Part shown: piece after piece, positions 1-64,000 of the stretch
How the letters are laid out: each line of letters opens with the position of its first letter
Numbering within the stretch: the stretch's first letter is position 1
NCBI RefSeq assembly: GCF_000737325.1
Contig: NZ_CP011125.1
Coordinates: 4,712,001-4,776,000, forward strand
Reading direction: 5' to 3'
DNA from: Sandaracinus amylolyticus
GTDB lineage: Bacteria; Myxococcota_A; Polyangia; Polyangiales; Sandaracinaceae
DNA: 64,000 nt
Translations under genes and position numbers: made by a program
The notes under the pieces: generated by a model
Databases searched by the model: none
The model's input: the letters and a program-made list of their open reading frames with translations, nothing else
Told to the model about the DNA's origin: nothing

Positions 1-1163
1 CGCGCCGCGAGCGCCGGGCTCGGCGGGCTGTGCACCGCCACGTCGCCGCCCATCGCCTCCGCCACGCGACGCGCGAACGCGAGGCCGAGCCCGACGCCGC
101 CGTGCTGTCGCGTGACCGATCCGTCGACCTGATAGAACGGCTCGAGGATCTTCGCGATGCGATCGGGCGGCACGCCCGGACCGTTGTCCGCGACGACGAA
201 TTCGTACGACGCATCCTCGGGCGTCGCGCCCGCGACGCGCTGCACCGCGATCGCGACCTCGCCGCCCGGCGGCGTGAACTTCACCGCGTTGTCGAGCAGG
301 TGCGCCATCGCGCGTCGCAGCTTGTCGGGATCGCCCGTCCCGAGCAGCGCCTCCTTGCTCCGGCCGTCGCGCAGCGTCAGGCGCCGATCGTCGAAGCGCG
401 GCTTGCTCTCGTCGATCGCGCGGGCGGCGACCTGCGCGAAGTCGTAGTCGCGCGCGTAGAAGTGGAGGCGCCCGGTCTCGAGCGAGCTGACGTCGAGCAG
501 CGTGTCGATCAGCGAGCGCAGGCGCGACGTCGCGGCGTCGACGCTGGTGAGCGCCTTGCGCTGCACCGGCGTGAGCGGACCGAGCTCTTCGCCGAGCAGC
601 AGCTTCAGGTAGCCGACCACCGGCGTCATCGGAGTCGCGAGCTCGTGCGACAGGTTCCGCAGGAACTCGCGGCGCAGCCGCATCATCTCCTCGAGGCGCG
701 TGTTCGCCTGCGAGAGCTCGACGATCTTCTTCTCGAGCCGCTCGACCATGCGATGCGACTGCTGGCGCAGGTGGATCTCGCCGGTGTTGTCCTCGGCGCG
801 CTCGCGGTGCCCACGTAAGTACTTCTCGATCTGCTTCGGGAAGCGCCGCGCATCGATCGGCTTCTCGAGGAAGCCGTCGCAGCCGACCGCGAGGCTCATC
901 GCGCGATCGCCCTCTGCGGTGATCGCGACGATCGGAACGCCCGCGAGGCGCGGGATCCCGCGCAAGCGCAGCGTCACCTCGTAGCCGTCGAGATCGGGCA
1001 CGTTGATGTCGACGAGCACGAGCTCGGGGCTGACCTCGCCCGCCAGGCGGATGCCCTCCAGCCCGGTGCCTGCGTCGACGACCTCGTGCCCCGCGGCGAC
1101 GAGGATCTTGCGGACCAGCAAGCGGCTCTTGGGGTCGTCCTCGATGTGGAGGATTCGGGCCAC
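1..1163 (-). CDS. Receiver-histidine kinase hybrid, cytoplasmic (3' end outside window)
   Basis: A GTG start at 1163 opens a frame of 387 codons that runs off the left edge. The N-terminal ~120 residues form a receiver domain: the acidic pair in HIEDDP, the phospho-acceptor Asp in LVDINVPD, and the Lys in LEKPID. A coiled linker follows, then a HisKA domain with the phospho-acceptor His in NLSHELATP, an N box in LLDNAVKFTPPGG, and G boxes in VADNGPGVPP and GVGLGLAFARR. No signal peptide, membrane segment or sensor domain is visible, so the protein is probably soluble and takes its input from a partner that phosphorylates or binds the receiver. This receiver-first order is common in Myxococcota. 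The C-terminus is not seen, so extra domains cannot be excluded. The ligand or signal is unknown. Confidence 0.9.
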   Translation of the reverse strand, partial: MARILHIEDDPKSRLLVRKILVAAGHEVVDAGTGLEGIRLAGEVSPELVLVDINVPDLDGYEVTLRLRGIPRLAGVPIVAITAEGDRAMSLAVGCDGFLEKPIDARRFPKQIEKYLRGHRERAEDNTGEIHLRQQSHRMVERLEKKIVELSQANTRLEEMMRLRREFLRNLSHELATPMTPVVGYLKLLLGEELGPLTPVQRKALTSVDAATSRLRSLIDTLLDVSSLETGRLHFYARDYDFAQVAARAIDESKPRFDDRRLTLRDGRSKEALLGTGDPDKLRRAMAHLLDNAVKFTPPGGEVAIAVQRVAGATPEDASYEFVVADNGPGVPPDRIAKILEPFYQVDGSVTRQHGGVGLGLAFARRVAEAMGGDVAVHSPPSPALAA

Positions 1164-1190
1164 GGCGCGAGCCTAGACCGTCAGTCCTGA

Positions 1191-1219
1191 TTCCAGCAAT
1201 CCTGGAAGGCCAAGTGGCC
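1191..1219. promoter_or_regulatory. Two adjacent short inverted repeats upstream of the histidine kinase
   Basis: TTCCAG (1191-1196) pairs with CTGGAA (1202-1207). Directly after it, GGCCA (1208-1212) pairs with TGGCC (1215-1219). They lie 28 to 56 bases upstream of the kinase start and downstream of the lectin gene. They could be an operator for the kinase or a weak transcript end for the lectin operon. No T-tract follows. A third hairpin, CCACG/CGTGG, lies at 1302-1315. Confidence 0.3.
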
Positions 1220-1352
1220 ACGTTCGCGCGGCGGGGCGTGCCGTCGTGCCGGGAAAGATCCAGTGATCCCGCGGACCTACTCCGTGGTTGGCGACATCGG
1301 ACCACGAGTCCGTGGCGCGGCGCACTCCGCTGTGGGCGCGAAGGGCGGCGGC

Positions 1353-2267
1353 TCAGCGCTCGCAGACGTGCGCCTGGAGCTCGCGGCAGCGTCGCAGCGC
1401 CCAGCCGTCGGTCGTCGGGTCGTCGAGCACGCAGTGCGCTTGAGGGTTGCCGCTGGGCTCGCCGGGGCCCCAGTGGCGGTGCGAGGACGAGCTTCCGTCG
1501 ACCCACGTGAAGATGTCTTCGACCGTGAGGTCGTTGAGGCCCGTCCAGTACGTCGCGCCGCCCGCGAGCGTGCGCACGAACGCCTCTTCGTCCGGGCCGC
1601 CGATGCTCACGAGGTGCCCGCGCCACGCGACGCACGCGGCCTCGGCGGTGGACCAGTCGTGGGTCGCGCTACGGAAACTGTAGCAGTGCCCCGACCACTC
1701 GGCGCCATCGCAAGCGTCGGGCGGCGCGCCGGCATCGACGCCGATCCCGCCGTCCTCCGCGCCGGCGTCCTCGGTCGTCGTGCCTCCGTCGCCGTCGGGC
1801 GGAACGCCCGCGTCCTGCATGCCTGCGTCGTGCGTCCCGGCATCGCCGGTCTCGACCGCGCCGGCGTCGCGATCGGTGCACGTGCCATCGACGCACGCGC
1901 TCGCCGCGCACGCGGCGGTGGGGAGCACGCGCTCGAGCACGAGCTCGACGCGCTCGCCCGCGCGGAGCGGGAGATCGCGCTCGACGCAGCCGCGCACCAG
2001 GGGACGGCACTCGGCATCACGCACCTCGGCGGCGAAGCCGTGGAGGCCGCGGCCGACCTGCGGTCGCGGCCCCGGGCGATCGGGCGCGATCGACTCGCGA
2101 TAGACGAGCACGCCCTCACAGCCGCCGCGGCGCACCGTGGTCTCGATGACCGCGGCGCTCTCGAGCGCGCTCGGATCCGCGCTCCGGATCTCCCACGGCA
2201 CTTCCTCGGTGCGCTCGCACGCGAGAAGCAGGATCGCGACGAGGAGGGCGAACGTGGCGCGCATCAT
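1353..2267 (-). CDS. C-type lectin domain lipoprotein
   Basis: 304 residues. The N-terminus is a lipoprotein signal with lipobox LLAC, so the mature protein should be a surface or periplasmic lipoprotein. Residues ~25-140 are a poorly conserved Cys-containing region. Next comes a low-complexity linker rich in DAG and DGG, a typical spacer in Myxococcota lipoproteins. The last ~115 residues are a C-type lectin-like domain: CYSF near its start, WTGLND, the WGPGEPSG motif and closing Cys residues in HCVLDD and HVCER. Such domains bind sugars or proteins; the ligand is unknown. Its ATG overlaps the stop of the upstream kinase by four bases (ATGA), so the two are probably translated together. The start is set by this overlap and by the signal peptide. 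Confidence 0.85.
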   Translation of the reverse strand: MMRATFALLVAILLLACERTEEVPWEIRSADPSALESAAVIETTVRRGGCEGVLVYRESIAPDRPGPRPQVGRGLHGFAAEVRDAECRPLVRGCVERDLPLRAGERVELVLERVLPTAACAASACVDGTCTDRDAGAVETGDAGTHDAGMQDAGVPPDGDGGTTTEDAGAEDGGIGVDAGAPPDACDGAEWSGHCYSFRSATHDWSTAEAACVAWRGHLVSIGGPDEEAFVRTLAGGATYWTGLNDLTVEDIFTWVDGSSSSHRHWGPGEPSGNPQAHCVLDDPTTDGWALRRCRELQAHVCER

Positions 2268-4006
2268 TCCGCGAGCTCGACGCGCAGGCGGGCGAGCTGG
2301 CCGCCCACGATGCGAACGGCGGCGCGCCGCTCTTCGCCGCCGCCTCCCGGGCGCAGCACGAGCGTGTGCCGACCGACCGGCAGCTCGAAGCGGCCCGGCG
2401 TGTGACCCAGGCGACGTCCGTCGAGCCACACCTCGGCCCAGCCGCCCGGCGTCGCGACGTCGAGCGAGCCCACGCCGGAGCCGTCGTCGTCTCCGTCGGC
2501 GACGGCGCGTGCGGCGATCCGCGCGGCACGCGGCGCGGCCTGACGGACCGCAGTGACCGCCGTCGCGGGCGCGGCGGGGCGCTCGGCCGTGACCATCGGC
2601 GCGGCCTCGGCGGCGGGCGGTGTCGGCGCGAGCGCGGGCGTGCTCGGCACCGGCGTCACGTCGATCGGCGGCGCAGCAGCGAGCGGGAGCTCGACCGCAG
2701 GCGCCGGCGCGTGCGTCACGGGCGGTCGCTCGGTCGTCCCGACCGAGGTCGTGTCGCGGCTCGATCCGCGCGCGAGCTCCCACGCCGCGGCGCCTCCGCC
2801 GATCGACATCAGCAGCCCGACGCCGACGCCGAGCAGAATCCATCGCGCGCGCCCTCGCTGGGCGCGTCGCTGGATCATCGACTGATCGTCGAGCTCGACG
2901 CGCGCGCTCCCGGTCGCGGCGGGTGCGGGCGCGGTCAGCTCGGCCTCGCGCTGCGGCGTGAGCGTGTTCCCGCCGGTGAGCGCCTTCTGCAACCACGCGT
3001 GGTACGCGTCGCGCTCGCCGGGCATGAGCTCGTCGAGCAGCGCCGCGACGTCGCTCGCCTCGAAGCCGCCCTGCGCCGCGAGCCACGCCTCGAGCGCGTC
3101 CTGCATCACCTTCGCGGTCGGCGTACGGCGCGCGAGATCGTGCTTGAGCGCGGCACGCGCGATCTGCTCGAGCGCTTCCGGCGCCTGCGGTCGCACGCTC
3201 GCGAAGGTCGGCACCTTCTCCTTGAGCACCGCGAAGATCGTCTCGCTCTCGGTGTTGCGCCGGAACAGCGGGCGCCCCGTGAGCAGCTCCCAGAGCACCA
3301 CGCCGAGCGCCCACACGTCCGCGCGTCGATCGACCTTCGCCCCCTGGAGCTGCTCCGGGGACATGTACGCGAACTTGCCCTTCACCGTGCCGGTGGTCGT
3401 GTGATGCAGCCGGTGCTTCGCGCTCGCGACGCCGAAGTCGACGACCTTCGCCGTGCCCTCCCACGTGACGAAGAGGTTGTGCGGCGAGATGTCGCGATGG
3501 ACGATCAACATCGGCTCGCCTTCGTCGTCGGTCAGCTCGTGCGCCGCGTGCAGTCCCGCGCACGCGCCCGCGACGATTCGCGCGACGCAGCGATGCCAGC
3601 GCGGATCGATCAGGAGCTGCGGCTTCTTCTTGAGCCTTCGCAGCAGCGTCACGACGGGCTCGCCCGCGAGCAGCTCCATCGCGAGGTGGAACGTGCCGTC
3701 GGCCTCGCCCCACTCGAGCACCTCGCACACGTTCGGGTGCTTGATGCGCGCGCTGATGCGCGCCTCGTCCACGAACATCTCGACGAATGCGCGCTGTCGC
3801 GCGAGGTGCGGATGGACGCGCTTGATCGCGCGCACCGCGCCCGGCGAGGTCTCGCCCTCGGACACGCCGAGGTAGACGCTCGCCATGCCGCCGCTCGCGA
3901 TCTCGCCGCACACGCGATAGCGGCCGACGGTCGGTGGAGGCGCGGCCGGCGCGGGTTGCGGGATCGCGATCTCGCGGAGCTCGTCCGAGGCGGCCGGCGT
4001 CATCAC
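2264..4006 (-). CDS. Membrane Ser/Thr protein kinase with C-terminal PEGA domain
   Basis: 580 residues. The kinase domain covers ~28-300, with a Gly-rich loop EIASGGMASVYLG, the ATP-binding Lys in AIKRVH (K62), catalytic HRD at 170-172, DFG at 190-192 and the activation-segment end YMSPEQ. The catalytic loop reads HRDISPHN, so the Lys usual two residues after Asp is Ser. This variant occurs in other myxobacterial kinases and does not by itself show inactivity. One membrane segment lies at ~385-410. A Pro/Ala-rich outer linker and a PEGA-type domain follow (~510-580, containing WLDGRRLGHTPG), probably extracytoplasmic. The gene sits 12 bases after a TPR/membrane protein and overlaps a lectin lipoprotein, suggesting an envelope-signalling operon. 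Confidence 0.92.
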   Translation of the reverse strand: MMTPAASDELREIAIPQPAPAAPPPTVGRYRVCGEIASGGMASVYLGVSEGETSPGAVRAIKRVHPHLARQRAFVEMFVDEARISARIKHPNVCEVLEWGEADGTFHLAMELLAGEPVVTLLRRLKKKPQLLIDPRWHRCVARIVAGACAGLHAAHELTDDEGEPMLIVHRDISPHNLFVTWEGTAKVVDFGVASAKHRLHHTTTGTVKGKFAYMSPEQLQGAKVDRRADVWALGVVLWELLTGRPLFRRNTESETIFAVLKEKVPTFASVRPQAPEALEQIARAALKHDLARRTPTAKVMQDALEAWLAAQGGFEASDVAALLDELMPGERDAYHAWLQKALTGGNTLTPQREAELTAPAPAATGSARVELDDQSMIQRRAQRGRARWILLGVGVGLLMSIGGGAAAWELARGSSRDTTSVGTTERPPVTHAPAPAVELPLAAAPPIDVTPVPSTPALAPTPPAAEAAPMVTAERPAAPATAVTAVRQAAPRAARIAARAVADGDDDGSGVGSLDVATPGGWAEVWLDGRRLGHTPGRFELPVGRHTLVLRPGGGGEERRAAVRIVGGQLARLRVELAE

Positions 4007-4018
4007 AGCGTCCTCACG

Positions 4019-4822
4019 TCACGGCACCAGGGTCGGTCCGCCGAGCGTCGTGCTCGGCTCCGTCGTCGCGACCACCGCCACCACGGCGACGATCACGCCC
4101 ACGACGACCGCGGCGGAGCCACCGCCGACGAGCCACCACGCGGTGGAGTCGTCGCTGCCGCCGCTCGGCGCGGGCGGCGGCTCGGGCACGATCAGCGCGC
4201 CGGGCTCGACGCGCGAGCGCTCGCTCGCGAGCACCGCACCGCCGGGGCCGATCGCCTCCGCGTACCAGAGCACGGTCTCGCCCGGCGACGCTTCGACCGC
4301 GATCGCGCCGCCATCTCCGCGCCGCCACGCGTCCTCCCCGTCGCGATCACGACGCGCCCAGGCGCGGAGCCCGCGCACGAGATCCGCGCCGTGCTCCTCG
4401 GCGCGCGCGCGGACCTCGACGCCGGCGCCCGTCGGCACCGCATCGGCGCGGAGCGTGGGTGGCTGCACGTCACCGCGTGCGCGCTCGAGCGCTTCGTGCA
4501 CCGGCGGCGGCGCGGACGCGGGCAGCGTGACGTCGGGATCGAGCGCGACGAGGCGCGCGAGATCGGCCTCCATCGCGCGCTGCTCGCCGAGCGCGAAGTG
4601 CACGGTCGCGCGATGCGCGTAGAGACGCACGAGATCGTCGCGGGTGAGGTCGGACGCCGACTCCGCCTCTTCGAACGCCGCGAGCGCGCTCGCGAAGTCG
4701 GCGTTCTCGACGTGTTCGATCGCTTGATCGAGGGCGCTGCCGTCGGCGCGCGCGGGTCTCGGATCGAGCGCCCAGACGAGGAGCGCGAGCACCAGACCGG
4801 CGCAACGGAGCGGTGGCAGCAT
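4019..4822 (-). CDS. TPR-like secreted or membrane-anchored protein
   Basis: 267 residues. An N-terminal signal peptide (hydrophobic core LVLALLVWAL, Ala-X-Ala site near PARADG) is followed by a short tetratricopeptide-like helical region (~30-110: repeated A/L/E helices, HRATVHFALGEQ). A beta-rich middle and one C-terminal membrane helix of Val/Ala/Gly (~227-253) come next, with a short tail. It appears to be an envelope protein whose TPR part could hold partners. It is first in a minus-strand operon with the PEGA kinase (12-base gap) and the lectin lipoprotein, so it may act with the kinase. No enzymatic motif is visible. TPR assignment is moderate. Confidence 0.7.
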   Translation of the reverse strand: MLPPLRCAGLVLALLVWALDPRPARADGSALDQAIEHVENADFASALAAFEEAESASDLTRDDLVRLYAHRATVHFALGEQRAMEADLARLVALDPDVTLPASAPPPVHEALERARGDVQPPTLRADAVPTGAGVEVRARAEEHGADLVRGLRAWARRDRDGEDAWRRGDGGAIAVEASPGETVLWYAEAIGPGGAVLASERSRVEPGALIVPEPPPAPSGGSDDSTAWWLVGGGSAAVVVGVIVAVVAVVATTEPSTTLGGPTLVP

Positions 4823-4921
4823 CGCACGGTAGAACTGTCATTCCACCAGCGATCGAAGTATCCGGGAGAACCCGTACACCCCGCGCGTGTGTCCGCGCTC
4901 GAGGTGGCGCTCGCGCGACGA

Positions 4922-5497
4922 TCAGCGATCCGGCGAGAGCAGACCCGCTTGCAGCGCGAGGCGCACGAGGTCGGCGCGGCCCTTCACGCCGAGCTTCTCA
5001 CCGATGCGCGCGCGGTAGGTCTCGATGGTCTTCGTGCTCACGTCGAGCGCCTCCGCGATGTCGCGATGCGCTTCGCCGCGCGCGAGGCGCGCGAGCACCT
5101 CGCGCTCGCGAGGGCTCAGCGCCGCGAGCGGATCGGGCTCGCCCGATCCCGGTCGAGGCAGCGGTCGCGTGCCCGCGCCGAAGAGACCGGCGTCGGTCGC
5201 TTCGTCTTCGACCTCGAACTGCATCTCGACGGTGCCGACGCGGATCTTGTCGCCGTCGTGCAGCAGATGCGCGCCGCGGATCTTCTCTCCGTTCACGCGC
5301 ACGCCGTTGCGGCTCGCGTCGTCGGAGAGCTTCGCGCCCTCTTCGTCGACGCGGATCGTCGCGTGTCGACGCGAGACGGACTCGTCGGTGAGCTGGATCT
5401 CGCAGAGCGAGTCGCGACCGACGCGCGAAACCCCCGGGTACAGGCGGATGCGCTGCGGACCGAGTCGGATCACGTACGCGGGCACAGCGAGCAGCAT
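4922..5497 (-). CDS. FHA domain-LuxR-type HTH transcriptional regulator
   Basis: 191 residues from the ATG at 5497. An upstream in-frame start at 5566 would add 23 residues of no recognisable fold, so the shorter form is preferred. Residues ~5-100 are a forkhead-associated domain: SRVGRDSLCEIQL, SVSRRHATI, SRNGVRVNG. This fold binds phosphothreonine. Residues ~125-190 are a LuxR/GerE helix-turn-helix: LSPREREVLARLARGEAHRD, then DVSTKTIETYRARI. FHA joined to GerE HTH suggests a transcription factor controlled by Ser/Thr phosphorylation, fitting the many Hanks-type kinases nearby. It lies 99 bases upstream of the kinase operon on the same strand and may regulate it. The target genes are inference. 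Confidence 0.85.
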   Translation of the reverse strand: MLLAVPAYVIRLGPQRIRLYPGVSRVGRDSLCEIQLTDESVSRRHATIRVDEEGAKLSDDASRNGVRVNGEKIRGAHLLHDGDKIRVGTVEMQFEVEDEATDAGLFGAGTRPLPRPGSGEPDPLAALSPREREVLARLARGEAHRDIAEALDVSTKTIETYRARIGEKLGVKGRADLVRLALQAGLLSPDR

Positions 5498-5626
5498 AGA
5501 CCAGCCCGCGCCAGCAGTGTGCGTTCGTTGCGCGAACAGCGACATGAGCTGGATGCTTCCGCCCACGATGCGTGTTCACGTCCTACGTTCGGGGATGGGA
5601 CGTTCGCGTTCGGAGGCTGAATGGCC

Positions 5627-6475
5627 TCAGCGGGCGCGCGCCTTCACGCGTCGCCACAGCGCGTCGAGCTCGTCCGCGCTGCGCTCCGCGAGCGGGCGCC
5701 CTTCTTCGTTCGCGATGCGCTCGGCGTCGCGGAAGCGATGCGTGAATCGATCGAGCGCGCCGCGCAGCGCGGCCTCGGGGTCGATCGTCTTCTTGCGCGA
5801 CCAGCTCGCGAGCGCGAACAGCAGATCACCGAGCTCCTCCTCGGTGCGCGTCGCATCGCCCGATGCCGCGGCCTCGTCGAGCTCCGCGAGCTCTTCGTCG
5901 ATCTTCGCGCGCGCGCCCTCGGCGTCGGGCCAGTCGTAGCCGACGCGCGCGGCCTTGTCGCCGACGCGCACCGCGCGCAGGAGCGCGGGCATCGCGACGG
6001 GCACTCCGTCGAGCGCGCCCTTCGGCTCGCCCGACGCGCCCTTCTCACGCGCCTTGTCGCGCTCCCAGCGCTCGAGCACCTCTGCGGGCGTCGACGCCTG
6101 CGCGTCCCCGAACACGTGCGGATGACGGCGGATCATCTTGTCGCTGATCGCGTCGACCACGTCGTCGGGGCCGAACCATCCACGCGCGCGCGCGAGCTCC
6201 GCGAGGAAGACGATCTGCATCAGCAGATCCCCGAGCTCCTCGCGCAGCGCGTCGGGCGACGCGCGATCGATCGCGTCGACGACCTCGTGCGCCTCTTCGA
6301 TCACGAAGGGACGCATCGTCTCGAACGTCTGCTCGCGATCCCACGGGCACCCGCCGGGCCCGAGCAAGCGCCGCATCACCGCGACGAAGCGCGGCAGCGC
6401 GGCGCCGATCTGCGCCTCGAGCGGCGCGGCCGCGGGCACGCGCAGCGCGTCGTCGTCCTTCTTCGGATCGCTCAT
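5627..6475 (-). CDS. mazG: Nucleoside triphosphate pyrophosphohydrolase MazG
   Basis: 282 residues, the usual length of two-domain MazG. It hydrolyses (d)NTPs to monophosphate and pyrophosphate, cleaning aberrant nucleotides and affecting (p)ppGpp levels in other bacteria. Both domains show the metal-binding pattern: CPWDREQT then EEAHEVVDAID and EELGDLLMQ in the first, DEELAELDEA and EEELGDLLFALA in the second. The family motif HPHVFGD lies between. The ATG overlaps the stop of the DUF3536 gene by four bases (ATGA), so it is translationally coupled to a glycan-metabolism gene, an unusual pairing of uncertain meaning. Confidence 0.95.
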   Translation of the reverse strand: MSDPKKDDDALRVPAAAPLEAQIGAALPRFVAVMRRLLGPGGCPWDREQTFETMRPFVIEEAHEVVDAIDRASPDALREELGDLLMQIVFLAELARARGWFGPDDVVDAISDKMIRRHPHVFGDAQASTPAEVLERWERDKAREKGASGEPKGALDGVPVAMPALLRAVRVGDKAARVGYDWPDAEGARAKIDEELAELDEAAASGDATRTEEELGDLLFALASWSRKKTIDPEAALRGALDRFTHRFRDAERIANEEGRPLAERSADELDALWRRVKARAR

Positions 6476-8922
6476 CCGTCGACCTTCACACCGAGCTGCG
6501 CGCCGAGCTCCGCGAACGCGCACAGCCACGCGTCGTTCTCGGGGCGCTGATCGGGCCCGAGCGCGCGACGGCGCGCGACGTACACGGTCTCGCGCATCGC
6601 GTAGAAGCGGTTCTGCGCCACGGCGGGCGCATAGCGCAGCTCGGCTTCGCCCGCGAACGCGGCGATCGCGCGGATGCGCTCGAGCAGCTCGCGATCGTCG
6701 GGGTCGCGCTGGAGATCGCAGAGCAGCTCCTCGAGCGACGCCTGCGCGGCGAGCCCGAGCTCGTCCCGCTGCACCACGATGCCCGCGTCGCGCGCCTCCT
6801 GGAGCAGCGCACGCGCGCCCTCGAGATCCACGCCGGCGCCGCGCTCGAGCTCGCGCCGCAGCCGCGCCGTCAGCGTGTACTCGGCGGCCTGATGCAGCGC
6901 CTTCGGCACCGGCTGACCGAGGCTCGCGAGGTAGCGCATCAGCGGCGCGAACTGCGCGTAGATCTGCTCGTAGTCGCGCTCCACGCCCTCGAGCGTCGAC
7001 GCGAGCACCTCGTCGAGGATCTTCTTCTGCTCGTCGCGGAAGAGCGTGCGCAGCGTGTACGTCGCGTTCGGGAACGAGCGCTCCAGCGCGCGCAGCACCT
7101 CGGCGATGTCGGCGCGACCGAACGCCGCGCGCAGCGCGTTGTGCAGCGACGCGTGCGCGGCGTCGCCCTGCCACGCGCGCACGCCGCCGCTGAGGTTGTG
7201 ATCGCCGAGGTGCACCACCGCGTACTCGAGATCCTCGCTCGCCTGGGTGACGCGCGAGCGCACCTCCATGCGGCCGATCGACATGCGCGCCTGACCCGCG
7301 CGCGCCTCTTCGCGATCCGTCACGTCGACGTCGAACCCGAACACGCGCTCGCGCGCCCGGTACTCTTCGAACAGCGAGCTCGCTGCGAAGTGCGCGCCGA
7401 CCTTTCGCAGATCGACCATCGCGGGGCGCACGCGCTCGACGTAGATGCGCTCGCCGTCGCCGAGCTCGGGGCGATTGCTGCGCGCCCGCGCGAGCCGCGC
7501 GAGGAAGCCCGCCTCGAACTTGTCGCCGGCGATCTCCGTCGCGAGCTGCACCGCGCGCGCCGCGTAGAGGATGCACTGCACGGTCTCGAGCCCGCCGAGA
7601 TCGTCGAAGAACCACGCGCAGCTCGTGTACATGAGCATCGCGTGGCGCTGCATCTCGAGGAGCTCGAGCGCGCGCACGACCTCGCGCGGCGAGAGCGCGC
7701 CCTCGGGCCGCGGCGCGCCGTGCCTCCCGAAGAAGCGGCGCAGCGCGTCGTCGCCGCGATCGAGCACGACGTCGACGTAGTCGTCGCGCGCCGCCCACGG
7801 GTCGCGCAGCAGGCCGAGCGCCTCGCGCTCGTACACCTCGACGAGCTGATCGCGCAGCCAGTCGAACGCCGCGCGCAGCGGCGCGCGCCACGCCTGGCTC
7901 CACTGCGGCGGACCGCCCGTCTTGCACCCGCAGTCGGCGCGCCATCGCTCGACGCCGTGCGCGCAGCTCCACGACGTGTTCGGGACGATCTCGGCCTGCC
8001 ACTCGGGCGGGTGGCGATCGAGGAACTCCTCGTACGTCGTGAGGCGCACGTCGGGATCGCGCTCGATCGTCTGCAGCGCGTACGCGAGCGCCATCTCGCC
8101 GAAGCGGTGGTGGTGCCCGTAGCTCTCGCCGTCGGTCGCGATGTGCACGAGCTGCGGCTCGACGCGATCGTCGAGCACCGACGCGAGCCGCCGCGCGAAG
8201 GTCTTGCCGTCGTCGAGCAGTCGCTCGAACGCGACCGCGCGCGACGTCGGGCCGTCGTAGAAGAAGACCGCGATCGAGCGCCCGCTCGGCAGCGCGACCT
8301 CGTACGCGCGGCGCGTGTCGACGCGCGAGCCGCTCACGTCGAGCCACGTCGCGGAGCCCTTCGCGCGAACGCGGCGGCACTGGTTCGGCGCGAGCACGGT
8401 GAAGCGGATGCCCTGTTCCGCGAGCGCCTCGAGGCTCGCGACGTCGGCCGCGGTCTCGCTCAGCCACATGCCGCGCGGCGCGCGCCCGAAGCGACGCTCG
8501 AAGTCGCGCACGCCCCAGATCACCTGCGTGCGCTTGTCGCGCTCGTTCGCGAGCGGGAGGATCACGTGCCCGTAGACCTGCGCCATCGCGGAGCCGTGCC
8601 CGCCGCGCAGCTCGCGCGCGCGGCGATCGGCGGCGAGCACCGCGTCGTAGACCTCGGGCTGCGCCTGCTCCATCCACGAGAGCAGCGTCGGCCCGAAGTT
8701 GAACGAGATCGAGGCGTAGTTGTTGACGATGCGCTCGATGCGCCCGTGCGCGTCGAGGATGCGCGCCGCGGCGTTGGGCCCGTAGCACTCCGCGAACACG
8801 CGCTCGTTCCAGTCGTGGAAGGGGTACGCCGAGTCCTGCCGCTCGACCGCCTCGAGCCACGGGTTCTCGCGGGGCGGCTGGTAGAAGTGGCCGTGGATGC
8901 AGATGTATTTGGGGCCGCTCAT
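6472..8922 (-). CDS. DUF3536 family protein, glycoside hydrolase 57-like
   Basis: 816 residues. The N-terminus carries the first conserved GH57 motif, HGHFYQPPRE, within a (beta/alpha)7-type catalytic part. GH57-like features continue with GPTLLSWME, GMWLSETAAD and YGHHHRFGEMAL. The rest matches the long DUF3536 C-terminal region. GH57 enzymes cleave or transfer alpha-glucans; members of this subfamily are uncharacterised as far as I know. The gene precedes mazG (ATGA overlap) and follows glgB after ~100 bases on the same strand, so a role in glycogen or alpha-glucan metabolism is likely. No signal peptide is visible, so it is probably cytoplasmic. Confidence 0.88.
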   Translation of the reverse strand: MSGPKYICIHGHFYQPPRENPWLEAVERQDSAYPFHDWNERVFAECYGPNAAARILDAHGRIERIVNNYASISFNFGPTLLSWMEQAQPEVYDAVLAADRRARELRGGHGSAMAQVYGHVILPLANERDKRTQVIWGVRDFERRFGRAPRGMWLSETAADVASLEALAEQGIRFTVLAPNQCRRVRAKGSATWLDVSGSRVDTRRAYEVALPSGRSIAVFFYDGPTSRAVAFERLLDDGKTFARRLASVLDDRVEPQLVHIATDGESYGHHHRFGEMALAYALQTIERDPDVRLTTYEEFLDRHPPEWQAEIVPNTSWSCAHGVERWRADCGCKTGGPPQWSQAWRAPLRAAFDWLRDQLVEVYEREALGLLRDPWAARDDYVDVVLDRGDDALRRFFGRHGAPRPEGALSPREVVRALELLEMQRHAMLMYTSCAWFFDDLGGLETVQCILYAARAVQLATEIAGDKFEAGFLARLARARSNRPELGDGERIYVERVRPAMVDLRKVGAHFAASSLFEEYRARERVFGFDVDVTDREEARAGQARMSIGRMEVRSRVTQASEDLEYAVVHLGDHNLSGGVRAWQGDAAHASLHNALRAAFGRADIAEVLRALERSFPNATYTLRTLFRDEQKKILDEVLASTLEGVERDYEQIYAQFAPLMRYLASLGQPVPKALHQAAEYTLTARLRRELERGAGVDLEGARALLQEARDAGIVVQRDELGLAAQASLEELLCDLQRDPDDRELLERIRAIAAFAGEAELRYAPAVAQNRFYAMRETVYVARRRALGPDQRPENDAWLCAFAELGAQLGVKVDG

Positions 8923-9023
8923 ACGATCACCGACGGCAGCCCTTCGGGGCGCGACGCTCGTGCACGGAGCGAGACATACGCACGCCGGTGGCGCTCGATC
9001 GGCTCATGGGTCGATCGACGCGA

Positions 9024-10967
<1,944 letters not shown>

Positions 10968-11352
10968 GACATCACCACCCGATCACGCACGCGCGGCGTC
11001 GAGCGGCCGCGAGCACGCGTGAAACGATCGGGCGAGCCCCGACACGCGGCGGCAGGGTCCCTGCGAACCGCAGGAGCGCTCCCGACACGTGTCCGGCCGC
11101 TCCCTGCGAATCGCCGGAGGGTCGCCGCCGCGCGTCCGGGCACGCCTCGCGGATCGCAGGAGGCTCGCCGCCGCGTGTCCGGGCGCGCCCCGCAGATCGC
11201 AGGAGGGTCGCCGCCGCGCGTCCGGGCGCTCCCTGCAGGTCGCAGGAGGGTCGCCGCCGCGTGTCCGGGCGCTCCCTGCGAATCGCAGGAGCGCTCCCGC
11301 CACGTGTCGGGGGCCCTCCGTGGGACCCGCGATCTCCGTATGCTTCGCGGCG
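10968..11352. other. Intergenic region between divergent glgB and an anchored hypothetical gene
   Basis: This 385-base gap separates two divergent genes and must hold both promoters. Its centre (11061-11318) is a tandem palindromic repeat, listed separately. Bases 10968-11060 hold a degenerate further copy of the repeat next to 11061 and otherwise no recognisable signal. Bases 11319-11352 lead to the ATG at 11353. Open frames through the region only reflect the repeat's GC bias. Confidence 0.6.
11061..11318. repeat. Six 43-bp tandem repeats with a palindromic centre
   Basis: Units begin at 11061, 11104, 11147, 11190, 11233 and 11276, giving an exact 43-base period. Each starts with a variant of CTGCGAATCGCAG, a near-perfect palindrome (CTGCGA / TCGCAG around one base). 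The flanks CTCC and GGAG lengthen the arms to about 10 bp with one bulged base. The rest of the unit is GGGTCGCCGCCGCGTGTC-like sequence. Units differ by scattered substitutions but no length change. There are no spacers, so it is not CRISPR. The core GCAGGAGGGTCGCCGCC resembles the repeat family at 50116-50406. Confidence 0.9.
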
Positions 11353-12429
11353 ATGGCGCGCGGAGAGCCGGGCAAGGTCGGACCACGAGGGGCGGGGCTC
11401 GCGATCGGGGCGATCTTCGGCGCGCTGTGCCTCGCGTCGTTGACGCTGGTCGCCACGTGCACGCGCTCGTGCACGTCGTGCGTGCCGAGCGCGATCGCGC
11501 CGGTCCCCGCGGCGAGCGAGCCCTTCGCGGGCGCGGCCGCGGCGATCGAGGAGCTCGCGTGGCGCGACGCGACGCGCGCGCGTCCCGGGTACGCCATGCC
11601 CGCGGTGCCCGACGCGCACGCGGCGCGGGTCGCGCTCGAGGACACGCTCGCGGCGCGCGGCTACGTGCAGGTGCAGGTCGCGGACGACGCGCGCGGACGG
11701 TCGCTTCCGTTCGAAGCGGCGATCGGCGCGCTCGAGGGCGCGTGCGGGATCGTCGCGGTGCTCGGCGTGGGCAACGCGAGCCTGCTCGCGGTGGACGGGC
11801 CGGCGGGCGCCGTCGCGGCGTCGGATCCGAGCGTGGTCGCGATCGCCGCGTGCGGCGCGACGTCGGTGCGCGCGACGGGCACCGGGATGGCGACGATCGC
11901 GGCGTGGCAGCTGCCGGGGATCACGCCGTCGGACGTGAGCGCGACCGGGCTCGGCGCGGAGATCGTCCTCGCGCACGCGGAGGCCGAAGCGCTGTGGCGC
12001 GCGCGCGGGTGGGAGCCGCGCGACGAGATCGTGCAGGAGTTCCACGCGGCGCGGAGCACCGGGTTCATCAGCCCGCCCGCGGGCGTCGCGCCGACGAGCG
12101 GCTGCGTCGCGTGGGTCGGCGTCGCGATCGGCGCGGGACGCGCCGAGACGATGTCGCGCGGGACGCTGCTCGGGCGCGACTACGCGCGCGATCGCGCGCT
12201 CTTCGGCGCGGTCTCGTGCGCCGCGTCGTCGGGCGTGCCTGCGACGTCGACGAGCCTCACCGACGAGCACGCCGACGGCTACGTCGTGCACTGGCGCGCG
12301 TGGGGCACGAGCGGCGCGGGGCCGAGCCGCTCCTCCGTCGCGGTGGCCCCGACCGCGGGCTCGCTGCGCGTCGTCGACGTACGCGGCGCGACGACGCCAC
12401 CGCCCTTCCCCGCGGCCAGCGCGCCCTGA
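11353..12429 (+). CDS. Membrane-anchored or secreted hypothetical protein
   Basis: 358 residues. The frame is open another 88 codons upstream, but that part only translates the palindromic repeat, so the ATG at 11353 is chosen. A hydrophobic segment at ~14-35 (IGAIFGALCLASLTLVATC) is either an N-terminal anchor or a signal peptide. The Cys residues after it (CTRSCTSC) could be lipidated or disulphide-bonded. The mature part is Ala/Gly-rich with no motif I recognise. It contains several Cys residues and an SP-like pattern of short beta strands. The next gene, a Ser/Thr kinase, starts 25 bases downstream on the same strand, so the two may be co-transcribed. Function unknown. Confidence 0.7.
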   Translation: MARGEPGKVGPRGAGLAIGAIFGALCLASLTLVATCTRSCTSCVPSAIAPVPAASEPFAGAAAAIEELAWRDATRARPGYAMPAVPDAHAARVALEDTLAARGYVQVQVADDARGRSLPFEAAIGALEGACGIVAVLGVGNASLLAVDGPAGAVAASDPSVVAIAACGATSVRATGTGMATIAAWQLPGITPSDVSATGLGAEIVLAHAEAEALWRARGWEPRDEIVQEFHAARSTGFISPPAGVAPTSGCVAWVGVAIGAGRAETMSRGTLLGRDYARDRALFGAVSCAASSGVPATSTSLTDEHADGYVVHWRAWGTSGAGPSRSSVAVAPTAGSLRVVDVRGATTPPPFPAASAP

Positions 12430-12454
12430 CGCGCGCGTGTACTCTCTCTCCTCG

Positions 12455-13345
12455 ATGCCCGACGAGATCGCGACCGGCACGCTCGTCGGCGGTCGTTACC
12501 GCATCGAGGCGCGCATCGGCGAGGGCACGATGGGCTCGGTGCACCGCGCGACGCGCGAGCCCGACGGGCGCGCGGTCGCGATCAAGATCATCCCCGCGAG
12601 CGCGGCGACCGAGGAGCTCACGAAGCGGCTCGAGCGCGAGGGCCGCGCGCTCGCGGCGCTGCGCCATCCCCACGTGCTCGAGGTGTTCGATCTCGGCGTC
12701 GATCCGCTCGGCACGTACCTCGTGACCGAGCTCGCGACCGGCGTGTCGCTCGACGACATGCTGCAGCGCGCGCGGCTCGCGCCCGCGCTCGCGCTGGCGA
12801 TCGCGGATCAGGTGATCTCGGCGCTCGCCCACGCGCACGAGGTGGGGATCCTCCACCGAGACGTGAAGCCCGGGAACGTGATCGTCGGCGAGGGCCCGGG
12901 CGGCGCGCCGCACGCGAAGCTGCTCGACTTCGGGCTCGCGAAGTTCCACGACCGCGTCGCGTTCGGCGCGGAGACGACGCTCACGTCGCGCGGGACGTTC
13001 GTGGGCACGCCCGCGTACGTCGCGCCCGAGCAGGTGTTCGGGCCGAGCGTCGACGCGCGCAGCGACGTGTACTCCGCGGGCGTGCTGCTCTTCGAGCTGC
13101 TCACGGGGAGCTGGCCCTTCGTCGCGGAGGAGGTGGTCGACGTGCTGCGCGCGCACGCGCTGCAGGCGCCGCCGGCGCTGTCCGCGATGCGCGACGACGT
13201 GGTGTTCCGCGAGGAGCTCGAGGAGCTCGTGGCGCGCGCGCTCGCGAAGAACCCCGGCAAGCGCTTCGCCGACGCGCGCGAGCTGCTCGCCGCGTTCCGC
13301 GCGCTGCCGAGGCCCGCGTTCTGGTCGCTCGACGAGATCCGTTGA
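12455..13345 (+). CDS. Soluble Ser/Thr protein kinase
   Basis: 296 residues, essentially a bare Hanks kinase domain. Motifs in order: Gly loop IGEGTMGSVHRA, ATP-binding Lys in VAIKII, catalytic HRDVKPGN, DFGLAKF, and the activation-segment end GTPAYVAPEQ. SDVYSAGVLLFELLTG follows in subdomain IX. The C-terminal lobe ends at LLAAFRAL, with no membrane helix or sensory domain, so it should be cytoplasmic. A GTG six codons upstream (12437) is possible, but the ATG at 12455 gives a standard N-terminus. It lies 25 bases after the hypothetical protein gene and converges with the antiporter gene. Confidence 0.93.
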   Translation: MPDEIATGTLVGGRYRIEARIGEGTMGSVHRATREPDGRAVAIKIIPASAATEELTKRLEREGRALAALRHPHVLEVFDLGVDPLGTYLVTELATGVSLDDMLQRARLAPALALAIADQVISALAHAHEVGILHRDVKPGNVIVGEGPGGAPHAKLLDFGLAKFHDRVAFGAETTLTSRGTFVGTPAYVAPEQVFGPSVDARSDVYSAGVLLFELLTGSWPFVAEEVVDVLRAHALQAPPALSAMRDDVVFREELEELVARALAKNPGKRFADARELLAAFRALPRPAFWSLDEIR

Positions 13346-13358
13346 TCGACGTGATCAA
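13342..13358. terminator. Small inverted repeat spanning two convergent stop codons
   Basis: TTGATC and GATCAA flank GACGT. The repeat contains the TGA of the kinase gene and the TGA of the convergent antiporter gene. At 6 bp it is weak as a terminator and lacks a T-tract, but its position between convergent genes is suggestive. TGATCA across 19585-19590 shows the same back-to-back stop arrangement. Confidence 0.25.
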
Positions 13359-15373
13359 GGCATCTCGGCGGACGCTTCCTCGCCGTGCGAGAGCACGTCG
13401 CCCGCGGCGCGCACGGCCTCGGTGGTCCCGACGACGAAGAGCACGTCGCCGTGGTGCAGCGCGGTGGTCGCGAGCTCGCGCGCGTCGACGATGCCGCCGT
13501 CGCGCCGCAGCGCGAACGCGGTGACGCCCGAGCGACGGCGCAGATCGAGGTCGACGAGCGTGCGCCCTTCGGCGTGCGAGCCCGGGTGGATCTCGAGGCT
13601 GTCCACCTTCATCTTCGAGAGCTCGGCGGACGCGCCGAGCACGTTGCGCGGGAGCGTCGAGGAGCGCCGCGCACAGTCCTCGGGGAGCTCGCTGCGCGCC
13701 TCGCGGAGGCGCGCCTCGATGACGTTGCGCGGCACCTCGAGCCGGCGGAGCACGCGCGCGACGATCTCGACGCCGGTCTCGACCTCGTCCGAGACGACGT
13801 CGCTCGCGCCGCGCTCCTCGAGGCCGGCGCCCTCGCGCACGTAGTGGGCGCGCACGAGGATCGGGACCTTCGGCGCGATCGCGCGCGCCGCGGTGACCGC
13901 GCGCCCGACCGCGGAGGGATCGGTGCCGACCAGGACGAGCGCGCTCGCGGAGGCGAGGCCGGCGTGCGCCAGCACGATGCGGCTCGTCGGCTCGCCGTAG
14001 ACGACGGCCTCGCCGCGATCACGCGCGGTGCGCGCGCTCTGCGCGTCGGAGTCGATGACGACGTGCCCGATGCCGCACCGCGCGAGCGCGTCCGCGACGA
14101 GCCGGGCGCCGAGGCCGCTGCCCGCGACGACGACGTGCCCGGAGCGCGTGGGGCAGACCTCGAGCTCGCGCAGCGGACGCGCGCGCAGCAGGCGCGCGAA
14201 CGGCGCGAGCGCGCGCTCCGCGGGGATGCGCGGCGCGAGCCCGGAGAGCACGGGCGTGAGGAACATGCTGAGGATGCCGGCGCCGAGCAGGAGCTGGGTG
14301 TCGTGGGGCGCGATCACGTTGCGCTCGAGGCCCACGTTCGCGAGCACGAAGCCGAACTCGCCGAAGTTCGCGAGCCCCACGCCGGCGAGCCACGCAGCGC
14401 GCGCAGGGAACCGCATGACGAGCGCGGCGAACGTGGCGATGACGAGCTTGCCCACCACGAACGCGAGCAGGAGCAGCGCGATCACGAGCGGGTGCTCGAG
14501 CACGACCTCGACGTCGAAGAGCATCCCGAGCGAGACGAAGAAGATGCTGACGAACGCGTCGCGGAGCGGCAGCACGTCACCGAGGGCGCGATCGCCGAAG
14601 TCGGTCTCGGCGAGCATCATTCCCGCGAGGAACGCGCCGAGCGCGAGTGAGAGCCCGGCGAGCGACGTGAGCCACGCGGTGCCGAGACAGAGCCCGAGCA
14701 CCGCGAGCAGGAAGACCTCGCGGCTCCCGCTCGCGTCGACCCACGCGAGCGCGCGCGGCACGAGCCAGCGCGACACGAGCAGCACCGCCGCGACCAGCAC
14801 GCCGGCCTTCACGAGCGCCCACGCGATCGCGACGGTGGCGTCCATCGCCTCGCCGCCGCGCGCGAGCACCGGCACGACGAGCACCATCGGGACGACGCAC
14901 AGATCCTGGAGGATCAGCGCGCCGACGACGAAGCGCCCGTGCTGCGCGTCGAGCTCGCGGCGCTCGGTGAGGGCGCGAAGCACGATGGCGGTGCTCGAGA
15001 GCGCGAACACGAACCCGAAGAGCACCGCCGCGGCTGCGTCGTGCCCGAGCGCGCGCGCGATCACGAACGTGACCGCGATCGTCAGCGTCACCTGCAGCAC
15101 GCCGCCGACGGCTGCGTCGCGCAGGATCGCGCGGAGCCGCGCGAGCGAGAGCTCGAGGCCGATCGAGAAGAGCAGGAACATCACGCCGATCTCGGCGAGC
15201 GCCGCGATCGCCTCGGTCGAGGCCACGAGCGCGAGGCCGCGCGGCCCGGCGAGCGCGCCGGCGACGAGCAGCCCCGCGACCGGCGGCAGCTTCAGCTTCG
15301 CGAGGAGCACCGACACCAGGACGCCGAGGCCGGCGACGAGCGCGAGCTGATCGAGGTGAGGGATGTGCTCCAT
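13355..15373 (-). CDS. Monovalent cation:proton antiporter, KefB/KefC (CPA2) type with RCK domain
   Basis: 672 residues from the ATG at 15373. Upstream in-frame codons encode an Arg-rich stretch unlike protein, so this start is preferred. Residues ~5-385 form about 12-13 membrane helices of the Na/H exchanger fold, with family motifs LPPVAGLLVAGALAGP, FSIGLELSLARL and GFVFALSSTAIVL. Residues ~405-520 are a TrkA-N/RCK nucleotide-binding domain (HVVVAGSGLGARLVADAL, GEAVVYGEPTS). Residues ~585-665 are a TrkA-C-like domain. It exchanges K+ or Na+ for protons across the inner membrane, probably gated by the RCK domain. It is single and converges with a kinase gene. Confidence 0.92.
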   Translation of the reverse strand: MEHIPHLDQLALVAGLGVLVSVLLAKLKLPPVAGLLVAGALAGPRGLALVASTEAIAALAEIGVMFLLFSIGLELSLARLRAILRDAAVGGVLQVTLTIAVTFVIARALGHDAAAAVLFGFVFALSSTAIVLRALTERRELDAQHGRFVVGALILQDLCVVPMVLVVPVLARGGEAMDATVAIAWALVKAGVLVAAVLLVSRWLVPRALAWVDASGSREVFLLAVLGLCLGTAWLTSLAGLSLALGAFLAGMMLAETDFGDRALGDVLPLRDAFVSIFFVSLGMLFDVEVVLEHPLVIALLLLAFVVGKLVIATFAALVMRFPARAAWLAGVGLANFGEFGFVLANVGLERNVIAPHDTQLLLGAGILSMFLTPVLSGLAPRIPAERALAPFARLLRARPLRELEVCPTRSGHVVVAGSGLGARLVADALARCGIGHVVIDSDAQSARTARDRGEAVVYGEPTSRIVLAHAGLASASALVLVGTDPSAVGRAVTAARAIAPKVPILVRAHYVREGAGLEERGASDVVSDEVETGVEIVARVLRRLEVPRNVIEARLREARSELPEDCARRSSTLPRNVLGASAELSKMKVDSLEIHPGSHAEGRTLVDLDLRRRSGVTAFALRRDGGIVDARELATTALHHGDVLFVVGTTEAVRAAGDVLSHGEEASAEMP

Positions 15374-15538
15374 CGCACCGCCGGGCGCGTCGATCGCTCG
15401 CAGTGCGAGCTCGGTGTCGCGGCTGGAGCGTGGCAGACGGCGTGCCCGGGTTCGTGGGGCCTCGGTCCACGACGGCGGGCGCGCGAGAAGGACGATGCGC
15501 CGCACGTGCGGCGCGTCGTCGCGCCACACGCAAAGACG

Positions 15539-17119
<1,581 letters not shown>

Positions 17120-17204
17120 GCCCGCGACGCTAGCCCGACCTCGCGCGACGCTCCCAATTCGCAGCAGGCCCGGGGTACGTTGCGCGCACACGGAGGATCT
17201 CGAG

Positions 17205-17539
17205 ATGCACCGCCCGCACTACTACGACGAGCACGACCTGGGACGCTTCGGCGAGGTCGGCGAGAACGCGCCCGAGCTCGCGAAGAAATTCTTCGACTGG
17301 TACGGCGCGGTCTTCGCGGACGGCGCGCTCAGCGCGCGCGAGAAGTCGCTGATCGCGCTCGCGGTCGCGCACGCGGTGCAGTGCCCGTACTGCATCGACG
17401 CGTACAGCAAGGACGCGCTCGAGAAGGGCTCGGATCTCGATCAGATGACCGAGGCGGTGCACGTCGCGGCGGCGATCCGCGGGGGCGCGTCGCTCGTGCA
17501 CGGCGTGCAGATGCGGAACAAGGCGAACGGGATCTCGAT

Positions 17540-17543
<4 letters not shown>
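17205..17543 (+). CDS. Arsenosugar biosynthesis-associated peroxidase-like protein (carboxymuconolactone decarboxylase family)
   Basis: 112 residues. The ATG at 17205 has a GGAGGA ribosome site 7 bases upstream. It belongs to the AhpD/carboxymuconolactone decarboxylase fold, with the redox motif CPYCID (C-x-x-C) and the surrounding LIALAVAHAVQCPYCIDAYS. The gene overlaps the next (arsS) by four bases. Small proteins of this type sit beside arsS in known arsenosugar operons, so it is assigned to that subgroup. Its exact reaction is unproven; peroxidase or disulphide reductase activity is the family expectation. Confidence 0.88.
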
Positions 17544-18576
<1,033 letters not shown>

Positions 18577-18580
<4 letters not shown>

Positions 18581-19587
18581 CGCGGGCGCATCGCATCGCG
18601 CTCGCGCTCCTCGCGCTCGCGCCGGTCGGCATCACGGGCTGCGGCGGCTACACACCGCGAGACGCGCGCGGAGAGGAAGTCAGCGCGCGCGAGTCGGGCG
18701 GCGGTGAAGCGAGCGTCTCGGTCGAGTCCGAGGCCGCCTCCGCGCCTGCGGCGATGCCGGCGAGCGCGGACTCGTCGGGCAGCGGAAGGAGCCTCTACCT
18801 CAGCCGCGACTCCGTCGTCGCGGTCCCGCGCCCCGAGCCGTCGCCGTGGGACGCGCACGAGTGGGCGATCGCGCCGGCGTCGCCGCAGCGCGTGATGCTC
18901 GCCACGCTCGAGCTCCCGCCCGGCCACGCGTTCCGCCCGCCCGCGACGACGTGCCAGGACGTGATCCTCTTCGTGCGCGCCGGACAGCTCGAAGCGACGG
19001 GCACCGGCATCGCGACGAGCGACGCGCCTGCGACGCTCTACGCCGGCGACGCGGTGCGCTTCGGCCCCGAGGGCGACGGTCTCGCGGTGAACCCGGGCAC
19101 CACGCGCGTGCGCACCGTGATGGCGGTCGCGCGTCGCGCGGGCACCGGCGCCGCGCGGGCACCCGCGCCGCGCGGTGACGCATGCGCGATCGCCGCGTCG
19201 CATCACGATCCGCTGGTGCGGCCGCTGCGCATCGGCTCGGTCGCGACGACGCCGCCGCTGCGCGCGCCCGGCGGGCGCATGGACGTGCGGATCCTGCTCG
19301 ACACCGACGGTGCCGGCGCGGAGCACGGTGCGCTCTCGTGGCTCGAAGGTCCGCCGGACGTGACCGTGCCCGAGCACCGACACGGCGAGGCCGTCGAGGT
19401 GCTGTTGTTCGAAGACGGCGAGGGCACGATGCGGCTCGGAAACCAGGAGATCGCGGTGCGCCCCGGCGTCGCGATCTACGTGCCCGAGGGCACGCTCCAC
19501 TCGTTCCGCAGCGCGGGCACGCGCCCGCTGCGCGCGATCCAGATCTACGCGCCCGCCGGGCCCGAGCAGCGCTTCCGCGGGATGTGA
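18577..19587 (+). CDS. Double-cupin lipoprotein coupled to arsS
   Basis: 336 residues from a GTG overlapping the arsS stop by four bases. An N-terminal lipoprotein signal ends in lipobox ITGC. An Ala/Ser-rich linker (~35-75) leads to two cupin-like domains. The first (~95-190) has the pattern LELPPGHAFRPP but weak metal ligands. The second (~215-330) has the full pattern PEHRHGEAVEVLLFEDGEGTM then VPEGTLHSF, with His/His/Glu/His ligands. The second is a clear cupin_2. The coupling suggests that it serves arsenic-sugar metabolism or its sensing, but I know of no such partner, so that is inference. It could instead be an unrelated envelope protein. Confidence 0.8.
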
Positions 19588-20508
19588 TCACTCCTCGAGC
19601 TCGAGCAGCACCGAGACGGTGCGCGGGGCGCTCGGATCGTCCATCGGGAGCGTCTGGTTCGGCGACTGCGCGCCGTCGTGGTTCGCGATGCGCGCGAAGA
19701 GCGCGACGGTGCGCGGGCGCGCCGCGCCCATGCCCGCATCGAGCACGGCGCGCGGGAGGAACGTCTCGCACGCGTCCGCGCCGCACGTCGTCGGGGCGTC
19801 GTTCGCGGTGATCCAGAAGAAGTCCGACGGGCTGCTCGCGCGCACGAAGTCACGCCATCCGGTGCGCGCGTCGGAGCCCGACGCCGTGCGCGACATCGCG
19901 TTCGTGGCCCACGCGAGATCGGCGACGAACCCGCTCGGCACCACGTACGCCGACGACGGCGAGAGCGCGTCGTCGATCGCGCCGTCGGTGTCGCTCATCG
20001 CCGTGAGCGCGAGGCCCTCGGTCGTGCCGAGCGCCCGATCGACGTAGACGGTGATCGCGTTCGTCGGTGCGTTCGCGTCGATGCGCCCTTCGATCGCGAG
20101 ATAGAGCCCGTCGTCGCGCAGCATCGCGCGCATGCGGCGGAGCTCGTTGCCGGCCCACACGGTGGCGACGGTGCTCGCGACCGAGCTCGCCCCGGCCCAC
20201 TCGTCGTCGCCGACGACGCCGTCGATCACGGGCGGTGCCGTGACCGCGCCCGCGTCGTCGTCGTGCGATCCCGCGTCGGGACGCGTCTCGCTCGCGTCGA
20301 GCTCCGTGGCCGCGTCGAGCTCGGTGGCCGCGTCGAGCTCCGTGCCCGCGTCGACCCCGCTGCCCGCGTCGTCGTCGGATGGCTGGGCGTCGCCGGCGGA
20401 CGATGCGTCGCGTCGCCGCCCCGCATCGTCGCGCTCGGGCAGCTCGCTCGCCCCCGACACGCACCCGAGCCCCGCGATCGCCCACACCGCGAACCAGCGC
20501 CACTGCAT
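19588..20508 (-). CDS. Lipoprotein with CBM9-like sugar-binding domain
   Basis: 306 residues from the ATG at 20508, which begins a lipoprotein signal (VWAIAGLGC). An upstream in-frame ATG at 20562 would put 18 residues before it. Residues ~20-90 are an Asp/Ala/Gly linker with repeated ELDAAT units. The rest resembles the carbohydrate-binding family 9 / DOMON-like fold: PPVIDGVVGDDEWAGA at its start, NAITVYVDRA in the middle and a long beta-rich tail. Such modules bind reducing ends of glycans or act in secretion complexes. The gene converges with the cupin gene, with abutting stops. It is probably exported and surface-exposed. Confidence 0.75.
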   Translation of the reverse strand: MQWRWFAVWAIAGLGCVSGASELPERDDAGRRRDASSAGDAQPSDDDAGSGVDAGTELDAATELDAATELDASETRPDAGSHDDDAGAVTAPPVIDGVVGDDEWAGASSVASTVATVWAGNELRRMRAMLRDDGLYLAIEGRIDANAPTNAITVYVDRALGTTEGLALTAMSDTDGAIDDALSPSSAYVVPSGFVADLAWATNAMSRTASGSDARTGWRDFVRASSPSDFFWITANDAPTTCGADACETFLPRAVLDAGMGAARPRTVALFARIANHDGAQSPNQTLPMDDPSAPRTVSVLLELEE

Positions 20509-20581
20509 CGGCCACCCCCGGAAAGACGGCCGAAGATACAGCGACACGCGCGCATGCGTCACGGCCCCACTGCGATTCGTG

Positions 20582-21883
20582 TCAGCGAAGCCGCGCGACG
20601 CTCGACGCGTCGCCGCACGCGCACGGCACCACCCGCACCGCGCCCTCGAGATCGACGAGCCGCCCGACGATCCACGCCGGCGGGCGCTCCTTCGCGAGCA
20701 GATCGAGCGCGGCTGCCGCGCCGGGATCCTCGTCGCGCGCGATCGGGATCGGCTCGCCGACCGCGTCGACGAGGAACCCGTCTTCGACCCCGGTGCACCC
20801 GATCAGCTGCACCGGCTCGGCGAGCGCGGGCGACGCGGCGAGCGCCTCGCGATACACGTCGACGAGCATCGACGCGCGACGCACCGCGTGCGCGAGCGCC
20901 TTCTCGAGCTCGCTCGGCTGCACGTCGATCGCGACCGTGTACTGGAGGATGCGCACCCGCCGCGGCGCGGGGCCCTCCTCGATCTCCGCGAGCCCGACGA
21001 AGAGCGACCGCGGGCACGGCCCGAGCGACGGCGGCGTCGCGCTGCGCGCGCGCTCTTCGCAGAGCACCTCGCCGGTCGCGAGATCGAGCAGGTAGCGGCG
21101 CTCGATCGCGGCGCGCTGGATCCCGTCCAGCGACTCGCGCGCGAGCTCGATCATCGCGCGATCGACGACGCGCTCGAGCTCCGATGGGCCGTGCGCGCCG
21201 AGCCACGCGGCCGCACGCGCGCGTCCGATCGGCCCGGTGCGCGCGCCGCGGAGATCGTCGCCAGCGCGCGTCGCGCCGTCGAGCAGCCGCGCGACGGTGC
21301 GCGCGTCGCCCGCGCCCATCGCGCGCTCGAGCCGCCCGATCCACCGCGACACCGGGTTCGGCACCGGCACCATCCCACGCGCGACGCGATCGAGCGCCTC
21401 GCGCACGCTCGGCGAGTCGCGTCCCGTGATGCCCGCGCGCACGACCGCGAGCACCACGTCGTCGAGCGCGTCGGCGAGACGTCGTCCGCGGTCCACGAGC
21501 TCGTCGCCCGCGGCGCTCGGCACCGGCCGCAGCGGGCGCGCGACCTGCGGCTCCGGGCGCGCCTCCGCGAGCACCCAGCGGAGCGCCGCGCGCACCCACG
21601 GCGACGACGGCGCGCCCGAGCTCTCGCGCCCCGCGCTGCCGTCGGTGCACGACCACGCGAGCTCGCCATCGCGCAGCACGAGCGTGACCTGCTCCACGCG
21701 CCCCTCGACGCGCACGTCGAGCGAGACGCGCTCCACGCTCGACTCGCGCGTCGCCTCGGGCGGGATCGAGAACCGATCGGTGGTGCGCGCCTTCCCGCCG
21801 CGCGGCGCGTCGGGCAGCGTGATCGACGGCACCGTGATCGGATCGTCGCCGAGCGCGCGGCGCGCCGAGTCGCGCAGGCTCAC
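20582..21883 (-). CDS. Hypothetical protein, third gene of a coupled operon
   Basis: 433 residues from a GTG overlapping the upstream stop (GTGA). I recognise no family. The N-terminus is Pro/Thr-rich and probably disordered. Residues ~50-100 look like a small beta domain (VSLDVRVEGRVEQVTLVLRD) and the rest is mainly Leu/Ala/Arg helices. The C-terminus contains CACGDAS. There is no signal peptide or membrane helix, so it is likely cytoplasmic. Coupling with the HEAT/TPR protein and the acidic propeller suggests one complex. A role in scaffold or signalling is possible but not shown. Confidence 0.65.
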   Translation of the reverse strand: MSLRDSARRALGDDPITVPSITLPDAPRGGKARTTDRFSIPPEATRESSVERVSLDVRVEGRVEQVTLVLRDGELAWSCTDGSAGRESSGAPSSPWVRAALRWVLAEARPEPQVARPLRPVPSAAGDELVDRGRRLADALDDVVLAVVRAGITGRDSPSVREALDRVARGMVPVPNPVSRWIGRLERAMGAGDARTVARLLDGATRAGDDLRGARTGPIGRARAAAWLGAHGPSELERVVDRAMIELARESLDGIQRAAIERRYLLDLATGEVLCEERARSATPPSLGPCPRSLFVGLAEIEEGPAPRRVRILQYTVAIDVQPSELEKALAHAVRRASMLVDVYREALAASPALAEPVQLIGCTGVEDGFLVDAVGEPIPIARDEDPGAAAALDLLAKERPPAWIVGRLVDLEGAVRVVPCACGDASSVARLR

Positions 21884-23637
21884 GCGGCCTCCACCGACGC
21901 CGACGACGCGAGCGCCTCGCGGCGGCGTCGCAGCTCGAAGCGCACGTTGCTCGGCACGCGCCGCAGATCGAGATCGAGCACCTCGTCGAGCAGCCCGCGC
22001 GCGATGTCGAGACGACCTGCGCGCTCCATCTCCTCGGCGCGCCGCAGCACCACGCCCGCGAGCGTGCGCACCACCGGACGCTCGTGCTCCACCCACGCGC
22101 GGTTGGCCTCGATCGCGCGGCGGAACGCGCCGAGCGCGCGCGCCGGCTCGCCCTGACGCACGTGCGCGAGCGCGATCGCCGCGAGCGGCTCCGGCCACCG
22201 CGGGCGTCGCGCGGCCGCGAGCTCGAACCACGCGATCGCGCGCCCGACCGCGCCGATCGCGAGCCACAGCCGACCGAGCAGCAGATCGAAGCGGCCCTGC
22301 AGCCGCGCCCAGAACGTCTCCTCCGCGCCGCGCGCGACGACGCCGGCGCGCGCCGCGGTCGCGAGCGAGCTCGGCTCGGCGGGCACCGGAGGCTCCTCGC
22401 CGCGCAGATCCATCTGCGCGCGGATCGCCGCCGCCGCGTCCTCGACGTCGGCGAGCAGCGCGCTCGGCGGCTCGCGATCGCGCAGCGCCTCGAGCGCGCG
22501 CAGCGCGCGACCGTCACCGATGCGCCCCAGCGCGCGCACCAGCACGCCGAGCAGCGCGGCGTCGCGCCGATCGAGCATGCGGATCAGCAGCTCGACGTCC
22601 TCGCTCGTCGCGGCCCACTCCATCGCCTCGGCGGCCGCGAGCACGACGCGCGGATCGTCGCCGCGCAGCAGCGTGCGCAGATACGCGAGCCCGCGCGCAT
22701 CACCGGCCAGCGCGAGCGCGCCCGCGAGCACCGCGCGCTCGAGATCGACCACGCTGCGCTCGTGTGCCGCGACGAGCGCCGGACGCGCGCGCGGATCGTC
22801 GATGCGCGCCAGCGCGCGCGCCGCATCGGGCACGAGCTCGGGCACGCGGCTCTCGAGCAACGACACCAGCGCGGGCAGCAGGCGTGGATCGCCCGCACAC
22901 CGCAGCGACTCCAGCAGCGCGCGGCGCGACGCGAGATCCGACGCGCCGTCGCTCCCCTCGAGCACCGCCGACAGGTGCGCGATCACGCGATCGGGCAAGA
23001 GCCGCGCACGCAGCCCGATCCACGCGCGCTGCTCGCCGGGCAGCTCCGCGATCGGCTCGGTCGTGGTCTCGCCCTCCCAGAACCGCGCGATCTCCGGCTC
23101 GAGCTTCTTCACGAGCTCGGCCCACGGCTCGTCCTCGTCGCGCGCCTCGTCGCCGACCTCGCCCGGCAGCGCAGCACGCGCGCGCGTGACCTCGAACGCG
23201 ACGTCGGGATCGCGATGCCCGATCAGCACCTGCTCGATCGCGCCGATGCGCGCGTCGTCGAGGTCCCCGCGCTCGAGCATCTCGCGAAACCGGAGCGCCG
23301 CCGCGCGCCGCTGCTGCAAGCTCCCGCCGCGCAGCACCGCGACGAGCGTGGGCACGTCGTCGAGCTCGGCGATGCACGGCCGATCCTCGCCGGGCCGCGC
23401 CGCGAGACGACCGAGGAACGACCCGTCGACGGGCGTGCTCGCGGCTGGGCGCGCGTCCTCGGGCTCGCCCACCCGCAGGTCCGAGAGCGCGCCCCGCGCG
23501 ATCGTCGCGACCAGCTCGCGCGCGACCTCGCGATCGTCGGCCTCGCCGCCGACGCCGAGCGTCTTGCGCAGCGCGTCCTCGCCCGGCGCCGCGCCGCGAC
23601 GCACGCGCTCGACCAGGCGCCGCCCGACGTCGCTCAC
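21880..23637 (-). CDS. HEAT-repeat/TPR protein
   Basis: 585 residues from a GTG overlapping the previous stop (GTGA). Residues ~85-390 have repeated helical pairs of HEAT type (DVPTLVAVLRGG, RALLESLRCAGDPRLLPALVSLLE, ARALARIDDPRARPAL, LVRALGRIGDGRALRALEAL). Residues ~440-540 look like TPR-type helices (WFELAAARRPRWPEPLAAIALAHVRQGEPARALGAF). It should form an extended solenoid for protein binding, and no enzyme motif is seen. It is cytoplasmic by absence of a signal. It sits between an acidic propeller protein and an orphan protein; with overlapping starts, all three probably work together. Confidence 0.8.
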   Translation of the reverse strand: MSDVGRRLVERVRRGAAPGEDALRKTLGVGGEADDREVARELVATIARGALSDLRVGEPEDARPAASTPVDGSFLGRLAARPGEDRPCIAELDDVPTLVAVLRGGSLQQRRAAALRFREMLERGDLDDARIGAIEQVLIGHRDPDVAFEVTRARAALPGEVGDEARDEDEPWAELVKKLEPEIARFWEGETTTEPIAELPGEQRAWIGLRARLLPDRVIAHLSAVLEGSDGASDLASRRALLESLRCAGDPRLLPALVSLLESRVPELVPDAARALARIDDPRARPALVAAHERSVVDLERAVLAGALALAGDARGLAYLRTLLRGDDPRVVLAAAEAMEWAATSEDVELLIRMLDRRDAALLGVLVRALGRIGDGRALRALEALRDREPPSALLADVEDAAAAIRAQMDLRGEEPPVPAEPSSLATAARAGVVARGAEETFWARLQGRFDLLLGRLWLAIGAVGRAIAWFELAAARRPRWPEPLAAIALAHVRQGEPARALGAFRRAIEANRAWVEHERPVVRTLAGVVLRRAEEMERAGRLDIARGLLDEVLDLDLRRVPSNVRFELRRRREALASSASVEAA

Positions 23638-25181
23638 GCGATCTTCACCCTCGTGCGGACGAGCCCGATGCCGCTGCCGATCCACAGCGTCGTCTCCTCG
23701 TCACGCCGCTCCACGACGAGCGCGTGCACGCGCTGATCGCCCTCGGGATCGCCGGCCCCCGTGACGTGGTGCTTCGCGCGCACCTCCTCGAGATCGACGA
23801 CGATCGAAGGACGCTCGCCGGTCGCGATCGCGGCGCGCACCACGAGCCCGCGATCGGTCCCCTCCGCGAGCACGCCCGCGTAGAGCGCCGCGCCCGAGGG
23901 CTCCGCCGCGAGCGCGATCGCGCCCGCGTCGCGCAGCGCGTCGAGCACCTCCCAGCGCTGCCCGTCGTCGCGCGTGACGTACGGCGCGAGCCCCGGCACG
24001 TCGGTCGTGAGCACCACGATCGGGCCGAGCGCCGCCACGAAGATCTCGTGCTCGTCGGGGAGCCCCGCGATCGTCGGACCGGCGACGTTCCGCCACGAGC
24101 GCCCGCCGTCGCGCGTGCGGATCAACCGCATCGCGCCGCCGCGCGCGCCGAGCACGCCGACGACCCCGCCCTCGACGTCGTGCCCGACCGCGAGCACCGC
24201 GCCCGGGATCAGCGGACGCGACCACGTCGCGCCCTCGTCGTCGCTGCGCACGAGCGCGCCGCCGCGCGTGAGCCCCCAGAGGCGCACCCCGCCCGCGTGC
24301 GGCTCCGCGAGCAGGTGGAACGCGCCGACGCTCGTCGCTTCGCCGCGACGCAGCGCCTCGACGGGCTCGAAGCGCTCGCCGTCGGTCGAGCGCGCGACGC
24401 CGCCGAGCTGCAGGCCCACGAGCAGCGCGCCCGACGCGGTGCGCACGAGGCTGGTCGGCTCGTCCCCATCGAGCCCGATCGCGTCGATCTCGGAGACCTC
24501 GTCGCCTTCGATCCGGTAGAGCGTGCGTCCGCCCGCCAAGCCGCCGCCGATCGCGAGGATCGCGTCGTCGTCGGGCCCCAGCCACCGCGACGTCGCGGGC
24601 ATGCGCGGCAGCGAGAGCGCGGGGTGCTCGGGGCGCTCGTCGGCGCCGGGGAGCGCGTCGATCTCGCCCTCCCCCTCGAGCTCCAGATCGTCCGCGAGCT
24701 CGTCCTCGCGGCTCGGCGTCGACGCCGGCAGACCGACCGGCGCGTCGTCGTCGTCGAGCGCGTCGAGGCGCTCCTCGACGCCCTCCTCGCCTGCGTCCCG
24801 CACCAGCGAGGGCTCGCGCTCCTCGTCGAGATCCGCGTCGTCGAGATCGGCGTCCCACCCGGGCGCCTCGGCGGCCTCCGAGCCCTCGGTCCAGCCGCCC
24901 TCCTCGCCCTCGTCGAGCTCGGGATCCTCGGTCAGCGGCTCTTCGGCCGCGTCCCAGCTCTCGTCCGCGTCGTCGTCGTCGAGCGCGTCGAGGAAGTCCT
25001 CCTCGCCCTCGACGCCGGTCGACACGTCGAGCCCCACCGTCTCGTCGCCCTCGTCGCCCTCGTCGATGTCGTCCGCGAGGCCGAGCCCGAGATCGCCCGC
25101 GGGCTCGTCGTCGCCGGCGATGTCGGGGAGCCCGGGGAGCTCGTCGTCGTCGGCGGTCTGCGGTCGGGGAGCACGGATCAT
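23634..25181 (-). CDS. Beta-propeller (BNR/Ycf48-like) protein with acidic N-terminal tail
   Basis: 515 residues. Residues ~10-185 are extremely rich in Asp, Glu, Gly and Leu and probably disordered. Residues ~190-515 look like propeller blades of the sialidase/BNR kind: LVRSDDEGATWSRP, LIRTRDGGRSWRNV, YVTRDDGQRWEV. Asp-box-like S-x-D-x-G-x-x-W pieces recur. Such propellers bind ligands or proteins; no catalytic residues for sialidase are visible. The first gene of a three-gene overlapping operon, it starts at 25181, 22 bases after the uracil-DNA glycosylase gene. The acidic tail is unlike any neighbour in composition. It may bind a basic partner or Ca2+, which is speculation. Confidence 0.78.
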   Translation of the reverse strand: MIRAPRPQTADDDELPGLPDIAGDDEPAGDLGLGLADDIDEGDEGDETVGLDVSTGVEGEEDFLDALDDDDADESWDAAEEPLTEDPELDEGEEGGWTEGSEAAEAPGWDADLDDADLDEEREPSLVRDAGEEGVEERLDALDDDDAPVGLPASTPSREDELADDLELEGEGEIDALPGADERPEHPALSLPRMPATSRWLGPDDDAILAIGGGLAGGRTLYRIEGDEVSEIDAIGLDGDEPTSLVRTASGALLVGLQLGGVARSTDGERFEPVEALRRGEATSVGAFHLLAEPHAGGVRLWGLTRGGALVRSDDEGATWSRPLIPGAVLAVGHDVEGGVVGVLGARGGAMRLIRTRDGGRSWRNVAGPTIAGLPDEHEIFVAALGPIVVLTTDVPGLAPYVTRDDGQRWEVLDALRDAGAIALAAEPSGAALYAGVLAEGTDRGLVVRAAIATGERPSIVVDLEEVRAKHHVTGAGDPEGDQRVHALVVERRDEETTLWIGSGIGLVRTRVKIA

Positions 25182-25203
25182 CGATGGATGATGTAGCCCT
25201 CGG

Positions 25204-26262
25204 TCAGCCCTTTCGCGAGCCCTGCGGCGGCACCTGGCGCCCGAGGCGCTGCAGGACCTTCTGCAGATCCTCCCACACCGGCCGCTTCATCTCGGGCGAG
25301 CGCAGCAGGAACGCGGGGTGGTACGTCGGCATGACCGGCACGCCGCGCCAGGTGCCCCACATGCCGCGCCACGAGCGACCGGGCTCGGCGCACCCGAGGT
25401 TCTCGGCGGCGCAGCGCCCGAGCGCGACGATGACCTTCGGCGCGACGATCTCGAGCTGCTTCGCGAGGAACGGCTCGCACGCGCCGGCCTCGTCGGGGAG
25501 CGGCGTGCGGTTCTCGGGCGGGCGGCACTTCACGACGTTGCACACGTAGACCGCGTCGCGGTCGAAGCCCATCGCGGCGACCATGCGATCGAGCAGCTGC
25601 CCGGCGGGCCCGACGAACGGCGAGCCCTGCTGGTCCTCGTGGTAGCCCGGCCCCTCGCCGACGAACGCGATCTCGGTGATCGGCGTGCCGCGCGAGAACA
25701 CGGAATTCGTCCGCCCCTCGCACAGACGACACGCGCGACAGGTCGCGGCCTCGGCGGCCAGCACCTCGAGCGCGCGATGCTTCTGCTCGGGCGCGAGCGC
25801 GGTGACGGGAGCTGCCGCCGGCTCGAATGCGGGGGTCGCGGGGTGACGCGTCGCGGCCGCCGGCTGCGGCGCGACTGCCTCGGGCTGGCGTGCGACTGCG
25901 TCGGGCTGGCGTGCGACTGCGTCGGGCTGGCGTGCGACTGCGTCGGGCTGGCGTGCGACTGCCTCGGGCTGGCGTGCGACTGCCTCGGGCTGGCGTGCGA
26001 CTGCCTCGGGCTGGCGTGCGACCTCCGCCGGGTGCCGTGTGACCTCGGCCGGGTGCCGTGTAACCTCGGCCGGGTGCCGCGTAACCTCCGCCGGCGCTCC
26101 TGCGACGTCGGCCGTCGCGGCGCCCTGCGGGGGCGAGACCGGCACGGCGCTCTCCGTCGCGTCGGCCCACGGCACGGCCGCGCCGCCCATGCCCTCTTCC
26201 CACGCGAGGTGCTCGCGCACCATCGCTGCGATCGCGGCCAGCTCCTCGTCGTACGCGCTCAC
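25204..26262 (-). CDS. Type 4 (family 4) uracil-DNA glycosylase with heptad-repeat N-terminal tail
   Basis: 352 residues; usual family length is ~200-250. The C-terminal ~200 residues are the enzyme, which removes uracil from DNA. They show the 4Fe-4S Cys cluster start CRACRLCEG, motif GEGPGYHEDQQGSPFVG, CNVVKCRPPENRTP, and motif HPAFLLR. The N-terminal ~57 residues are ordinary, and then about 12 perfect or near-perfect heptads (AEVTRHP, EAVARQP, DAVARQP) form a Pro-rich tail (~58-141) encoded by a 21-bp minisatellite. The tail is not needed for the fold and may be a flexible linker. It lies upstream of the propeller operon with a 22-base gap. Confidence 0.93.
   Translation of the reverse strand: MSAYDEELAAIAAMVREHLAWEEGMGGAAVPWADATESAVPVSPPQGAATADVAGAPAEVTRHPAEVTRHPAEVTRHPAEVARQPEAVARQPEAVARQPEAVARQPDAVARQPDAVARQPDAVARQPEAVAPQPAAATRHPATPAFEPAAAPVTALAPEQKHRALEVLAAEAATCRACRLCEGRTNSVFSRGTPITEIAFVGEGPGYHEDQQGSPFVGPAGQLLDRMVAAMGFDRDAVYVCNVVKCRPPENRTPLPDEAGACEPFLAKQLEIVAPKVIVALGRCAAENLGCAEPGRSWRGMWGTWRGVPVMPTYHPAFLLRSPEMKRPVWEDLQKVLQRLGRQVPPQGSRKG
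25840..26091. repeat. 21-bp in-frame minisatellite in the uracil-DNA glycosylase gene
   Basis: About twelve 21-base units lie in tandem inside the glycosylase gene, giving a heptapeptide tail. Units at 25870-26000 are nearly identical at the DNA level, including the third codon positions, which points to recent expansion by slippage or recombination. Copy number probably varies between strains. Confidence 0.9.
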
Positions 26263-26353
26263 GGGACGTTCCCTCTACCACGACCGCGCGCCCGATCACG
26301 ACGGCGTCCGGCTCTGGCCACTGCGCACGCGAGCGGCTAGCCTCGCCGCGTCC

Positions 26354-27169
26354 ATGCCCAGCAGCGAGCCCGTCCTCTCGGTCGTGATCCCCTGCTACAA
26401 CGAGCGCGGGACCATCCACTCGTGCCTGGAGCGCGTGCTGCGCTCGCCCGTCGAGTCGATCGAGGTCGTCGTCGTCGACGACGGGAGCACCGATGGAACG
26501 CGCGACCTGCTCACCCGCGGTCCCGCGCTCGACCCGCGCGTCCGCGTGGTCCTCCACGCGCAGAACGGCGGCAAGGGCGCGGCGCTCCGCACCGGGTTCC
26601 AGGAAGCGCGCGGGCGCTTCGTGCTGATCCAGGACGCCGACCTCGAGTACGACCCGAACGAGTACCCGAAGCTGCTCCAGCCGCTGCTCGAGGATCGCGC
26701 GGACGTCGTGTTCGGATCGCGCTTCGCGGGCGGCGGGTCGCACCGCGTCCTCTACTACTGGCACTCGGTCGCGAACCACATGCTCACGACGCTGAGCAAC
26801 ATGCTGACCGACCTGAACCTCACGGACATGGAGACTTGCTACAAGGTCTTCCGCCGCGAGGTGCTGCAGCAGCTGACGCTCGAGGAGAACCGCTTCGGCA
26901 TCGAGCCCGAGCTCACCGCGAAGGTCGCGGGGCTCGGCGTGCGCGTCTACGAAGTGCCGATCAGCTACCACGGCCGCACCTACGCCGAGGGCAAGAAGAT
27001 CGGGCTGAAGGACGCGTTCCGCGCGGTCTACTGCATCGTCCGCTACGGCGTGCCCGCGCGGATCAGCGCGGCCGAGGTCGCGCGCTCGCAGGCCGCGGCG
27101 GCGCGCGATGCGGAGCGCGACGACGCGCGCAGCACCGCCGAGCGCGCGGAAGCGGCGCGGCGCAATTGA
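26354..27169 (+). CDS. Family 2 glycosyltransferase, dolichyl-phosphate-mannose synthase-like
   Basis: 271 residues from the ATG at 26354. Motifs: VVIPCYNERGTI (nucleotide site), VVDDGSTDGT, NGGKGAALRTGF, and the metal-binding DADLEYDP. The later YRVF-type region (METCYKVFRREVL) and EPELTAKVA match the GT-A group that transfers sugars to polyprenyl phosphate. No C-terminal membrane helices are present, so it is a short soluble type. The tail is Ala/Arg/Glu-rich. The next gene is a PP2C phosphatase 92 bases downstream. It probably feeds glycan or glycoprotein synthesis. Confidence 0.9.
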   Translation: MPSSEPVLSVVIPCYNERGTIHSCLERVLRSPVESIEVVVVDDGSTDGTRDLLTRGPALDPRVRVVLHAQNGGKGAALRTGFQEARGRFVLIQDADLEYDPNEYPKLLQPLLEDRADVVFGSRFAGGGSHRVLYYWHSVANHMLTTLSNMLTDLNLTDMETCYKVFRREVLQQLTLEENRFGIEPELTAKVAGLGVRVYEVPISYHGRTYAEGKKIGLKDAFRAVYCIVRYGVPARISAAEVARSQAAAARDAERDDARSTAERAEAARRN

Positions 27170-27171
27170 GC

Positions 27172-27183
27172 GACCGATCGGTC
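27172..27183. promoter_or_regulatory. 12-bp perfect palindrome upstream of the PP2C gene
   Basis: GACCGATCGGTC is self-complementary over 12 bases. It lies just past the glycosyltransferase stop and 79 bases before the phosphatase start. It could be an operator site or chance in GC-rich DNA. Confidence 0.25.
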
Positions 27184-27261
27184 ATCGCGCGCTGGATCAT
27201 CGATTGACTGCGTTCGTGGCGCCGCGTTAGCGTTCACGGGCTCAACGGAGGGAACCGCGAA

Positions 27262-28022
<761 letters not shown>

Positions 28023-28041
<19 letters not shown>

Positions 28042-28817
28042 TCTCCGCGCTCCGTCGCCTGCGCGAGGGGGTCGGCGAGCTGCGCGCGAGACCGAGCTCG
28101 GAGCGCGCGGCGCGCGCGATCGAGCGACAGCTCGACTACCAGCGTCGCAAAGCATCGGCGATCGCGCGCGACCACGAGCGCATCGAGCGGATCATGAGCG
28201 CGCGGACGAGCGCGCTGGTCGCGACGCTCTCGCCGCACGTCGCGATCACGGCGAGCACGCGCGTGCTCGAGGTCGGCTCGGGCGCGCACGGGCACGTGTT
28301 CTTCCTCGGCGTGCGGGGCGCGATCGGTGTCGATCCGCTCGCGGACGAGTACCGCGCGCTCTTCCCGTGGCAGTCGCGCGCCGAGACGATCGCGGCGTAC
28401 GGCGAGCGCCTGCCGTTCGACGATGCGCGCTTCGATCTCGTCGTCTCGGACAACGTGATCGATCACGCCGAGCGCCCTGCCGCGATCGTCGACGAGCTCG
28501 TGCGCGTGCTCGCTCCGGGCGGCGTCCTCTACTTCACGGTGCACGTGCACCACGCGATCTACGACGTGCTGTCGCGCGCGTACGGCCTCGTGACGCACGT
28601 CGGTCTGCCGCGCGATCTCGGTGGCCCGTTCGCCGATCACACGGTGCACCTCACGGCGCGCGACGCAGAGCGCCTCGTCGCGCGCGACGACCTCGAGATC
28701 CTGCACCGCGCGCTGCATCCCGAGCCCGCGCCGAAACGCAGACGGCGCGTCGACCACCTGAAGCGCGTGCTCGCGAAGAACACGACCTTCGAGGTGATCG
28801 CGCGCCGTCGCGCGTGA
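28023..28817 (+). CDS. Class I SAM-dependent methyltransferase
   Basis: 264 residues from a GTG at 28023 that overlaps the phosphatase gene by 19 bases; the true start could be a few codons later, since no clean ribosome site is seen. The SAM motif I is VLEVGSGAHGHV, then GAIGVDP (motif II), and FDLVVSDNVIDH (post-II). The first ~75 residues are helical and Arg-rich. It fits the Methyltransf_11 group acting on small molecules or glycolipids. The substrate is unknown; the GT2 upstream hints at a glycan or lipid. Confidence 0.82.
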
Positions 28818-28828
28818 TCACGTGACGA

Positions 28829-30769
28829 TCAGATGGGCTCGTTGATCGACTCGAGGTCGAGGCCGCCCGGGTACATGTAGCTCGTGTACTGGCCGAACCC
28901 GTACACGACGATGCCGAACTCCTGCGAGCTCGTGATCGTGTGCGCGCCGCCGGTGATCTCGACGCGCGCCACGCCGAAGCCGGTGCCGCCGACCGGGAGG
29001 AACCCGAGCACGTTCGTGCCGTCGAGCGTCACGGTCGCGCCCATCGGCGCGGTGACGTTCACGAAGCTGCGCACGTAGGTGCTCGGCGCGAGGAACGTGT
29101 ACTCGGTGCGGTACTGATCGGTCGGGATCGCGAGCGACATCGACGGATCGCCCACGTCGCCGATCGATGCGTTGATGCCCGGGTAGTTCTGGCCGACGAG
29201 GAACTGCGCGACGCTGATCGCCTCGGTGCCCGACACGCGGAAGCTCTGGCGCGCCTCGAACTCGACGGTCTGACCGCGGTTCAGCGTGACCGCCGCGTGC
29301 GTCGAAGCGGGATCGAAGGTGATCATGTTCCCGTCGCGCGCGGACATGATGCGGACGACGTTCGGCTCGTTCATCAGCGGCTGCGTGATCGAGACGATCG
29401 CCTCGCGTCCCCACGCCTCCTCGGGGAAGAGCGCTTCCTCGAGGTGATCGCACGCCCAGCGGTTCGCGGGCATGAACGCGCAGTTGTGGCCGCCGTACAC
29501 CGCGACGCGGCCGCCGGTCGCGCGGATCTCGGTGCCGGTGAGATCGTACTCGGCGCCGACCGTGCAGTACTCGACGCGGCGTCCCGCGAGCACCGAGCCC
29601 TGCATGTCCGCGGCGCCGAACGGCGTGCACGACGCGGGGCGCGAGGCGACGAGCTGCAGCACGTCACCCGCGTTGAGCGTGAACATGCCGGTCTGGCCGG
29701 GCGTGAACGCCTGGACCATCCCGTCGGTCGACGCGCGCACGTGCGCGCTGAACGTGATCGACACCTCGGTCGCGGCATCCGAGGCGCCGACGATCGTGAG
29801 GAACCCGGGGCTCTGTCCTTCCTGCGGCGTGCCCTCGGTGCCGAAGTTGATCGGCGTGATCCGCATGTGACGCGTGGCGACCGAGGTCACGAGGTAGTTG
29901 CCGGTCAGCGCGTGCGTCGGCAGGAGCAGCGACGCGTCGTTGGTGAACGAGAAGCACTGCCCGTCGCCGAAGCCGTCGTCGAGCGGCGACTCGTCGGCGC
30001 AGTCGCGCGCGATGCGGTACTCGAGCGGGTTGAACTGGTAGACCGTCACCGGCAGCGACGAGCGCAGGCGGTACGCCGCGCCGCGGAGGAGCGTCGACTC
30101 CTCGATCTGATCGGTCTGCGAGAACTGCTGCTTGAGCTCGGTGACCCACGGCAGCTCGATCGTCTGCACCGCGCCGGGCGCGACGGTCACCGTGCGGACC
30201 ATCGCGGTGCCGCGCGTGACCGTGACCTGTGCGGCGCTCGACTGCGGGTTCGCGACGACGACGGCGAACGGGAAGTCGGACGCGACCTGCGAGTTCAGCG
30301 TCGTGACCGGCCAGTACTCGCAGCCGATGTACGAGTTCGCGGCCTCGGCGTCGGCGCACGGTGAGCTGCACGTCACGCTGGTCGCGTTGCACACGAGGCC
30401 CGCCGAGGCGTCGCACGTCTCGACGACGTCGTAGCCCGAGCCGTCGGGCCGGCAGCGCTGCAGCGTGTCGCCGTCGCACATGCCGCGGTTGGGAAGGCAG
30501 GCGACGCAGCCCATTCCGGGCGCGCACGTGCCACCCGTCTCGCTGCAGTTGCGCCGTCCGGACTCCGTGCCGTCCGGATTGCAGCTGACCTCCTCGGCCC
30601 CGAGGCAGATCCGAGCCGGACCACCGGCGGTGCACGGCGTCGCGCCTTGGCCGTCCGGTGGCGTCATCCCGCCGTCACGTGGCCTGCCTCCGCCACCCAC
30701 CGGCTCGGTGCACCCCACGGACACGATCAGCGAGCACGAGACGAACGAGAACAGAAGTGAAGAACGCAT
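28829..30769 (-). CDS. IgGFc-binding-like surface lipoprotein
   Basis: 646 residues from the ATG at 30769; an earlier in-frame ATG at 30841 would add a non-signal stretch. The N-terminus is a lipoprotein signal (lipobox VSVGC). A Gly/Pro spacer is followed by Cys-rich repeats (~40-140), e.g. CLGAEEVSCNPDG and CLPNRGMCDGDTLQRC. The rest is a long beta-rich domain of the IgGFc-binding type: NSQVASDFPFAVVVANP, YQFNPLEYRIARDC, SLLLPTHALTGNYLV, GGHNCAF. It is a probable surface adhesin or matrix protein. It converges with the methyltransferase and lies 105 bases downstream of the nucleotidyltransferase gene. Confidence 0.82.
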   Translation of the reverse strand: MRSSLLFSFVSCSLIVSVGCTEPVGGGGRPRDGGMTPPDGQGATPCTAGGPARICLGAEEVSCNPDGTESGRRNCSETGGTCAPGMGCVACLPNRGMCDGDTLQRCRPDGSGYDVVETCDASAGLVCNATSVTCSSPCADAEAANSYIGCEYWPVTTLNSQVASDFPFAVVVANPQSSAAQVTVTRGTAMVRTVTVAPGAVQTIELPWVTELKQQFSQTDQIEESTLLRGAAYRLRSSLPVTVYQFNPLEYRIARDCADESPLDDGFGDGQCFSFTNDASLLLPTHALTGNYLVTSVATRHMRITPINFGTEGTPQEGQSPGFLTIVGASDAATEVSITFSAHVRASTDGMVQAFTPGQTGMFTLNAGDVLQLVASRPASCTPFGAADMQGSVLAGRRVEYCTVGAEYDLTGTEIRATGGRVAVYGGHNCAFMPANRWACDHLEEALFPEEAWGREAIVSITQPLMNEPNVVRIMSARDGNMITFDPASTHAAVTLNRGQTVEFEARQSFRVSGTEAISVAQFLVGQNYPGINASIGDVGDPSMSLAIPTDQYRTEYTFLAPSTYVRSFVNVTAPMGATVTLDGTNVLGFLPVGGTGFGVARVEITGGAHTITSSQEFGIVVYGFGQYTSYMYPGGLDLESINEPI

Positions 30770-30874
30770 TGAGCCCCCACGCGTCGAGTCGGGGGACGCT
30801 AATGGGGACGTCCACTCCGACGCAACCACAGAGACTGCCATCGCTCACGCAATCGGCACCAGTGGGGGCATTCG

Positions 30875-31816
30875 TTACAGCGCGGAAACACAGTGCGCGC
30901 CGGCGAGCACCGCGTCGCGCGCGGACGCGGTCACGCGCGTGCGCGGCCACACGACGCAGCGCTCGAGCGTGACGCCCTCGGCGACGCACGCGCGGGCGCC
31001 GATGGTCGTCTCGCGCAGCACGGCGCTCGCGCCGACGGTCGCGCTCGCGTGCACGGCCTCGCGCGCAGGATCGAGGCCCGGCCAGGCGAGCGCGCCGCGG
31101 AGCACGTCGAGATGCGCGGCGAGGTACTCGCGCGGCGTGCCCAGATCACGCCACGGCGCGCGCTCCACGTGCGCCGCGATGCGCGCGCCGCGCGCGAGCC
31201 ACGGCACGTACCCGCGGCGGACGATGCACCCCTCGTCCGGCAGCTCGCGCAGCGCGCGACCCGAGAGCACGTGCACGCCGGTGAACATCGTCGCGCGCAG
31301 CGTTCCGTCGGGACGCGCGAGCATGCGGCGGACCGAGTGCTCCTCGTCGATCTCGATCGCACCGAAGCGCGCCGCGTCGGGATCCTCGCGGACGATCATC
31401 GTCGCGAGCGCACCGTTCGCGCGATGGAGCGCGATGGCCGCGTGCAGATCGGGCGCGAACGAGATGTCGCCGTTGAACGCGATCACCACGTCGTCGTCCG
31501 CGACCTCGCGCCCGAGCGCGCGCGACTGCACGGCGATCGCGTGCTTCACGCCGCCGCCGGTGCCGAGCAGCGTGCCCTCGTGCGCGAACCGCACCGCGAG
31601 CCCGTCGATGCGCGGCGCGCTCGCGACCTCCTCCTCCACGCGTTGCGCGAGATGGTGCGTGTTGAGCACGACGTCCGTGACGCCGGCGCGCCGCAGATGA
31701 TCGAGCGCGAACCAGCAGAGCGGGCGATGGAACAGCGGCACGACGGGCTTGGGGAGCACGTCCGTGAGCGGCCGCAGTCGCGTCCCGAGCCCCGCGGCGA
31801 ACACCATCGCGCGCAT
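30875..31816 (-). CDS. Sugar-1-phosphate nucleotidyltransferase (mannose-1-phosphate guanylyltransferase-like)
   Basis: 313 residues from the ATG at 31816. Nucleotidyl transferase motif FAAGLGTRLRPLTDVLPKPVVPLFHRP (read in parts: AGLGTRLRPLTD, LPKPVVP). GTGGGVKHA and FNGDISF follow. The C-terminal ~70 residues look like a left-handed beta-helix (hexapeptide pattern ATVGASAVLRETTIGARACV). It makes an NDP-sugar from NTP and sugar-1-phosphate. The sugar and nucleotide cannot be told from motifs. It is divergent from the MopE-like gene across 44 bases and may supply the surface glycans. Confidence 0.88.
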   Translation of the reverse strand: MRAMVFAAGLGTRLRPLTDVLPKPVVPLFHRPLCWFALDHLRRAGVTDVVLNTHHLAQRVEEEVASAPRIDGLAVRFAHEGTLLGTGGGVKHAIAVQSRALGREVADDDVVIAFNGDISFAPDLHAAIALHRANGALATMIVREDPDAARFGAIEIDEEHSVRRMLARPDGTLRATMFTGVHVLSGRALRELPDEGCIVRRGYVPWLARGARIAAHVERAPWRDLGTPREYLAAHLDVLRGALAWPGLDPAREAVHASATVGASAVLRETTIGARACVAEGVTLERCVVWPRTRVTASARDAVLAGAHCVSAL

Positions 31817-31819
31817 TCG

Positions 31820-31842
31820 TCGAACGGATATCACACGTTCGA
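31820..31842. promoter_or_regulatory. Inverted repeat in a 44-bp divergent promoter region
   Basis: TCGAACG (31820-31826) and CGTTCGA (31836-31842) form a perfect 7-bp inverted repeat with a 9-base AT-richer spacer. It fills most of the 44-base gap between the divergent nucleotidyltransferase and MopE-like genes, so it is well placed as a shared operator. The binding protein is unknown. Confidence 0.35.
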
Positions 31843-31860
31843 GCGTAGACTGCGCTCGCA

Positions 31861-32784
31861 GTGCGTTGGCTCGCTCGGAGCTCGATCCTCCTCCTGCTGG
31901 TGCTCGTCCAGCCTGGTTGCGGAGACGACGACGGCGCCGTCCCGACGGACGCCGGGCTGATGGACGCGGCGTTTCCGCGCGACGCTGCGTCGCCGACGGA
32001 TGCAGCGCCCGCTGGCGATGCGAGCGATCACGACGGCGGCGCGGATCCCGCCGAGTGCACGTCGGACGAGGACTGCTCGAACGCCGACGTGTGCGACGGA
32101 ATCGAGCGCTGCGTCGACGAGGCATGCGTGCCGGGCGCCCAGCTCGGATGCTTCGACGGCGCCGAGTGCAGCTTCGACCTCTGCGAACCGTCGAGCGGCT
32201 GTGCGATGGTCGCGCCCGACACCGACGCGGACGGCGCGGACGACTGCAACGACTGCGCACCTGCCGATCCCGACGTGCGCCCGGGCGCGCTCGACGTCTG
32301 CAACGACCGCGACGACGACTGCGACCTCGCGATCGACGAAGACGGCATCGACGTGTACTTCGCCGACTGCGACGACGATGGCCACGCGCCGCGCGACGCG
32401 ACGACGTACACCGGCTGCGCTGCGCCCGATCCGGCGACGACCGGCTGCGGCGCTGCCGGCGCGGCGTGGATCACGAACGCGCCGAGCGACCCGTCGTACG
32501 ACTGCGACGACACCGACGCGCGCGCTCACTCGGGCCAGTCGGAGCTGTTCGCGTCGCCGCTGCTCCGGCACGTGACCGGCCTCGAGTTCGACTTCGACTG
32601 CGACGGCAGGATCACGTTCGAGAGCACGGCATCCGGGGAGTGCGCGAGCGTCGGGACCGGCTGCGAGCACACGCCCGGCTGGGCCACCGGCGTGCCCGTG
32701 TGCGGCGCGGAGGGCTCGTTCGTCGTGGGCTGCGACGCGGCATGCGGCGAGCGCCTGGAGATGCGTGTGCAGCGATGTCGCTGA
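31861..32784 (+). CDS. MopE-like Cys/Asp-rich lipoprotein (paralogue 1)
   Basis: 307 residues from a GTG at 31861. The N-terminal signal ends with lipobox QPGC. An Asp/Ala-rich spacer (~25-65) leads to Cys-rich repeats: CTSDEDCSNADVCDGIERC, then DADGADDCNDCAPADPDVRPGA (split here as DADGADDC, NDCAPADPD) and NDRDDDCDLAIDE. These are the putative metal-binding (MopE) motif, a likely Ca2+ or copper binder. The C-terminal ~75 residues (FDFDCDG to RVQRC) are shared with the paralogue at 35127. It is secreted and surface-attached. It starts a set of lipoproteins around the peptide-modification genes. Confidence 0.82.
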   Translation: MRWLARSSILLLLVLVQPGCGDDDGAVPTDAGLMDAAFPRDAASPTDAAPAGDASDHDGGADPAECTSDEDCSNADVCDGIERCVDEACVPGAQLGCFDGAECSFDLCEPSSGCAMVAPDTDADGADDCNDCAPADPDVRPGALDVCNDRDDDCDLAIDEDGIDVYFADCDDDGHAPRDATTYTGCAAPDPATTGCGAAGAAWITNAPSDPSYDCDDTDARAHSGQSELFASPLLRHVTGLEFDFDCDGRITFESTASGECASVGTGCEHTPGWATGVPVCGAEGSFVVGCDAACGERLEMRVQRCR

Positions 32785-32896
32785 CTTCCCTGCGACGGTG
32801 TGAGCAGATTCGTCGCTCGGCACTGGATCCGGCGTAGCTCCCGTGCTTCCCTGATGGGGAGCTCGAATCGGCGGGATTCGCGCTCGGGAGGCCGTG

Positions 32897-35041
32897 ATGT
32901 CGGGGCGACCGGAGCAGCGTGGACGGAAGAATGGCTGGTGGCTGCGCGCGTCGAGCGCTGCGTTGCTCGTCGGATGCTTCGGCGCTCCCGACGCGGGGGA
33001 CCCAACGATCGACCCGCCCGTCGCGCCGCTGCCAGTCGTCGCGCTGATCGAGGGTGAGTACGACGGTCACGAGCTCACGTTCCGCACGCTCGAGCTCGAC
33101 GAAAGCGAGCAGCTCGACGGCGTGGTCACGGCGCCGCTCGTCGACATCCCTTCGCGCTCGTGCACCACCGCGACGTGCACCGGCGGAAGCTACGTCGCGT
33201 TCTCCAACGTCGCGGGTGGCCGTGCGACGGTCACTCACGGCACGGCGGTCGGCACGTGGGACCCCACGCTCTGCGGTGCCGCCCCCGTGAGCCCGACGTC
33301 CGGCGTGTGCCAGCAGGTCCGGCTCCGGAACCTCTACGCGACGCAGATCGAGCGCGCGTACGCCGAGCTGATCTCGATCACGCCGACCGGTGCGACGACC
33401 AGCGTCAGCGTGCCCGCGCAGCCGTTCGCGGCGGTCCCCGATTTCTCGCTCGCGCCTGCGGTCAGCAACGGTCTCTGGCGCTTCGGAGAGATCGGGCGCA
33501 ACGGCACCGCGACCACGAGCCCGACGACGCACTGGGTCTTCCACGGTGCGACGCCGCCGGGAACGGAGCTCACGTTCCGCTTCCTCGTGCAGGTGCGCGG
33601 GCACCTGGTGTCCCCGACGCGTCGCGCGAGCGTCGTCGGGAACGACGACCCCGCGACGGACTATCCGGCGCGCACCGCTGGCGCGACGGTCGGCGCATCG
33701 TCGATCGACATGTCCGCGGACGGCCGCTACGTCGTGTACACGACCGCGTCTTCGTCGCTGCACGGCCAGACGGGCGGTCAGTACGTCGTCCGCCACGACA
33801 TGACGACGGGCGAGAGCGCTGTCGTCGAGCGCATCGACGGGACCGACACGATCGCGACCGGCTGCACGTCGACGAACCCGAGCATCTCCGATGATGGGAA
33901 TCGCATCGCGTTCGAGAGCTCGGGCTGCGATCTCGTCGGGCTGGGCGCGACGAGCACGACCCAGGTCTACGTGCGCGACGTCGCCGCGCGGACGACCACG
34001 CTCGCGAGCGCCGACACCGCAGGTGGGTACGCGAACCAGGCTGCGACGAGCGCGCAAATCAGCGGGAACGGCCAGGTCGTGGTATTCCAGAGCAACGCGT
34101 TCGATCTCGTGGCGGGCACGCCCGCGTTCGAGTTCTTCGGGTTCCCGCTGTTCCGTCTGTGCGTCGACGCGTATCGCCGCGACCTCGCCGGGGGGACCAC
34201 GACGCACGTGAGCGGACGCGCGGGCACGGCGCCCAACGCGGTCGCCGGATTCGCCGGCTGGGATGCCGCGAACGCCGGCGAAGCGCCCGACGTGAGCGCG
34301 GATGGAAGCGCCGTGGTCTTCCGCGGCTCGTGGGCGACCCTCGTGACGGGCGACACCAACAACGCGTCGGACGTCTACGTCTACCGCCACGGCGGCGCGA
34401 CGACGAACGTCCATCGCGTCAGCCTCCGCCACAACAACACGCAGCTCAGTGCAGCGTCGGATCACCCGTCGATCTCCGCGGACGGCGCGTTCATCGCGTT
34501 CTCGTCGCTCGCGACGAACGTCTCGACGGGGACGCCGACGACGAGCGGCACTCGCCACGTCTATCGCCGCTCGTCGGCGAGCGGCGCGACGGCGAGTCGG
34601 ACCGTCGAGCGCGTGACGGTGAGCCCGACCGAGGTGAACGGGACGGGTCCGTCGTTCGCGTCGCCGTGGCCGTCGCTCTCCCGCAACGGCCGCTTCGTCG
34701 GGTTCTGGAGCAGCTACACGAACCTCGCGTCGACGAGCTCGTTCCTCGTGAGCGGTACGCAGTACTACGTCTGCGACATGGGCTCGGCGGCGATCGAGCT
34801 CGAGCGTTGTTTCGTCGCGAGCACGTTCCAGCCGACGGCGACGAGCGCTTTCAGCATCCTCGGCGGTGCCACGGTCGGCGCGGGGCGCACCGCGATGGCG
34901 TGCGGCGACGAGGAGGAGGCCTGCTACGTCGCGTATCAGACCAATGGTGCCGGCTGGGCCGCCGTCGCGACGAGCGACCTCCAGGTGTTCGTGAGCCCGG
35001 TGAGCGATCCCCGCGCGCAGCTGCCCGCGCCCTCGCGCTGA
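32897..35041 (+). CDS. PD40 beta-propeller lipoprotein with novel N-terminal domain (paralogue A)
   Basis: 714 residues; the ATG at 32897 has GGGAGG 8 bases upstream. A GTG one codon earlier is possible. The signal peptide ends in lipobox LLVGC. Residues ~45-250 are a domain I do not recognise, shared with the paralogue at 38682: LVDIPS, CTGG, YVAFSNVAG, ERAYAEL, FRFGE and FTFRFLVQVRG-like elements. Residues ~260-710 hold WD40/PD40 blades: DMSADGRYVVYTTASSS, SISDDGNRIAFESSG, QISGNGQVVVFQSNA, DVSADGSAVVFRGS, SISADGAFIAFSSLA. The protein is outer-surface or periplasmic. Its role in the peptide cluster is unknown, but the same type is repeated in it. Confidence 0.82.
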   Translation: MSGRPEQRGRKNGWWLRASSAALLVGCFGAPDAGDPTIDPPVAPLPVVALIEGEYDGHELTFRTLELDESEQLDGVVTAPLVDIPSRSCTTATCTGGSYVAFSNVAGGRATVTHGTAVGTWDPTLCGAAPVSPTSGVCQQVRLRNLYATQIERAYAELISITPTGATTSVSVPAQPFAAVPDFSLAPAVSNGLWRFGEIGRNGTATTSPTTHWVFHGATPPGTELTFRFLVQVRGHLVSPTRRASVVGNDDPATDYPARTAGATVGASSIDMSADGRYVVYTTASSSLHGQTGGQYVVRHDMTTGESAVVERIDGTDTIATGCTSTNPSISDDGNRIAFESSGCDLVGLGATSTTQVYVRDVAARTTTLASADTAGGYANQAATSAQISGNGQVVVFQSNAFDLVAGTPAFEFFGFPLFRLCVDAYRRDLAGGTTTHVSGRAGTAPNAVAGFAGWDAANAGEAPDVSADGSAVVFRGSWATLVTGDTNNASDVYVYRHGGATTNVHRVSLRHNNTQLSAASDHPSISADGAFIAFSSLATNVSTGTPTTSGTRHVYRRSSASGATASRTVERVTVSPTEVNGTGPSFASPWPSLSRNGRFVGFWSSYTNLASTSSFLVSGTQYYVCDMGSAAIELERCFVASTFQPTATSAFSILGGATVGAGRTAMACGDEEEACYVAYQTNGAGWAAVATSDLQVFVSPVSDPRAQLPAPSR

Positions 35042-35126
35042 GCGGGCCACACGGATCACGCGGGCCCGCCCGCGTCTGCTACATCGTCGCTGCTTCGACT
35101 GACGTCGCAACGCCGAGGGAGGCCCC

Positions 35127-36086
35127 ATGTCGATCCGCACGCCAATCGTTCTCGCCGCGCTTCTCGCTCTCATCGCCGGCTGTGGAGACGACGACGCGCC
35201 CGCCACGCCCGACGGAGGGGCGGACGCCGGCGCGGTCGACGCCGCGCTCCCCCTCGACTCGGGTCCCGTCGACGCGGGATCCGACGACGCAGGCCCCAGC
35301 GACGGCGGGGGCACGGACAGCGGCTTCGACGGCGGCCCCTTCGACGGCGGCGGCTTCTGCACGACGGACGCCGAGTGCCAGAACGCCGATCGCTGCGATG
35401 GTGAGGAGCAGTGCGTCGACGGGATGTGCGCACCGTCCGAAGCGCCTCTGACGTGCGACGACCTCATGGACTGCACGACCGACAGCTGCGACGCAGCCAC
35501 GGGATGCGTCTACACGCCCGTCGACGGTGACGGCGACGGCGACGGCGCGTGCACCGACTGCAACGACGCAGACCCGCTGCGCCACTCGGGTGCGACCGAG
35601 GCGTGCGACGCCGAGGACAACGACTGTGACGACGCGATCGACGAGATGCTCACCGGCACGTTCTATCCCGACTGCGACGGCGACGGCTGGGCCGTGGAGT
35701 CCGCGCCGAGCGTCGATGGCTGCACCGCCCCGACGCCGGGTGCGACCGGCTGCACGACCGCCTCGCCCGTGTGGACGTCGCGGCCGCCGCAGTTCGACGA
35801 TTTCGACTGCGCCGATGGCGACACGCGAGCGCACACGGGGGTGACCGGGTTCTTCACGACGCCGGCGGTCGACGGGATCGTCGCGTTCGACTTCGACTGC
35901 GACTACAGCGAGACGCCGCAGTACGAAGCTCAGGGCTCGTGCGTCGGCTCGGCCGGAGCGTGCACCACGACGACGGGCTGGCAGTCCGCGACCGTTCCCG
36001 CGTGCGGCGCGTCGGCGGCGTTCATCGCGAGCTGCTCGGCGGCGTGTGCGCCGGTGATCGAGACGCGCACGCAGGGCTGCCGCTGA
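35127..36086 (+). CDS. MopE-like Cys/Asp-rich lipoprotein (paralogue 2), overlapping B2 gene
   Basis: 319 residues; ATG at 35127 with GGGAGG upstream. Lipobox IAGC, then a DAG/DGG spacer. Cys-rich part: CTTDAECQNADRCDGEEQC, then DGDGDGACTDCNDADP and EDNDCDDAIDE. The last repeats match the MopE metal-binding motif. The C-terminal domain (FDFDCDYSE to TQGCR) is paralogous to that of the gene at 31861. The stop overlaps the possible start of the lasso-B2-like gene, so this lipoprotein appears coupled to peptide processing, an unusual arrangement. Confidence 0.82.
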   Translation: MSIRTPIVLAALLALIAGCGDDDAPATPDGGADAGAVDAALPLDSGPVDAGSDDAGPSDGGGTDSGFDGGPFDGGGFCTTDAECQNADRCDGEEQCVDGMCAPSEAPLTCDDLMDCTTDSCDAATGCVYTPVDGDGDGDGACTDCNDADPLRHSGATEACDAEDNDCDDAIDEMLTGTFYPDCDGDGWAVESAPSVDGCTAPTPGATGCTTASPVWTSRPPQFDDFDCADGDTRAHTGVTGFFTTPAVDGIVAFDFDCDYSETPQYEAQGSCVGSAGACTTTTGWQSATVPACGASAAFIASCSAACAPVIETRTQGCR

Positions 36087-36118
36087 TCGCGAAGGCCGTC
36101 CGGCGCGCCCGGTGCGCA

Positions 36119-36487
36119 GTGCGCTACGTCGCGCTGCGCATCGAGCTCGCGCACCGCTACCGCTCGGACCCGCTCGACGCGCTGCTCACCTCGCTCGATG
36201 GCTCGTCGCGACGCGTGCCCGCGACGCGAGAAGACGTCGCAGAAGCCATCAGGCTCGGAGAGCGGGTCGCGCGCCACTGGCCGGTCGGGTCGGACACGTG
36301 CCTCTTCCGAGCGCTCGCGCGGTACGCGCTGCTCCACGAAGCGGGGCACGCGCCGCGTTTCGTGATGGGGATCGACGAGGACGACGTCGCGAAAGGCCAC
36401 GCGTGGGTCGAGCTCGCAGGCGTGCCGTTCCTCGAGCCTCGATCACCGCGCTTCCGGCGCACGCTCGAGCACCCGCCGCGCGCGTGA
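36119..36487 (+). CDS. Lasso peptide biosynthesis B2-like protein (transglutaminase-like leader peptidase)
   Basis: 122 residues from the GTG at 36119. Alternatively, a CTG at 36083 overlapping the MopE-like stop would add 12 residues, giving 134. The conserved PF13471 features are present: Cys nucleophile in DTCLFRALARYALL (C61), the GHAPRFVMG strand, and the catalytic His in GHAWVELAG (H94). In lasso peptide pathways the B2 protein cuts the leader off the precursor with help from a B1/PqqD-like chaperone. Its 3' end overlaps the convergent nucleotidyltransferase gene by 45 bases. No lasso cyclase is nearby, so its substrate may not be a lasso peptide. Start uncertain, family assignment good. 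Confidence 0.85.
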   Translation: MRYVALRIELAHRYRSDPLDALLTSLDGSSRRVPATREDVAEAIRLGERVARHWPVGSDTCLFRALARYALLHEAGHAPRFVMGIDEDDVAKGHAWVELAGVPFLEPRSPRFRRTLEHPPRA

Positions 36488-37294
36488 CGCGAGACCCCGC
36501 GCGAGATGCGCGCCGAGCGAGCGCATGCCTGCGGGGAGCGAACGATTGAGCGCGTGGAGCGCGGGCACGGCGAGCGGCGCGTTGCCCGCGTGCGTCGCGA
36601 GCCAGAGCTCGGCGCTGCGTGCGACCAGCGCGCCCACGCGATCTCGGGGCAGCCTGGAGAGGACGTGCGCGGCGAACTCGTCGCCGCGGCGTGATGCAAG
36701 CGTAAGCGCGTACCGCGCCGCGCGCGCGAGCCCCCGCTCGAGGAGGTGCGACGCGACGTCGTCGGGCCGCATCGGGAGCGCGCGCGCGACGACCGCGAAG
36801 TCGCGTAGATGTCGCCGGTCGTGCGCGTTCGACCGGTTCCGCGCGAAGTGCGCCACGAGATGCGCGTAGAAGTCGTGGCGCTCGAGCATCCGGACCGGCC
36901 GTCCGAAGAGCGAGGACGCATCCGCCGCGCGCTCGACGAGATCGTCCGTATCGAGACGGAAGAGCTCGGGCTCGACCAGCGCCGTGTGGAGATCGAGGTC
37001 GAGCCGGAGATCTCTCGCGCGCAGCGTGGTCGCGACGGGGGAGCGCGCGATCTCTTCGAGCCCCGCGGCCGCGAGCGCGCGCTCCGCGACTCGCCGGTCG
37101 CGAGGCCTGACGAGGATGTCGACGTCCGACATCGGGCGCGGGGGCGCGCCCGATCCTTCCGAGAGCGCGGAGAGCACGACGCCCTTCAGAGCGACCGGCA
37201 CGACGCCCACGACCGAGAGCGCGTCGGCGGCGCGCGCAAGGAGCTCGCGGCCCGCGACCACGGTCATCGCCGCAGCGATTTCGCGCTCGTCCAT
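36443..37294 (-). CDS. Nucleotidyltransferase family protein (NTP_transf_5), RiPP-cluster type
   Basis: 283 residues from the ATG at 37294. The family motif is RPMSDVDILVRP (Asp-x-Asp metal site) preceded by VVPVALKGVVL. A helical, Arg-rich remainder follows. PF14907 proteins are uncharacterised as far as I know, but they recur in lasso-peptide and PqqD-type peptide clusters together with HprK-like kinases, B2 proteins and PqqD, all of which are present here. It may add a nucleotide to the peptide or another protein. It is divergent from the precursor gene across ~54 bases and convergent with the B2 gene. Confidence 0.82.
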   Translation of the reverse strand: MDEREIAAAMTVVAGRELLARAADALSVVGVVPVALKGVVLSALSEGSGAPPRPMSDVDILVRPRDRRVAERALAAAGLEEIARSPVATTLRARDLRLDLDLHTALVEPELFRLDTDDLVERAADASSLFGRPVRMLERHDFYAHLVAHFARNRSNAHDRRHLRDFAVVARALPMRPDDVASHLLERGLARAARYALTLASRRGDEFAAHVLSRLPRDRVGALVARSAELWLATHAGNAPLAVPALHALNRSLPAGMRSLGAHLARGLASRARRVLERAPEAR

Positions 37295-37310
37295 CGAACG
37301 ATTGCCTCTC

Positions 37311-37339
37311 TTGACACAACTACGGGGTCCATGCAGAAC
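37311..37339 (+). promoter_or_regulatory. Candidate promoter for the precursor peptide gene
   Basis: TTGACA (37311-37316, a perfect -35) is followed after 17 bases by CAGAAC (37334-37339, three matches to -10). TTGACA is rare in such GC-rich DNA. It would start transcription near 37346, about at the ATG at 37349, so the transcript would be almost leaderless. That makes the -10 assignment doubtful. Confidence 0.25.
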
Positions 37340-37348
37340 GGGGCGACG

Positions 37349-37522
37349 ATGCGCGAGGGGAAGAAGGCGGAGGAGCGCCGCGCGGCGCAGGACGCCCAGG
37401 CTCAGCCGACCGGTCGCAGGGCGTACGAGTCGCCGCGGATCGAGCGCCGCATTCCGATCGCTTCGAACACGCTGCAACCGACCTCGGGCACCGAGGACAT
37501 CTTCGGTCCCGGCGAGGAGTGA
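37349..37522 (+). CDS. Candidate RiPP precursor peptide (57 residues)
   Basis: 57 residues from the ATG at 37349; an ATG at 37331 would give 63. It is charged and hydrophilic, has no Cys, and has no membrane segment. Residues 26-31 read Y-E-S-P-R-I, matching the YxxPxL leader element read by PqqD-type chaperones in lasso systems, with Ile for Leu. Fifteen residues after the Tyr is Thr41, the position of the Thr two before the core in the consensus YxxPxLxxxGxxxxxT. That would give a 15-residue core, QPTSGTEDIFGPGEE, with Glu7 and Asp8. The consensus Gly is replaced by Ile35. It sits four bases ahead of the radical SAM gene and diverges from a PF14907 gene. The Gly-free start (Gln1) and missing cyclase argue against a standard lasso peptide. 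Confidence 0.55.
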   Translation: MREGKKAEERRAAQDAQAQPTGRRAYESPRIERRIPIASNTLQPTSGTEDIFGPGEE

Positions 37523-37526
37523 GCGG

Positions 37527-38579
37527 GTGCAGCGCGTCGGGCTGCACCTGACGGACCGCTGCCAGCTCGACTGCGATCACTGCCTGCGTGACCCGGGCGC
37601 GCAGCCGGTCGACCTTCCGTTGTCGACGATCGCGGCCGTGCTCGCCGAGGCCGCCTCCGAGTTCGGGATCCGGCACGTCTCGCTGACGGGCGGCGAGCCG
37701 ACGTTGCACCCCGAGCTCCCCGCGATCCTCGATCTCGCGGTCGCGTACGGCATGCGCTGGGACATGGTCTCGAACGGCCGCCGATTCGACCGTGTCGCCT
37801 GCTGGCTCGACGAAGTGCCGGCGCGACGAGATGCGTGTCGGTGGATCGCGTTGAGCCTCGATGGCGCCAGCGACGCCACGCACGACTCTCTCCGCGGCGC
37901 CGGGCAGCGACGCGAGGTGCTGAGCGCAGCGTCCGTCGCCGTCGCGCTCGGCGTGCCGTTCGGGATCACGACCACGGTCCACGCGCGAAACGTCGACGAG
38001 CTCGAGGCGATCGCCGAAGAGGCCGAGGCGCTCGGTGCCGGATGGGTCCGATTCGGCGCGATGCAGGCGACCGGCACACCGCTCGACGACGAGCTTCGCC
38101 TCGAGCCGGACGAGTGGCGCATCGTGGACGCGCGGGTGCGAGCGCTGCGCGCGCGCCGGTCCATCCCCGTGCTGACGACCACGGGTTGGCCGTCGGCGGA
38201 CGAGCCCGGCGCACTGTGCGGTCCGCTCCGCGGTGACACCCTGCACGTCGACGTGCACGGCCGGCTGACGCTCTGCTGCCTGCACTCCCAGGTCCCGCAC
38301 CAGGGTGTCGATCCGAGCGTCGCCGGCGACGTCGCGAGTGGGCTGCGCCTCGTCCGTGGAGCGCTCGCCGAGATCCAACGGAAAGCGATCCTCGCTCGCG
38401 CCGCGGATGACGATGCGGGCCCTTGGCGCCACCACGCCTGCAACTCGTGCCTGCGGCGGTTCGGCCGCCCTCACTGGTCGGTCGATGGCCGTGATGGACC
38501 GTCCGCCGAGCGGCCACGTTGGCGGGGTGCGCTACACCGCGTCAGGAGCGCGAAGCGCTCGCTTCCGGTGGCGCGCTGA
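37527..38579 (+). CDS. Radical SAM enzyme with SPASM-like C-terminal Cys motifs
   Basis: 350 residues from a GTG at 37527. Cluster motif: CQLDCDHC (C12, C16, C19), followed by TGGEPTLHPEL (SAM-binding). The fold continues with SLDGASDATHDS. The C-terminal part has further Cys residues: C231 (ALCGPL), C250-C251 (LTLCCLHS), C305 and C308 (ACNSCLRRF). These resemble the auxiliary-cluster ligands of SPASM/Twitch enzymes that modify peptides. It lies 4 bases after the candidate precursor, so it is likely to act on that peptide. The reaction cannot be told from the sequence. Length and motifs are typical of peptide-modifying radical SAM proteins. Confidence 0.85.
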   Translation: MQRVGLHLTDRCQLDCDHCLRDPGAQPVDLPLSTIAAVLAEAASEFGIRHVSLTGGEPTLHPELPAILDLAVAYGMRWDMVSNGRRFDRVACWLDEVPARRDACRWIALSLDGASDATHDSLRGAGQRREVLSAASVAVALGVPFGITTTVHARNVDELEAIAEEAEALGAGWVRFGAMQATGTPLDDELRLEPDEWRIVDARVRALRARRSIPVLTTTGWPSADEPGALCGPLRGDTLHVDVHGRLTLCCLHSQVPHQGVDPSVAGDVASGLRLVRGALAEIQRKAILARAADDDAGPWRHHACNSCLRRFGRPHWSVDGRDGPSAERPRWRGALHRVRSAKRSLPVAR

Positions 38580-38626
38580 GCACGCGCGCAGGCCGGGAAC
38601 ACCCTGCATCGAATTTTCTGTGAACG

Positions 38627-38635
38627 TGTTATGCT
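38627..38635 (+). promoter_or_regulatory. Candidate extended -10 promoter before the second PD40 gene
   Basis: TGTTATGCT is an extended -10 (TG-n-TATGCT) in an unusually AT-rich stretch (38610-38635). No good -35 is seen. The transcript would begin near 38642, 40 bases before the ATG at 38682, leaving room for the GGAGGGAGA ribosome site. It would drive the PD40, PqqD and HprK-like genes separately from the radical SAM gene. Confidence 0.35.
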
Positions 38636-38681
38636 GGCGTGCAACTGGGGTTGGGTACCGGAGCGCCGGAGGGAGAATCGC

Positions 38682-40733
38682 ATGCAACGTCACTCGTCGT
38701 GTCGCGCAGTCGCCGTGATCCTCGCGCTCGTCGGGCTTCCCGCCGGGCTCGTCGCGTGTGCGCCCGACGGAGCGGAGCCGACCCTGCCAGCCCCGGTCGA
38801 GGTCGACGACCTGCCGGTCATCCAGCTCATCGAAGGTGAGTTCGACGGCGAGGAGCTCAGCTATCGCTTCCTGACGCCGGATGGCCGCGTCGACGCGGAC
38901 CCCATCGTGGGCGTCGCGGCGGAGCCGCTGGTCGACATCCCGTCCCAGTCGTGCACGACCACGTCTTGCACTGGCGGCGGCTACGTCGCGTTCTCGAACG
39001 TCGCGGGCCAGCGCGCGACGGTGATCAACGGCACGGTGACGTCGGGCTCGTGGGTCGCCGCGTGCGGCAGCCCGCCGACGGGCTCGCTCTCGGGGATCTG
39101 TCAGGGTGTGCGCCTGCGGAACCTCTACCCGGGCCAGCAGATCGAGCGCGCGTACGCCGAGCTCATCGAGCTCACGCCGAACGGCACCACGACGTCGGTC
39201 GAGATCGTCCCCAACGGGGCGCAGATCGCGACGCCGGACTTCGGCTTCGGCGAGCCGACCATCCCCAACGGGCTGTTCCGTTTCGGCGAGCTCGGTCGTG
39301 GGAGCAGCTCGATCGCGAACAGCGTCACGATGCGGTGGGCGTTCCGTGGCACGACGACCGGCACGGAGTTCACGTTCCGCTTCCTGGTGCAGGTGCGCGG
39401 GCTCCTCGTGACGCCGACGGTGCGCGCGAGCCTCAGCAACGGAGTGCGCGACAATCCTGGTGCGGGCGCCTACCCCTCGAACGCCGCGATCATCCCGACC
39501 GCTGGCCGTCCGATCGCGCTCTCCGCGAACGGCCAGTACGCCGCGTACGTCGTCGGTGCGATCGTCCATCGCAAGGACCTGAGCACCGGCTCGCTGTCGA
39601 CCTTCGACGCCGGCTGCAGCGTGCTGAACCTCGACCTCTCGGACGATGGCGCGGTGCTGGCGTACGAGGCGGCCGGGTGCCTCGGACTGTCGCAGATCTA
39701 CCGCTACGACTACGGTGTGGGAGGTACGCCTACACTGATTTCGACCGCGACGGGCGGCGGCGCGGGCAACCAGGCAAGCCGGCTCCCGCGGCTCAACAGC
39801 GATGGCACGGTCCTCGTGTTCCAGAGCCAGGCACGCAACCTCGCGGGCCAGACCGTCCCGAACGGTCGCGGGTGCCCGGACGTCTACCGTTACGACTCGA
39901 CGACCGGCGAGATCCATCACGTGAGCGCGATCCGGGGCTCGGACTTCTACGCGCCGACGACGGCGCGCTACGCGCCGTGCGCCGCGACCGGCGATAGCGT
40001 TCGCTTCGCGGACGTGAGCGACGACGGACAGCGCATCGTGTTCGTCGGTGGTGGGCGGCTCGATCCGGCCGCGGACACCGACGCGGCGCCCGACGTGTAC
40101 GTCTACGACCACAGCGAGTCGCTGACCGGCTCGGTCGTCGTGTACCCGGTCACGCCGGCCGTGACCGCGCCGTCGCACACCGCGATCTCCGGCGACGGCT
40201 CGGTCGTGGCGTTCTGCACGGACAGCTGTGGGCGTGTCGTGCGCGCGAGCTCGGCCGAGGGTGTCGGCGGGCTCGAGGTCGTGACCGCGAACCCGAGCGG
40301 GACCGCGGTGACTGCGGGCCCGAACACCTACGGCATCCCGACGCTCTCGCCGAGCGGCCGCTTCGTGGCCTTCCGCGGGAACGCCACCGCGGGTCTGGTT
40401 CCGCCGCAGAGCTGGTCCGGCTTCAGCGCGCCGGGGACGCAGATCTACGTCTGCGATACCGGGGCGCCGATCGCGACGCCCGCGGCGAACGACCTTCGCC
40501 GCTGTTGGGTGGCGAGCACGATTCAGCTGATGCCCGACACCGCGTTCGTTCCGCTCGCCGGTGCGGTTCAGAGCGGCGATCAGCGCCTCGGCCTCTCGTA
40601 CCCGAGCGACACCGAGGCGGGCTACGTCGCCTACTACGCGACGCCGACGAATTGGGGCCCGCTGAGCACGAGCGGCCTGTTCGTCAGCCCGGTCGGAGAT
40701 CCCCGCCCCCAGCAGCCCGTCGACGCGCGCTGA
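38682..40733 (+). CDS. PD40 beta-propeller lipoprotein with novel N-terminal domain (paralogue B)
   Basis: 683 residues; ATG at 38682 with GGAGGGAGA ribosome site. Signal peptide with lipobox LVAC. Residues ~40-245 match the unrecognised domain of the paralogue at 32897 (LVDIPSQSC, CTGGGYVAFSNVAG, NLYPGQQIERAYAELIELTP, FRFGELGR, GTEFTFRFLVQVRG). Propeller blades follow: DLSDDGAVLAYEAAG, RLNSDGTVLVFQSQA, DVSDDGQRIVFVGGG, AISGDGSVVAFCTDS, TLSPSGRFVAFRGN. It is one base ahead of the PqqD gene, so it is part of the same operon as the maturation genes. A role as receptor, immunity protein or substrate-holding protein is possible, none shown. Confidence 0.85.
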   Translation: MQRHSSCRAVAVILALVGLPAGLVACAPDGAEPTLPAPVEVDDLPVIQLIEGEFDGEELSYRFLTPDGRVDADPIVGVAAEPLVDIPSQSCTTTSCTGGGYVAFSNVAGQRATVINGTVTSGSWVAACGSPPTGSLSGICQGVRLRNLYPGQQIERAYAELIELTPNGTTTSVEIVPNGAQIATPDFGFGEPTIPNGLFRFGELGRGSSSIANSVTMRWAFRGTTTGTEFTFRFLVQVRGLLVTPTVRASLSNGVRDNPGAGAYPSNAAIIPTAGRPIALSANGQYAAYVVGAIVHRKDLSTGSLSTFDAGCSVLNLDLSDDGAVLAYEAAGCLGLSQIYRYDYGVGGTPTLISTATGGGAGNQASRLPRLNSDGTVLVFQSQARNLAGQTVPNGRGCPDVYRYDSTTGEIHHVSAIRGSDFYAPTTARYAPCAATGDSVRFADVSDDGQRIVFVGGGRLDPAADTDAAPDVYVYDHSESLTGSVVVYPVTPAVTAPSHTAISGDGSVVAFCTDSCGRVVRASSAEGVGGLEVVTANPSGTAVTAGPNTYGIPTLSPSGRFVAFRGNATAGLVPPQSWSGFSAPGTQIYVCDTGAPIATPAANDLRRCWVASTIQLMPDTAFVPLAGAVQSGDQRLGLSYPSDTEAGYVAYYATPTNWGPLSTSGLFVSPVGDPRPQQPVDAR

Positions 40734-40734
40734 C

Positions 40735-41019
40735 GTGACCCGCCGCTGGCGCGCCTCGACGCGCGCGATCCACACGAAGCTGCCGCGAGGTGGGGTCGTC
40801 CTCGACCCTGCCTCGAAGGCGTACTTCACGCTGAACGAGACGGGCGAGGCGCTGTGGTCCGCGCTGAGCGCGCCCGCGACGCTCGAGGAGCTCGCGAGCA
40901 TGCTGGCCCGCGAGTTCGAAGTGGGCTTCGAGACTGCACGCACGGATGTCGAGAGCTGGCTCGCGGAGCTGCACGAGCTCGGACTGATCGACGTCGTCGG
41001 CTCGGATGTCGCGGGGTGA
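40735..41019 (+). CDS. PqqD family peptide-binding chaperone (copy 1)
   Basis: 94 residues from a GTG at 40735, one base after the PD40 stop. The PqqD fold is indicated by VVLDPASKAYFTLNETGEALWSAL, a beta-strand/helix pattern (read as LDPASKAYFTLNETG and ALWSAL), followed by ATLEELASMLAREF and the helical tail VESWLAELHELGLI. PqqD proteins bind precursor leaders and present them to modifying enzymes (RiPP recognition element). Here the partner is probably the radical SAM enzyme or the B2 peptidase. It overlaps the kinase gene by 14 bases. Confidence 0.88.
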   Translation: MTRRWRASTRAIHTKLPRGGVVLDPASKAYFTLNETGEALWSALSAPATLEELASMLAREFEVGFETARTDVESWLAELHELGLIDVVGSDVAG

Positions 41020-41926
41020 AGCTCGCCTCGGCGCGCTGAGCGTCGCGTGGGACGTGCCCGACGCGCTCCCGGGCGCGACGGGCGGGCTCGAACATCTGCC
41101 CGCCACGACGCGCTCCGATGACGTCGCGACGTTTCCGTGGATCGTGGACCGAGGCCCGGTCGGCATCGCGCCCGAGCGTTACGCGGCGTTCTACGGCCCT
41201 GTCCGCCTCGTCTTCGAGCCCTTCGACGCAGTGCGCGTGTGGAGCCCGAGCGCCGATCTGCGGGTCACGCCGAAAGGACTGCGTGGCCGCGCAGAGGGAC
41301 CGTGCGCGCTCGCAGCATCGATTGCACTGCACGTGGTGGCTGCACACGGCGGGCTCGCTCACGCCCACGCGGCCGTCGTGTGCCTCGACGGAGCGACGTT
41401 GCTCATGCCGGGCGGGTCGGGATCGGGGAAGACGAGCGCGGCGCTCGCGGTCGCTCGCGGAGGCGGCGTGCTGGTGTGCGACGACGCCGCGTACGTCGAT
41501 GTGGACCGCGTCGTGTGGCCCGTCCGGCGCCCTCCTCACGTCAGCGACACGACGCTCGCGGCGCATCCCGATCTCGATGTCCTCGGGGCCGTCTTCGATG
41601 GGAGCGTCTCCAAGTTCCGCGCACGGCTTCCGGACCCGCGCGACGCACCGCCCGCGCGGATCGACGCGGTCGTGCTGCCGACGATCGATCGAGGCGCGAG
41701 GACTTCCATCGAGCCCGTCGAGGCAGCTGCCGTCTTCGCGACGCTGCTCGGATCGAGCGCGCTCGCGGTGGTGCCTGGGGCGCCGCATCGCGACGCGATG
41801 ATCGATATCCTCGCGGACCTCGCGGCAGTCCCTGCCGCGCGACTCGTCGCCGGCCCGGACGCCCTCCTCGATCCGCTGGTGATCGCGCGCGCGCTGCGGG
41901 CGTGGCTCGCTACGCGTCCTCGCTGA
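41006..41926 (+). CDS. HprK-related kinase of RiPP/PqqD clusters
   Basis: 306 residues from the ATG at 41006, overlapping the PqqD gene by 14 bases. The C-terminal half is an HPr kinase-like P-loop domain: Walker A GGSGSGKT (~136-143), preceded by a His-rich strand LAHAHAAVV, then VCDDAAYV, and a DPRD-type region. The N-terminal half is beta-rich and variable. Homologues in paeninodin-type lasso clusters phosphorylate a C-terminal Ser of the peptide, and TIGR HprK-related kinase A/B systems pair with PqqD. Here the candidate peptide ends in Glu-Glu, so its target may differ. Its 3' end overlaps the convergent second PqqD gene by 17 bases. Confidence 0.85.
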   Translation: MSRGEARLGALSVAWDVPDALPGATGGLEHLPATTRSDDVATFPWIVDRGPVGIAPERYAAFYGPVRLVFEPFDAVRVWSPSADLRVTPKGLRGRAEGPCALAASIALHVVAAHGGLAHAHAAVVCLDGATLLMPGGSGSGKTSAALAVARGGGVLVCDDAAYVDVDRVVWPVRRPPHVSDTTLAAHPDLDVLGAVFDGSVSKFRARLPDPRDAPPARIDAVVLPTIDRGARTSIEPVEAAAVFATLLGSSALAVVPGAPHRDAMIDILADLAAVPAARLVAGPDALLDPLVIARALRAWLATRPR

Positions 41927-42182
41927 GCACTCGTTCGCGCACGAGGTCGAGAACGAACGCGCGGACGTCGCGACGCACGACCTCACGGTCCGCGTCGAGC
42001 TCGCTCGCCACGACCTCGACGATCTCACCGAGCGTGCGCCCGTCGGCGAGCTCGACGACGCGCGCGCCCACCTCGTTGAGCACGCGCGTCTCGAGACCGG
42101 GCAGCGTGACGACCACCATGCGGCCAGCGACGCGGCGCGCGACGGCGCGGGCGGCAAGCCTGAGCTTCGCGTGCTCGTTCAT
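41910..42182 (-). CDS. PqqD family peptide-binding chaperone (copy 2)
   Basis: 90 residues from the ATG at 42182. It shows a PqqD-like pattern: a basic first strand, MVVVTLPGLETRVLNEVGARVVELADG (read as VVVTLPG and VLNEVGARVVELADG), then TLGEIVEVVASELD and a helical end. It is only weakly similar to copy 1 by eye. It overlaps the ABC exporter stop by four bases (ATGA) on the minus strand, so the pair is probably an export module that presents the peptide to the transporter. Alternatively it could act with a gene outside the window. Confidence 0.8.
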   Translation of the reverse strand: MNEHAKLRLAARAVARRVAGRMVVVTLPGLETRVLNEVGARVVELADGRTLGEIVEVVASELDADREVVRRDVRAFVLDLVRERVLSEDA

Positions 42183-43882
42183 GCGCTCGTCGCCTCGCGG
42201 CCGCGCTCGTCCAGCGTCGCTCCATCATCGCCGGGAACGACTTCGACGATGCGATCGCACGCGCCCAGGAGCGCTGCGCGATGCGTCGCGACCAGCACCG
42301 TGCATCGACCGGAAGACTCGCGCAGCAACGCCGCGATCTCACGCTCGAGCGCGACGTCGAGCGCCGACGTCGGCTCGTCGAGCACGAGCAAGCTCGGCTC
42401 GGCGGCGAGCGCGCGAGCGAGCGCGACGCGCTGACGTTCACCGCTCGAGAGCCCCTCCCCTCCCTCGCCGAGCACGCGGTCGAGGCCCCGCGTGACGACG
42501 CTCGACGCTCGGGCGCGTGCGAGCGCGTCGAGCAGCGCGTCGTCTGCGATGTCCGAGCTTCCGTACGCGACGTTCTCGCGGAGGGTCCCAGCGAACAGCA
42601 GCGGCTCGGCGGTGACGAGCCCGAGTCGTCCGCCGCGGCCAGCCCACAGCGCGGGCGCCGCACCATCGATGGACACCCGCCCTTGCGAGGGCTCGATCAC
42701 ACCGAGCAACGTGCGCAGCAGCGTCGTCTTGCCGATGCCGCTCGGGCCGACGAGCGCGACGACCTGTCCAGGCGCGACCTGGAGGCTGACGTCGCGCAGC
42801 ACCACACGTTCGCCGATCTCGACCCGTACGGACTCCAGCGAGAGCGCGCACGGCGGGCTGCTCGCTCGGTGCGACGGTGTGGCTCCCGCCGTCTCGAGCG
42901 GCACCTCGCGAGCGATCTCCTCCAGCGCCGGGCCCGCCGCGGACAACGCGCCGATCGCGTGGCCGGCGGCGGTCAGCGACGACGCGAGCCGCACGAGCGC
43001 ATACAGCATCGCGACGAGGTCCGGCAGCGCGACACCCGACACGAGCCCGAGGCTGGCGAGCACGCCGATCGCCAAGAGCGCCGGCAGCAGCGGCGACGCG
43101 CTGGCGAGCGCGCTCGCTGCCGCCACGCGCCGCTGTTCGTCCGCGTGCGCGTCGACTTCGCGTGCGAGCCGCGCGCGCTCGATCGATACGGTCCTGAGCG
43201 CCCGGATCTCCCACGCGCGTCGCGTCGCGCGCTCGAGCGTCGCCGCGATGCGGCGCTGCGCCGGCGCGAGCCCGCGCGCGATGCGGCGCACGCGGCGCGC
43301 GAGCACCGCCGCGATCGCCCCACTCGCCGCGAGGACGCCGATCATCGCGAGCCCGACCGACGGTGCCTTCGCGATGACGAGCGCACCGAGACACACGGCT
43401 TGGACCGACCACGCGACCAACCCAACGGATGCCTGCCGTGCCTGTGCCGCGCGAGGCACGCGCTCGACCCATCGCGAGAGCACGTCGGTCGCGGGCTCGA
43501 GACCGCGAGCATCGGCACGCAACGCCACGTCCAGGCCCACTCGTCGCAGCGCGCGCGACGCCTCGATCGCGCTCGTCCCGGTGAGGTGGTGGATCGCGAT
43601 CCCCACGCAGGCTCTCGCCGCCGCCGCCACACCGAGCGCGAGCGCGATCGTCCAGAGCTCGGCGATCGACGCTGCGTCCTCCGAGGCGCCCCGCGCGAGC
43701 CCGGCGAATGCCAGCGCGAGCCCGATCTCCGCCGCGGCGCCGAGCGCGCCGAGCGCGCCAGCGCGCGCCCATTCGCCACGCGCCCCACCGAGCCGTCGCA
43801 GCGTCGCGAACGTCGTTCCGATGCTCACACGCGCCCTCTCGGCTCTCCGACGAACTCCCTCGACCGCATTCGCAGAGGACAT
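42179..43882 (-). CDS. ABC transporter, fused membrane and ATPase domains
   Basis: 567 residues from the ATG at 43882. The first ~310 residues form about six membrane helices (GWARAGALGALGAAAEIGLALAFAG etc., seen as Ala/Leu runs). The last ~210 residues are the ATPase: Walker A GPSGIGKT, signature LSSGERQRVALARAL, Walker B LLVLDEPTSALD, and the H-loop His in VATHRAAL. It is half-size and would act as a homodimer. It overlaps a PqqD gene, so it is probably the exporter of the peptide product. No N-terminal peptidase domain is seen. It diverges from the sugar-nucleotide gene at 43933 across 50 bases. Confidence 0.9.
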   Translation of the reverse strand: MSSANAVEGVRRRAERARVSIGTTFATLRRLGGARGEWARAGALGALGAAAEIGLALAFAGLARGASEDAASIAELWTIALALGVAAAARACVGIAIHHLTGTSAIEASRALRRVGLDVALRADARGLEPATDVLSRWVERVPRAAQARQASVGLVAWSVQAVCLGALVIAKAPSVGLAMIGVLAASGAIAAVLARRVRRIARGLAPAQRRIAATLERATRRAWEIRALRTVSIERARLAREVDAHADEQRRVAAASALASASPLLPALLAIGVLASLGLVSGVALPDLVAMLYALVRLASSLTAAGHAIGALSAAGPALEEIAREVPLETAGATPSHRASSPPCALSLESVRVEIGERVVLRDVSLQVAPGQVVALVGPSGIGKTTLLRTLLGVIEPSQGRVSIDGAAPALWAGRGGRLGLVTAEPLLFAGTLRENVAYGSSDIADDALLDALARARASSVVTRGLDRVLGEGGEGLSSGERQRVALARALAAEPSLLVLDEPTSALDVALEREIAALLRESSGRCTVLVATHRAALLGACDRIVEVVPGDDGATLDERGREATSA

Positions 43883-43932
43883 ATACGCTGGTTGCAGAGC
43901 CCGCCGGCAGCGTCTACGAAACCCGCTGATTC

Positions 43933-44900
<968 letters not shown>

Positions 44901-44904
<4 letters not shown>

Positions 44905-46211
44905 AGGTCTGCATGGTCGGCACGGGTTACGTCGGCCTCGTCAGCGGCGCGGGGTTCGCCGAGACGGGCGCGACGGTCGTGTGCGCCGACATCGATGCGA
45001 CGAAGATCGCGAAGCTCCGCGCCGGTGAGATGCCGATCTTCGAGCCGGGCCTCGACGAGCTCGTCGCGCGCAACGTCGCCGAGGGCCGTCTCGCGTTCTC
45101 CGACGACGTGCCGACGTCGATCGCGAACGCCCAGGTGATCTTCATCGGTGTCGGCACGCCGATGCGCCCCGACGGCGGCGCGGATCTGAGCGCGGTCGAC
45201 GCGGTCGCGCTCGCGGTCGCACAGCACGCCACGCGCGAGTGCGTGCTCGTCTGCAAGAGCACCGTGCCCGTCGGAACGAACGTGCGCGTGAAGCGCCTCG
45301 TGCGTGAAGCGCCGCACGCGGTGCACGTCGTGTCGAACCCCGAGTTCCTCAAGGAAGGCGACGCGGTCAACGACTTCCTGCGGCCCGATCGCATCGTCGT
45401 GGGCGTCGACCCCGAGGATCAGTTCGCGCGCGATGTGATGGCGCGCCTCTATCACCCGCTGTGTCTCGATCGCGATCGCATCGTGTGGATGGATCCCGCG
45501 AGCGCCGAGCTGACGAAGTACGTCGCGAACACGATGCTCGCGATGCGCATCTCGTTCATGAACGAGATCGCCGCGCTCTGCGAGAAGGTCGGCGCGGACG
45601 TGCACCAGGTGCGCCTCGGCGTCGGCACCGACGCGCGCATCGGGCCCAAGTTCCTCTACGCGGGCCCGGGGTACGGCGGCTCGTGCTTCCCGAAGGACGT
45701 GAACGCGCTGGTGCACACCGGGCGCGAGCACGGGCTCGAGCTCGATCTCGCGGTCGCGACGGAGCTCGTGAACCAGCGCCAGAAGGGCGTGCTCTTCCGC
45801 AAGCTGCGGCACCACTTCGAAGGCGACGTGCGAGGGCGTCGCGTCGCGCTGTGGGGCATCGCGTTCAAGCCGCGCACCGACGACATCCGGGACAGCGCCG
45901 CGCTCACGCTGATCGACGCGCTGCTCGCCGACGGCGCGCACGTCGTCGCGCACGATCCCGAGGGCCTCGACAACGCGCGCGCTCGCTACGGCGATCGCGT
46001 CGAGCTCGCGACCGATCCGTACGCGGCCGCGAAAGACGCCGAGGCGCTCGTGCTGGTCACGGAGTGGGGCCAGTATCGCAACCCCGACTTCGAGCGCCTG
46101 CGCACCACCATGCGCCGGCCTCTGCTCCTCGACGGGCGCAACATCTGGTCGACGTACCAGCTCGGCCAGATGGGCTTCACTTACGAGGGGATCGGCGTCC
46201 GCGCCGGCTGA
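44901..46211 (+). CDS. ugd: UDP-glucose 6-dehydrogenase
   Basis: 436 residues. NAD-binding [15 protein letters not shown] at the start, the substrate element [14 protein letters not shown], and catalytic Cys in YGGSCFPKD. It oxidises UDP-glucose to UDP-glucuronate with two NAD+. Its start overlaps the UDP-glucuronate decarboxylase stop, and the next gene is another dehydrogenase. Length is normal for the family. Confidence 0.95.
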
Positions 46212-46233
46212 CATGAGAGAGCGAGCAGGGAGC

Positions 46234-47517
46234 ATGAAGAGCAACGAGAAGATCGTCGTCGTCGGCCTCGGCTACGTGGGCCTGCCGGTCGCGCTCGCGT
46301 TCGCCCGACAGTTCGAGGGCGTCGTCGGGTTCGACATCAGCCAGCGCCGCATCGACGAGCTGGTGAAGGGCATCGATCGCACGAACGAGGTCGATCCCGC
46401 GGAGCTCAAGCGCTCCACGATCCGCTTCACCGCGGACCCCGCGACGATCACCGACGGCACGTTCTTCGTCGTCACCGTTCCCACGCCGATCGACGAGAAC
46501 CGTCAGCCCGATCTCACGCCGGTCGTGAAGGCGTCGGAGAGCGTCGGGAAGCTGCTCAAGCCGGGCGCGATCGTCGTCTACGAGTCGACGGTGTACCCCG
46601 GGGTCACCGAGGACATCTGCGCGCCGATCCTGCAGCGCGTCTCGGGCCTCTCGCGCGATCAGTTCCGGCTCGGCTATTCGCCCGAGCGCATCAACCCGGG
46701 CGACAAGCAGCACACGCTCGAGACGACGACGAAGGTCGTGTCGGGCGAGGACGCGGAGACGCTCGAGCGCGTCGCGAAGGCGTACGAGGCGATCATCCCG
46801 GCGGGCGTTCACCGCGCGCCGTCGATCAAGGTCGCGGAGGCCGCGAAGGTCATCGAGAACACGCAGCGCGATCTCAACATCGCGTTGATGAACGAGCTCG
46901 CGCTCATCTTCGATCGGCTCGGCATCCGGACGCGCGACGTGCTCGAGGCGGCGGGCACGAAGTGGAACTTCCTCAAGTTCCAGCCCGGTCTCGTCGGCGG
47001 TCACTGCATCGGCGTCGATCCGTACTACCTGACGTCGAAGGCGCAGTCGGTCGGCTACCACCCCGAGGTCATCCTCGCGGGCCGTCGCATCAACGACGGC
47101 ATGGGCGCGTACATCGCGCAGCGCACCGTGAAGCTCCTGATCGGCGCGGGCGTCGCGGTGAAGGGCGCGAAGGTCGGCATCCTCGGCCTCACGTTCAAGG
47201 AGAACGTCCCCGATCTCCGCAACAGCCGCGTGCCCGACATCATCGCGGAGCTGAAGCAGTTCGGCGTCGAGCCGCTGATCCACGATCCGCGCGCCGAAGC
47301 GGAAGAGGCGCAGCACGAGTACGGTCTCGAGCTCTCGTCGCTCGAGAAGTTCCGCGACCTCGACGTGCTCATCCTCGCGGTGGCGCACCGCGAGTACCTC
47401 GAGCTCTCGGGCCCCGCGATCTCGCGTCACGTGCGCGACGGCGGCATCGTCGTCGACGTGAAGAGCGCGCTCGACGCGAGCAAGCTGCCCCGCGGTCTCA
47501 CGTACTGGTGCCTGTGA
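46234..47517 (+). CDS. tviB: Nucleotide sugar dehydrogenase, TviB/WbpA-like (UDP-N-acetylhexosamine 6-dehydrogenase)
   Basis: 427 residues from the ATG at 46234, which has GGGAGC upstream; an in-frame ATG at 46213 adds 7 residues. Family motifs: [29 protein letters not shown], catalytic Cys in [18 protein letters not shown], and [15 protein letters not shown]. These match the TviB/WbpA-type subgroup that makes UDP-GlcNAcA or UDP-GalNAcA rather than UDP-GlcA. The next gene, an epimerase, starts within its stop (GTGA), consistent with conversion between gluco and galacto uronates. Confidence 0.9.
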
Positions 47518-48524
47518 CCAAGTACCTCGTCACCGGCGCTGCGGGGTTCATCGGGTTCCACACGTCGTTGCGGTTGCTCGAGCGCGGCGACGAGGTCGTC
47601 GGGCTCGACAACGTCAACGACTACTACGACCCGACGCTCAAGGAAGCGCGCCTCGCGCGCCTCGAAGGGCGACCCGGGTTTCGCTTCGTCCGCGGGGACA
47701 TCGCGGATCGCGAGCTCGTGCCCGCGCTCTTCGCGAAGGAGCGCTTCGACGTCGTCATCAACCTCGCGGCGCAGGCGGGCGTGCGGTACTCGCTCGTCAA
47801 CCCGCACGCGTACGTCGACGCGAACGTCGTCGGGTTCGTGAACATCCTCGAGGGCTGCCGTCATCACGGCGTGAAGCACCTCGCGTATGCGTCGTCGAGC
47901 TCGGTCTACGGCGCGAACACCGAGATGCCGTTCTCGGTGCACCAGAACGTCGATCACCCGCTGAGCCTCTACGCCGCGACGAAGAAGGCGAACGAGCTCA
48001 TGGCCCACACGTACAGCCATCTGTACGGGCTGCCGACGACGGGTCTGCGCTTCTTCACGGTCTACGGCCCGTGGGGTCGCCCGGACATGGCGCTCTTCCT
48101 CTTCACGAAGGCGATCCTCGAGGGGCGTCCGATCGACGTGTTCAACCACGGGCGCATGCGCCGCGACTTCACGTACGTCGACGACATCGTCGAGGGCGTG
48201 GTGCGCATCGCGGATCGCACCGCGCAGCGCAACCCCGAGTGGTCGGGCGCGCGGCCCGATCCCGGATCGAGCGCAGCGCCGTGGCGCGTCTACAACATCG
48301 GCAACCACGAGCCGGTCGAGCTCATGAAGCTGATCGAGGTGCTCGAGGAGAAGCTCGGCAAGAAGGCCGAAAAGCGCTTCCTCGACATGCAGCCCGGCGA
48401 CGTGCCCGCGACGTACGCGGACGTCGAGGACCTCGAGCGCGACGTGGAGTTCAAGCCCGCGACGACCATCGAGGTGGGGATCTCGAGGTTCGTCGACTGG
48501 TACCGCGAGTTCTATCGCGCCTGA
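47514..48524 (+). CDS. NAD-dependent epimerase, UDP-glucuronate/hexuronate 4-epimerase type
   Basis: 336 residues from a GTG overlapping the previous stop. Extended [38 protein letters not shown] (typical of the LspL/CapI group), [23 protein letters not shown] (Tyr-x3-Lys), and [13 protein letters not shown]. It should invert C4 of UDP-GlcA or of the TviB product. Its end overlaps the convergent response regulator gene by 13 bases. Confidence 0.92.
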
Positions 48525-49153
48525 TCGGTGGCGAGCAGCCCCGCCCGCAGCTCGTCGTCGAGCCGCGACAGGTCGAGCAGGACCTTTCCTTCGTGGCGCG
48601 CGGCCACCGCGTCCGCCGGGACGAACGTCGGTCCGAGGCGCTCGACGTGCGCGACGAAGCCCTCGTCGCGCACGAGCTGCACGAGCCCGAGCGAGTCGCC
48701 GCCGTCGCGCAGGAAGACACGGTCGGCGACCCGCGCGCGCACGCGCCTCGGCGCGGCGTCGTCGGGCAGGACCAGCGAGCCCAGCGTCGTCACCACGTGC
48801 TCGTACCCGCTCGGCTTCTCGATCACCGCGTCGAAGGTCTCGTCGAGGGACGCGCGCGAGAGCGAGGGCGGCGCGAGCGCCACCACGAACACGCCTTGGA
48901 GATCCGGCTGCGCGCGCAGCTCGCGAGCGAGCGCACGTCCGCCGTCGTCCGGGAGCTCGACGTCGGTGATCACGTAGTCCGGCACCGCGTCGGCGAGCAC
49001 CACCCTCGCCTGCTCCGCGCCATCGCACGCGATCACCTCGGCGCCCGCGAGCTGGAGGATCTGCACGCCGAGCGCGCGGAGCGGCTCGTCGTTCTCGACG
49101 AGCATCACCGTCTTCCACGCCAGCGGGGCTGGCTCTCGATCGCCGTTCGTCAT
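48512..49153 (-). CDS. Receiver-domain response regulator
   Basis: 213 residues. Residues ~15-130 are a receiver domain: VENDEPLR (acidic pocket), the phospho-acceptor Asp in [12 protein letters not shown], and Lys in IEKPSGYEH. The C-terminal ~80 residues hold no recognisable output domain; they include a beta-strand and short helices. It may act by protein interaction. There is no adjacent kinase. Its tail overlaps the sugar epimerase gene, so control of polysaccharide genes is possible but unsupported. Confidence 0.78.
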
Positions 49154-49238
49154 CGCTGTCCTCCTCGTGCGACGAGCGCGGGGCTCCGCGGGGTCGCGCC
49201 CCGGGAGCCGCGTCGCCGTGCCTTCCGCCGGAGCGCCC

Positions 49239-50033
49239 TCACTCGTCCGCCGGGGTCGCCGGCTCGCCGGGCTCGGTCGGCTCGACCACCGGCGGCTCGC
49301 TGGGAGCGCCGGCGCCGCTCTCCTTCCCGCGCATGGCGCGGTAGTCGTCGATCGGAGCCACGGCCCGGCGGAACCTCTCGATCGACGCGGCGTCCTCCTC
49401 GTCGACCTTCGCCGCGAGCAGCCGCGTGTACGCGCCTACGGCGCGCGAGAACTTCGCCAGCGTCTCCTGCAGCGCCGTCGCGCTCGGCACGTCCGACGCG
49501 CGCGTGGCCTTCCCCACGCCGATCGCCTCTCCGATCGCCGCCGTGCCGGCCTTCACCGCCGCGAACACCGCCGCGCCGGCGAGCGCCTCCACCTCGTCCG
49601 CGGTCTCCTCGTCGCTCATGCGATCGAGGCGGCGCTGCCCCTCGAACCACGCAGCGTGCGCGTCGAGCCGGGAGAACGAGACGCCGTCGGCGAAGTACGC
49701 GGCCAGGACCGCGCGCGCGCGGGCGCCCTCGTCGCCGAACGCGTCGCCGAGGCGCGCCTTCGCATCGAGCACGCCGTGGAGCGCGGCCCAGTAGTTCATG
49801 AACGAGATCCGGATGGGCTGGAGGCGCGCGCTCGAGAAGCGATCGCGCTCGGCGAACACCGACTGCACGTCATCGCCGACCGCGACGACCACGCGGAGCG
49901 CCTTGCGCTCGTCCGGCGTGATGTCGTCCGGCGCGACGTTGAACAGCTGACGCGCGACCGGCTTCGCGTACTGCGCGCCGACGCGGAGGCCGTGATAAGC
50001 GCGGAAGTCGGGCGGATTCAGGATGATGGACAC
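49239..50033 (-). CDS. Hypothetical protein
   Basis: 264 residues from a GTG at 50033 with GGAGAAG 7 bases upstream. Longer frames upstream only read through the repeat array. The protein is mostly helical and Ala/Arg/Glu-rich, with a Pro/Glu-rich C-terminal tail (~235-264). Parts: DFRAYHGLRVGAQYAKPV, DERKALRVVVAVGDDVQ, RISFMNYWAALHGVLDAK. No signal peptide or family recognised. It is a single gene between a response regulator and the repeat region; function unknown. Confidence 0.65.
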   Translation of the reverse strand: MSIILNPPDFRAYHGLRVGAQYAKPVARQLFNVAPDDITPDERKALRVVVAVGDDVQSVFAERDRFSSARLQPIRISFMNYWAALHGVLDAKARLGDAFGDEGARARAVLAAYFADGVSFSRLDAHAAWFEGQRRLDRMSDEETADEVEALAGAAVFAAVKAGTAAIGEAIGVGKATRASDVPSATALQETLAKFSRAVGAYTRLLAAKVDEEDAASIERFRRAVAPIDDYRAMRGKESGAGAPSEPPVVEPTEPGEPATPADE

Positions 50034-50687
50034 GGGCGCTTCTCCTTCGCGAGCGCAGCCACCACGGCTGCGATGCTCACGAGGGGCTCCATCGGAGCGG
50101 CGGCGGACCCGTTGCGCAGAAAAGAGCATCCGCGGTCTGAATTCGAACCGCGGACGTTCTGCAGAAGGTCCGCCGTCTGAATTCGAACCGCGGACGTTCT
50201 GCAGAAGGTCCGCCGTCTGAATTCGAACCGCGGACGTTCTGCAGAAGGGTCCGCCGTCTGAATTCGAACCGCGCACGTTCTGCAGAAGGGTTCGCGGTCT
50301 GAGTTGGTTCGAACCGCGGGCGTCGTGCAGAAAAGTCGGCGGTGTGATTTCCAGCCGCGACCCTCCTGCAGAAGACCGACGGGTGGAATTCCTCCGCCGA
50401 CCCTCTGCGCGCTCAAGGCGTCCACCGCGCCGGCCATCTGCGCTCGCATGCTAGGCGCTCCGCACCACCGCGGCGGCTCGAGGCACGGAGCGGGCGCGGC
50501 GCGCCGTGTCGACCCGAGGGTGCATGATCGCGGCCCACACGCGCATGAGCGCACATCGGGATCGGGCGGCGCGCGACGCGCGCGGTGTGCCCGCTCGTCG
50601 CCTGGCCGCCCGCGACCGCACCGTGGTACACCGGCCGGCCGAACGTCGGCGGGTCGACCCGCAACAGTCGTGGATCGAGGAGATCGC
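50034..50687. other. Intergenic region with palindromic repeat array
   Basis: 654 bases between the divergent hypothetical and dehydratase genes. Bases 50116-50406 are a repeat array, listed separately. Bases 50407-50687 carry GC-rich sequence in which I see no gene or clear promoter; AGGAGA at 50679-50684 is the ribosome site for the GTG at 50688. Short open frames here translate Arg-rich sequence. Confidence 0.6.
50116..50406. repeat. Seven-unit tandem repeat of about 40 bp with palindromes
   Basis: Units begin at 50116, 50161, 50201, 50241, 50282, 50327 and 50368, so lengths are 45, 40, 40, 41, 45, 41 and 39. Units at 50161 and 50201 are identical. Each contains GCAGAAGGTCCGCCGTC, GAATTCGAACC and a junction TTCTGCAGAA, a perfect 10-bp palindrome. 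GTCCGC pairs with GCGGAC across the EcoRI-like GAATTC. Outer units are degenerate. The core GCAGAAGGGTCCGCCG resembles GCAGGAGGGTCGCCGCC of the array at 11061-11318, so the two may be one family. Confidence 0.88.
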
Positions 50688-51722
50688 GTGCCCGTTCCCG
50701 CGTATGTGAAAGACAAGACCGTCCTCGTCACCGGCGCCGCCGGGACCATCGGCTCGGCCCTCTGCGCCCGGCTCGCTCCTCACGCCAAGGCGGTGCGCGC
50801 CTTCGATCACGCGGAGAGCGAGCTCTTCTTCCTCCACCAGCGGCTGCACGGTCGCGGTCACGTCGCGCCGCAGCTCGGCGACATCCGCGACCTCGATCGG
50901 CTGCGCTTCGCGATGAGCGGCGTGGACGTGGTGTTCCACACCGCCGCGCTCAAGCACGTGGGCTTGGGCGAGTACAACCCGTTCGAGGTCGTGCAGTCGA
51001 ACCTCGTCGGGCTCGACAACGTGCTCCGCGCCGCCCTCGACGCGAACGTCGAGCGCGTGATCTTCACGTCGTCGGACAAGGCCGTGAACCCCACGAACGT
51101 GATGGGGGCCTCGAAGATGATGGGCGAGCGGCTCGTCACCGCCGCCAACCAGATCCGCGGCCCGCGCCGCACGCGCTTCGCGTCGGTGCGGTTCGGTAAC
51201 GTGATCGGGTCGCGCGGATCGGTCCTGCCGATCTTCGCGAGCCAGCTCCTCGGGCAGGAGCCGCTCACGCTCACCGACGACGCGATGACGCGCTACGTGA
51301 TGACGATCGAGGAAGCCGCGGAGCTCGTGCTCCAGGCGGGTGCGCGGATGAAGGGCGGCGAGGTCTTCGTCACCAAGATGCGCGCGCTGCGGATCGCGGA
51401 TCTCGCGCACGCGATGGCGGAGCTGCTCGCGGGCGGTCGCTGCGAGATCGTTCGCACCGGCGCGCGCACCGGCGAGAAGCTGTACGAAGAGCTCCTCTCC
51501 GCCGACGAGCGCCCGCGCGCCCTGGAGCTCGACGCGCTGCTCGTGATCCTGCCGCCGCCGGACACGCGCTACGTCGACCGCCCGGAGCTGAGCGACTTCC
51601 CCGACGGTCGTCCCGTCGATCGCGAGTGGCACTCGGGGAACGACCGGTTGATGACGCGCGACGACATCGTCGCGTACTTGCGCGAGACCCGAGTGCTCGA
51701 TCCGTTCGCGCCGAGGAGCTGA
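50688..51722 (+). CDS. Nucleotide-sugar 4,6-dehydratase, short CapD/WbpM-like
   Basis: 344 residues from a GTG at 50688 with AGGAGA upstream. Motifs: VLVTGAAGTIGSALCARL, TAALKHVGLGEYNPFE, SSDKAVNPTNVMGASKMMGE, RFGNVIGSRGSVLPIF. In the active site Met139 takes the place of the SDR Tyr (SDK...M-x3-K), as in WbpM/CapD-type C6 dehydratases; PseB-type has Tyr. It lacks the membrane domain of CapD. It dehydrates UDP-HexNAc to a 4-keto-6-deoxy sugar and probably supplies PseC. Whether it inverts C5 as PseB does cannot be told. Confidence 0.85.
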   Translation: MPVPAYVKDKTVLVTGAAGTIGSALCARLAPHAKAVRAFDHAESELFFLHQRLHGRGHVAPQLGDIRDLDRLRFAMSGVDVVFHTAALKHVGLGEYNPFEVVQSNLVGLDNVLRAALDANVERVIFTSSDKAVNPTNVMGASKMMGERLVTAANQIRGPRRTRFASVRFGNVIGSRGSVLPIFASQLLGQEPLTLTDDAMTRYVMTIEEAAELVLQAGARMKGGEVFVTKMRALRIADLAHAMAELLAGGRCEIVRTGARTGEKLYEELLSADERPRALELDALLVILPPPDTRYVDRPELSDFPDGRPVDREWHSGNDRLMTRDDIVAYLRETRVLDPFAPRS

Positions 51723-51723
51723 G

Positions 51724-52746
51724 ATGCGCTGTCTGATCACGGGAGGAGCGGGTTTCATCGGGCGCTGGGTGGTGCAGCGCCTGCTCGACGACGGGCACGA
51801 GGTGCTCGCGCTCGACGACCTGAGCAACGGCCGCCGCGAGAACTTGCGGGAGTTCGAGGGGCGCTCGGGATTCGCGGGTCTGGTCCACGGTGATCTCGCC
51901 GATCCCGAGACCCTGGCCCGGGTGTTCCAGCGCGGGCCGTGGGACCTCGTGCTGCACCTCGGCGCGTCGATCCACGTGCAGAAGTCGATCGACGACCCCT
52001 ACCCGACGTTCCGCAACGACGTCGAGGGGACGTTCCGCGTGCTCGAGGCGTGTCGCCGCGAGTACTTCGCGCGGAACGGGCTCGACGTCGATGCGCGACA
52101 GTTCGACTTCGATCGCGACGTGCCGCGCCTGCGTGATCGGCGTCCGCGCGTCGTCGTGATGTCGACGTGCATGGTGTACGCGACCTCGTCCATGCCCATC
52201 GTCGAGACGCATCCGTTCCGACCGGCGTCGCCGTACGCAGCGTCGAAGATCGCGTCGGATCACCTCGCGCTGTCGTACTTCCACGCGTACCGGCTGCCGG
52301 TCACCGTCGTCCGCCCGTTCAACACGTACGGACCGTTCCAGAAGAGCAACGGCGAGGGCGGCGTCGTGTCGATCTTCTTGCAGCGCGATCTCGCCGGGAA
52401 GCCGCTGCTCGTGAAGGGCACGGGCGAGCAGACGCGCGACCTCTTGTACGTCGAGGACTGTGCCGACTTCGTCGTGCGCGCCGCGACGAGCGACGCGGCC
52501 GAAGGCCAGGTGATCAACGCGGGCACGGGCCGCGACATCGCAGTCCGCGACCTCGCGGAGCTCTGCCGGACGGGCTCGAACGTCGTCGAGCGGGTGCCGC
52601 ACGATCACCCGCAAGCCGAGATCATGCGGCTCTGCACAGACGCGTCGAAGGCGAAGCAGCTTCTCGGATGGGAGCCGACGACGAGCCTCGAAGAGGGCCT
52701 GCGCCGCACGCGCGCGTGGCTCGACTCCAACCGCTGGGCGTGGTGA
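51724..52746 (+). CDS. NAD-dependent epimerase/dehydratase
   Basis: 340 residues, starting one base after the previous stop. Extended SDR: GGAGFIGRWVVQRL, MSTCMVYATSS, YAASKIASD (Tyr-x3-Lys), RPFNTYGPFQKSNGEGGV. It could be a dehydratase, epimerase or reductase on an NDP-sugar. Placed between the dehydratase and PseC, it may be an alternative PseB-like step or feed a second sugar. Specificity cannot be told from the sequence. Confidence 0.82.
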   Translation: MRCLITGGAGFIGRWVVQRLLDDGHEVLALDDLSNGRRENLREFEGRSGFAGLVHGDLADPETLARVFQRGPWDLVLHLGASIHVQKSIDDPYPTFRNDVEGTFRVLEACRREYFARNGLDVDARQFDFDRDVPRLRDRRPRVVVMSTCMVYATSSMPIVETHPFRPASPYAASKIASDHLALSYFHAYRLPVTVVRPFNTYGPFQKSNGEGGVVSIFLQRDLAGKPLLVKGTGEQTRDLLYVEDCADFVVRAATSDAAEGQVINAGTGRDIAVRDLAELCRTGSNVVERVPHDHPQAEIMRLCTDASKAKQLLGWEPTTSLEEGLRRTRAWLDSNRWAW

Positions 52747-52747
52747 C

Positions 52748-53953
52748 GTGAGCCAGCGGCTTCTTCCCTACGGTCGGCAGCTGATCGACGACGATGACGT
52801 CGCGGCAGTCGTCGAGACGCTTCGCGGCGATTGGCTCACGCAGGGACCGACCGTCGCTCGCTTCGAAGAGGCAGTCGCGGAGCTGGCGGGCGCGCGGTAC
52901 GCCGTCGCGGTCGCGTCGGGCACGGCGGCGCTCCACCTCGCATGTCTCGCCGCCGGCGTGCGGGCGGGCGTGGGCGGCGTGACGTCGGACATCACGTTCG
53001 TCGCCTCCGCGAACGCGATTCGGTACGCTGGCGGACCACCTCGCCTGGCCGATGTCGATCCCGACACCGCGCTCGTGCGAGTGGACTCGATGCGCGCCGC
53101 CGCGGACGACCTCGCGCGGGCGGGCCACCCCGCGCGCGTGCTGATCCCGGTGGATTTCTCGGGCACGGTCGCCGATCTGCCGGGGGTGCGAGCGCTCGCG
53201 GACGAGCTCGGCGCGATCGTGATCGAGGATGCCGCGCACTCGCTCGGCGCGAGCTACGAGCACGGAGGTCGCGTGCATCGCGCGGGCAGCGGATCGCACG
53301 CGCACATGGCGATCTTCTCGTTCCATCCCGTCAAGCACGTGACGACGTGCGAGGGTGGCGCGATCGTCACGAACGACGAGGGCGCGTACCGCGAGCTCCT
53401 CGAGCTGCGCACTCACGGGATCACGAAGGATCCTGCGCGCCTCACGCGCAACGAGGGGCCCTGGTACTACGAGCAGCGAACGCTCGGCTATCACTACCGC
53501 ATCACCGACGTCCAGTGCGCGCTCGGCCTCTCGCAGATGCGCAAGGCCGCGCGCTTCGTCGAGCGACGTCGGGAGCTCGCGGCGCGCTACGACAGGGCTC
53601 TCGCCCCGCTCGCGGATCGCATCGTGCCACTCCGCGTTCGCGCCGGGGCGACGTCGTCGTACCACCTGTACGTGGCACGGCTGGTCGCGCGAGACGGAGA
53701 GACGCTCGAGTCGGTCGCGGCACGCCGACTCGCGCTGTACAGCGCGCTGCGAGAGGCCGCGATCCTCCCGCAGGTCCACTACATCCCGGTCCACCGCCAA
53801 CCCGACTTCGTCGCGAACGGGCTCTCCGGCGGGTCGTTCGACGGGGCGGAGCGCTACTACGCCGGGTGCCTGAGCCTGCCGCTCTTTCCGGCGATGGAAG
53901 ACGCCGACGTCGATCGCGTCGCGGACGTGATCGCGGCCGCGCTCGCTCGATGA
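52748..53953 (+). CDS. pseC: UDP-4-amino-4,6-dideoxy-N-acetyl-beta-L-altrosamine transaminase PseC
   Basis: 401 residues from a GTG, one base after the previous stop. DegT/DnrJ fold: LPYGRQLIDDDDVAAVVETL, GDWLTQGP, ASGTAALHLA, DAAHSLG, and the PLP Lys in FHPVKHVTTCEGG. Typical of PseC in length and start. It transfers an amino group to the 4-keto sugar. The next gene (PseG-PseH) overlaps its stop by four bases (ATGA). Confidence 0.93.
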   Translation: MSQRLLPYGRQLIDDDDVAAVVETLRGDWLTQGPTVARFEEAVAELAGARYAVAVASGTAALHLACLAAGVRAGVGGVTSDITFVASANAIRYAGGPPRLADVDPDTALVRVDSMRAAADDLARAGHPARVLIPVDFSGTVADLPGVRALADELGAIVIEDAAHSLGASYEHGGRVHRAGSGSHAHMAIFSFHPVKHVTTCEGGAIVTNDEGAYRELLELRTHGITKDPARLTRNEGPWYYEQRTLGYHYRITDVQCALGLSQMRKAARFVERRRELAARYDRALAPLADRIVPLRVRAGATSSYHLYVARLVARDGETLESVAARRLALYSALREAAILPQVHYIPVHRQPDFVANGLSGGSFDGAERYYAGCLSLPLFPAMEDADVDRVADVIAAALAR

Positions 53954-55443
53954 CCGCGCCGGTGCTCGTCGTCCGCGCGGACGCCGGACCTCGGATTGGT
54001 GTGGGGCACGTGCTGCGCTCGCTCGCCCTCGCGCAGGCGTGGCAGGAGCGCGGCGGGCGCGTCGTGTTCTTGACGTCGTCGCCACCGCGCGTGGCGGAGC
54101 GCCTCGCGCGCGAGCACGTTCAGGTCATCGGGACTCGCGGCACCGGAGACGGTGACGAACTCAAGGAAACGATGCGCAATTTGGGCGAGATCGCCCCGCG
54201 GGCCGTGGTCGTCGACGGTTACCACATCGGCTCGCCGTATGCCGACGAGCTGGCGCGCGCAGGGCACCGCACGCTCGTGATCGACGACGACGGCTCTCGC
54301 GAGGCGATCGCCAGCGACGTGCTCAACCAGAACCTGCACGGACACGAATCGCTCTACCCGCGCGCGAGCGGCGCAGTGCTCGCGGGCGCGCGCTTCGCGA
54401 TGCTCCGCCGCGAGTTCCTCTCGTCGCCGCGCTCCGATCGAATCCACCCGGAGCGCGCGTCCCGCGCGCTGGTCACCTTCGGGGGCGCCGACCCCGCGCG
54501 TCTGACCACGCGCGCGATCGAGCTGCTGGCGAGCATCTCGCCCGATCTCACGATCACTGCGCTCGTCGGCGCGGCGAATCCCGACGCAACCCTGCTCGCC
54601 GCGCGCTCCACCACGGATCCCGGTGTCGAGACGCTGGTCGATCCTCCGGACGTTCCCGTGCGCCTCGCGCGGGCCGATCTCGCGATCGCCGCATCGGGAA
54701 GCACGACCTGGGAGCTCGCTTACCTCGGTACGCCGACAGCGCTCGTTTCGACGGCGCCGAACCAAGAGCCCGTGCTCCGGTCGGCCGCGCGCCTGGGAAT
54801 CGCACACGCGCTCGGATCCGCAGAGCAGTTCGGGTCCTCCGAGGTCCGTGCTGCCCTCGCGCACCTCGTCGCATCGCGCGCGGCACGAGTGGAGCTCGCG
54901 CAACGCGGCCAGGAACTGATCGACGGTGAAGGCGCCGCTCGCGTTGCGATGCACCTCGACGCGGGCGAGCTGCGGTTGCGAGCCGTGCGCGCCGAAGACG
55001 GTACGCCGCTCCACGCCTGGGCGAACGACCCGGGGACGCGCGGTGGCTCCTTCCAAAGCGCGCCGATTCCGCTCGACGATCACCTGCGCTGGTTCGCCAG
55101 CAAGCGTCGAAGCGCGGACGCATGGCTGTGGATCGCCGTCGACCGCGAGGAGCGGGACATCGGCCTGGTTCGATTCGACAGGTCCGAAGCCGACGTGGTC
55201 GATATCGGGATCACGATCGCGCCAGAGCATCGTGGCCGCGGGCTGGCCGCGCGCGTGATCGAGGCCGGCGTCGCGCGAGTCGCATGGCGCTCCGGAGCGC
55301 GCCGCGTACGCGCGTTCATTCGATGCGACAATCTACGTTCGCGAGCGGCGTTCGAGCGCGCAGGGTTCGCGTACGAGGCCGACACCGTCGTCGCGGGCGT
55401 ATCCGCTTGGCTCCTCGTTCGACCCCTGACCTCACCGACCTGA
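53950..55443 (+). CDS. pseG: PseG-PseH fusion: UDP-sugar hydrolase plus N-acetyltransferase
   Basis: 497 residues; PseG alone is ~280-340 and PseH ~170. Residues ~1-335 are PseG (GT-B-like UDP-2,4-diacetamido-2,4,6-trideoxy-L-altropyranose hydrolase): RADAGPRIGVGHVLRSLALA, VVDGYHIG, VTFGGADP, AASGSTTWELAYLGTP. Residues ~340-490 are a GNAT domain: LRLRAVRAEDGTPLHAW, EHRGRGLAARVIEAG (acetyl-CoA loop), RSRAAFERAGF, which would be PseH. Fused this way, steps 3 and 4 of the pathway sit on one chain. It starts inside the PseC stop. Confidence 0.9.
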   Translation: MTAPVLVVRADAGPRIGVGHVLRSLALAQAWQERGGRVVFLTSSPPRVAERLAREHVQVIGTRGTGDGDELKETMRNLGEIAPRAVVVDGYHIGSPYADELARAGHRTLVIDDDGSREAIASDVLNQNLHGHESLYPRASGAVLAGARFAMLRREFLSSPRSDRIHPERASRALVTFGGADPARLTTRAIELLASISPDLTITALVGAANPDATLLAARSTTDPGVETLVDPPDVPVRLARADLAIAASGSTTWELAYLGTPTALVSTAPNQEPVLRSAARLGIAHALGSAEQFGSSEVRAALAHLVASRAARVELAQRGQELIDGEGAARVAMHLDAGELRLRAVRAEDGTPLHAWANDPGTRGGSFQSAPIPLDDHLRWFASKRRSADAWLWIAVDREERDIGLVRFDRSEADVVDIGITIAPEHRGRGLAARVIEAGVARVAWRSGARRVRAFIRCDNLRSRAAFERAGFAYEADTVVAGVSAWLLVRPLTSPT

Positions 55444-55465
55444 CCCGACGCCCAGGAGATAACGC

Positions 55466-56512
55466 ATGCGAGCCGTTACGATCGCTGGTCGCCGCATCTC
55501 GACGCAGGACCCGCCCTACGTCGTCGCCGAGCTCTCTGCGAATCACAACGGCGATATCGGCCGCGCGTTCGAGATCATGCAGGCCGCGAAGGCGGCAGGC
55601 GCGGACGCTGTGAAGCTCCAGACGTATACGCCCGACACGATGACGATCGATGCGCCGCAGGAGGACTTCCAGATCCGCGGCGGCCTGTGGGACGGATATT
55701 CGCTTTACGATCTGTACGAGGAGGCACAAACGCCGTGGGAGTGGCACGCCGCGCTGTTCGCGAAAGCTCGTGAGCTCGGCCTCGCGGTGTTCAGCACTCC
55801 GTTCGACGAGACCGCAGTCGACCTGCTCGAGGAGCTCGGTGCGCCGGCGTACAAGATCGCGTCGTTCGAGGCGATCGACCTCGCGCTGATCGCGCGCTGC
55901 GCGCGCACGCGCAAGCCGATGATCATCTCGACCGGGATGGCGAACCTGGGCGAGATCCAGGAGGCTGTCGACACGGCGCGCAGCAACGGCGCGCGTGAGC
56001 TGATCGTCCTGCACTGCATCAGCGCGTATCCGGCGCCGGCGACCGACGCGAACCTGCGGACCATCCCGCACATGGCCGACGCATTCGACGTCGTCACCGG
56101 GCTCTCGGATCACACGCTGGGCACGACGGTCGCGGCAGCAGCGGTCGCGCTCGGCGCTGCGTTCATCGAGAAGCACGTCACCATGCGGCGATCCGATGGC
56201 GGCCCCGACTCTGCGTTCTCGCTCGAGCCCGCCGAGCTCGCCGAGCTCGTACGAGGCTGCCGCACCGCCTGGGAAGCAGTCGGGAACATCACGTATGCGC
56301 GTGAGGTGAGCGAGGAGAAGAACGTCGCGTTCCGTCGCTCGCTCTATGTCGTGAAGGACGTGCGCGCGGGAGAGGCGTTCACGAGCGAGAACGTCCGCGC
56401 GATCCGCCCTGGTTACGGGCTTCCGCCCAAGTACTTGCCCGAGGTGCTCGGGCGCACCGCGCGTCGAGACCTCCCGCGCGGCACGCGGCTTACGTGGGAC
56501 GCGTTGGAGTGA
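55466..56512 (+). CDS. pseI: Pseudaminic acid synthase PseI
   Basis: 348 residues; ATG at 55466 with AGGAGATA upstream. NeuB fold ~10-270: VVAELSANHNGD, QTYTPDTMTIDAPQEDFQIRGG (split: TYTPDTMT and DFQIRGGLW), FSTPFDETAVDLLEELGAP, ISTGMANLGEI, SDHTLGTTV, EKHVTM. C-terminal SAF domain ~290-348: RSLYVVKDVRAGEAFT. It condenses 6-deoxy-2,4-diacetamido altrose with phosphoenolpyruvate. The GGLW element is typical of PseI versus NeuB. Confidence 0.95.
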   Translation: MRAVTIAGRRISTQDPPYVVAELSANHNGDIGRAFEIMQAAKAAGADAVKLQTYTPDTMTIDAPQEDFQIRGGLWDGYSLYDLYEEAQTPWEWHAALFAKARELGLAVFSTPFDETAVDLLEELGAPAYKIASFEAIDLALIARCARTRKPMIISTGMANLGEIQEAVDTARSNGARELIVLHCISAYPAPATDANLRTIPHMADAFDVVTGLSDHTLGTTVAAAAVALGAAFIEKHVTMRRSDGGPDSAFSLEPAELAELVRGCRTAWEAVGNITYAREVSEEKNVAFRRSLYVVKDVRAGEAFTSENVRAIRPGYGLPPKYLPEVLGRTARRDLPRGTRLTWDALE

Positions 56513-57384
56513 GCGTGTCCGATCGGATCGCCAAGCTCGCGCTCGGCACGGTGCAGTTCGGGCTCGGCTACGGCATCGCGAACCAGCGAGGCCAGGTCCT
56601 CCCGCACGAAGTTCGCGAGATCCTCGCGCGCGCCCACGACGCGGGCGTGCGCACGCTCGACACGGCCATCGCTTATGGCGACAGCGAGCGCGTGCTCGGC
56701 GAGAGCATGCCGCCCGAGCATGCATTCCGCGTCGTCACGAAGCTTCCGGCGAACACGCGGGCTGACGAGGTCGATGCGCGCCTCTCGGAGTCGTTCGCAA
56801 GGCTCCGCGTCACCCCGTATGCCGTGCTTCTCCACGACGTGGCGACGTTCCGACGAGACCCCGCCGTCTTCCAGGCGCTCGCAGAGCATCGCGCGCGAGG
56901 AGCAACGGCTCGCATCGGCGTCTCGTTCTACCGGCCCCAGGATCTCGAGGACGTGCTGCGGTCGAGCGTGCCGATCGATCTCGTGCAGATCCCCTTCAGC
57001 GTCGTCGATCGTCGGTTCGAGCCCTTGCTCCGGGAGCTGCGCGCGCGCGGCGTCGAGGTCCACGCACGATCCGTGTTCCTCCAGGGCTTGTTGACGCTGC
57101 CGGCAGAGCGGGTCCCGTCGCGACTGGAAGCGATCCTACCGACGCTGCGAGCGCTCGGGAGGATCGCCGCCGACCTCGAGGCGACGCCGATCGAGATCGC
57201 GCTGACGTTCGTGCTGTCACACCGCGGCATCGATGCCGCGGTCGTGGGTGTGGACGGAGTGGATCACCTTTGCGAGCACCTTCGGACCGCCGACCGGTCG
57301 TTCGAGGCAGGCGCGGTGGAGGACGCGACACGCGGGCTCGCCCTCGACGACGAACGAATCCTGCTGCCGACGAACTGGAGCTGA
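56509..57384 (+). CDS. Aldo/keto reductase in the nonulosonate cluster
   Basis: 291 residues from a GTG overlapping the PseI stop; a GTG two codons later is also possible. AKR fold: LALGTVQFGLGYGIAN, TLDTAIAYGDSERVLGE (catalytic Asp/Tyr), VTKLPA (Lys), LLHDVATF (His). It lacks the usual TIM-barrel C-terminal extension. Such genes recur beside pseudaminate- and legionaminate-type loci and may reduce a keto sugar. Target unknown. Confidence 0.85.
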   Translation: MSVSDRIAKLALGTVQFGLGYGIANQRGQVLPHEVREILARAHDAGVRTLDTAIAYGDSERVLGESMPPEHAFRVVTKLPANTRADEVDARLSESFARLRVTPYAVLLHDVATFRRDPAVFQALAEHRARGATARIGVSFYRPQDLEDVLRSSVPIDLVQIPFSVVDRRFEPLLRELRARGVEVHARSVFLQGLLTLPAERVPSRLEAILPTLRALGRIAADLEATPIEIALTFVLSHRGIDAAVVGVDGVDHLCEHLRTADRSFEAGAVEDATRGLALDDERILLPTNWS

Positions 57385-57385
57385 C

Positions 57386-58273
57386 GTGACGCTTCGACTC
57401 GGGATCCTCGGGCTCTCGGACGGCAACGGTCACCCGTATTCTTGGTCGGCGATCTTCAATGGCTACGACGCCGAGCACATGGCGGAGTGTCCGTTCCCCG
57501 CCATTCCGGCGTACCTGCGGCTCCGGAGATTCCCGGAGGAGTCTCTCGGGGCGCTCGCGCGCGTGACGCATGTATGGGCGCAGGAGCGCGCGATTGCGGA
57601 GCACGTCGCGCGCGCCTCGCGCATCGCGCGGGTCGTGGACCGTCCGGAGCTGATGTTGGGCGAGATCGACGCCGTGCTGCTCGCGCGCGATGACGCTGCG
57701 CAACACGCGAGCCTCGCGCGACCGTTCCTCGATGCAGGGCTGCCCGTCTACGTCGACAAACCGATCGCGCTCACCGAGCGCGACCTCGACGCGCTGCTCG
57801 CGATGCAGCGCTACGACGGTCAGATCTACTCGTGCTCGGCCCTGCGCTACGCGTCGGAGCTCCGCTGGGACCCGGCAAAGGTCGGCGAGCCGCGCCTCGT
57901 GCACGCGGTGATCCCGAAGTACTGGGACACCTACGCGGTGCACGGGATCGAGACCGTCGTCGCCCAGCTCTCCGACGTCTCGTGGGCGGACGCGCGAGCG
58001 AGCCGCCTTCGACGTGGTCCGCTCGACCATCTCGACGTGGCGCTTCCCGACGGGCTCGACGTGCGCTTCACGACGACGTCGTCGCTGCCTTCGGCGATCC
58101 GCATTCACGTGCTCGGGAGCGCCGGCGATGCGTCGCTCGTGTTCTCCGACTCGTTCACCGCGTTCCGCGAAGCGCTCCGAGTGTTCGTGACCTCGATCGC
58201 CGAGCGCAGCGTTCCGATCGCGCGCGACGAGACACGAGCGATCGTACGGCTGATCGAAGCGGGGCGACGATGA
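57386..58273 (+). CDS. Gfo/Idh/MocA family oxidoreductase (first copy)
   Basis: 295 residues from a GTG at 57386. Dinucleotide start LGILGLSDGNGHPYSW is atypical (longer loop), followed by DAVLLARDDAAQHASLARPFL and the EKP-like VYVDKPIAL. The catalytic Lys motif EKP is here DKP. The C-terminal beta domain is short. It oxidises or reduces a sugar with NAD(P). It overlaps the second copy by four bases (ATGA). Confidence 0.8.
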   Translation: MTLRLGILGLSDGNGHPYSWSAIFNGYDAEHMAECPFPAIPAYLRLRRFPEESLGALARVTHVWAQERAIAEHVARASRIARVVDRPELMLGEIDAVLLARDDAAQHASLARPFLDAGLPVYVDKPIALTERDLDALLAMQRYDGQIYSCSALRYASELRWDPAKVGEPRLVHAVIPKYWDTYAVHGIETVVAQLSDVSWADARASRLRRGPLDHLDVALPDGLDVRFTTTSSLPSAIRIHVLGSAGDASLVFSDSFTAFREALRVFVTSIAERSVPIARDETRAIVRLIEAGRR

Positions 58274-59256
58274 GCGTCACGATCGGCATCGTCGGCCTGG
58301 GCTCGATCGGTCGTCGCCATGCTCGTTGTCTGAAGGACGTCGGTGTCGATCGTGTCGTCGCCCTGCGGAGCGGGCGTGGAGCAGCGCGCGAGCTGCCCTC
58401 GGATCTTTCGTTCGTGGTCGAGGAGCGAGATGCCGAGCGCTTCTGGTCGTCGTCACTCGACGGCGTCATCGTCGCCACCCCGACGGCGCTCCACGGTGAG
58501 GCCCTGACGCGCGTCGCGTCCGTACCCGGCCTTCCGGCGCTCGTCGAGAAGCCGCTCGTCGCGCACCGAAGCGAGCTGACCGACGCAGTGGTCGCGGCCG
58601 CCGATCGCATTCGTGTTGCGTACTGCCTGCGTTTCCATCCCCTCGTGCGAGCGGTGCACGCCATCCTTGCTGATGAAGGCGCGCGGCTGGGTCGAGTCGT
58701 CCGCGCGCAGTTGTCGTTCGGGCAACATCTGCCGAAGTTCCATCCGGACGCGGACTACCGGACCGAATACTCGGCCCGGCGTGATCTCGGTGGCGGAGTC
58801 CTGCGTACGATCTCGCACGAGCTGGACCTCGTGCTCCACTGGATGGGTCGCCTCGCGAGCGTGACCGGCGATGTCGCGCGTCTCTCCGATCTGGAGATCG
58901 ACGTGGACGACAGTGTTGCTCTCGTGCTCCGAACGAAGTGCGGCGCGCAGGTGATGGTTGATCTCGACTATCTGTCGCCGTCCTATCGTCGACACGGTTG
59001 GATCCAGGGCACACGCGGCCGGCTCGACTATTCGTTCACCGAGGGTGTCGTGCGATTCACGCCCTACGATGGCGCGGCCATCGAGCTCCATCGCGCGGGC
59101 GAAGTGCCCTTCGATTTCTATCGAGCACAGATGAACGACTTCCTCGATTTCGTGTCGGGTCGCGCGAGCGCCGCAGCGACGCTCTCCGACTCGCTCCACC
59201 TTCTCAAGGTGATGGAGCTCGCAGAGCGTGCCGAGCGGGCAGAGGTCGTCGAATGA
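58270..59256 (+). CDS. Gfo/Idh/MocA family oxidoreductase (second copy)
   Basis: 328 residues. Canonical features: GIVGLGSIGRRHARCL, VIVATPTALHGE, LVEKPLVAH (catalytic Lys), and a C-terminal alpha/beta domain with GGGVLRTISHELDLV. It is a closer match to the family than the preceding gene. The start overlaps that gene's stop. With the first copy and the AKR, it suggests extra reduction or oxidation of the nonulosonate or a sugar intermediate. It overlaps pseF by four bases. Confidence 0.88.
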   Translation: MSVTIGIVGLGSIGRRHARCLKDVGVDRVVALRSGRGAARELPSDLSFVVEERDAERFWSSSLDGVIVATPTALHGEALTRVASVPGLPALVEKPLVAHRSELTDAVVAAADRIRVAYCLRFHPLVRAVHAILADEGARLGRVVRAQLSFGQHLPKFHPDADYRTEYSARRDLGGGVLRTISHELDLVLHWMGRLASVTGDVARLSDLEIDVDDSVALVLRTKCGAQVMVDLDYLSPSYRRHGWIQGTRGRLDYSFTEGVVRFTPYDGAAIELHRAGEVPFDFYRAQMNDFLDFVSGRASAAATLSDSLHLLKVMELAERAERAEVVE

Positions 59257-59972
59257 GCCCGCAGCGTCGGTTCGCGCTCATCCCGGCACGTGGCGGATCG
59301 AAGCGCATTCCCCGCAAGAACGTCGTCGAGCTCGAAGGCAAGCCGCTGATCACGTGGACGATCGACGCGGCACGCGAATGCGGCCTCTTCGATCGCATCA
59401 TCGTCAGCACGGATGACGAGGAGATCGCCGAGATCTCGAGACGAGCGGGCGCCGAGGTCCCCTTCCTGCGCGAGGCTTACGCGGACGATCACTCACCCGT
59501 GAGCCTCGCAACCATCAGCGCGATCGAGCGACTGGCGGCCGAGGGACTGGAGTGTGATGTCGTCGTCCAACTCTTCGCCGCGTGTCCGCTGCGCAACGCA
59601 GACGACATCCGCGATGGCGTCGAGCACTTCGAGCGCTCCGGGGCTGCTTTCCAGATCTCTTGCTTCGACATGGGATGGGCGCACGCGTGGTGGGCGGTGC
59701 GGCTGGACGCGGAGGGCCGTCCCGCGCCGCTCTTCCCGTCCGAGCGCCTCAAGCGCTCTCAGGATCTCGAGCCCATCTACTGCCCGACCGGGGCGACGTG
59801 GATCGCGAGAACCGAAGCGCTCCTCGAAGCGCGCACGTTCTACGGGCCCGATCACAGATTCCACCCGATGCCGTGGCATCGCGCCGTCGACATCGACGAG
59901 CCGGAGGATCTGCGCATGGCGTCCGCGCTCTATCGCGCGTACCGCGCCGTCGCCGTTGACGGAAAGAGATAG
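59253..59972 (+). CDS. pseF: CMP-pseudaminic acid synthetase (acylneuraminate cytidylyltransferase)
   Basis: 239 residues; its ATG overlaps the oxidoreductase stop. Motifs: ALIPARGGSKRIPRKNVVEL (split: PARGGSKRIPRKN), KPLITWTIDAA, VSTDDEEIAE, VVQLFAACPLRN and HRAVDIDEPED. It activates the nonulosonic acid with CTP. Placed last in the pathway order, it gives CMP-Pse for the transferase downstream. Confidence 0.93.
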   Translation: MSPQRRFALIPARGGSKRIPRKNVVELEGKPLITWTIDAARECGLFDRIIVSTDDEEIAEISRRAGAEVPFLREAYADDHSPVSLATISAIERLAAEGLECDVVVQLFAACPLRNADDIRDGVEHFERSGAAFQISCFDMGWAHAWWAVRLDAEGRPAPLFPSERLKRSQDLEPIYCPTGATWIARTEALLEARTFYGPDHRFHPMPWHRAVDIDEPEDLRMASALYRAYRAVAVDGKR

Positions 59973-59979
59973 ACGCTCG

Positions 59980-61215
59980 ATGCGACCCCCGCCCTTCTCG
60001 CCCGGGCACAGGCCGCGAGTGGTCCTGTGCTGGCCCTACTACCGACGAGGATTCGTCACCGCGTTCGAATCGCTTCGAGAGCGCTTCGATTTCGTCTTCG
60101 TCAGCTCGATCCGTCGATCGGCGGCCGAGTCGATTCATACGGACCTGCCTAGGGCGTATTTCGACGACTATTCGTCCGCGCGCGAGATGCTCTGCGCCCT
60201 CCACGCCGAGGCCGTCCTGTTCATGGCAATCGACGACGCCCGTTCGATCGCGACGAACCTCGCCGCCCAGTCACTCGGAATCCCGACCATCCTGTACCAA
60301 CATGGGCTATTTCTCGATCTCGAAGGTTATCGTGCGGTGCATCGCAACTGGCGCTCTCAGCCCGTAGCACAGGTGCCTGGGGGTGGTGGCCGCGATTCGA
60401 TCTCATTCTTGTTGAAATCCGGGACTCCAACGAGGTGGCCGAGCCTCGCGGCGGCGGTCGGATATCTGCTGCTCGCGCGACGCGTTGGCACGCTGGAAGC
60501 GAGCGTCAGGATGCGCGGCCGATTCCGACTACCTGACTCGTTCATCCGCTACACGGCGCGTGCGTCGCGAGTCTACGAGCAGATTCACGGCGCGACCGCG
60601 AGTTCCTCGTACTTCATTGGTAACCCGGAGTACGATGCGTATCTGTTGGAGTTCCAACGTCCGCCAGCGCGCGAGCGTAGGCACGTGCTCCTCGTCGATA
60701 GCCCCCTCACGGGCAATCGGTGGGGCAAGATCCTCCGTGAGCGCCATGAGGTGGTCGCCTGCTACGAGCGACTTCGAGCGTACGCTGCCGCTCGCGGGCA
60801 ACGCCTACTGATCAAGCTTCACCCGGAGAGCTATGCAGACGATTGGCGGCCTGCGTGGCCTGACGTCGAGTGGCTTCGAGACTGCGACCTTCCCGCGATC
60901 ATGCGCGACGCACAGGTCGTCTTTTCGATGCCCTCAACGTTGATGATCCCCGCAGCTCTCCTGAACAGGCTCTGCATCATCGGGGCGTTTCCACACGACG
61001 ACGTTGGGCGCCTTGCAGCGCTCGGCGTCGCGGTCGTGATGCGCGACCTAGATGACGATCCCGAACACGTGGATTTCGGTTCGATCGAGAAGGAAGGCTC
61101 TGGATTCGACACCTTTGTCCGCGACTACTTCCACTCGACCGACGGCACCGCGACTTCACGTCTGGGCGACGCGATCCAGACGACGATCGCGAGTTTCGGA
61201 ACGCTGCGGTCGTGA
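59980..61215 (+). CDS. Putative glycosyltransferase, capsule/polysialyltransferase-like (GT-B)
   Basis: 411 residues. No signal peptide. The pattern of the second half (LLIKLHPESY, VVFSMPSTLMIPAALLNRL) matches the capsule synthesis or sialyltransferase-type GT-B group with an HP motif and SS/T-rich loop. The first half is a weaker Rossmann part (VVLCWPYYRRGFVTAFESL). It lies 8 bases after pseF, so it is the best candidate for the CMP-Pse transferase. GC content drops from here to ~62.3 kb. Confidence 0.7.
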   Translation: MRPPPFSPGHRPRVVLCWPYYRRGFVTAFESLRERFDFVFVSSIRRSAAESIHTDLPRAYFDDYSSAREMLCALHAEAVLFMAIDDARSIATNLAAQSLGIPTILYQHGLFLDLEGYRAVHRNWRSQPVAQVPGGGGRDSISFLLKSGTPTRWPSLAAAVGYLLLARRVGTLEASVRMRGRFRLPDSFIRYTARASRVYEQIHGATASSSYFIGNPEYDAYLLEFQRPPARERRHVLLVDSPLTGNRWGKILRERHEVVACYERLRAYAAARGQRLLIKLHPESYADDWRPAWPDVEWLRDCDLPAIMRDAQVVFSMPSTLMIPAALLNRLCIIGAFPHDDVGRLAALGVAVVMRDLDDDPEHVDFGSIEKEGSGFDTFVRDYFHSTDGTATSRLGDAIQTTIASFGTLRS

Positions 61216-61253
61216 AGCCTAGATCGCGAACGCATTGACTATCTCGGTGGCAG

Positions 61254-62294
61254 TCAGCCGAACAGCGTCTTTGCTCTCCGGAGGAGCGGCCGTTCGAATT
61301 GTCGGTGAACGACCAGCGCAAGGGCGAACGAAACCGCAAGCACAACAACGGTAAATACGAGAGGATTCGCATCAGCAAACGTGCCAAGAATGCGACGGGA
61401 GCGGAGCAGAGCGAAGACGATCGGATGTAGCAAGTAGAGCGGATAGCTTGCTTCACCGAGCACGTCGGCAGCACGTGCCGAGGCCCCCCGGACGTCGACC
61501 TCCGCAACGCTGGCGACGAGCGCGAGCGTGCAGAGCGTCATCAGCGTTCCGCGAACGCCGACCAGCGCATCGATGGAGCTGGTTCCATGCGCGATGATTA
61601 GAGGCACCGCGGCGGAAACCGAGATCGCCACCGCGAGCCTCACGTCGGCACGATCGCTCGCGTTTCGGAGCCGTCGTCGGCCGATCCAGACTCCAACCGC
61701 AAAATACCCGGCGAACGACCCAAACTGCGTGTATCGACCCCAATTGTCCGCGAACGACGTGTCGCCCCGGAGTACGAGGTTCAAGAACCCGAGTTGGAAC
61801 ATCACGAGGGCGACCACGAGTACGGAGTACGCCCGTTCACGCGAGAGCGCGATCAGGGCTGGGAACAGGAGGTAGAAGATGAACTCGATTCCGAGCGACC
61901 ACCCGCCGACGACGATCGACGTTTCGCCTGGGTTGGCTAGTGCGAATAGGAACGTAACGTTCAGCGCGGCTTTGCTCAGGAGGTTGCTGTCGAGAGTGCC
62001 CGTTACGAGCGCGACGAGTACAACGTACCCGCAGACCACGACATAGAGCGGACTAAGACGCGCGCACCGCAGAGCGAGAAATCTCGAGATCGAATAGCCG
62101 CGTTCGAAGCGCGCGTCGTATGCGAGCGTCATGCTCGCACCCGAGATGACGAAGAACGCGTACACGCCGTACAGGCCGAGGTTGTAGAGGTGCGCGATCT
62201 GCAACCAGCTCGTCACGTGATACACCGCGACACCGATGGCGCACAGGCCGCGCAGGAGATCGATCGAGACGAGCCGGTTCGGCGGTTCGCCCAT
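61254..62294 (-). CDS. Acyltransferase family 3 (OafA-like) membrane protein
   Basis: 346 residues from the ATG at 62294, overlapping the FkbM gene stop by one base (TGATG). About 10 membrane helices. Motifs: LLRGLCAIGVAVYHV (catalytic His), GVYAFFVISGASM, RCARLSPLYVVV and WSLGIEFIFYLLFP. It acylates surface polysaccharide sugars, usually with acetyl groups. GC content is clearly lower than in the neighbours, and rarer codons are frequent, which suggests recent acquisition. Confidence 0.9.
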   Translation of the reverse strand: MGEPPNRLVSIDLLRGLCAIGVAVYHVTSWLQIAHLYNLGLYGVYAFFVISGASMTLAYDARFERGYSISRFLALRCARLSPLYVVVCGYVVLVALVTGTLDSNLLSKAALNVTFLFALANPGETSIVVGGWSLGIEFIFYLLFPALIALSRERAYSVLVVALVMFQLGFLNLVLRGDTSFADNWGRYTQFGSFAGYFAVGVWIGRRRLRNASDRADVRLAVAISVSAAVPLIIAHGTSSIDALVGVRGTLMTLCTLALVASVAEVDVRGASARAADVLGEASYPLYLLHPIVFALLRSRRILGTFADANPLVFTVVVLAVSFALALVVHRQFERPLLRRAKTLFG

Positions 62295-63151
62295 CAGGTT
62301 CGACGCCTGCCGTACCAGGTGTGGCGGACCCAGGGGCGCTCGTCGGCTTCCCTGGTCCACAGCTCGAAGCCCGCGTCGCTCAGCAACTCACGCACGCCGT
62401 CGAACGTGCGTCGCCAGTCGTGCGGGGCGGACTCCGGCGCAAGGAAGTCGTGGCAGCTGATCGCCACCTGCCGCACGTTCGCGAGCGCCGCGCCCATGCC
62501 GCGTAGCGCGTCGAGCTCGGCGCCTTCGATGTTCATCTTCACGAGGTCGATCCGCTCGATGCCTCGCTCCCGCAGCAGCGTCGCCAGAGGCCTTCCGGGC
62601 ACACGATGGGCGCCGGACGACGCGTCGGAGCGCACCTGGCTCTTGATGTGATCTTCGTCGTCGGTGATCGAGAGCTCGCACTCCTTCGCCGTCGCGGCGG
62701 CGGCGATCACCTCGACCTGACGAAGACGGTTGAGCATCACCGTGCGTTGCAGCGCGCGCGCGGTCTCTGGGTGGGCTTCGATGGCGAGCACGCGACCGCC
62801 CGGACCCGCGAGCCGTGAGAACGTCAGGACCTCGGTGCCGACGCCCGCGCCGACGTCGACGACGACATCACCCGGGCTCACGGTCAAACCGTGGAGAAAG
62901 GTGTCGCGGGCGACGTAGTCGATCGTCTCGAGAAGAGTCGTATCGATGACGCGATTGACGAGATAGCCATCGGCGAACCGATGGACCCACAGCCCATTCT
63001 CCGGCGTCACCCAGACTCCACGGCCGCGTCGGAGCAGGCTATAGACACTGACCCCGCCACCGAGAACGCCTCGGAGCCCACGGCGATCGAGGAACCGGAA
63101 AGCTGCCTTTCGGACGGGCAGCGTCTTGTCGATCATCCTCTGAAGGGACAT
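62294..63151 (-). CDS. FkbM family methyltransferase
   Basis: 285 residues. SAM motif I VVDVGAGVGTEVLTFSRLAG, acidic residue in AIEAHPETARAL, and the FkbM motif LVKMNIEGAELDALRGM. It methylates a hydroxyl group, probably of a glycan. It precedes the acyltransferase (one-base overlap) and follows a glycosyltransferase on the same strand with a 10-base gap, so it is part of one decoration operon. Confidence 0.9.
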   Translation of the reverse strand: MSLQRMIDKTLPVRKAAFRFLDRRGLRGVLGGGVSVYSLLRRGRGVWVTPENGLWVHRFADGYLVNRVIDTTLLETIDYVARDTFLHGLTVSPGDVVVDVGAGVGTEVLTFSRLAGPGGRVLAIEAHPETARALQRTVMLNRLRQVEVIAAAATAKECELSITDDEDHIKSQVRSDASSGAHRVPGRPLATLLRERGIERIDLVKMNIEGAELDALRGMGAALANVRQVAISCHDFLAPESAPHDWRRTFDGVRELLSDAGFELWTREADERPWVRHTWYGRRRT

Positions 63152-63161
63152 TGCTCCTCGC

Positions 63162-64000
63162 TCATACTCGAGCTCCGCCGTTCTCGGCAGAGCGACTCAC
63201 CGACGTCGAGCCACGCGAGACCGCTTCTCGAAGGTGCTGCTGATAGTCGGCGGCCATTCGCGCGGCAGAAAGGCGCTCGACCGCCTCACGGCGCGCTTCG
63301 GCGCCCAGCGACGTGCGCCGGTGCGGATCGCCGATCAGGCCGGCGACGACCGAGGCGAGCTCGGAAGCCCGACCCGGTGTGAACAGCACGCCGCTGCGTC
63401 CATCGTCGATCAGGAGGTCCATTCCCGTGATGCGGGTCGCGACCACGGGCAACCCTGTCGACATCGCTTGCATCACCGACGTGCTCATCGTCTCGGCCAG
63501 GGACGAATGAACGTAGATATCGGACGTGTGGAGCAGCTTCACGACGTTCGGCTCGTCGAGCACGCCTGGTGTCGTGATCACGTCGTCCAGCCCACGGCTC
63601 GTGACGAGCGCTCGAATCGAGCCGAGCGTCTCCCCGTCGCCGGCGAGCACGACTCTCAGCCGTGCGCGCAGATTGGTATCGTGCGCGACGAGCGTTTCGA
63701 TGGCGGAGATGATCGTCGCGTGGTCACGCTGCGGCGTGAAGCGAGAGAGCATCGATACGACGATGCGACTCGAGTCCCCGATGGCGCGCGGAGCGGGCCG
63801 AAAACGCTCGGTGTCGATGCCGTTTGGGATGACGGTCGTTCGTGCGTGATCGACCACAACTCCAAGGCGCGCGCGAACTTCCGAGCGGAACACGGGCGTG
63901 AGGAAGACGACGGAGTCGGACGCGACGAGGCTCATCGCGAGCGCAATCCACTCTCTGCGCTCTTTCGCGGAGTTCGGAGTGTGATCCACCACGACGAAGG
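63162..64000 (-). CDS. Family 4 glycosyltransferase, partial (5' end outside window)
   Basis: About 279 codons; the frame is open at the right edge. GT4 C-terminal motif: VIPNGIDTERFRPAP, SMLSRFTPQRDH, VVLAGDGETLGSI, and the E-x7-E pattern in SLAETMSTSVMQAMSTGLPVV. It transfers a sugar from NDP-sugar. The N-terminal acceptor domain is mostly outside. First gene of a minus-strand group with FkbM and the acyltransferase. Confidence 0.9.
   Translation of the reverse strand, partial: FVVVDHTPNSAKERREWIALAMSLVASDSVVFLTPVFRSEVRARLGVVVDHARTTVIPNGIDTERFRPAPRAIGDSSRIVVSMLSRFTPQRDHATIISAIETLVAHDTNLRARLRVVLAGDGETLGSIRALVTSRGLDDVITTPGVLDEPNVVKLLHTSDIYVHSSLAETMSTSVMQAMSTGLPVVATRITGMDLLIDDGRSGVLFTPGRASELASVVAGLIGDPHRRTSLGAEARREAVERLSAARMAADYQQHLREAVSRGSTSVSRSAENGGARV

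Follow-up and report, generated by a model that had tools for sequence, protein, structure and literature searches.

A lasso-type leader-handling gene set beside a radical SAM enzyme, without a lasso cyclase, in Sandaracinus amylolyticus

Lasso peptide leaders carry a YxxPxL motif at positions -17 to -12, and BsfK, BsfB1 and BsfB2 provide a precedent for a kinase, a B1 and a B2 protein acting on one precursor (PMC10368454). A His-Lys-Asp-Asp catalytic motif has been described for the lasso kinases (PMC9266682). Discrete lasso-type RREs have also been reported beside radical SAM (rSAM) enzymes: RRE-Finder detected about 300 of them, which were counted as spurious matches of the lasso model, and the portion of that paper accessible to us does not describe their co-occurrence with a B2, a kinase and a lasso-type leader in the absence of a cyclase (PMC7470986). 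Our literature search, which did not cover the subscription literature, found no account of the lasso B1, B2 and kinase combined with an rSAM enzyme. Among the rSAM systems, we know of no B2 protease or kinase in the PqqE/PqqD and StsB/StsC systems, and the precursor of SynChlorMet is, as far as known, of another kind.

We analysed a window of 64,000 nt from Sandaracinus amylolyticus (GCF_000737325.1, NZ_CP011125.1 4,712,001-4,776,000; all coordinates below are relative to this window). An earlier note on this DNA had listed a B2 protease, an NTP_transf_5 protein, a precursor, an rSAM enzyme, two PqqD-like proteins, an HprK-like kinase and an ABC exporter, as well as two secreted lipoproteins within the operons. 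All of these were found, the lipoproteins are real, and the coordinates needed essentially no change:

35127-36086, + strand: MopE-like lipoprotein, accessory and lineage-specific (PF11617)
36119-36487, + strand: B2-type leader peptidase, C96/Transglut_core3 (PF13471, 58 bits; NF033537 above cut-off)
36443-37294, - strand: NTP_transf_5 protein (PF14907, 87 bits)
37349-37522, + strand: precursor peptide of 57 aa, a small ORF immediately 5' of the rSAM gene that recurs in orthologous loci
37424-37441, + strand: putative leader recognition motif YESPRI (lasso-type YxxPxL, -17 to -12), from conservation in 30 precursors
37469-37471, + strand: leader Thr(-2), predicted determinant of B2 cleavage (25 of 30 precursors)
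37475-37519, + strand: predicted core peptide QPTSGTEDIFGPGEE, placed by inference from Thr(-2), with no cleavage data
37527-38579, + strand: rSAM maturase with CxxxCxxC and C-terminal Cys231, Cys250, Cys251, Cys305 and Cys308 (PF04055, 70 bits)
38631-40733, + strand: PD40 beta-propeller lipoprotein, accessory (PF07676)
40735-41019, + strand: B1-type RRE of the PqqD family (PF05402, 67 bits)
41006-41926, + strand: HprK-like peptide kinase (HprK-related, below family cut-offs; P-loop and catalytic motif present)
41910-42182, - strand: second PqqD-like protein (PF05402, 49 bits)
42179-43882, - strand: ABC exporter, permease-ATPase (PF00005, 103 bits)

We read this locus, with a probability of roughly 0.78, as a RiPP pathway in which the leader-handling half of lasso peptide biosynthesis is combined with an rSAM enzyme in place of the lasso cyclase, the product being probably phosphorylated. 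The presence of an rSAM enzyme where the ring-closing enzyme is expected most likely points to an undescribed family of modified peptides.

An rSAM orthologue was identified in 26 of the 183 genomes of the order, with a clear score gap (next matches ≤77 bits), and a B2 gene lies within about 5 kb of it in all 26. The rSAM, B2, PqqD and HprK genes are found together at nearly all loci. At three loci (L073, L252 and L253), the rSAM gene has no B2, PqqD or HprK nearby, which is a point against the rSAM RiPP reading. The module is also present in other Myxococcota, in the anammox Brocadiae (Planctomycetota) and in Acidobacteriota, i.e. in at least three phyla. In Brocadiae, the gene order is precursor-HprK-rSAM-PqqD-B2-NTP5, the architecture in Acidobacteriota is alike, and NTP_transf_5 homologues occur at the loci of both groups. 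Moreover, the 42 rSAM-linked B2 proteins form nearly one group in the B2 tree (2 changes vs. 11.9 in shuffled data). The association of rSAM, B2, PqqD, HprK and precursor is more than chance and recurs in dozens of genomes. The earlier note had proposed a comparison of synteny in relatives, where a lack of conservation would have argued against a distinct system; the gene set turned out to be kept, with no adjoining cyclase.

The other genes of the operons are less widespread. The MopE-like lipoprotein is confined to Sandaracinus-like loci, the second PqqD-like protein was found only in two such loci (L069 and L093), and PD40 homologues occur at 6 of 28 Polyangiales loci. None of these three genes extends beyond the Sandaracinus lineage and a small number of its relatives, so they do not belong to the core of the module. 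The position of both lipoproteins inside the operon and the recurrence of PD40 could suggest that the rSAM enzyme and the kinase act on these secreted proteins rather than on a small peptide. This is scarcely credible, as most loci lack the lipoproteins, whereas almost all untruncated loci have a precursor.

No lasso cyclase was found between the two ends of the 64-kb window, as the earlier note had claimed. Its suggestion that the cyclase might lie elsewhere is not supported. The genome is a single contig and, when searched for AsnB homologues, yielded only two full-length Asn_synthase proteins (contig positions 2142099 and 4783104), plus a weak match on an MnmA-like gene. The two proteins score 181 and 184 bits with NF033535, the lasso cyclase test (cut-off 525), and pass TIGR01536 (459 and 427 vs. 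267); they are asparagine-synthase/EPS amidotransferases and neither is a lasso cyclase. The finding that would have spoken against a distinct system, a lasso cyclase in the same genome, was therefore not made. In addition, no lasso cyclase exceeded the cut-off in the 183 genomes of the order, although this cut-off is strict and true ones may escape it. None of the rSAM loci contains an AsnB homologue, whereas about 10 of 16 control B2 loci without rSAM have one. An ordinary lasso pathway, with a cyclase encoded elsewhere and the rSAM enzyme used for tailoring, would account for the lasso-like leader, B1, B2, kinase, NTP_transf_5 and exporter, and for E7 and D8 in the window core, which could serve a lasso ring. 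Besides the missing cyclase, it is opposed by the orthologous cores, 26 of 30 of which lack Asp or Glu at ring positions 7-9, some being just 8-9 residues long. This explanation is already largely refuted and we regard it as very improbable. The other alternative of the earlier note, a different peptide modification, is supported by the absence of a cyclase in the genome, by the conserved cyclase-free gene set and by these cores, its chemistry being unproven.

As judged from their sequences, the precursors bear a lasso-type leader at the exact lasso spacing: Y/F(-17) and P(-14) are found in 30 of 30, L/I/V(-12) in 29 and Thr(-2) in 25. Among 28 non-redundant peptides, Thr(-2) was observed 23 times for 3.3 expected (0 of 10,000 shuffles). 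The leader motif lies within 400 bp upstream of the rSAM gene at 26 of 30 loci, vs. 3 of 492 random stretches and 0 of 30 on the opposite strand. For the four exceptions, three have the motif elsewhere in the locus and the fourth has Thr at -12. At three loci (L196-L198), no precursor lies upstream of the rSAM gene, and a whole-locus scan places it elsewhere on the same strand. The random-stretch and opposite-strand controls and the conservation rule out that the precursor is a chance small ORF. Precursor counts based on a loose, stop-to-stop pattern err in both directions (L069 was scored as lacking a precursor and has one); the set of 30 precursors and the motif scan are better. In one relative (G181), the precursor is identical from YESPRI onwards, over 32 residues, with three synonymous and no nonsynonymous codon differences. 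The precursor belongs to no family of Pfam or NCBIfam; those of three relatives give weak matches, below cut-off, to NCBIfam lasso leader models.

The core sequences diverge strongly between lineages (e.g. FTPMGPAMTGTTFMG for the L072 type). Ser or Thr occupies core position 2 in 26 of 30, in favour of the rSAM RiPP reading, and the window core has Pro; this residue, together with E7 and D8, counts against it. Lys, Arg, His and Trp are absent from all 30 cores, and Cys is found in only three. The product might instead be a small redox cofactor, as for PQQ and mycofactocin, rather than an exported peptide: the rSAM fold is related to PqqE, a discrete PqqD with an rSAM enzyme is the PQQ arrangement, and Brocadiae have short, conserved cores such as GFFxxFxP. 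The cores of PqqA and MftA, however, contain Glu-Tyr and Val-Tyr pairs, which are missing here. The variation of the cores between lineages, the ABC matches at 16 of 28 Polyangiales loci and the presence of a kinase also make a cofactor decidedly unlikely.

The rSAM enzyme meets the SPASM/twitch pattern (CxxxCxxC with C-terminal CX9-15GX4C...CX2C). Its full Cys set, including Cys251, is invariant in 20 orthologues, also across phyla, the invariant columns of the pattern being C12, C16, C19, C231, G245, C250, C305 and C308. The lack of further Cys suggests a single-cluster twitch rather than a full SPASM enzyme. An AF2 model (pLDDT 84, pTM 0.86) has SuiB, SkfB, BlsE, anSME, CteB and PqqE as nearest folds. 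The composition of the 30 cores implies that neither thioethers nor crosslinks through Lys-Trp, Trp or His can be family-wide; as most known rSAM peptide reactions are thereby excluded as the family-wide product, the enzyme may perform less common chemistry. Our weak and tentative preference is for Calpha/Cbeta-H chemistry at aliphatic or hydroxy residues, with epimerisation as the leading candidate, because the invariant extra Cys251 beside the predicted cluster ligand could donate a hydrogen atom. We rate a crosslink, either carbon-carbon or ether, only slightly lower. No product, expression or cleavage data stand behind the rSAM RiPP reading, which also counts against it.

The B2 protein passes NF033537 (lasso_biosyn_B2; 46.9 vs. 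33), and its Cys61 and His94 are invariant in orthologues. McjB has Asp at position 12 after the catalytic His; here, 33 of 39 proteins have Glu instead, which leaves the identity of the third catalytic residue uncertain and is a further point against the rSAM RiPP reading. The only other PF13471 match in the genome is a generic PF01841 transglutaminase and was rejected as a second B2. The best NCBIfam match of the first PqqD is lasso_PqqD_Strm (48.1 vs. 70), and the solved sequences closest to it are those of lasso B1 proteins, including TbiB1 and TfuB1. The kinase keeps the lasso-kinase motif (His121 in 23 of 23 orthologues, Lys142 in 22 of 23, Asp159 and Asp160 in 23 of 23).

Both the kinase (TIGR04352, 27.9 vs. 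200) and the rSAM enzyme are below every NCBIfam cut-off, another point against the rSAM RiPP reading. SynChlorMet ScmF is the best model for the rSAM enzyme, at 72.6 bits. The PqqD narrowly exceeds the cut-off of TIGR04353 (35.5 vs. 35), which belongs to the HPr-rel-A system. The locus could thus be one of the cassettes already known to unite rSAM, PqqD and HprK (SynChlorMet, GeoRSP or HPr-rel-A), unusual only through the nearby B2, and SynChlorMet-like loci with two rSAM genes do occur as distant relatives. Yet the curated scores are missed by far (72.6 and 62.3 vs. 400 for the ScmE/ScmF models, 13.4 vs. 125 for ScmC, 17.4 vs. 100 for ScmD, in addition to the kinase score), there is one rSAM gene here and not two, and virtually all loci have a B2, whose tree follows the rSAM label. 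We therefore consider a known cassette unlikely.

Under the rSAM RiPP reading, gene content, conservation, motif spacing, cyclase absence and catalytic-residue conservation are observed, and every biochemical step is inferred. The B1-like PqqD (40735) would bind the 57-aa precursor via its YxxPxI leader motif, and the rSAM enzyme (37527) would then alter the core. The HprK-like kinase (41006) would phosphorylate a core Ser/Thr, and NTP_transf_5 may extend this phosphate. The B2 (36119) would cleave one residue past Thr(-2), freeing a core of about 15 residues, to be exported by the ABC protein (42179). It is somewhat probable that this is an undescribed RiPP class, present in Myxococcota, Planctomycetota (Brocadiae) and Acidobacteriota at the least, with B1, B2, kinase and often NTP_transf_5 as conserved rSAM partners; its cores never contain Trp or Lys and in most cases lack Cys. 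If so, the B1/B2 pair, held to be diagnostic of lasso peptides, would be a module for removing leaders in general, used by an rSAM maturase as well, and lasso leader removal would be portable and not tied to lasso peptides. Mining tools for which a cyclase is mandatory would overlook the family or class its members as false positives. That anammox bacteria and myxobacteria share this operon raises the question of the role of its product in such different cells.

Among the closest described systems, the phosphorylated lasso clusters (paeninodin pade, pseudomycoidin psm and Bradymonas bsf) share with this locus the YxxPxL leader, Thr(-2) at the same spacing (Ile in bsf), discrete B1 and B2, the His-Lys-Asp-Asp HprK-like kinase, an NTP_transf gene and an ABC exporter. 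The Sandaracinus locus differs from them by an rSAM enzyme instead of the lasso cyclase, most cores here are unable to form a macrolactam, and a conserved C-terminal Ser is lacking. PqqE/PqqD and streptosactin StsB/StsC share an rSAM enzyme with a C-terminal set of cluster-binding Cys, a stand-alone PqqD-like RRE and a short adjoining precursor; the residues on which those enzymes act (Cys, Tyr or Trp) are missing from most cores of the present family, and the sequence is far below the family cut-offs (53.5 vs. 381 for PqqE). Finally, SynChlorMet (TIGR04248-04251) shares the set of rSAM, PqqD and HprK-related genes but, unlike the Sandaracinus locus, has two rSAM enzymes and no B2.

The genome consists of one contig of 10,327,335 bases. 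The gene set proposed in the earlier note, from the lasso-type leader peptidase (B2) to the ABC exporter and with two PqqD genes, was recovered in full, together with the two lipoproteins that it placed among the cluster genes.

Genes of the cluster, with window coordinates and strand
35127-36086, +, MopE-like lipoprotein
36119-36487, +, B2
36443-37294, -, NTP_transf_5
37349-37522, +, precursor
37527-38579, +, radical SAM maturase (rSAM)
38631-40733, +, PD40 lipoprotein
40735-41019, +, PqqD
41006-41926, +, HprK-like kinase
41910-42182, -, second PqqD (PqqD2)
42179-43882, -, ABC exporter
from 43933 on, sugar-nucleotide genes (named from their own sequence only)

Just upstream, at 31861-35041, lies a second pair of MopE-like lipoprotein and PD40 beta-propeller genes, apparently paralogous to those at 35127 and 38631, which suggests a tandem duplication that the peptide genes interrupt. 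A long polysaccharide/sugar-nucleotide region adjoins the cluster (43933-64000) and runs on beyond the window's end as far as the gene for an EPS-type amidotransferase (contig position 4783104). Elsewhere, the product of 28829-30841 (-) is secreted and contains a complete IgGFc_binding domain (PF17517, 230 bits), here in an environmental myxobacterium, and the AT skew reaches 0.315 in the single 2-kb block at 14001-16000, far outside the values of the other blocks.

The earlier note had found no lasso cyclase in the window. Across the whole genome, PF00733 matched two full-length AsnB proteins and, weakly, an MnmA-like gene. Neither AsnB is a lasso cyclase: by score the two fall with asparagine synthase/EPS amidotransferase, far under the lasso cyclase cut-off, and the one at 4783104 apparently belongs to the polysaccharide locus. 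At its strict cut-off, the cyclase model NF033535 was exceeded in none of the 183 Polyangiales genomes. An AsnB homologue beside B2 is expected in lasso clusters. It was found in about 10 of 16 control B2 loci of the same order lacking this rSAM, and beside B2 in no rSAM locus, even when the search was repeated with more loci.

The gene set is conserved, as the synteny check suggested earlier reveals: rSAM, B2, PqqD and HprK occur together in nearly all fetched loci. Near-full-length rSAM orthologues score between about 227 and 790 bits, with lower values for genes that are split or cut at a contig end, and a clear gap separates them from the next matches, all ≤77 bits. All 26 Polyangiales genomes with this rSAM have a B2 (NF033537) no more than about 5 kb away on that contig. 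The module also occurs in other Myxococcota, and the rSAM, for the most part with these partner genes, in 11/75 genomes of the Brocadia class (order precursor-HprK-rSAM-PqqD-B2-NTP_transf_5) and in 7/297 Acidobacteriota. In the B2 tree, sequences from rSAM loci cluster (2 label changes vs. 11.9 in shuffles), with weak deep support.

In three other Polyangiales loci (L207, L208, L210), PqqD-B2-HprK cassettes stand without a cyclase or this rSAM close by. The B2s of these loci group apart, possibly reflecting a third use of the B1 (PqqD-type)/B2 module. Anaerolineae and other bacteria have SynChlorMet-like cassettes in which PqqD accompanies two rSAM genes (L103, L107, L122, L124). Two equally scoring rSAM copies near both ends of one anammox contig (L239, L240; genome G524) may be an assembly overlap.

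A small ORF with a lasso leader motif was identified within 400 bp upstream of rSAM in 26/30 loci, compared with 3/492 random stretches and 0/30 on the opposite strand. In the Myxococcota loci L196-L198 the precursor is elsewhere in the locus; there, a beta-propeller-like gene directly precedes rSAM. The fourth exception, L084, has a variant of the motif with Thr at -12. Alignment of 30 leaders on Tyr/Phe gave Pro(-14) in 30, Leu/Ile/Val(-12) in 29, Thr(-2) in 25 and Leu(-1) in 27. In lasso leaders, YxxPxL occupies positions -17 to -12 and the residue at -2 is Thr (PMC10368454; PMC10885120). From YESPRI onward, the precursors of the window and of genome G181 do not differ in a single residue (3 synonymous and 0 amino-acid-changing codon differences; small numbers), while their N-terminal parts have diverged.

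Predicted cores span 8-30 residues. Asp/Glu at positions 7-9 is missing in 26/30 (exceptions: the window, G181, L084 and L102), Lys, Arg, His and Trp occur in none of the 30, Cys occurs in 3/30, and position 2 is Ser/Thr in 26/30. Brocadiae cores are predicted as GFFxxFxP, and some predicted Acidobacteriota cores start with FFQ.

In the rSAM, CxxxCxxC is joined by invariant C231, C250, C251, C305 and C308, all kept across phyla. We take C231-x18-C250-x54-C305-x2-C308 to resemble a single-cluster twitch domain (BtrN pattern), which would leave C251 free. The AF2 model of the rSAM (pLDDT 84, pTM 0.86) has SuiB as its closest structure (Z 25.8, rmsd 2.9, 285 aligned), followed by SkfB (24.2), BlsE (23.1), anSME (23.0), CteB (22.4) and PqqE (21.0). 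This shared fold does not tell the reaction, and the chemical step remains unsettled. The kinase shares the His-Lys-Asp-Asp motif with lasso kinases, and B2 keeps Cys61 and His94.

Gene content, conservation and motifs of the cluster are direct observations; that the peptide is bound by its leader, modified, phosphorylated, cleaved and exported is inferred by analogy with named precedents. In the literature, mostly without subscription papers, no description of B1, B2, kinase and rSAM together was found. In the RRE-Finder study, lasso-type RREs adjoining rSAM enzymes are treated as false positives (PMC7470986). The cluster does not qualify as a member of the lasso family: cyclase and ring acceptor (the latter in 26/30 cores) were tested and are missing. 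In how it works, the pathway resembles the leader-handling half of the lasso pathway, with the binding and cleavage steps inferred.
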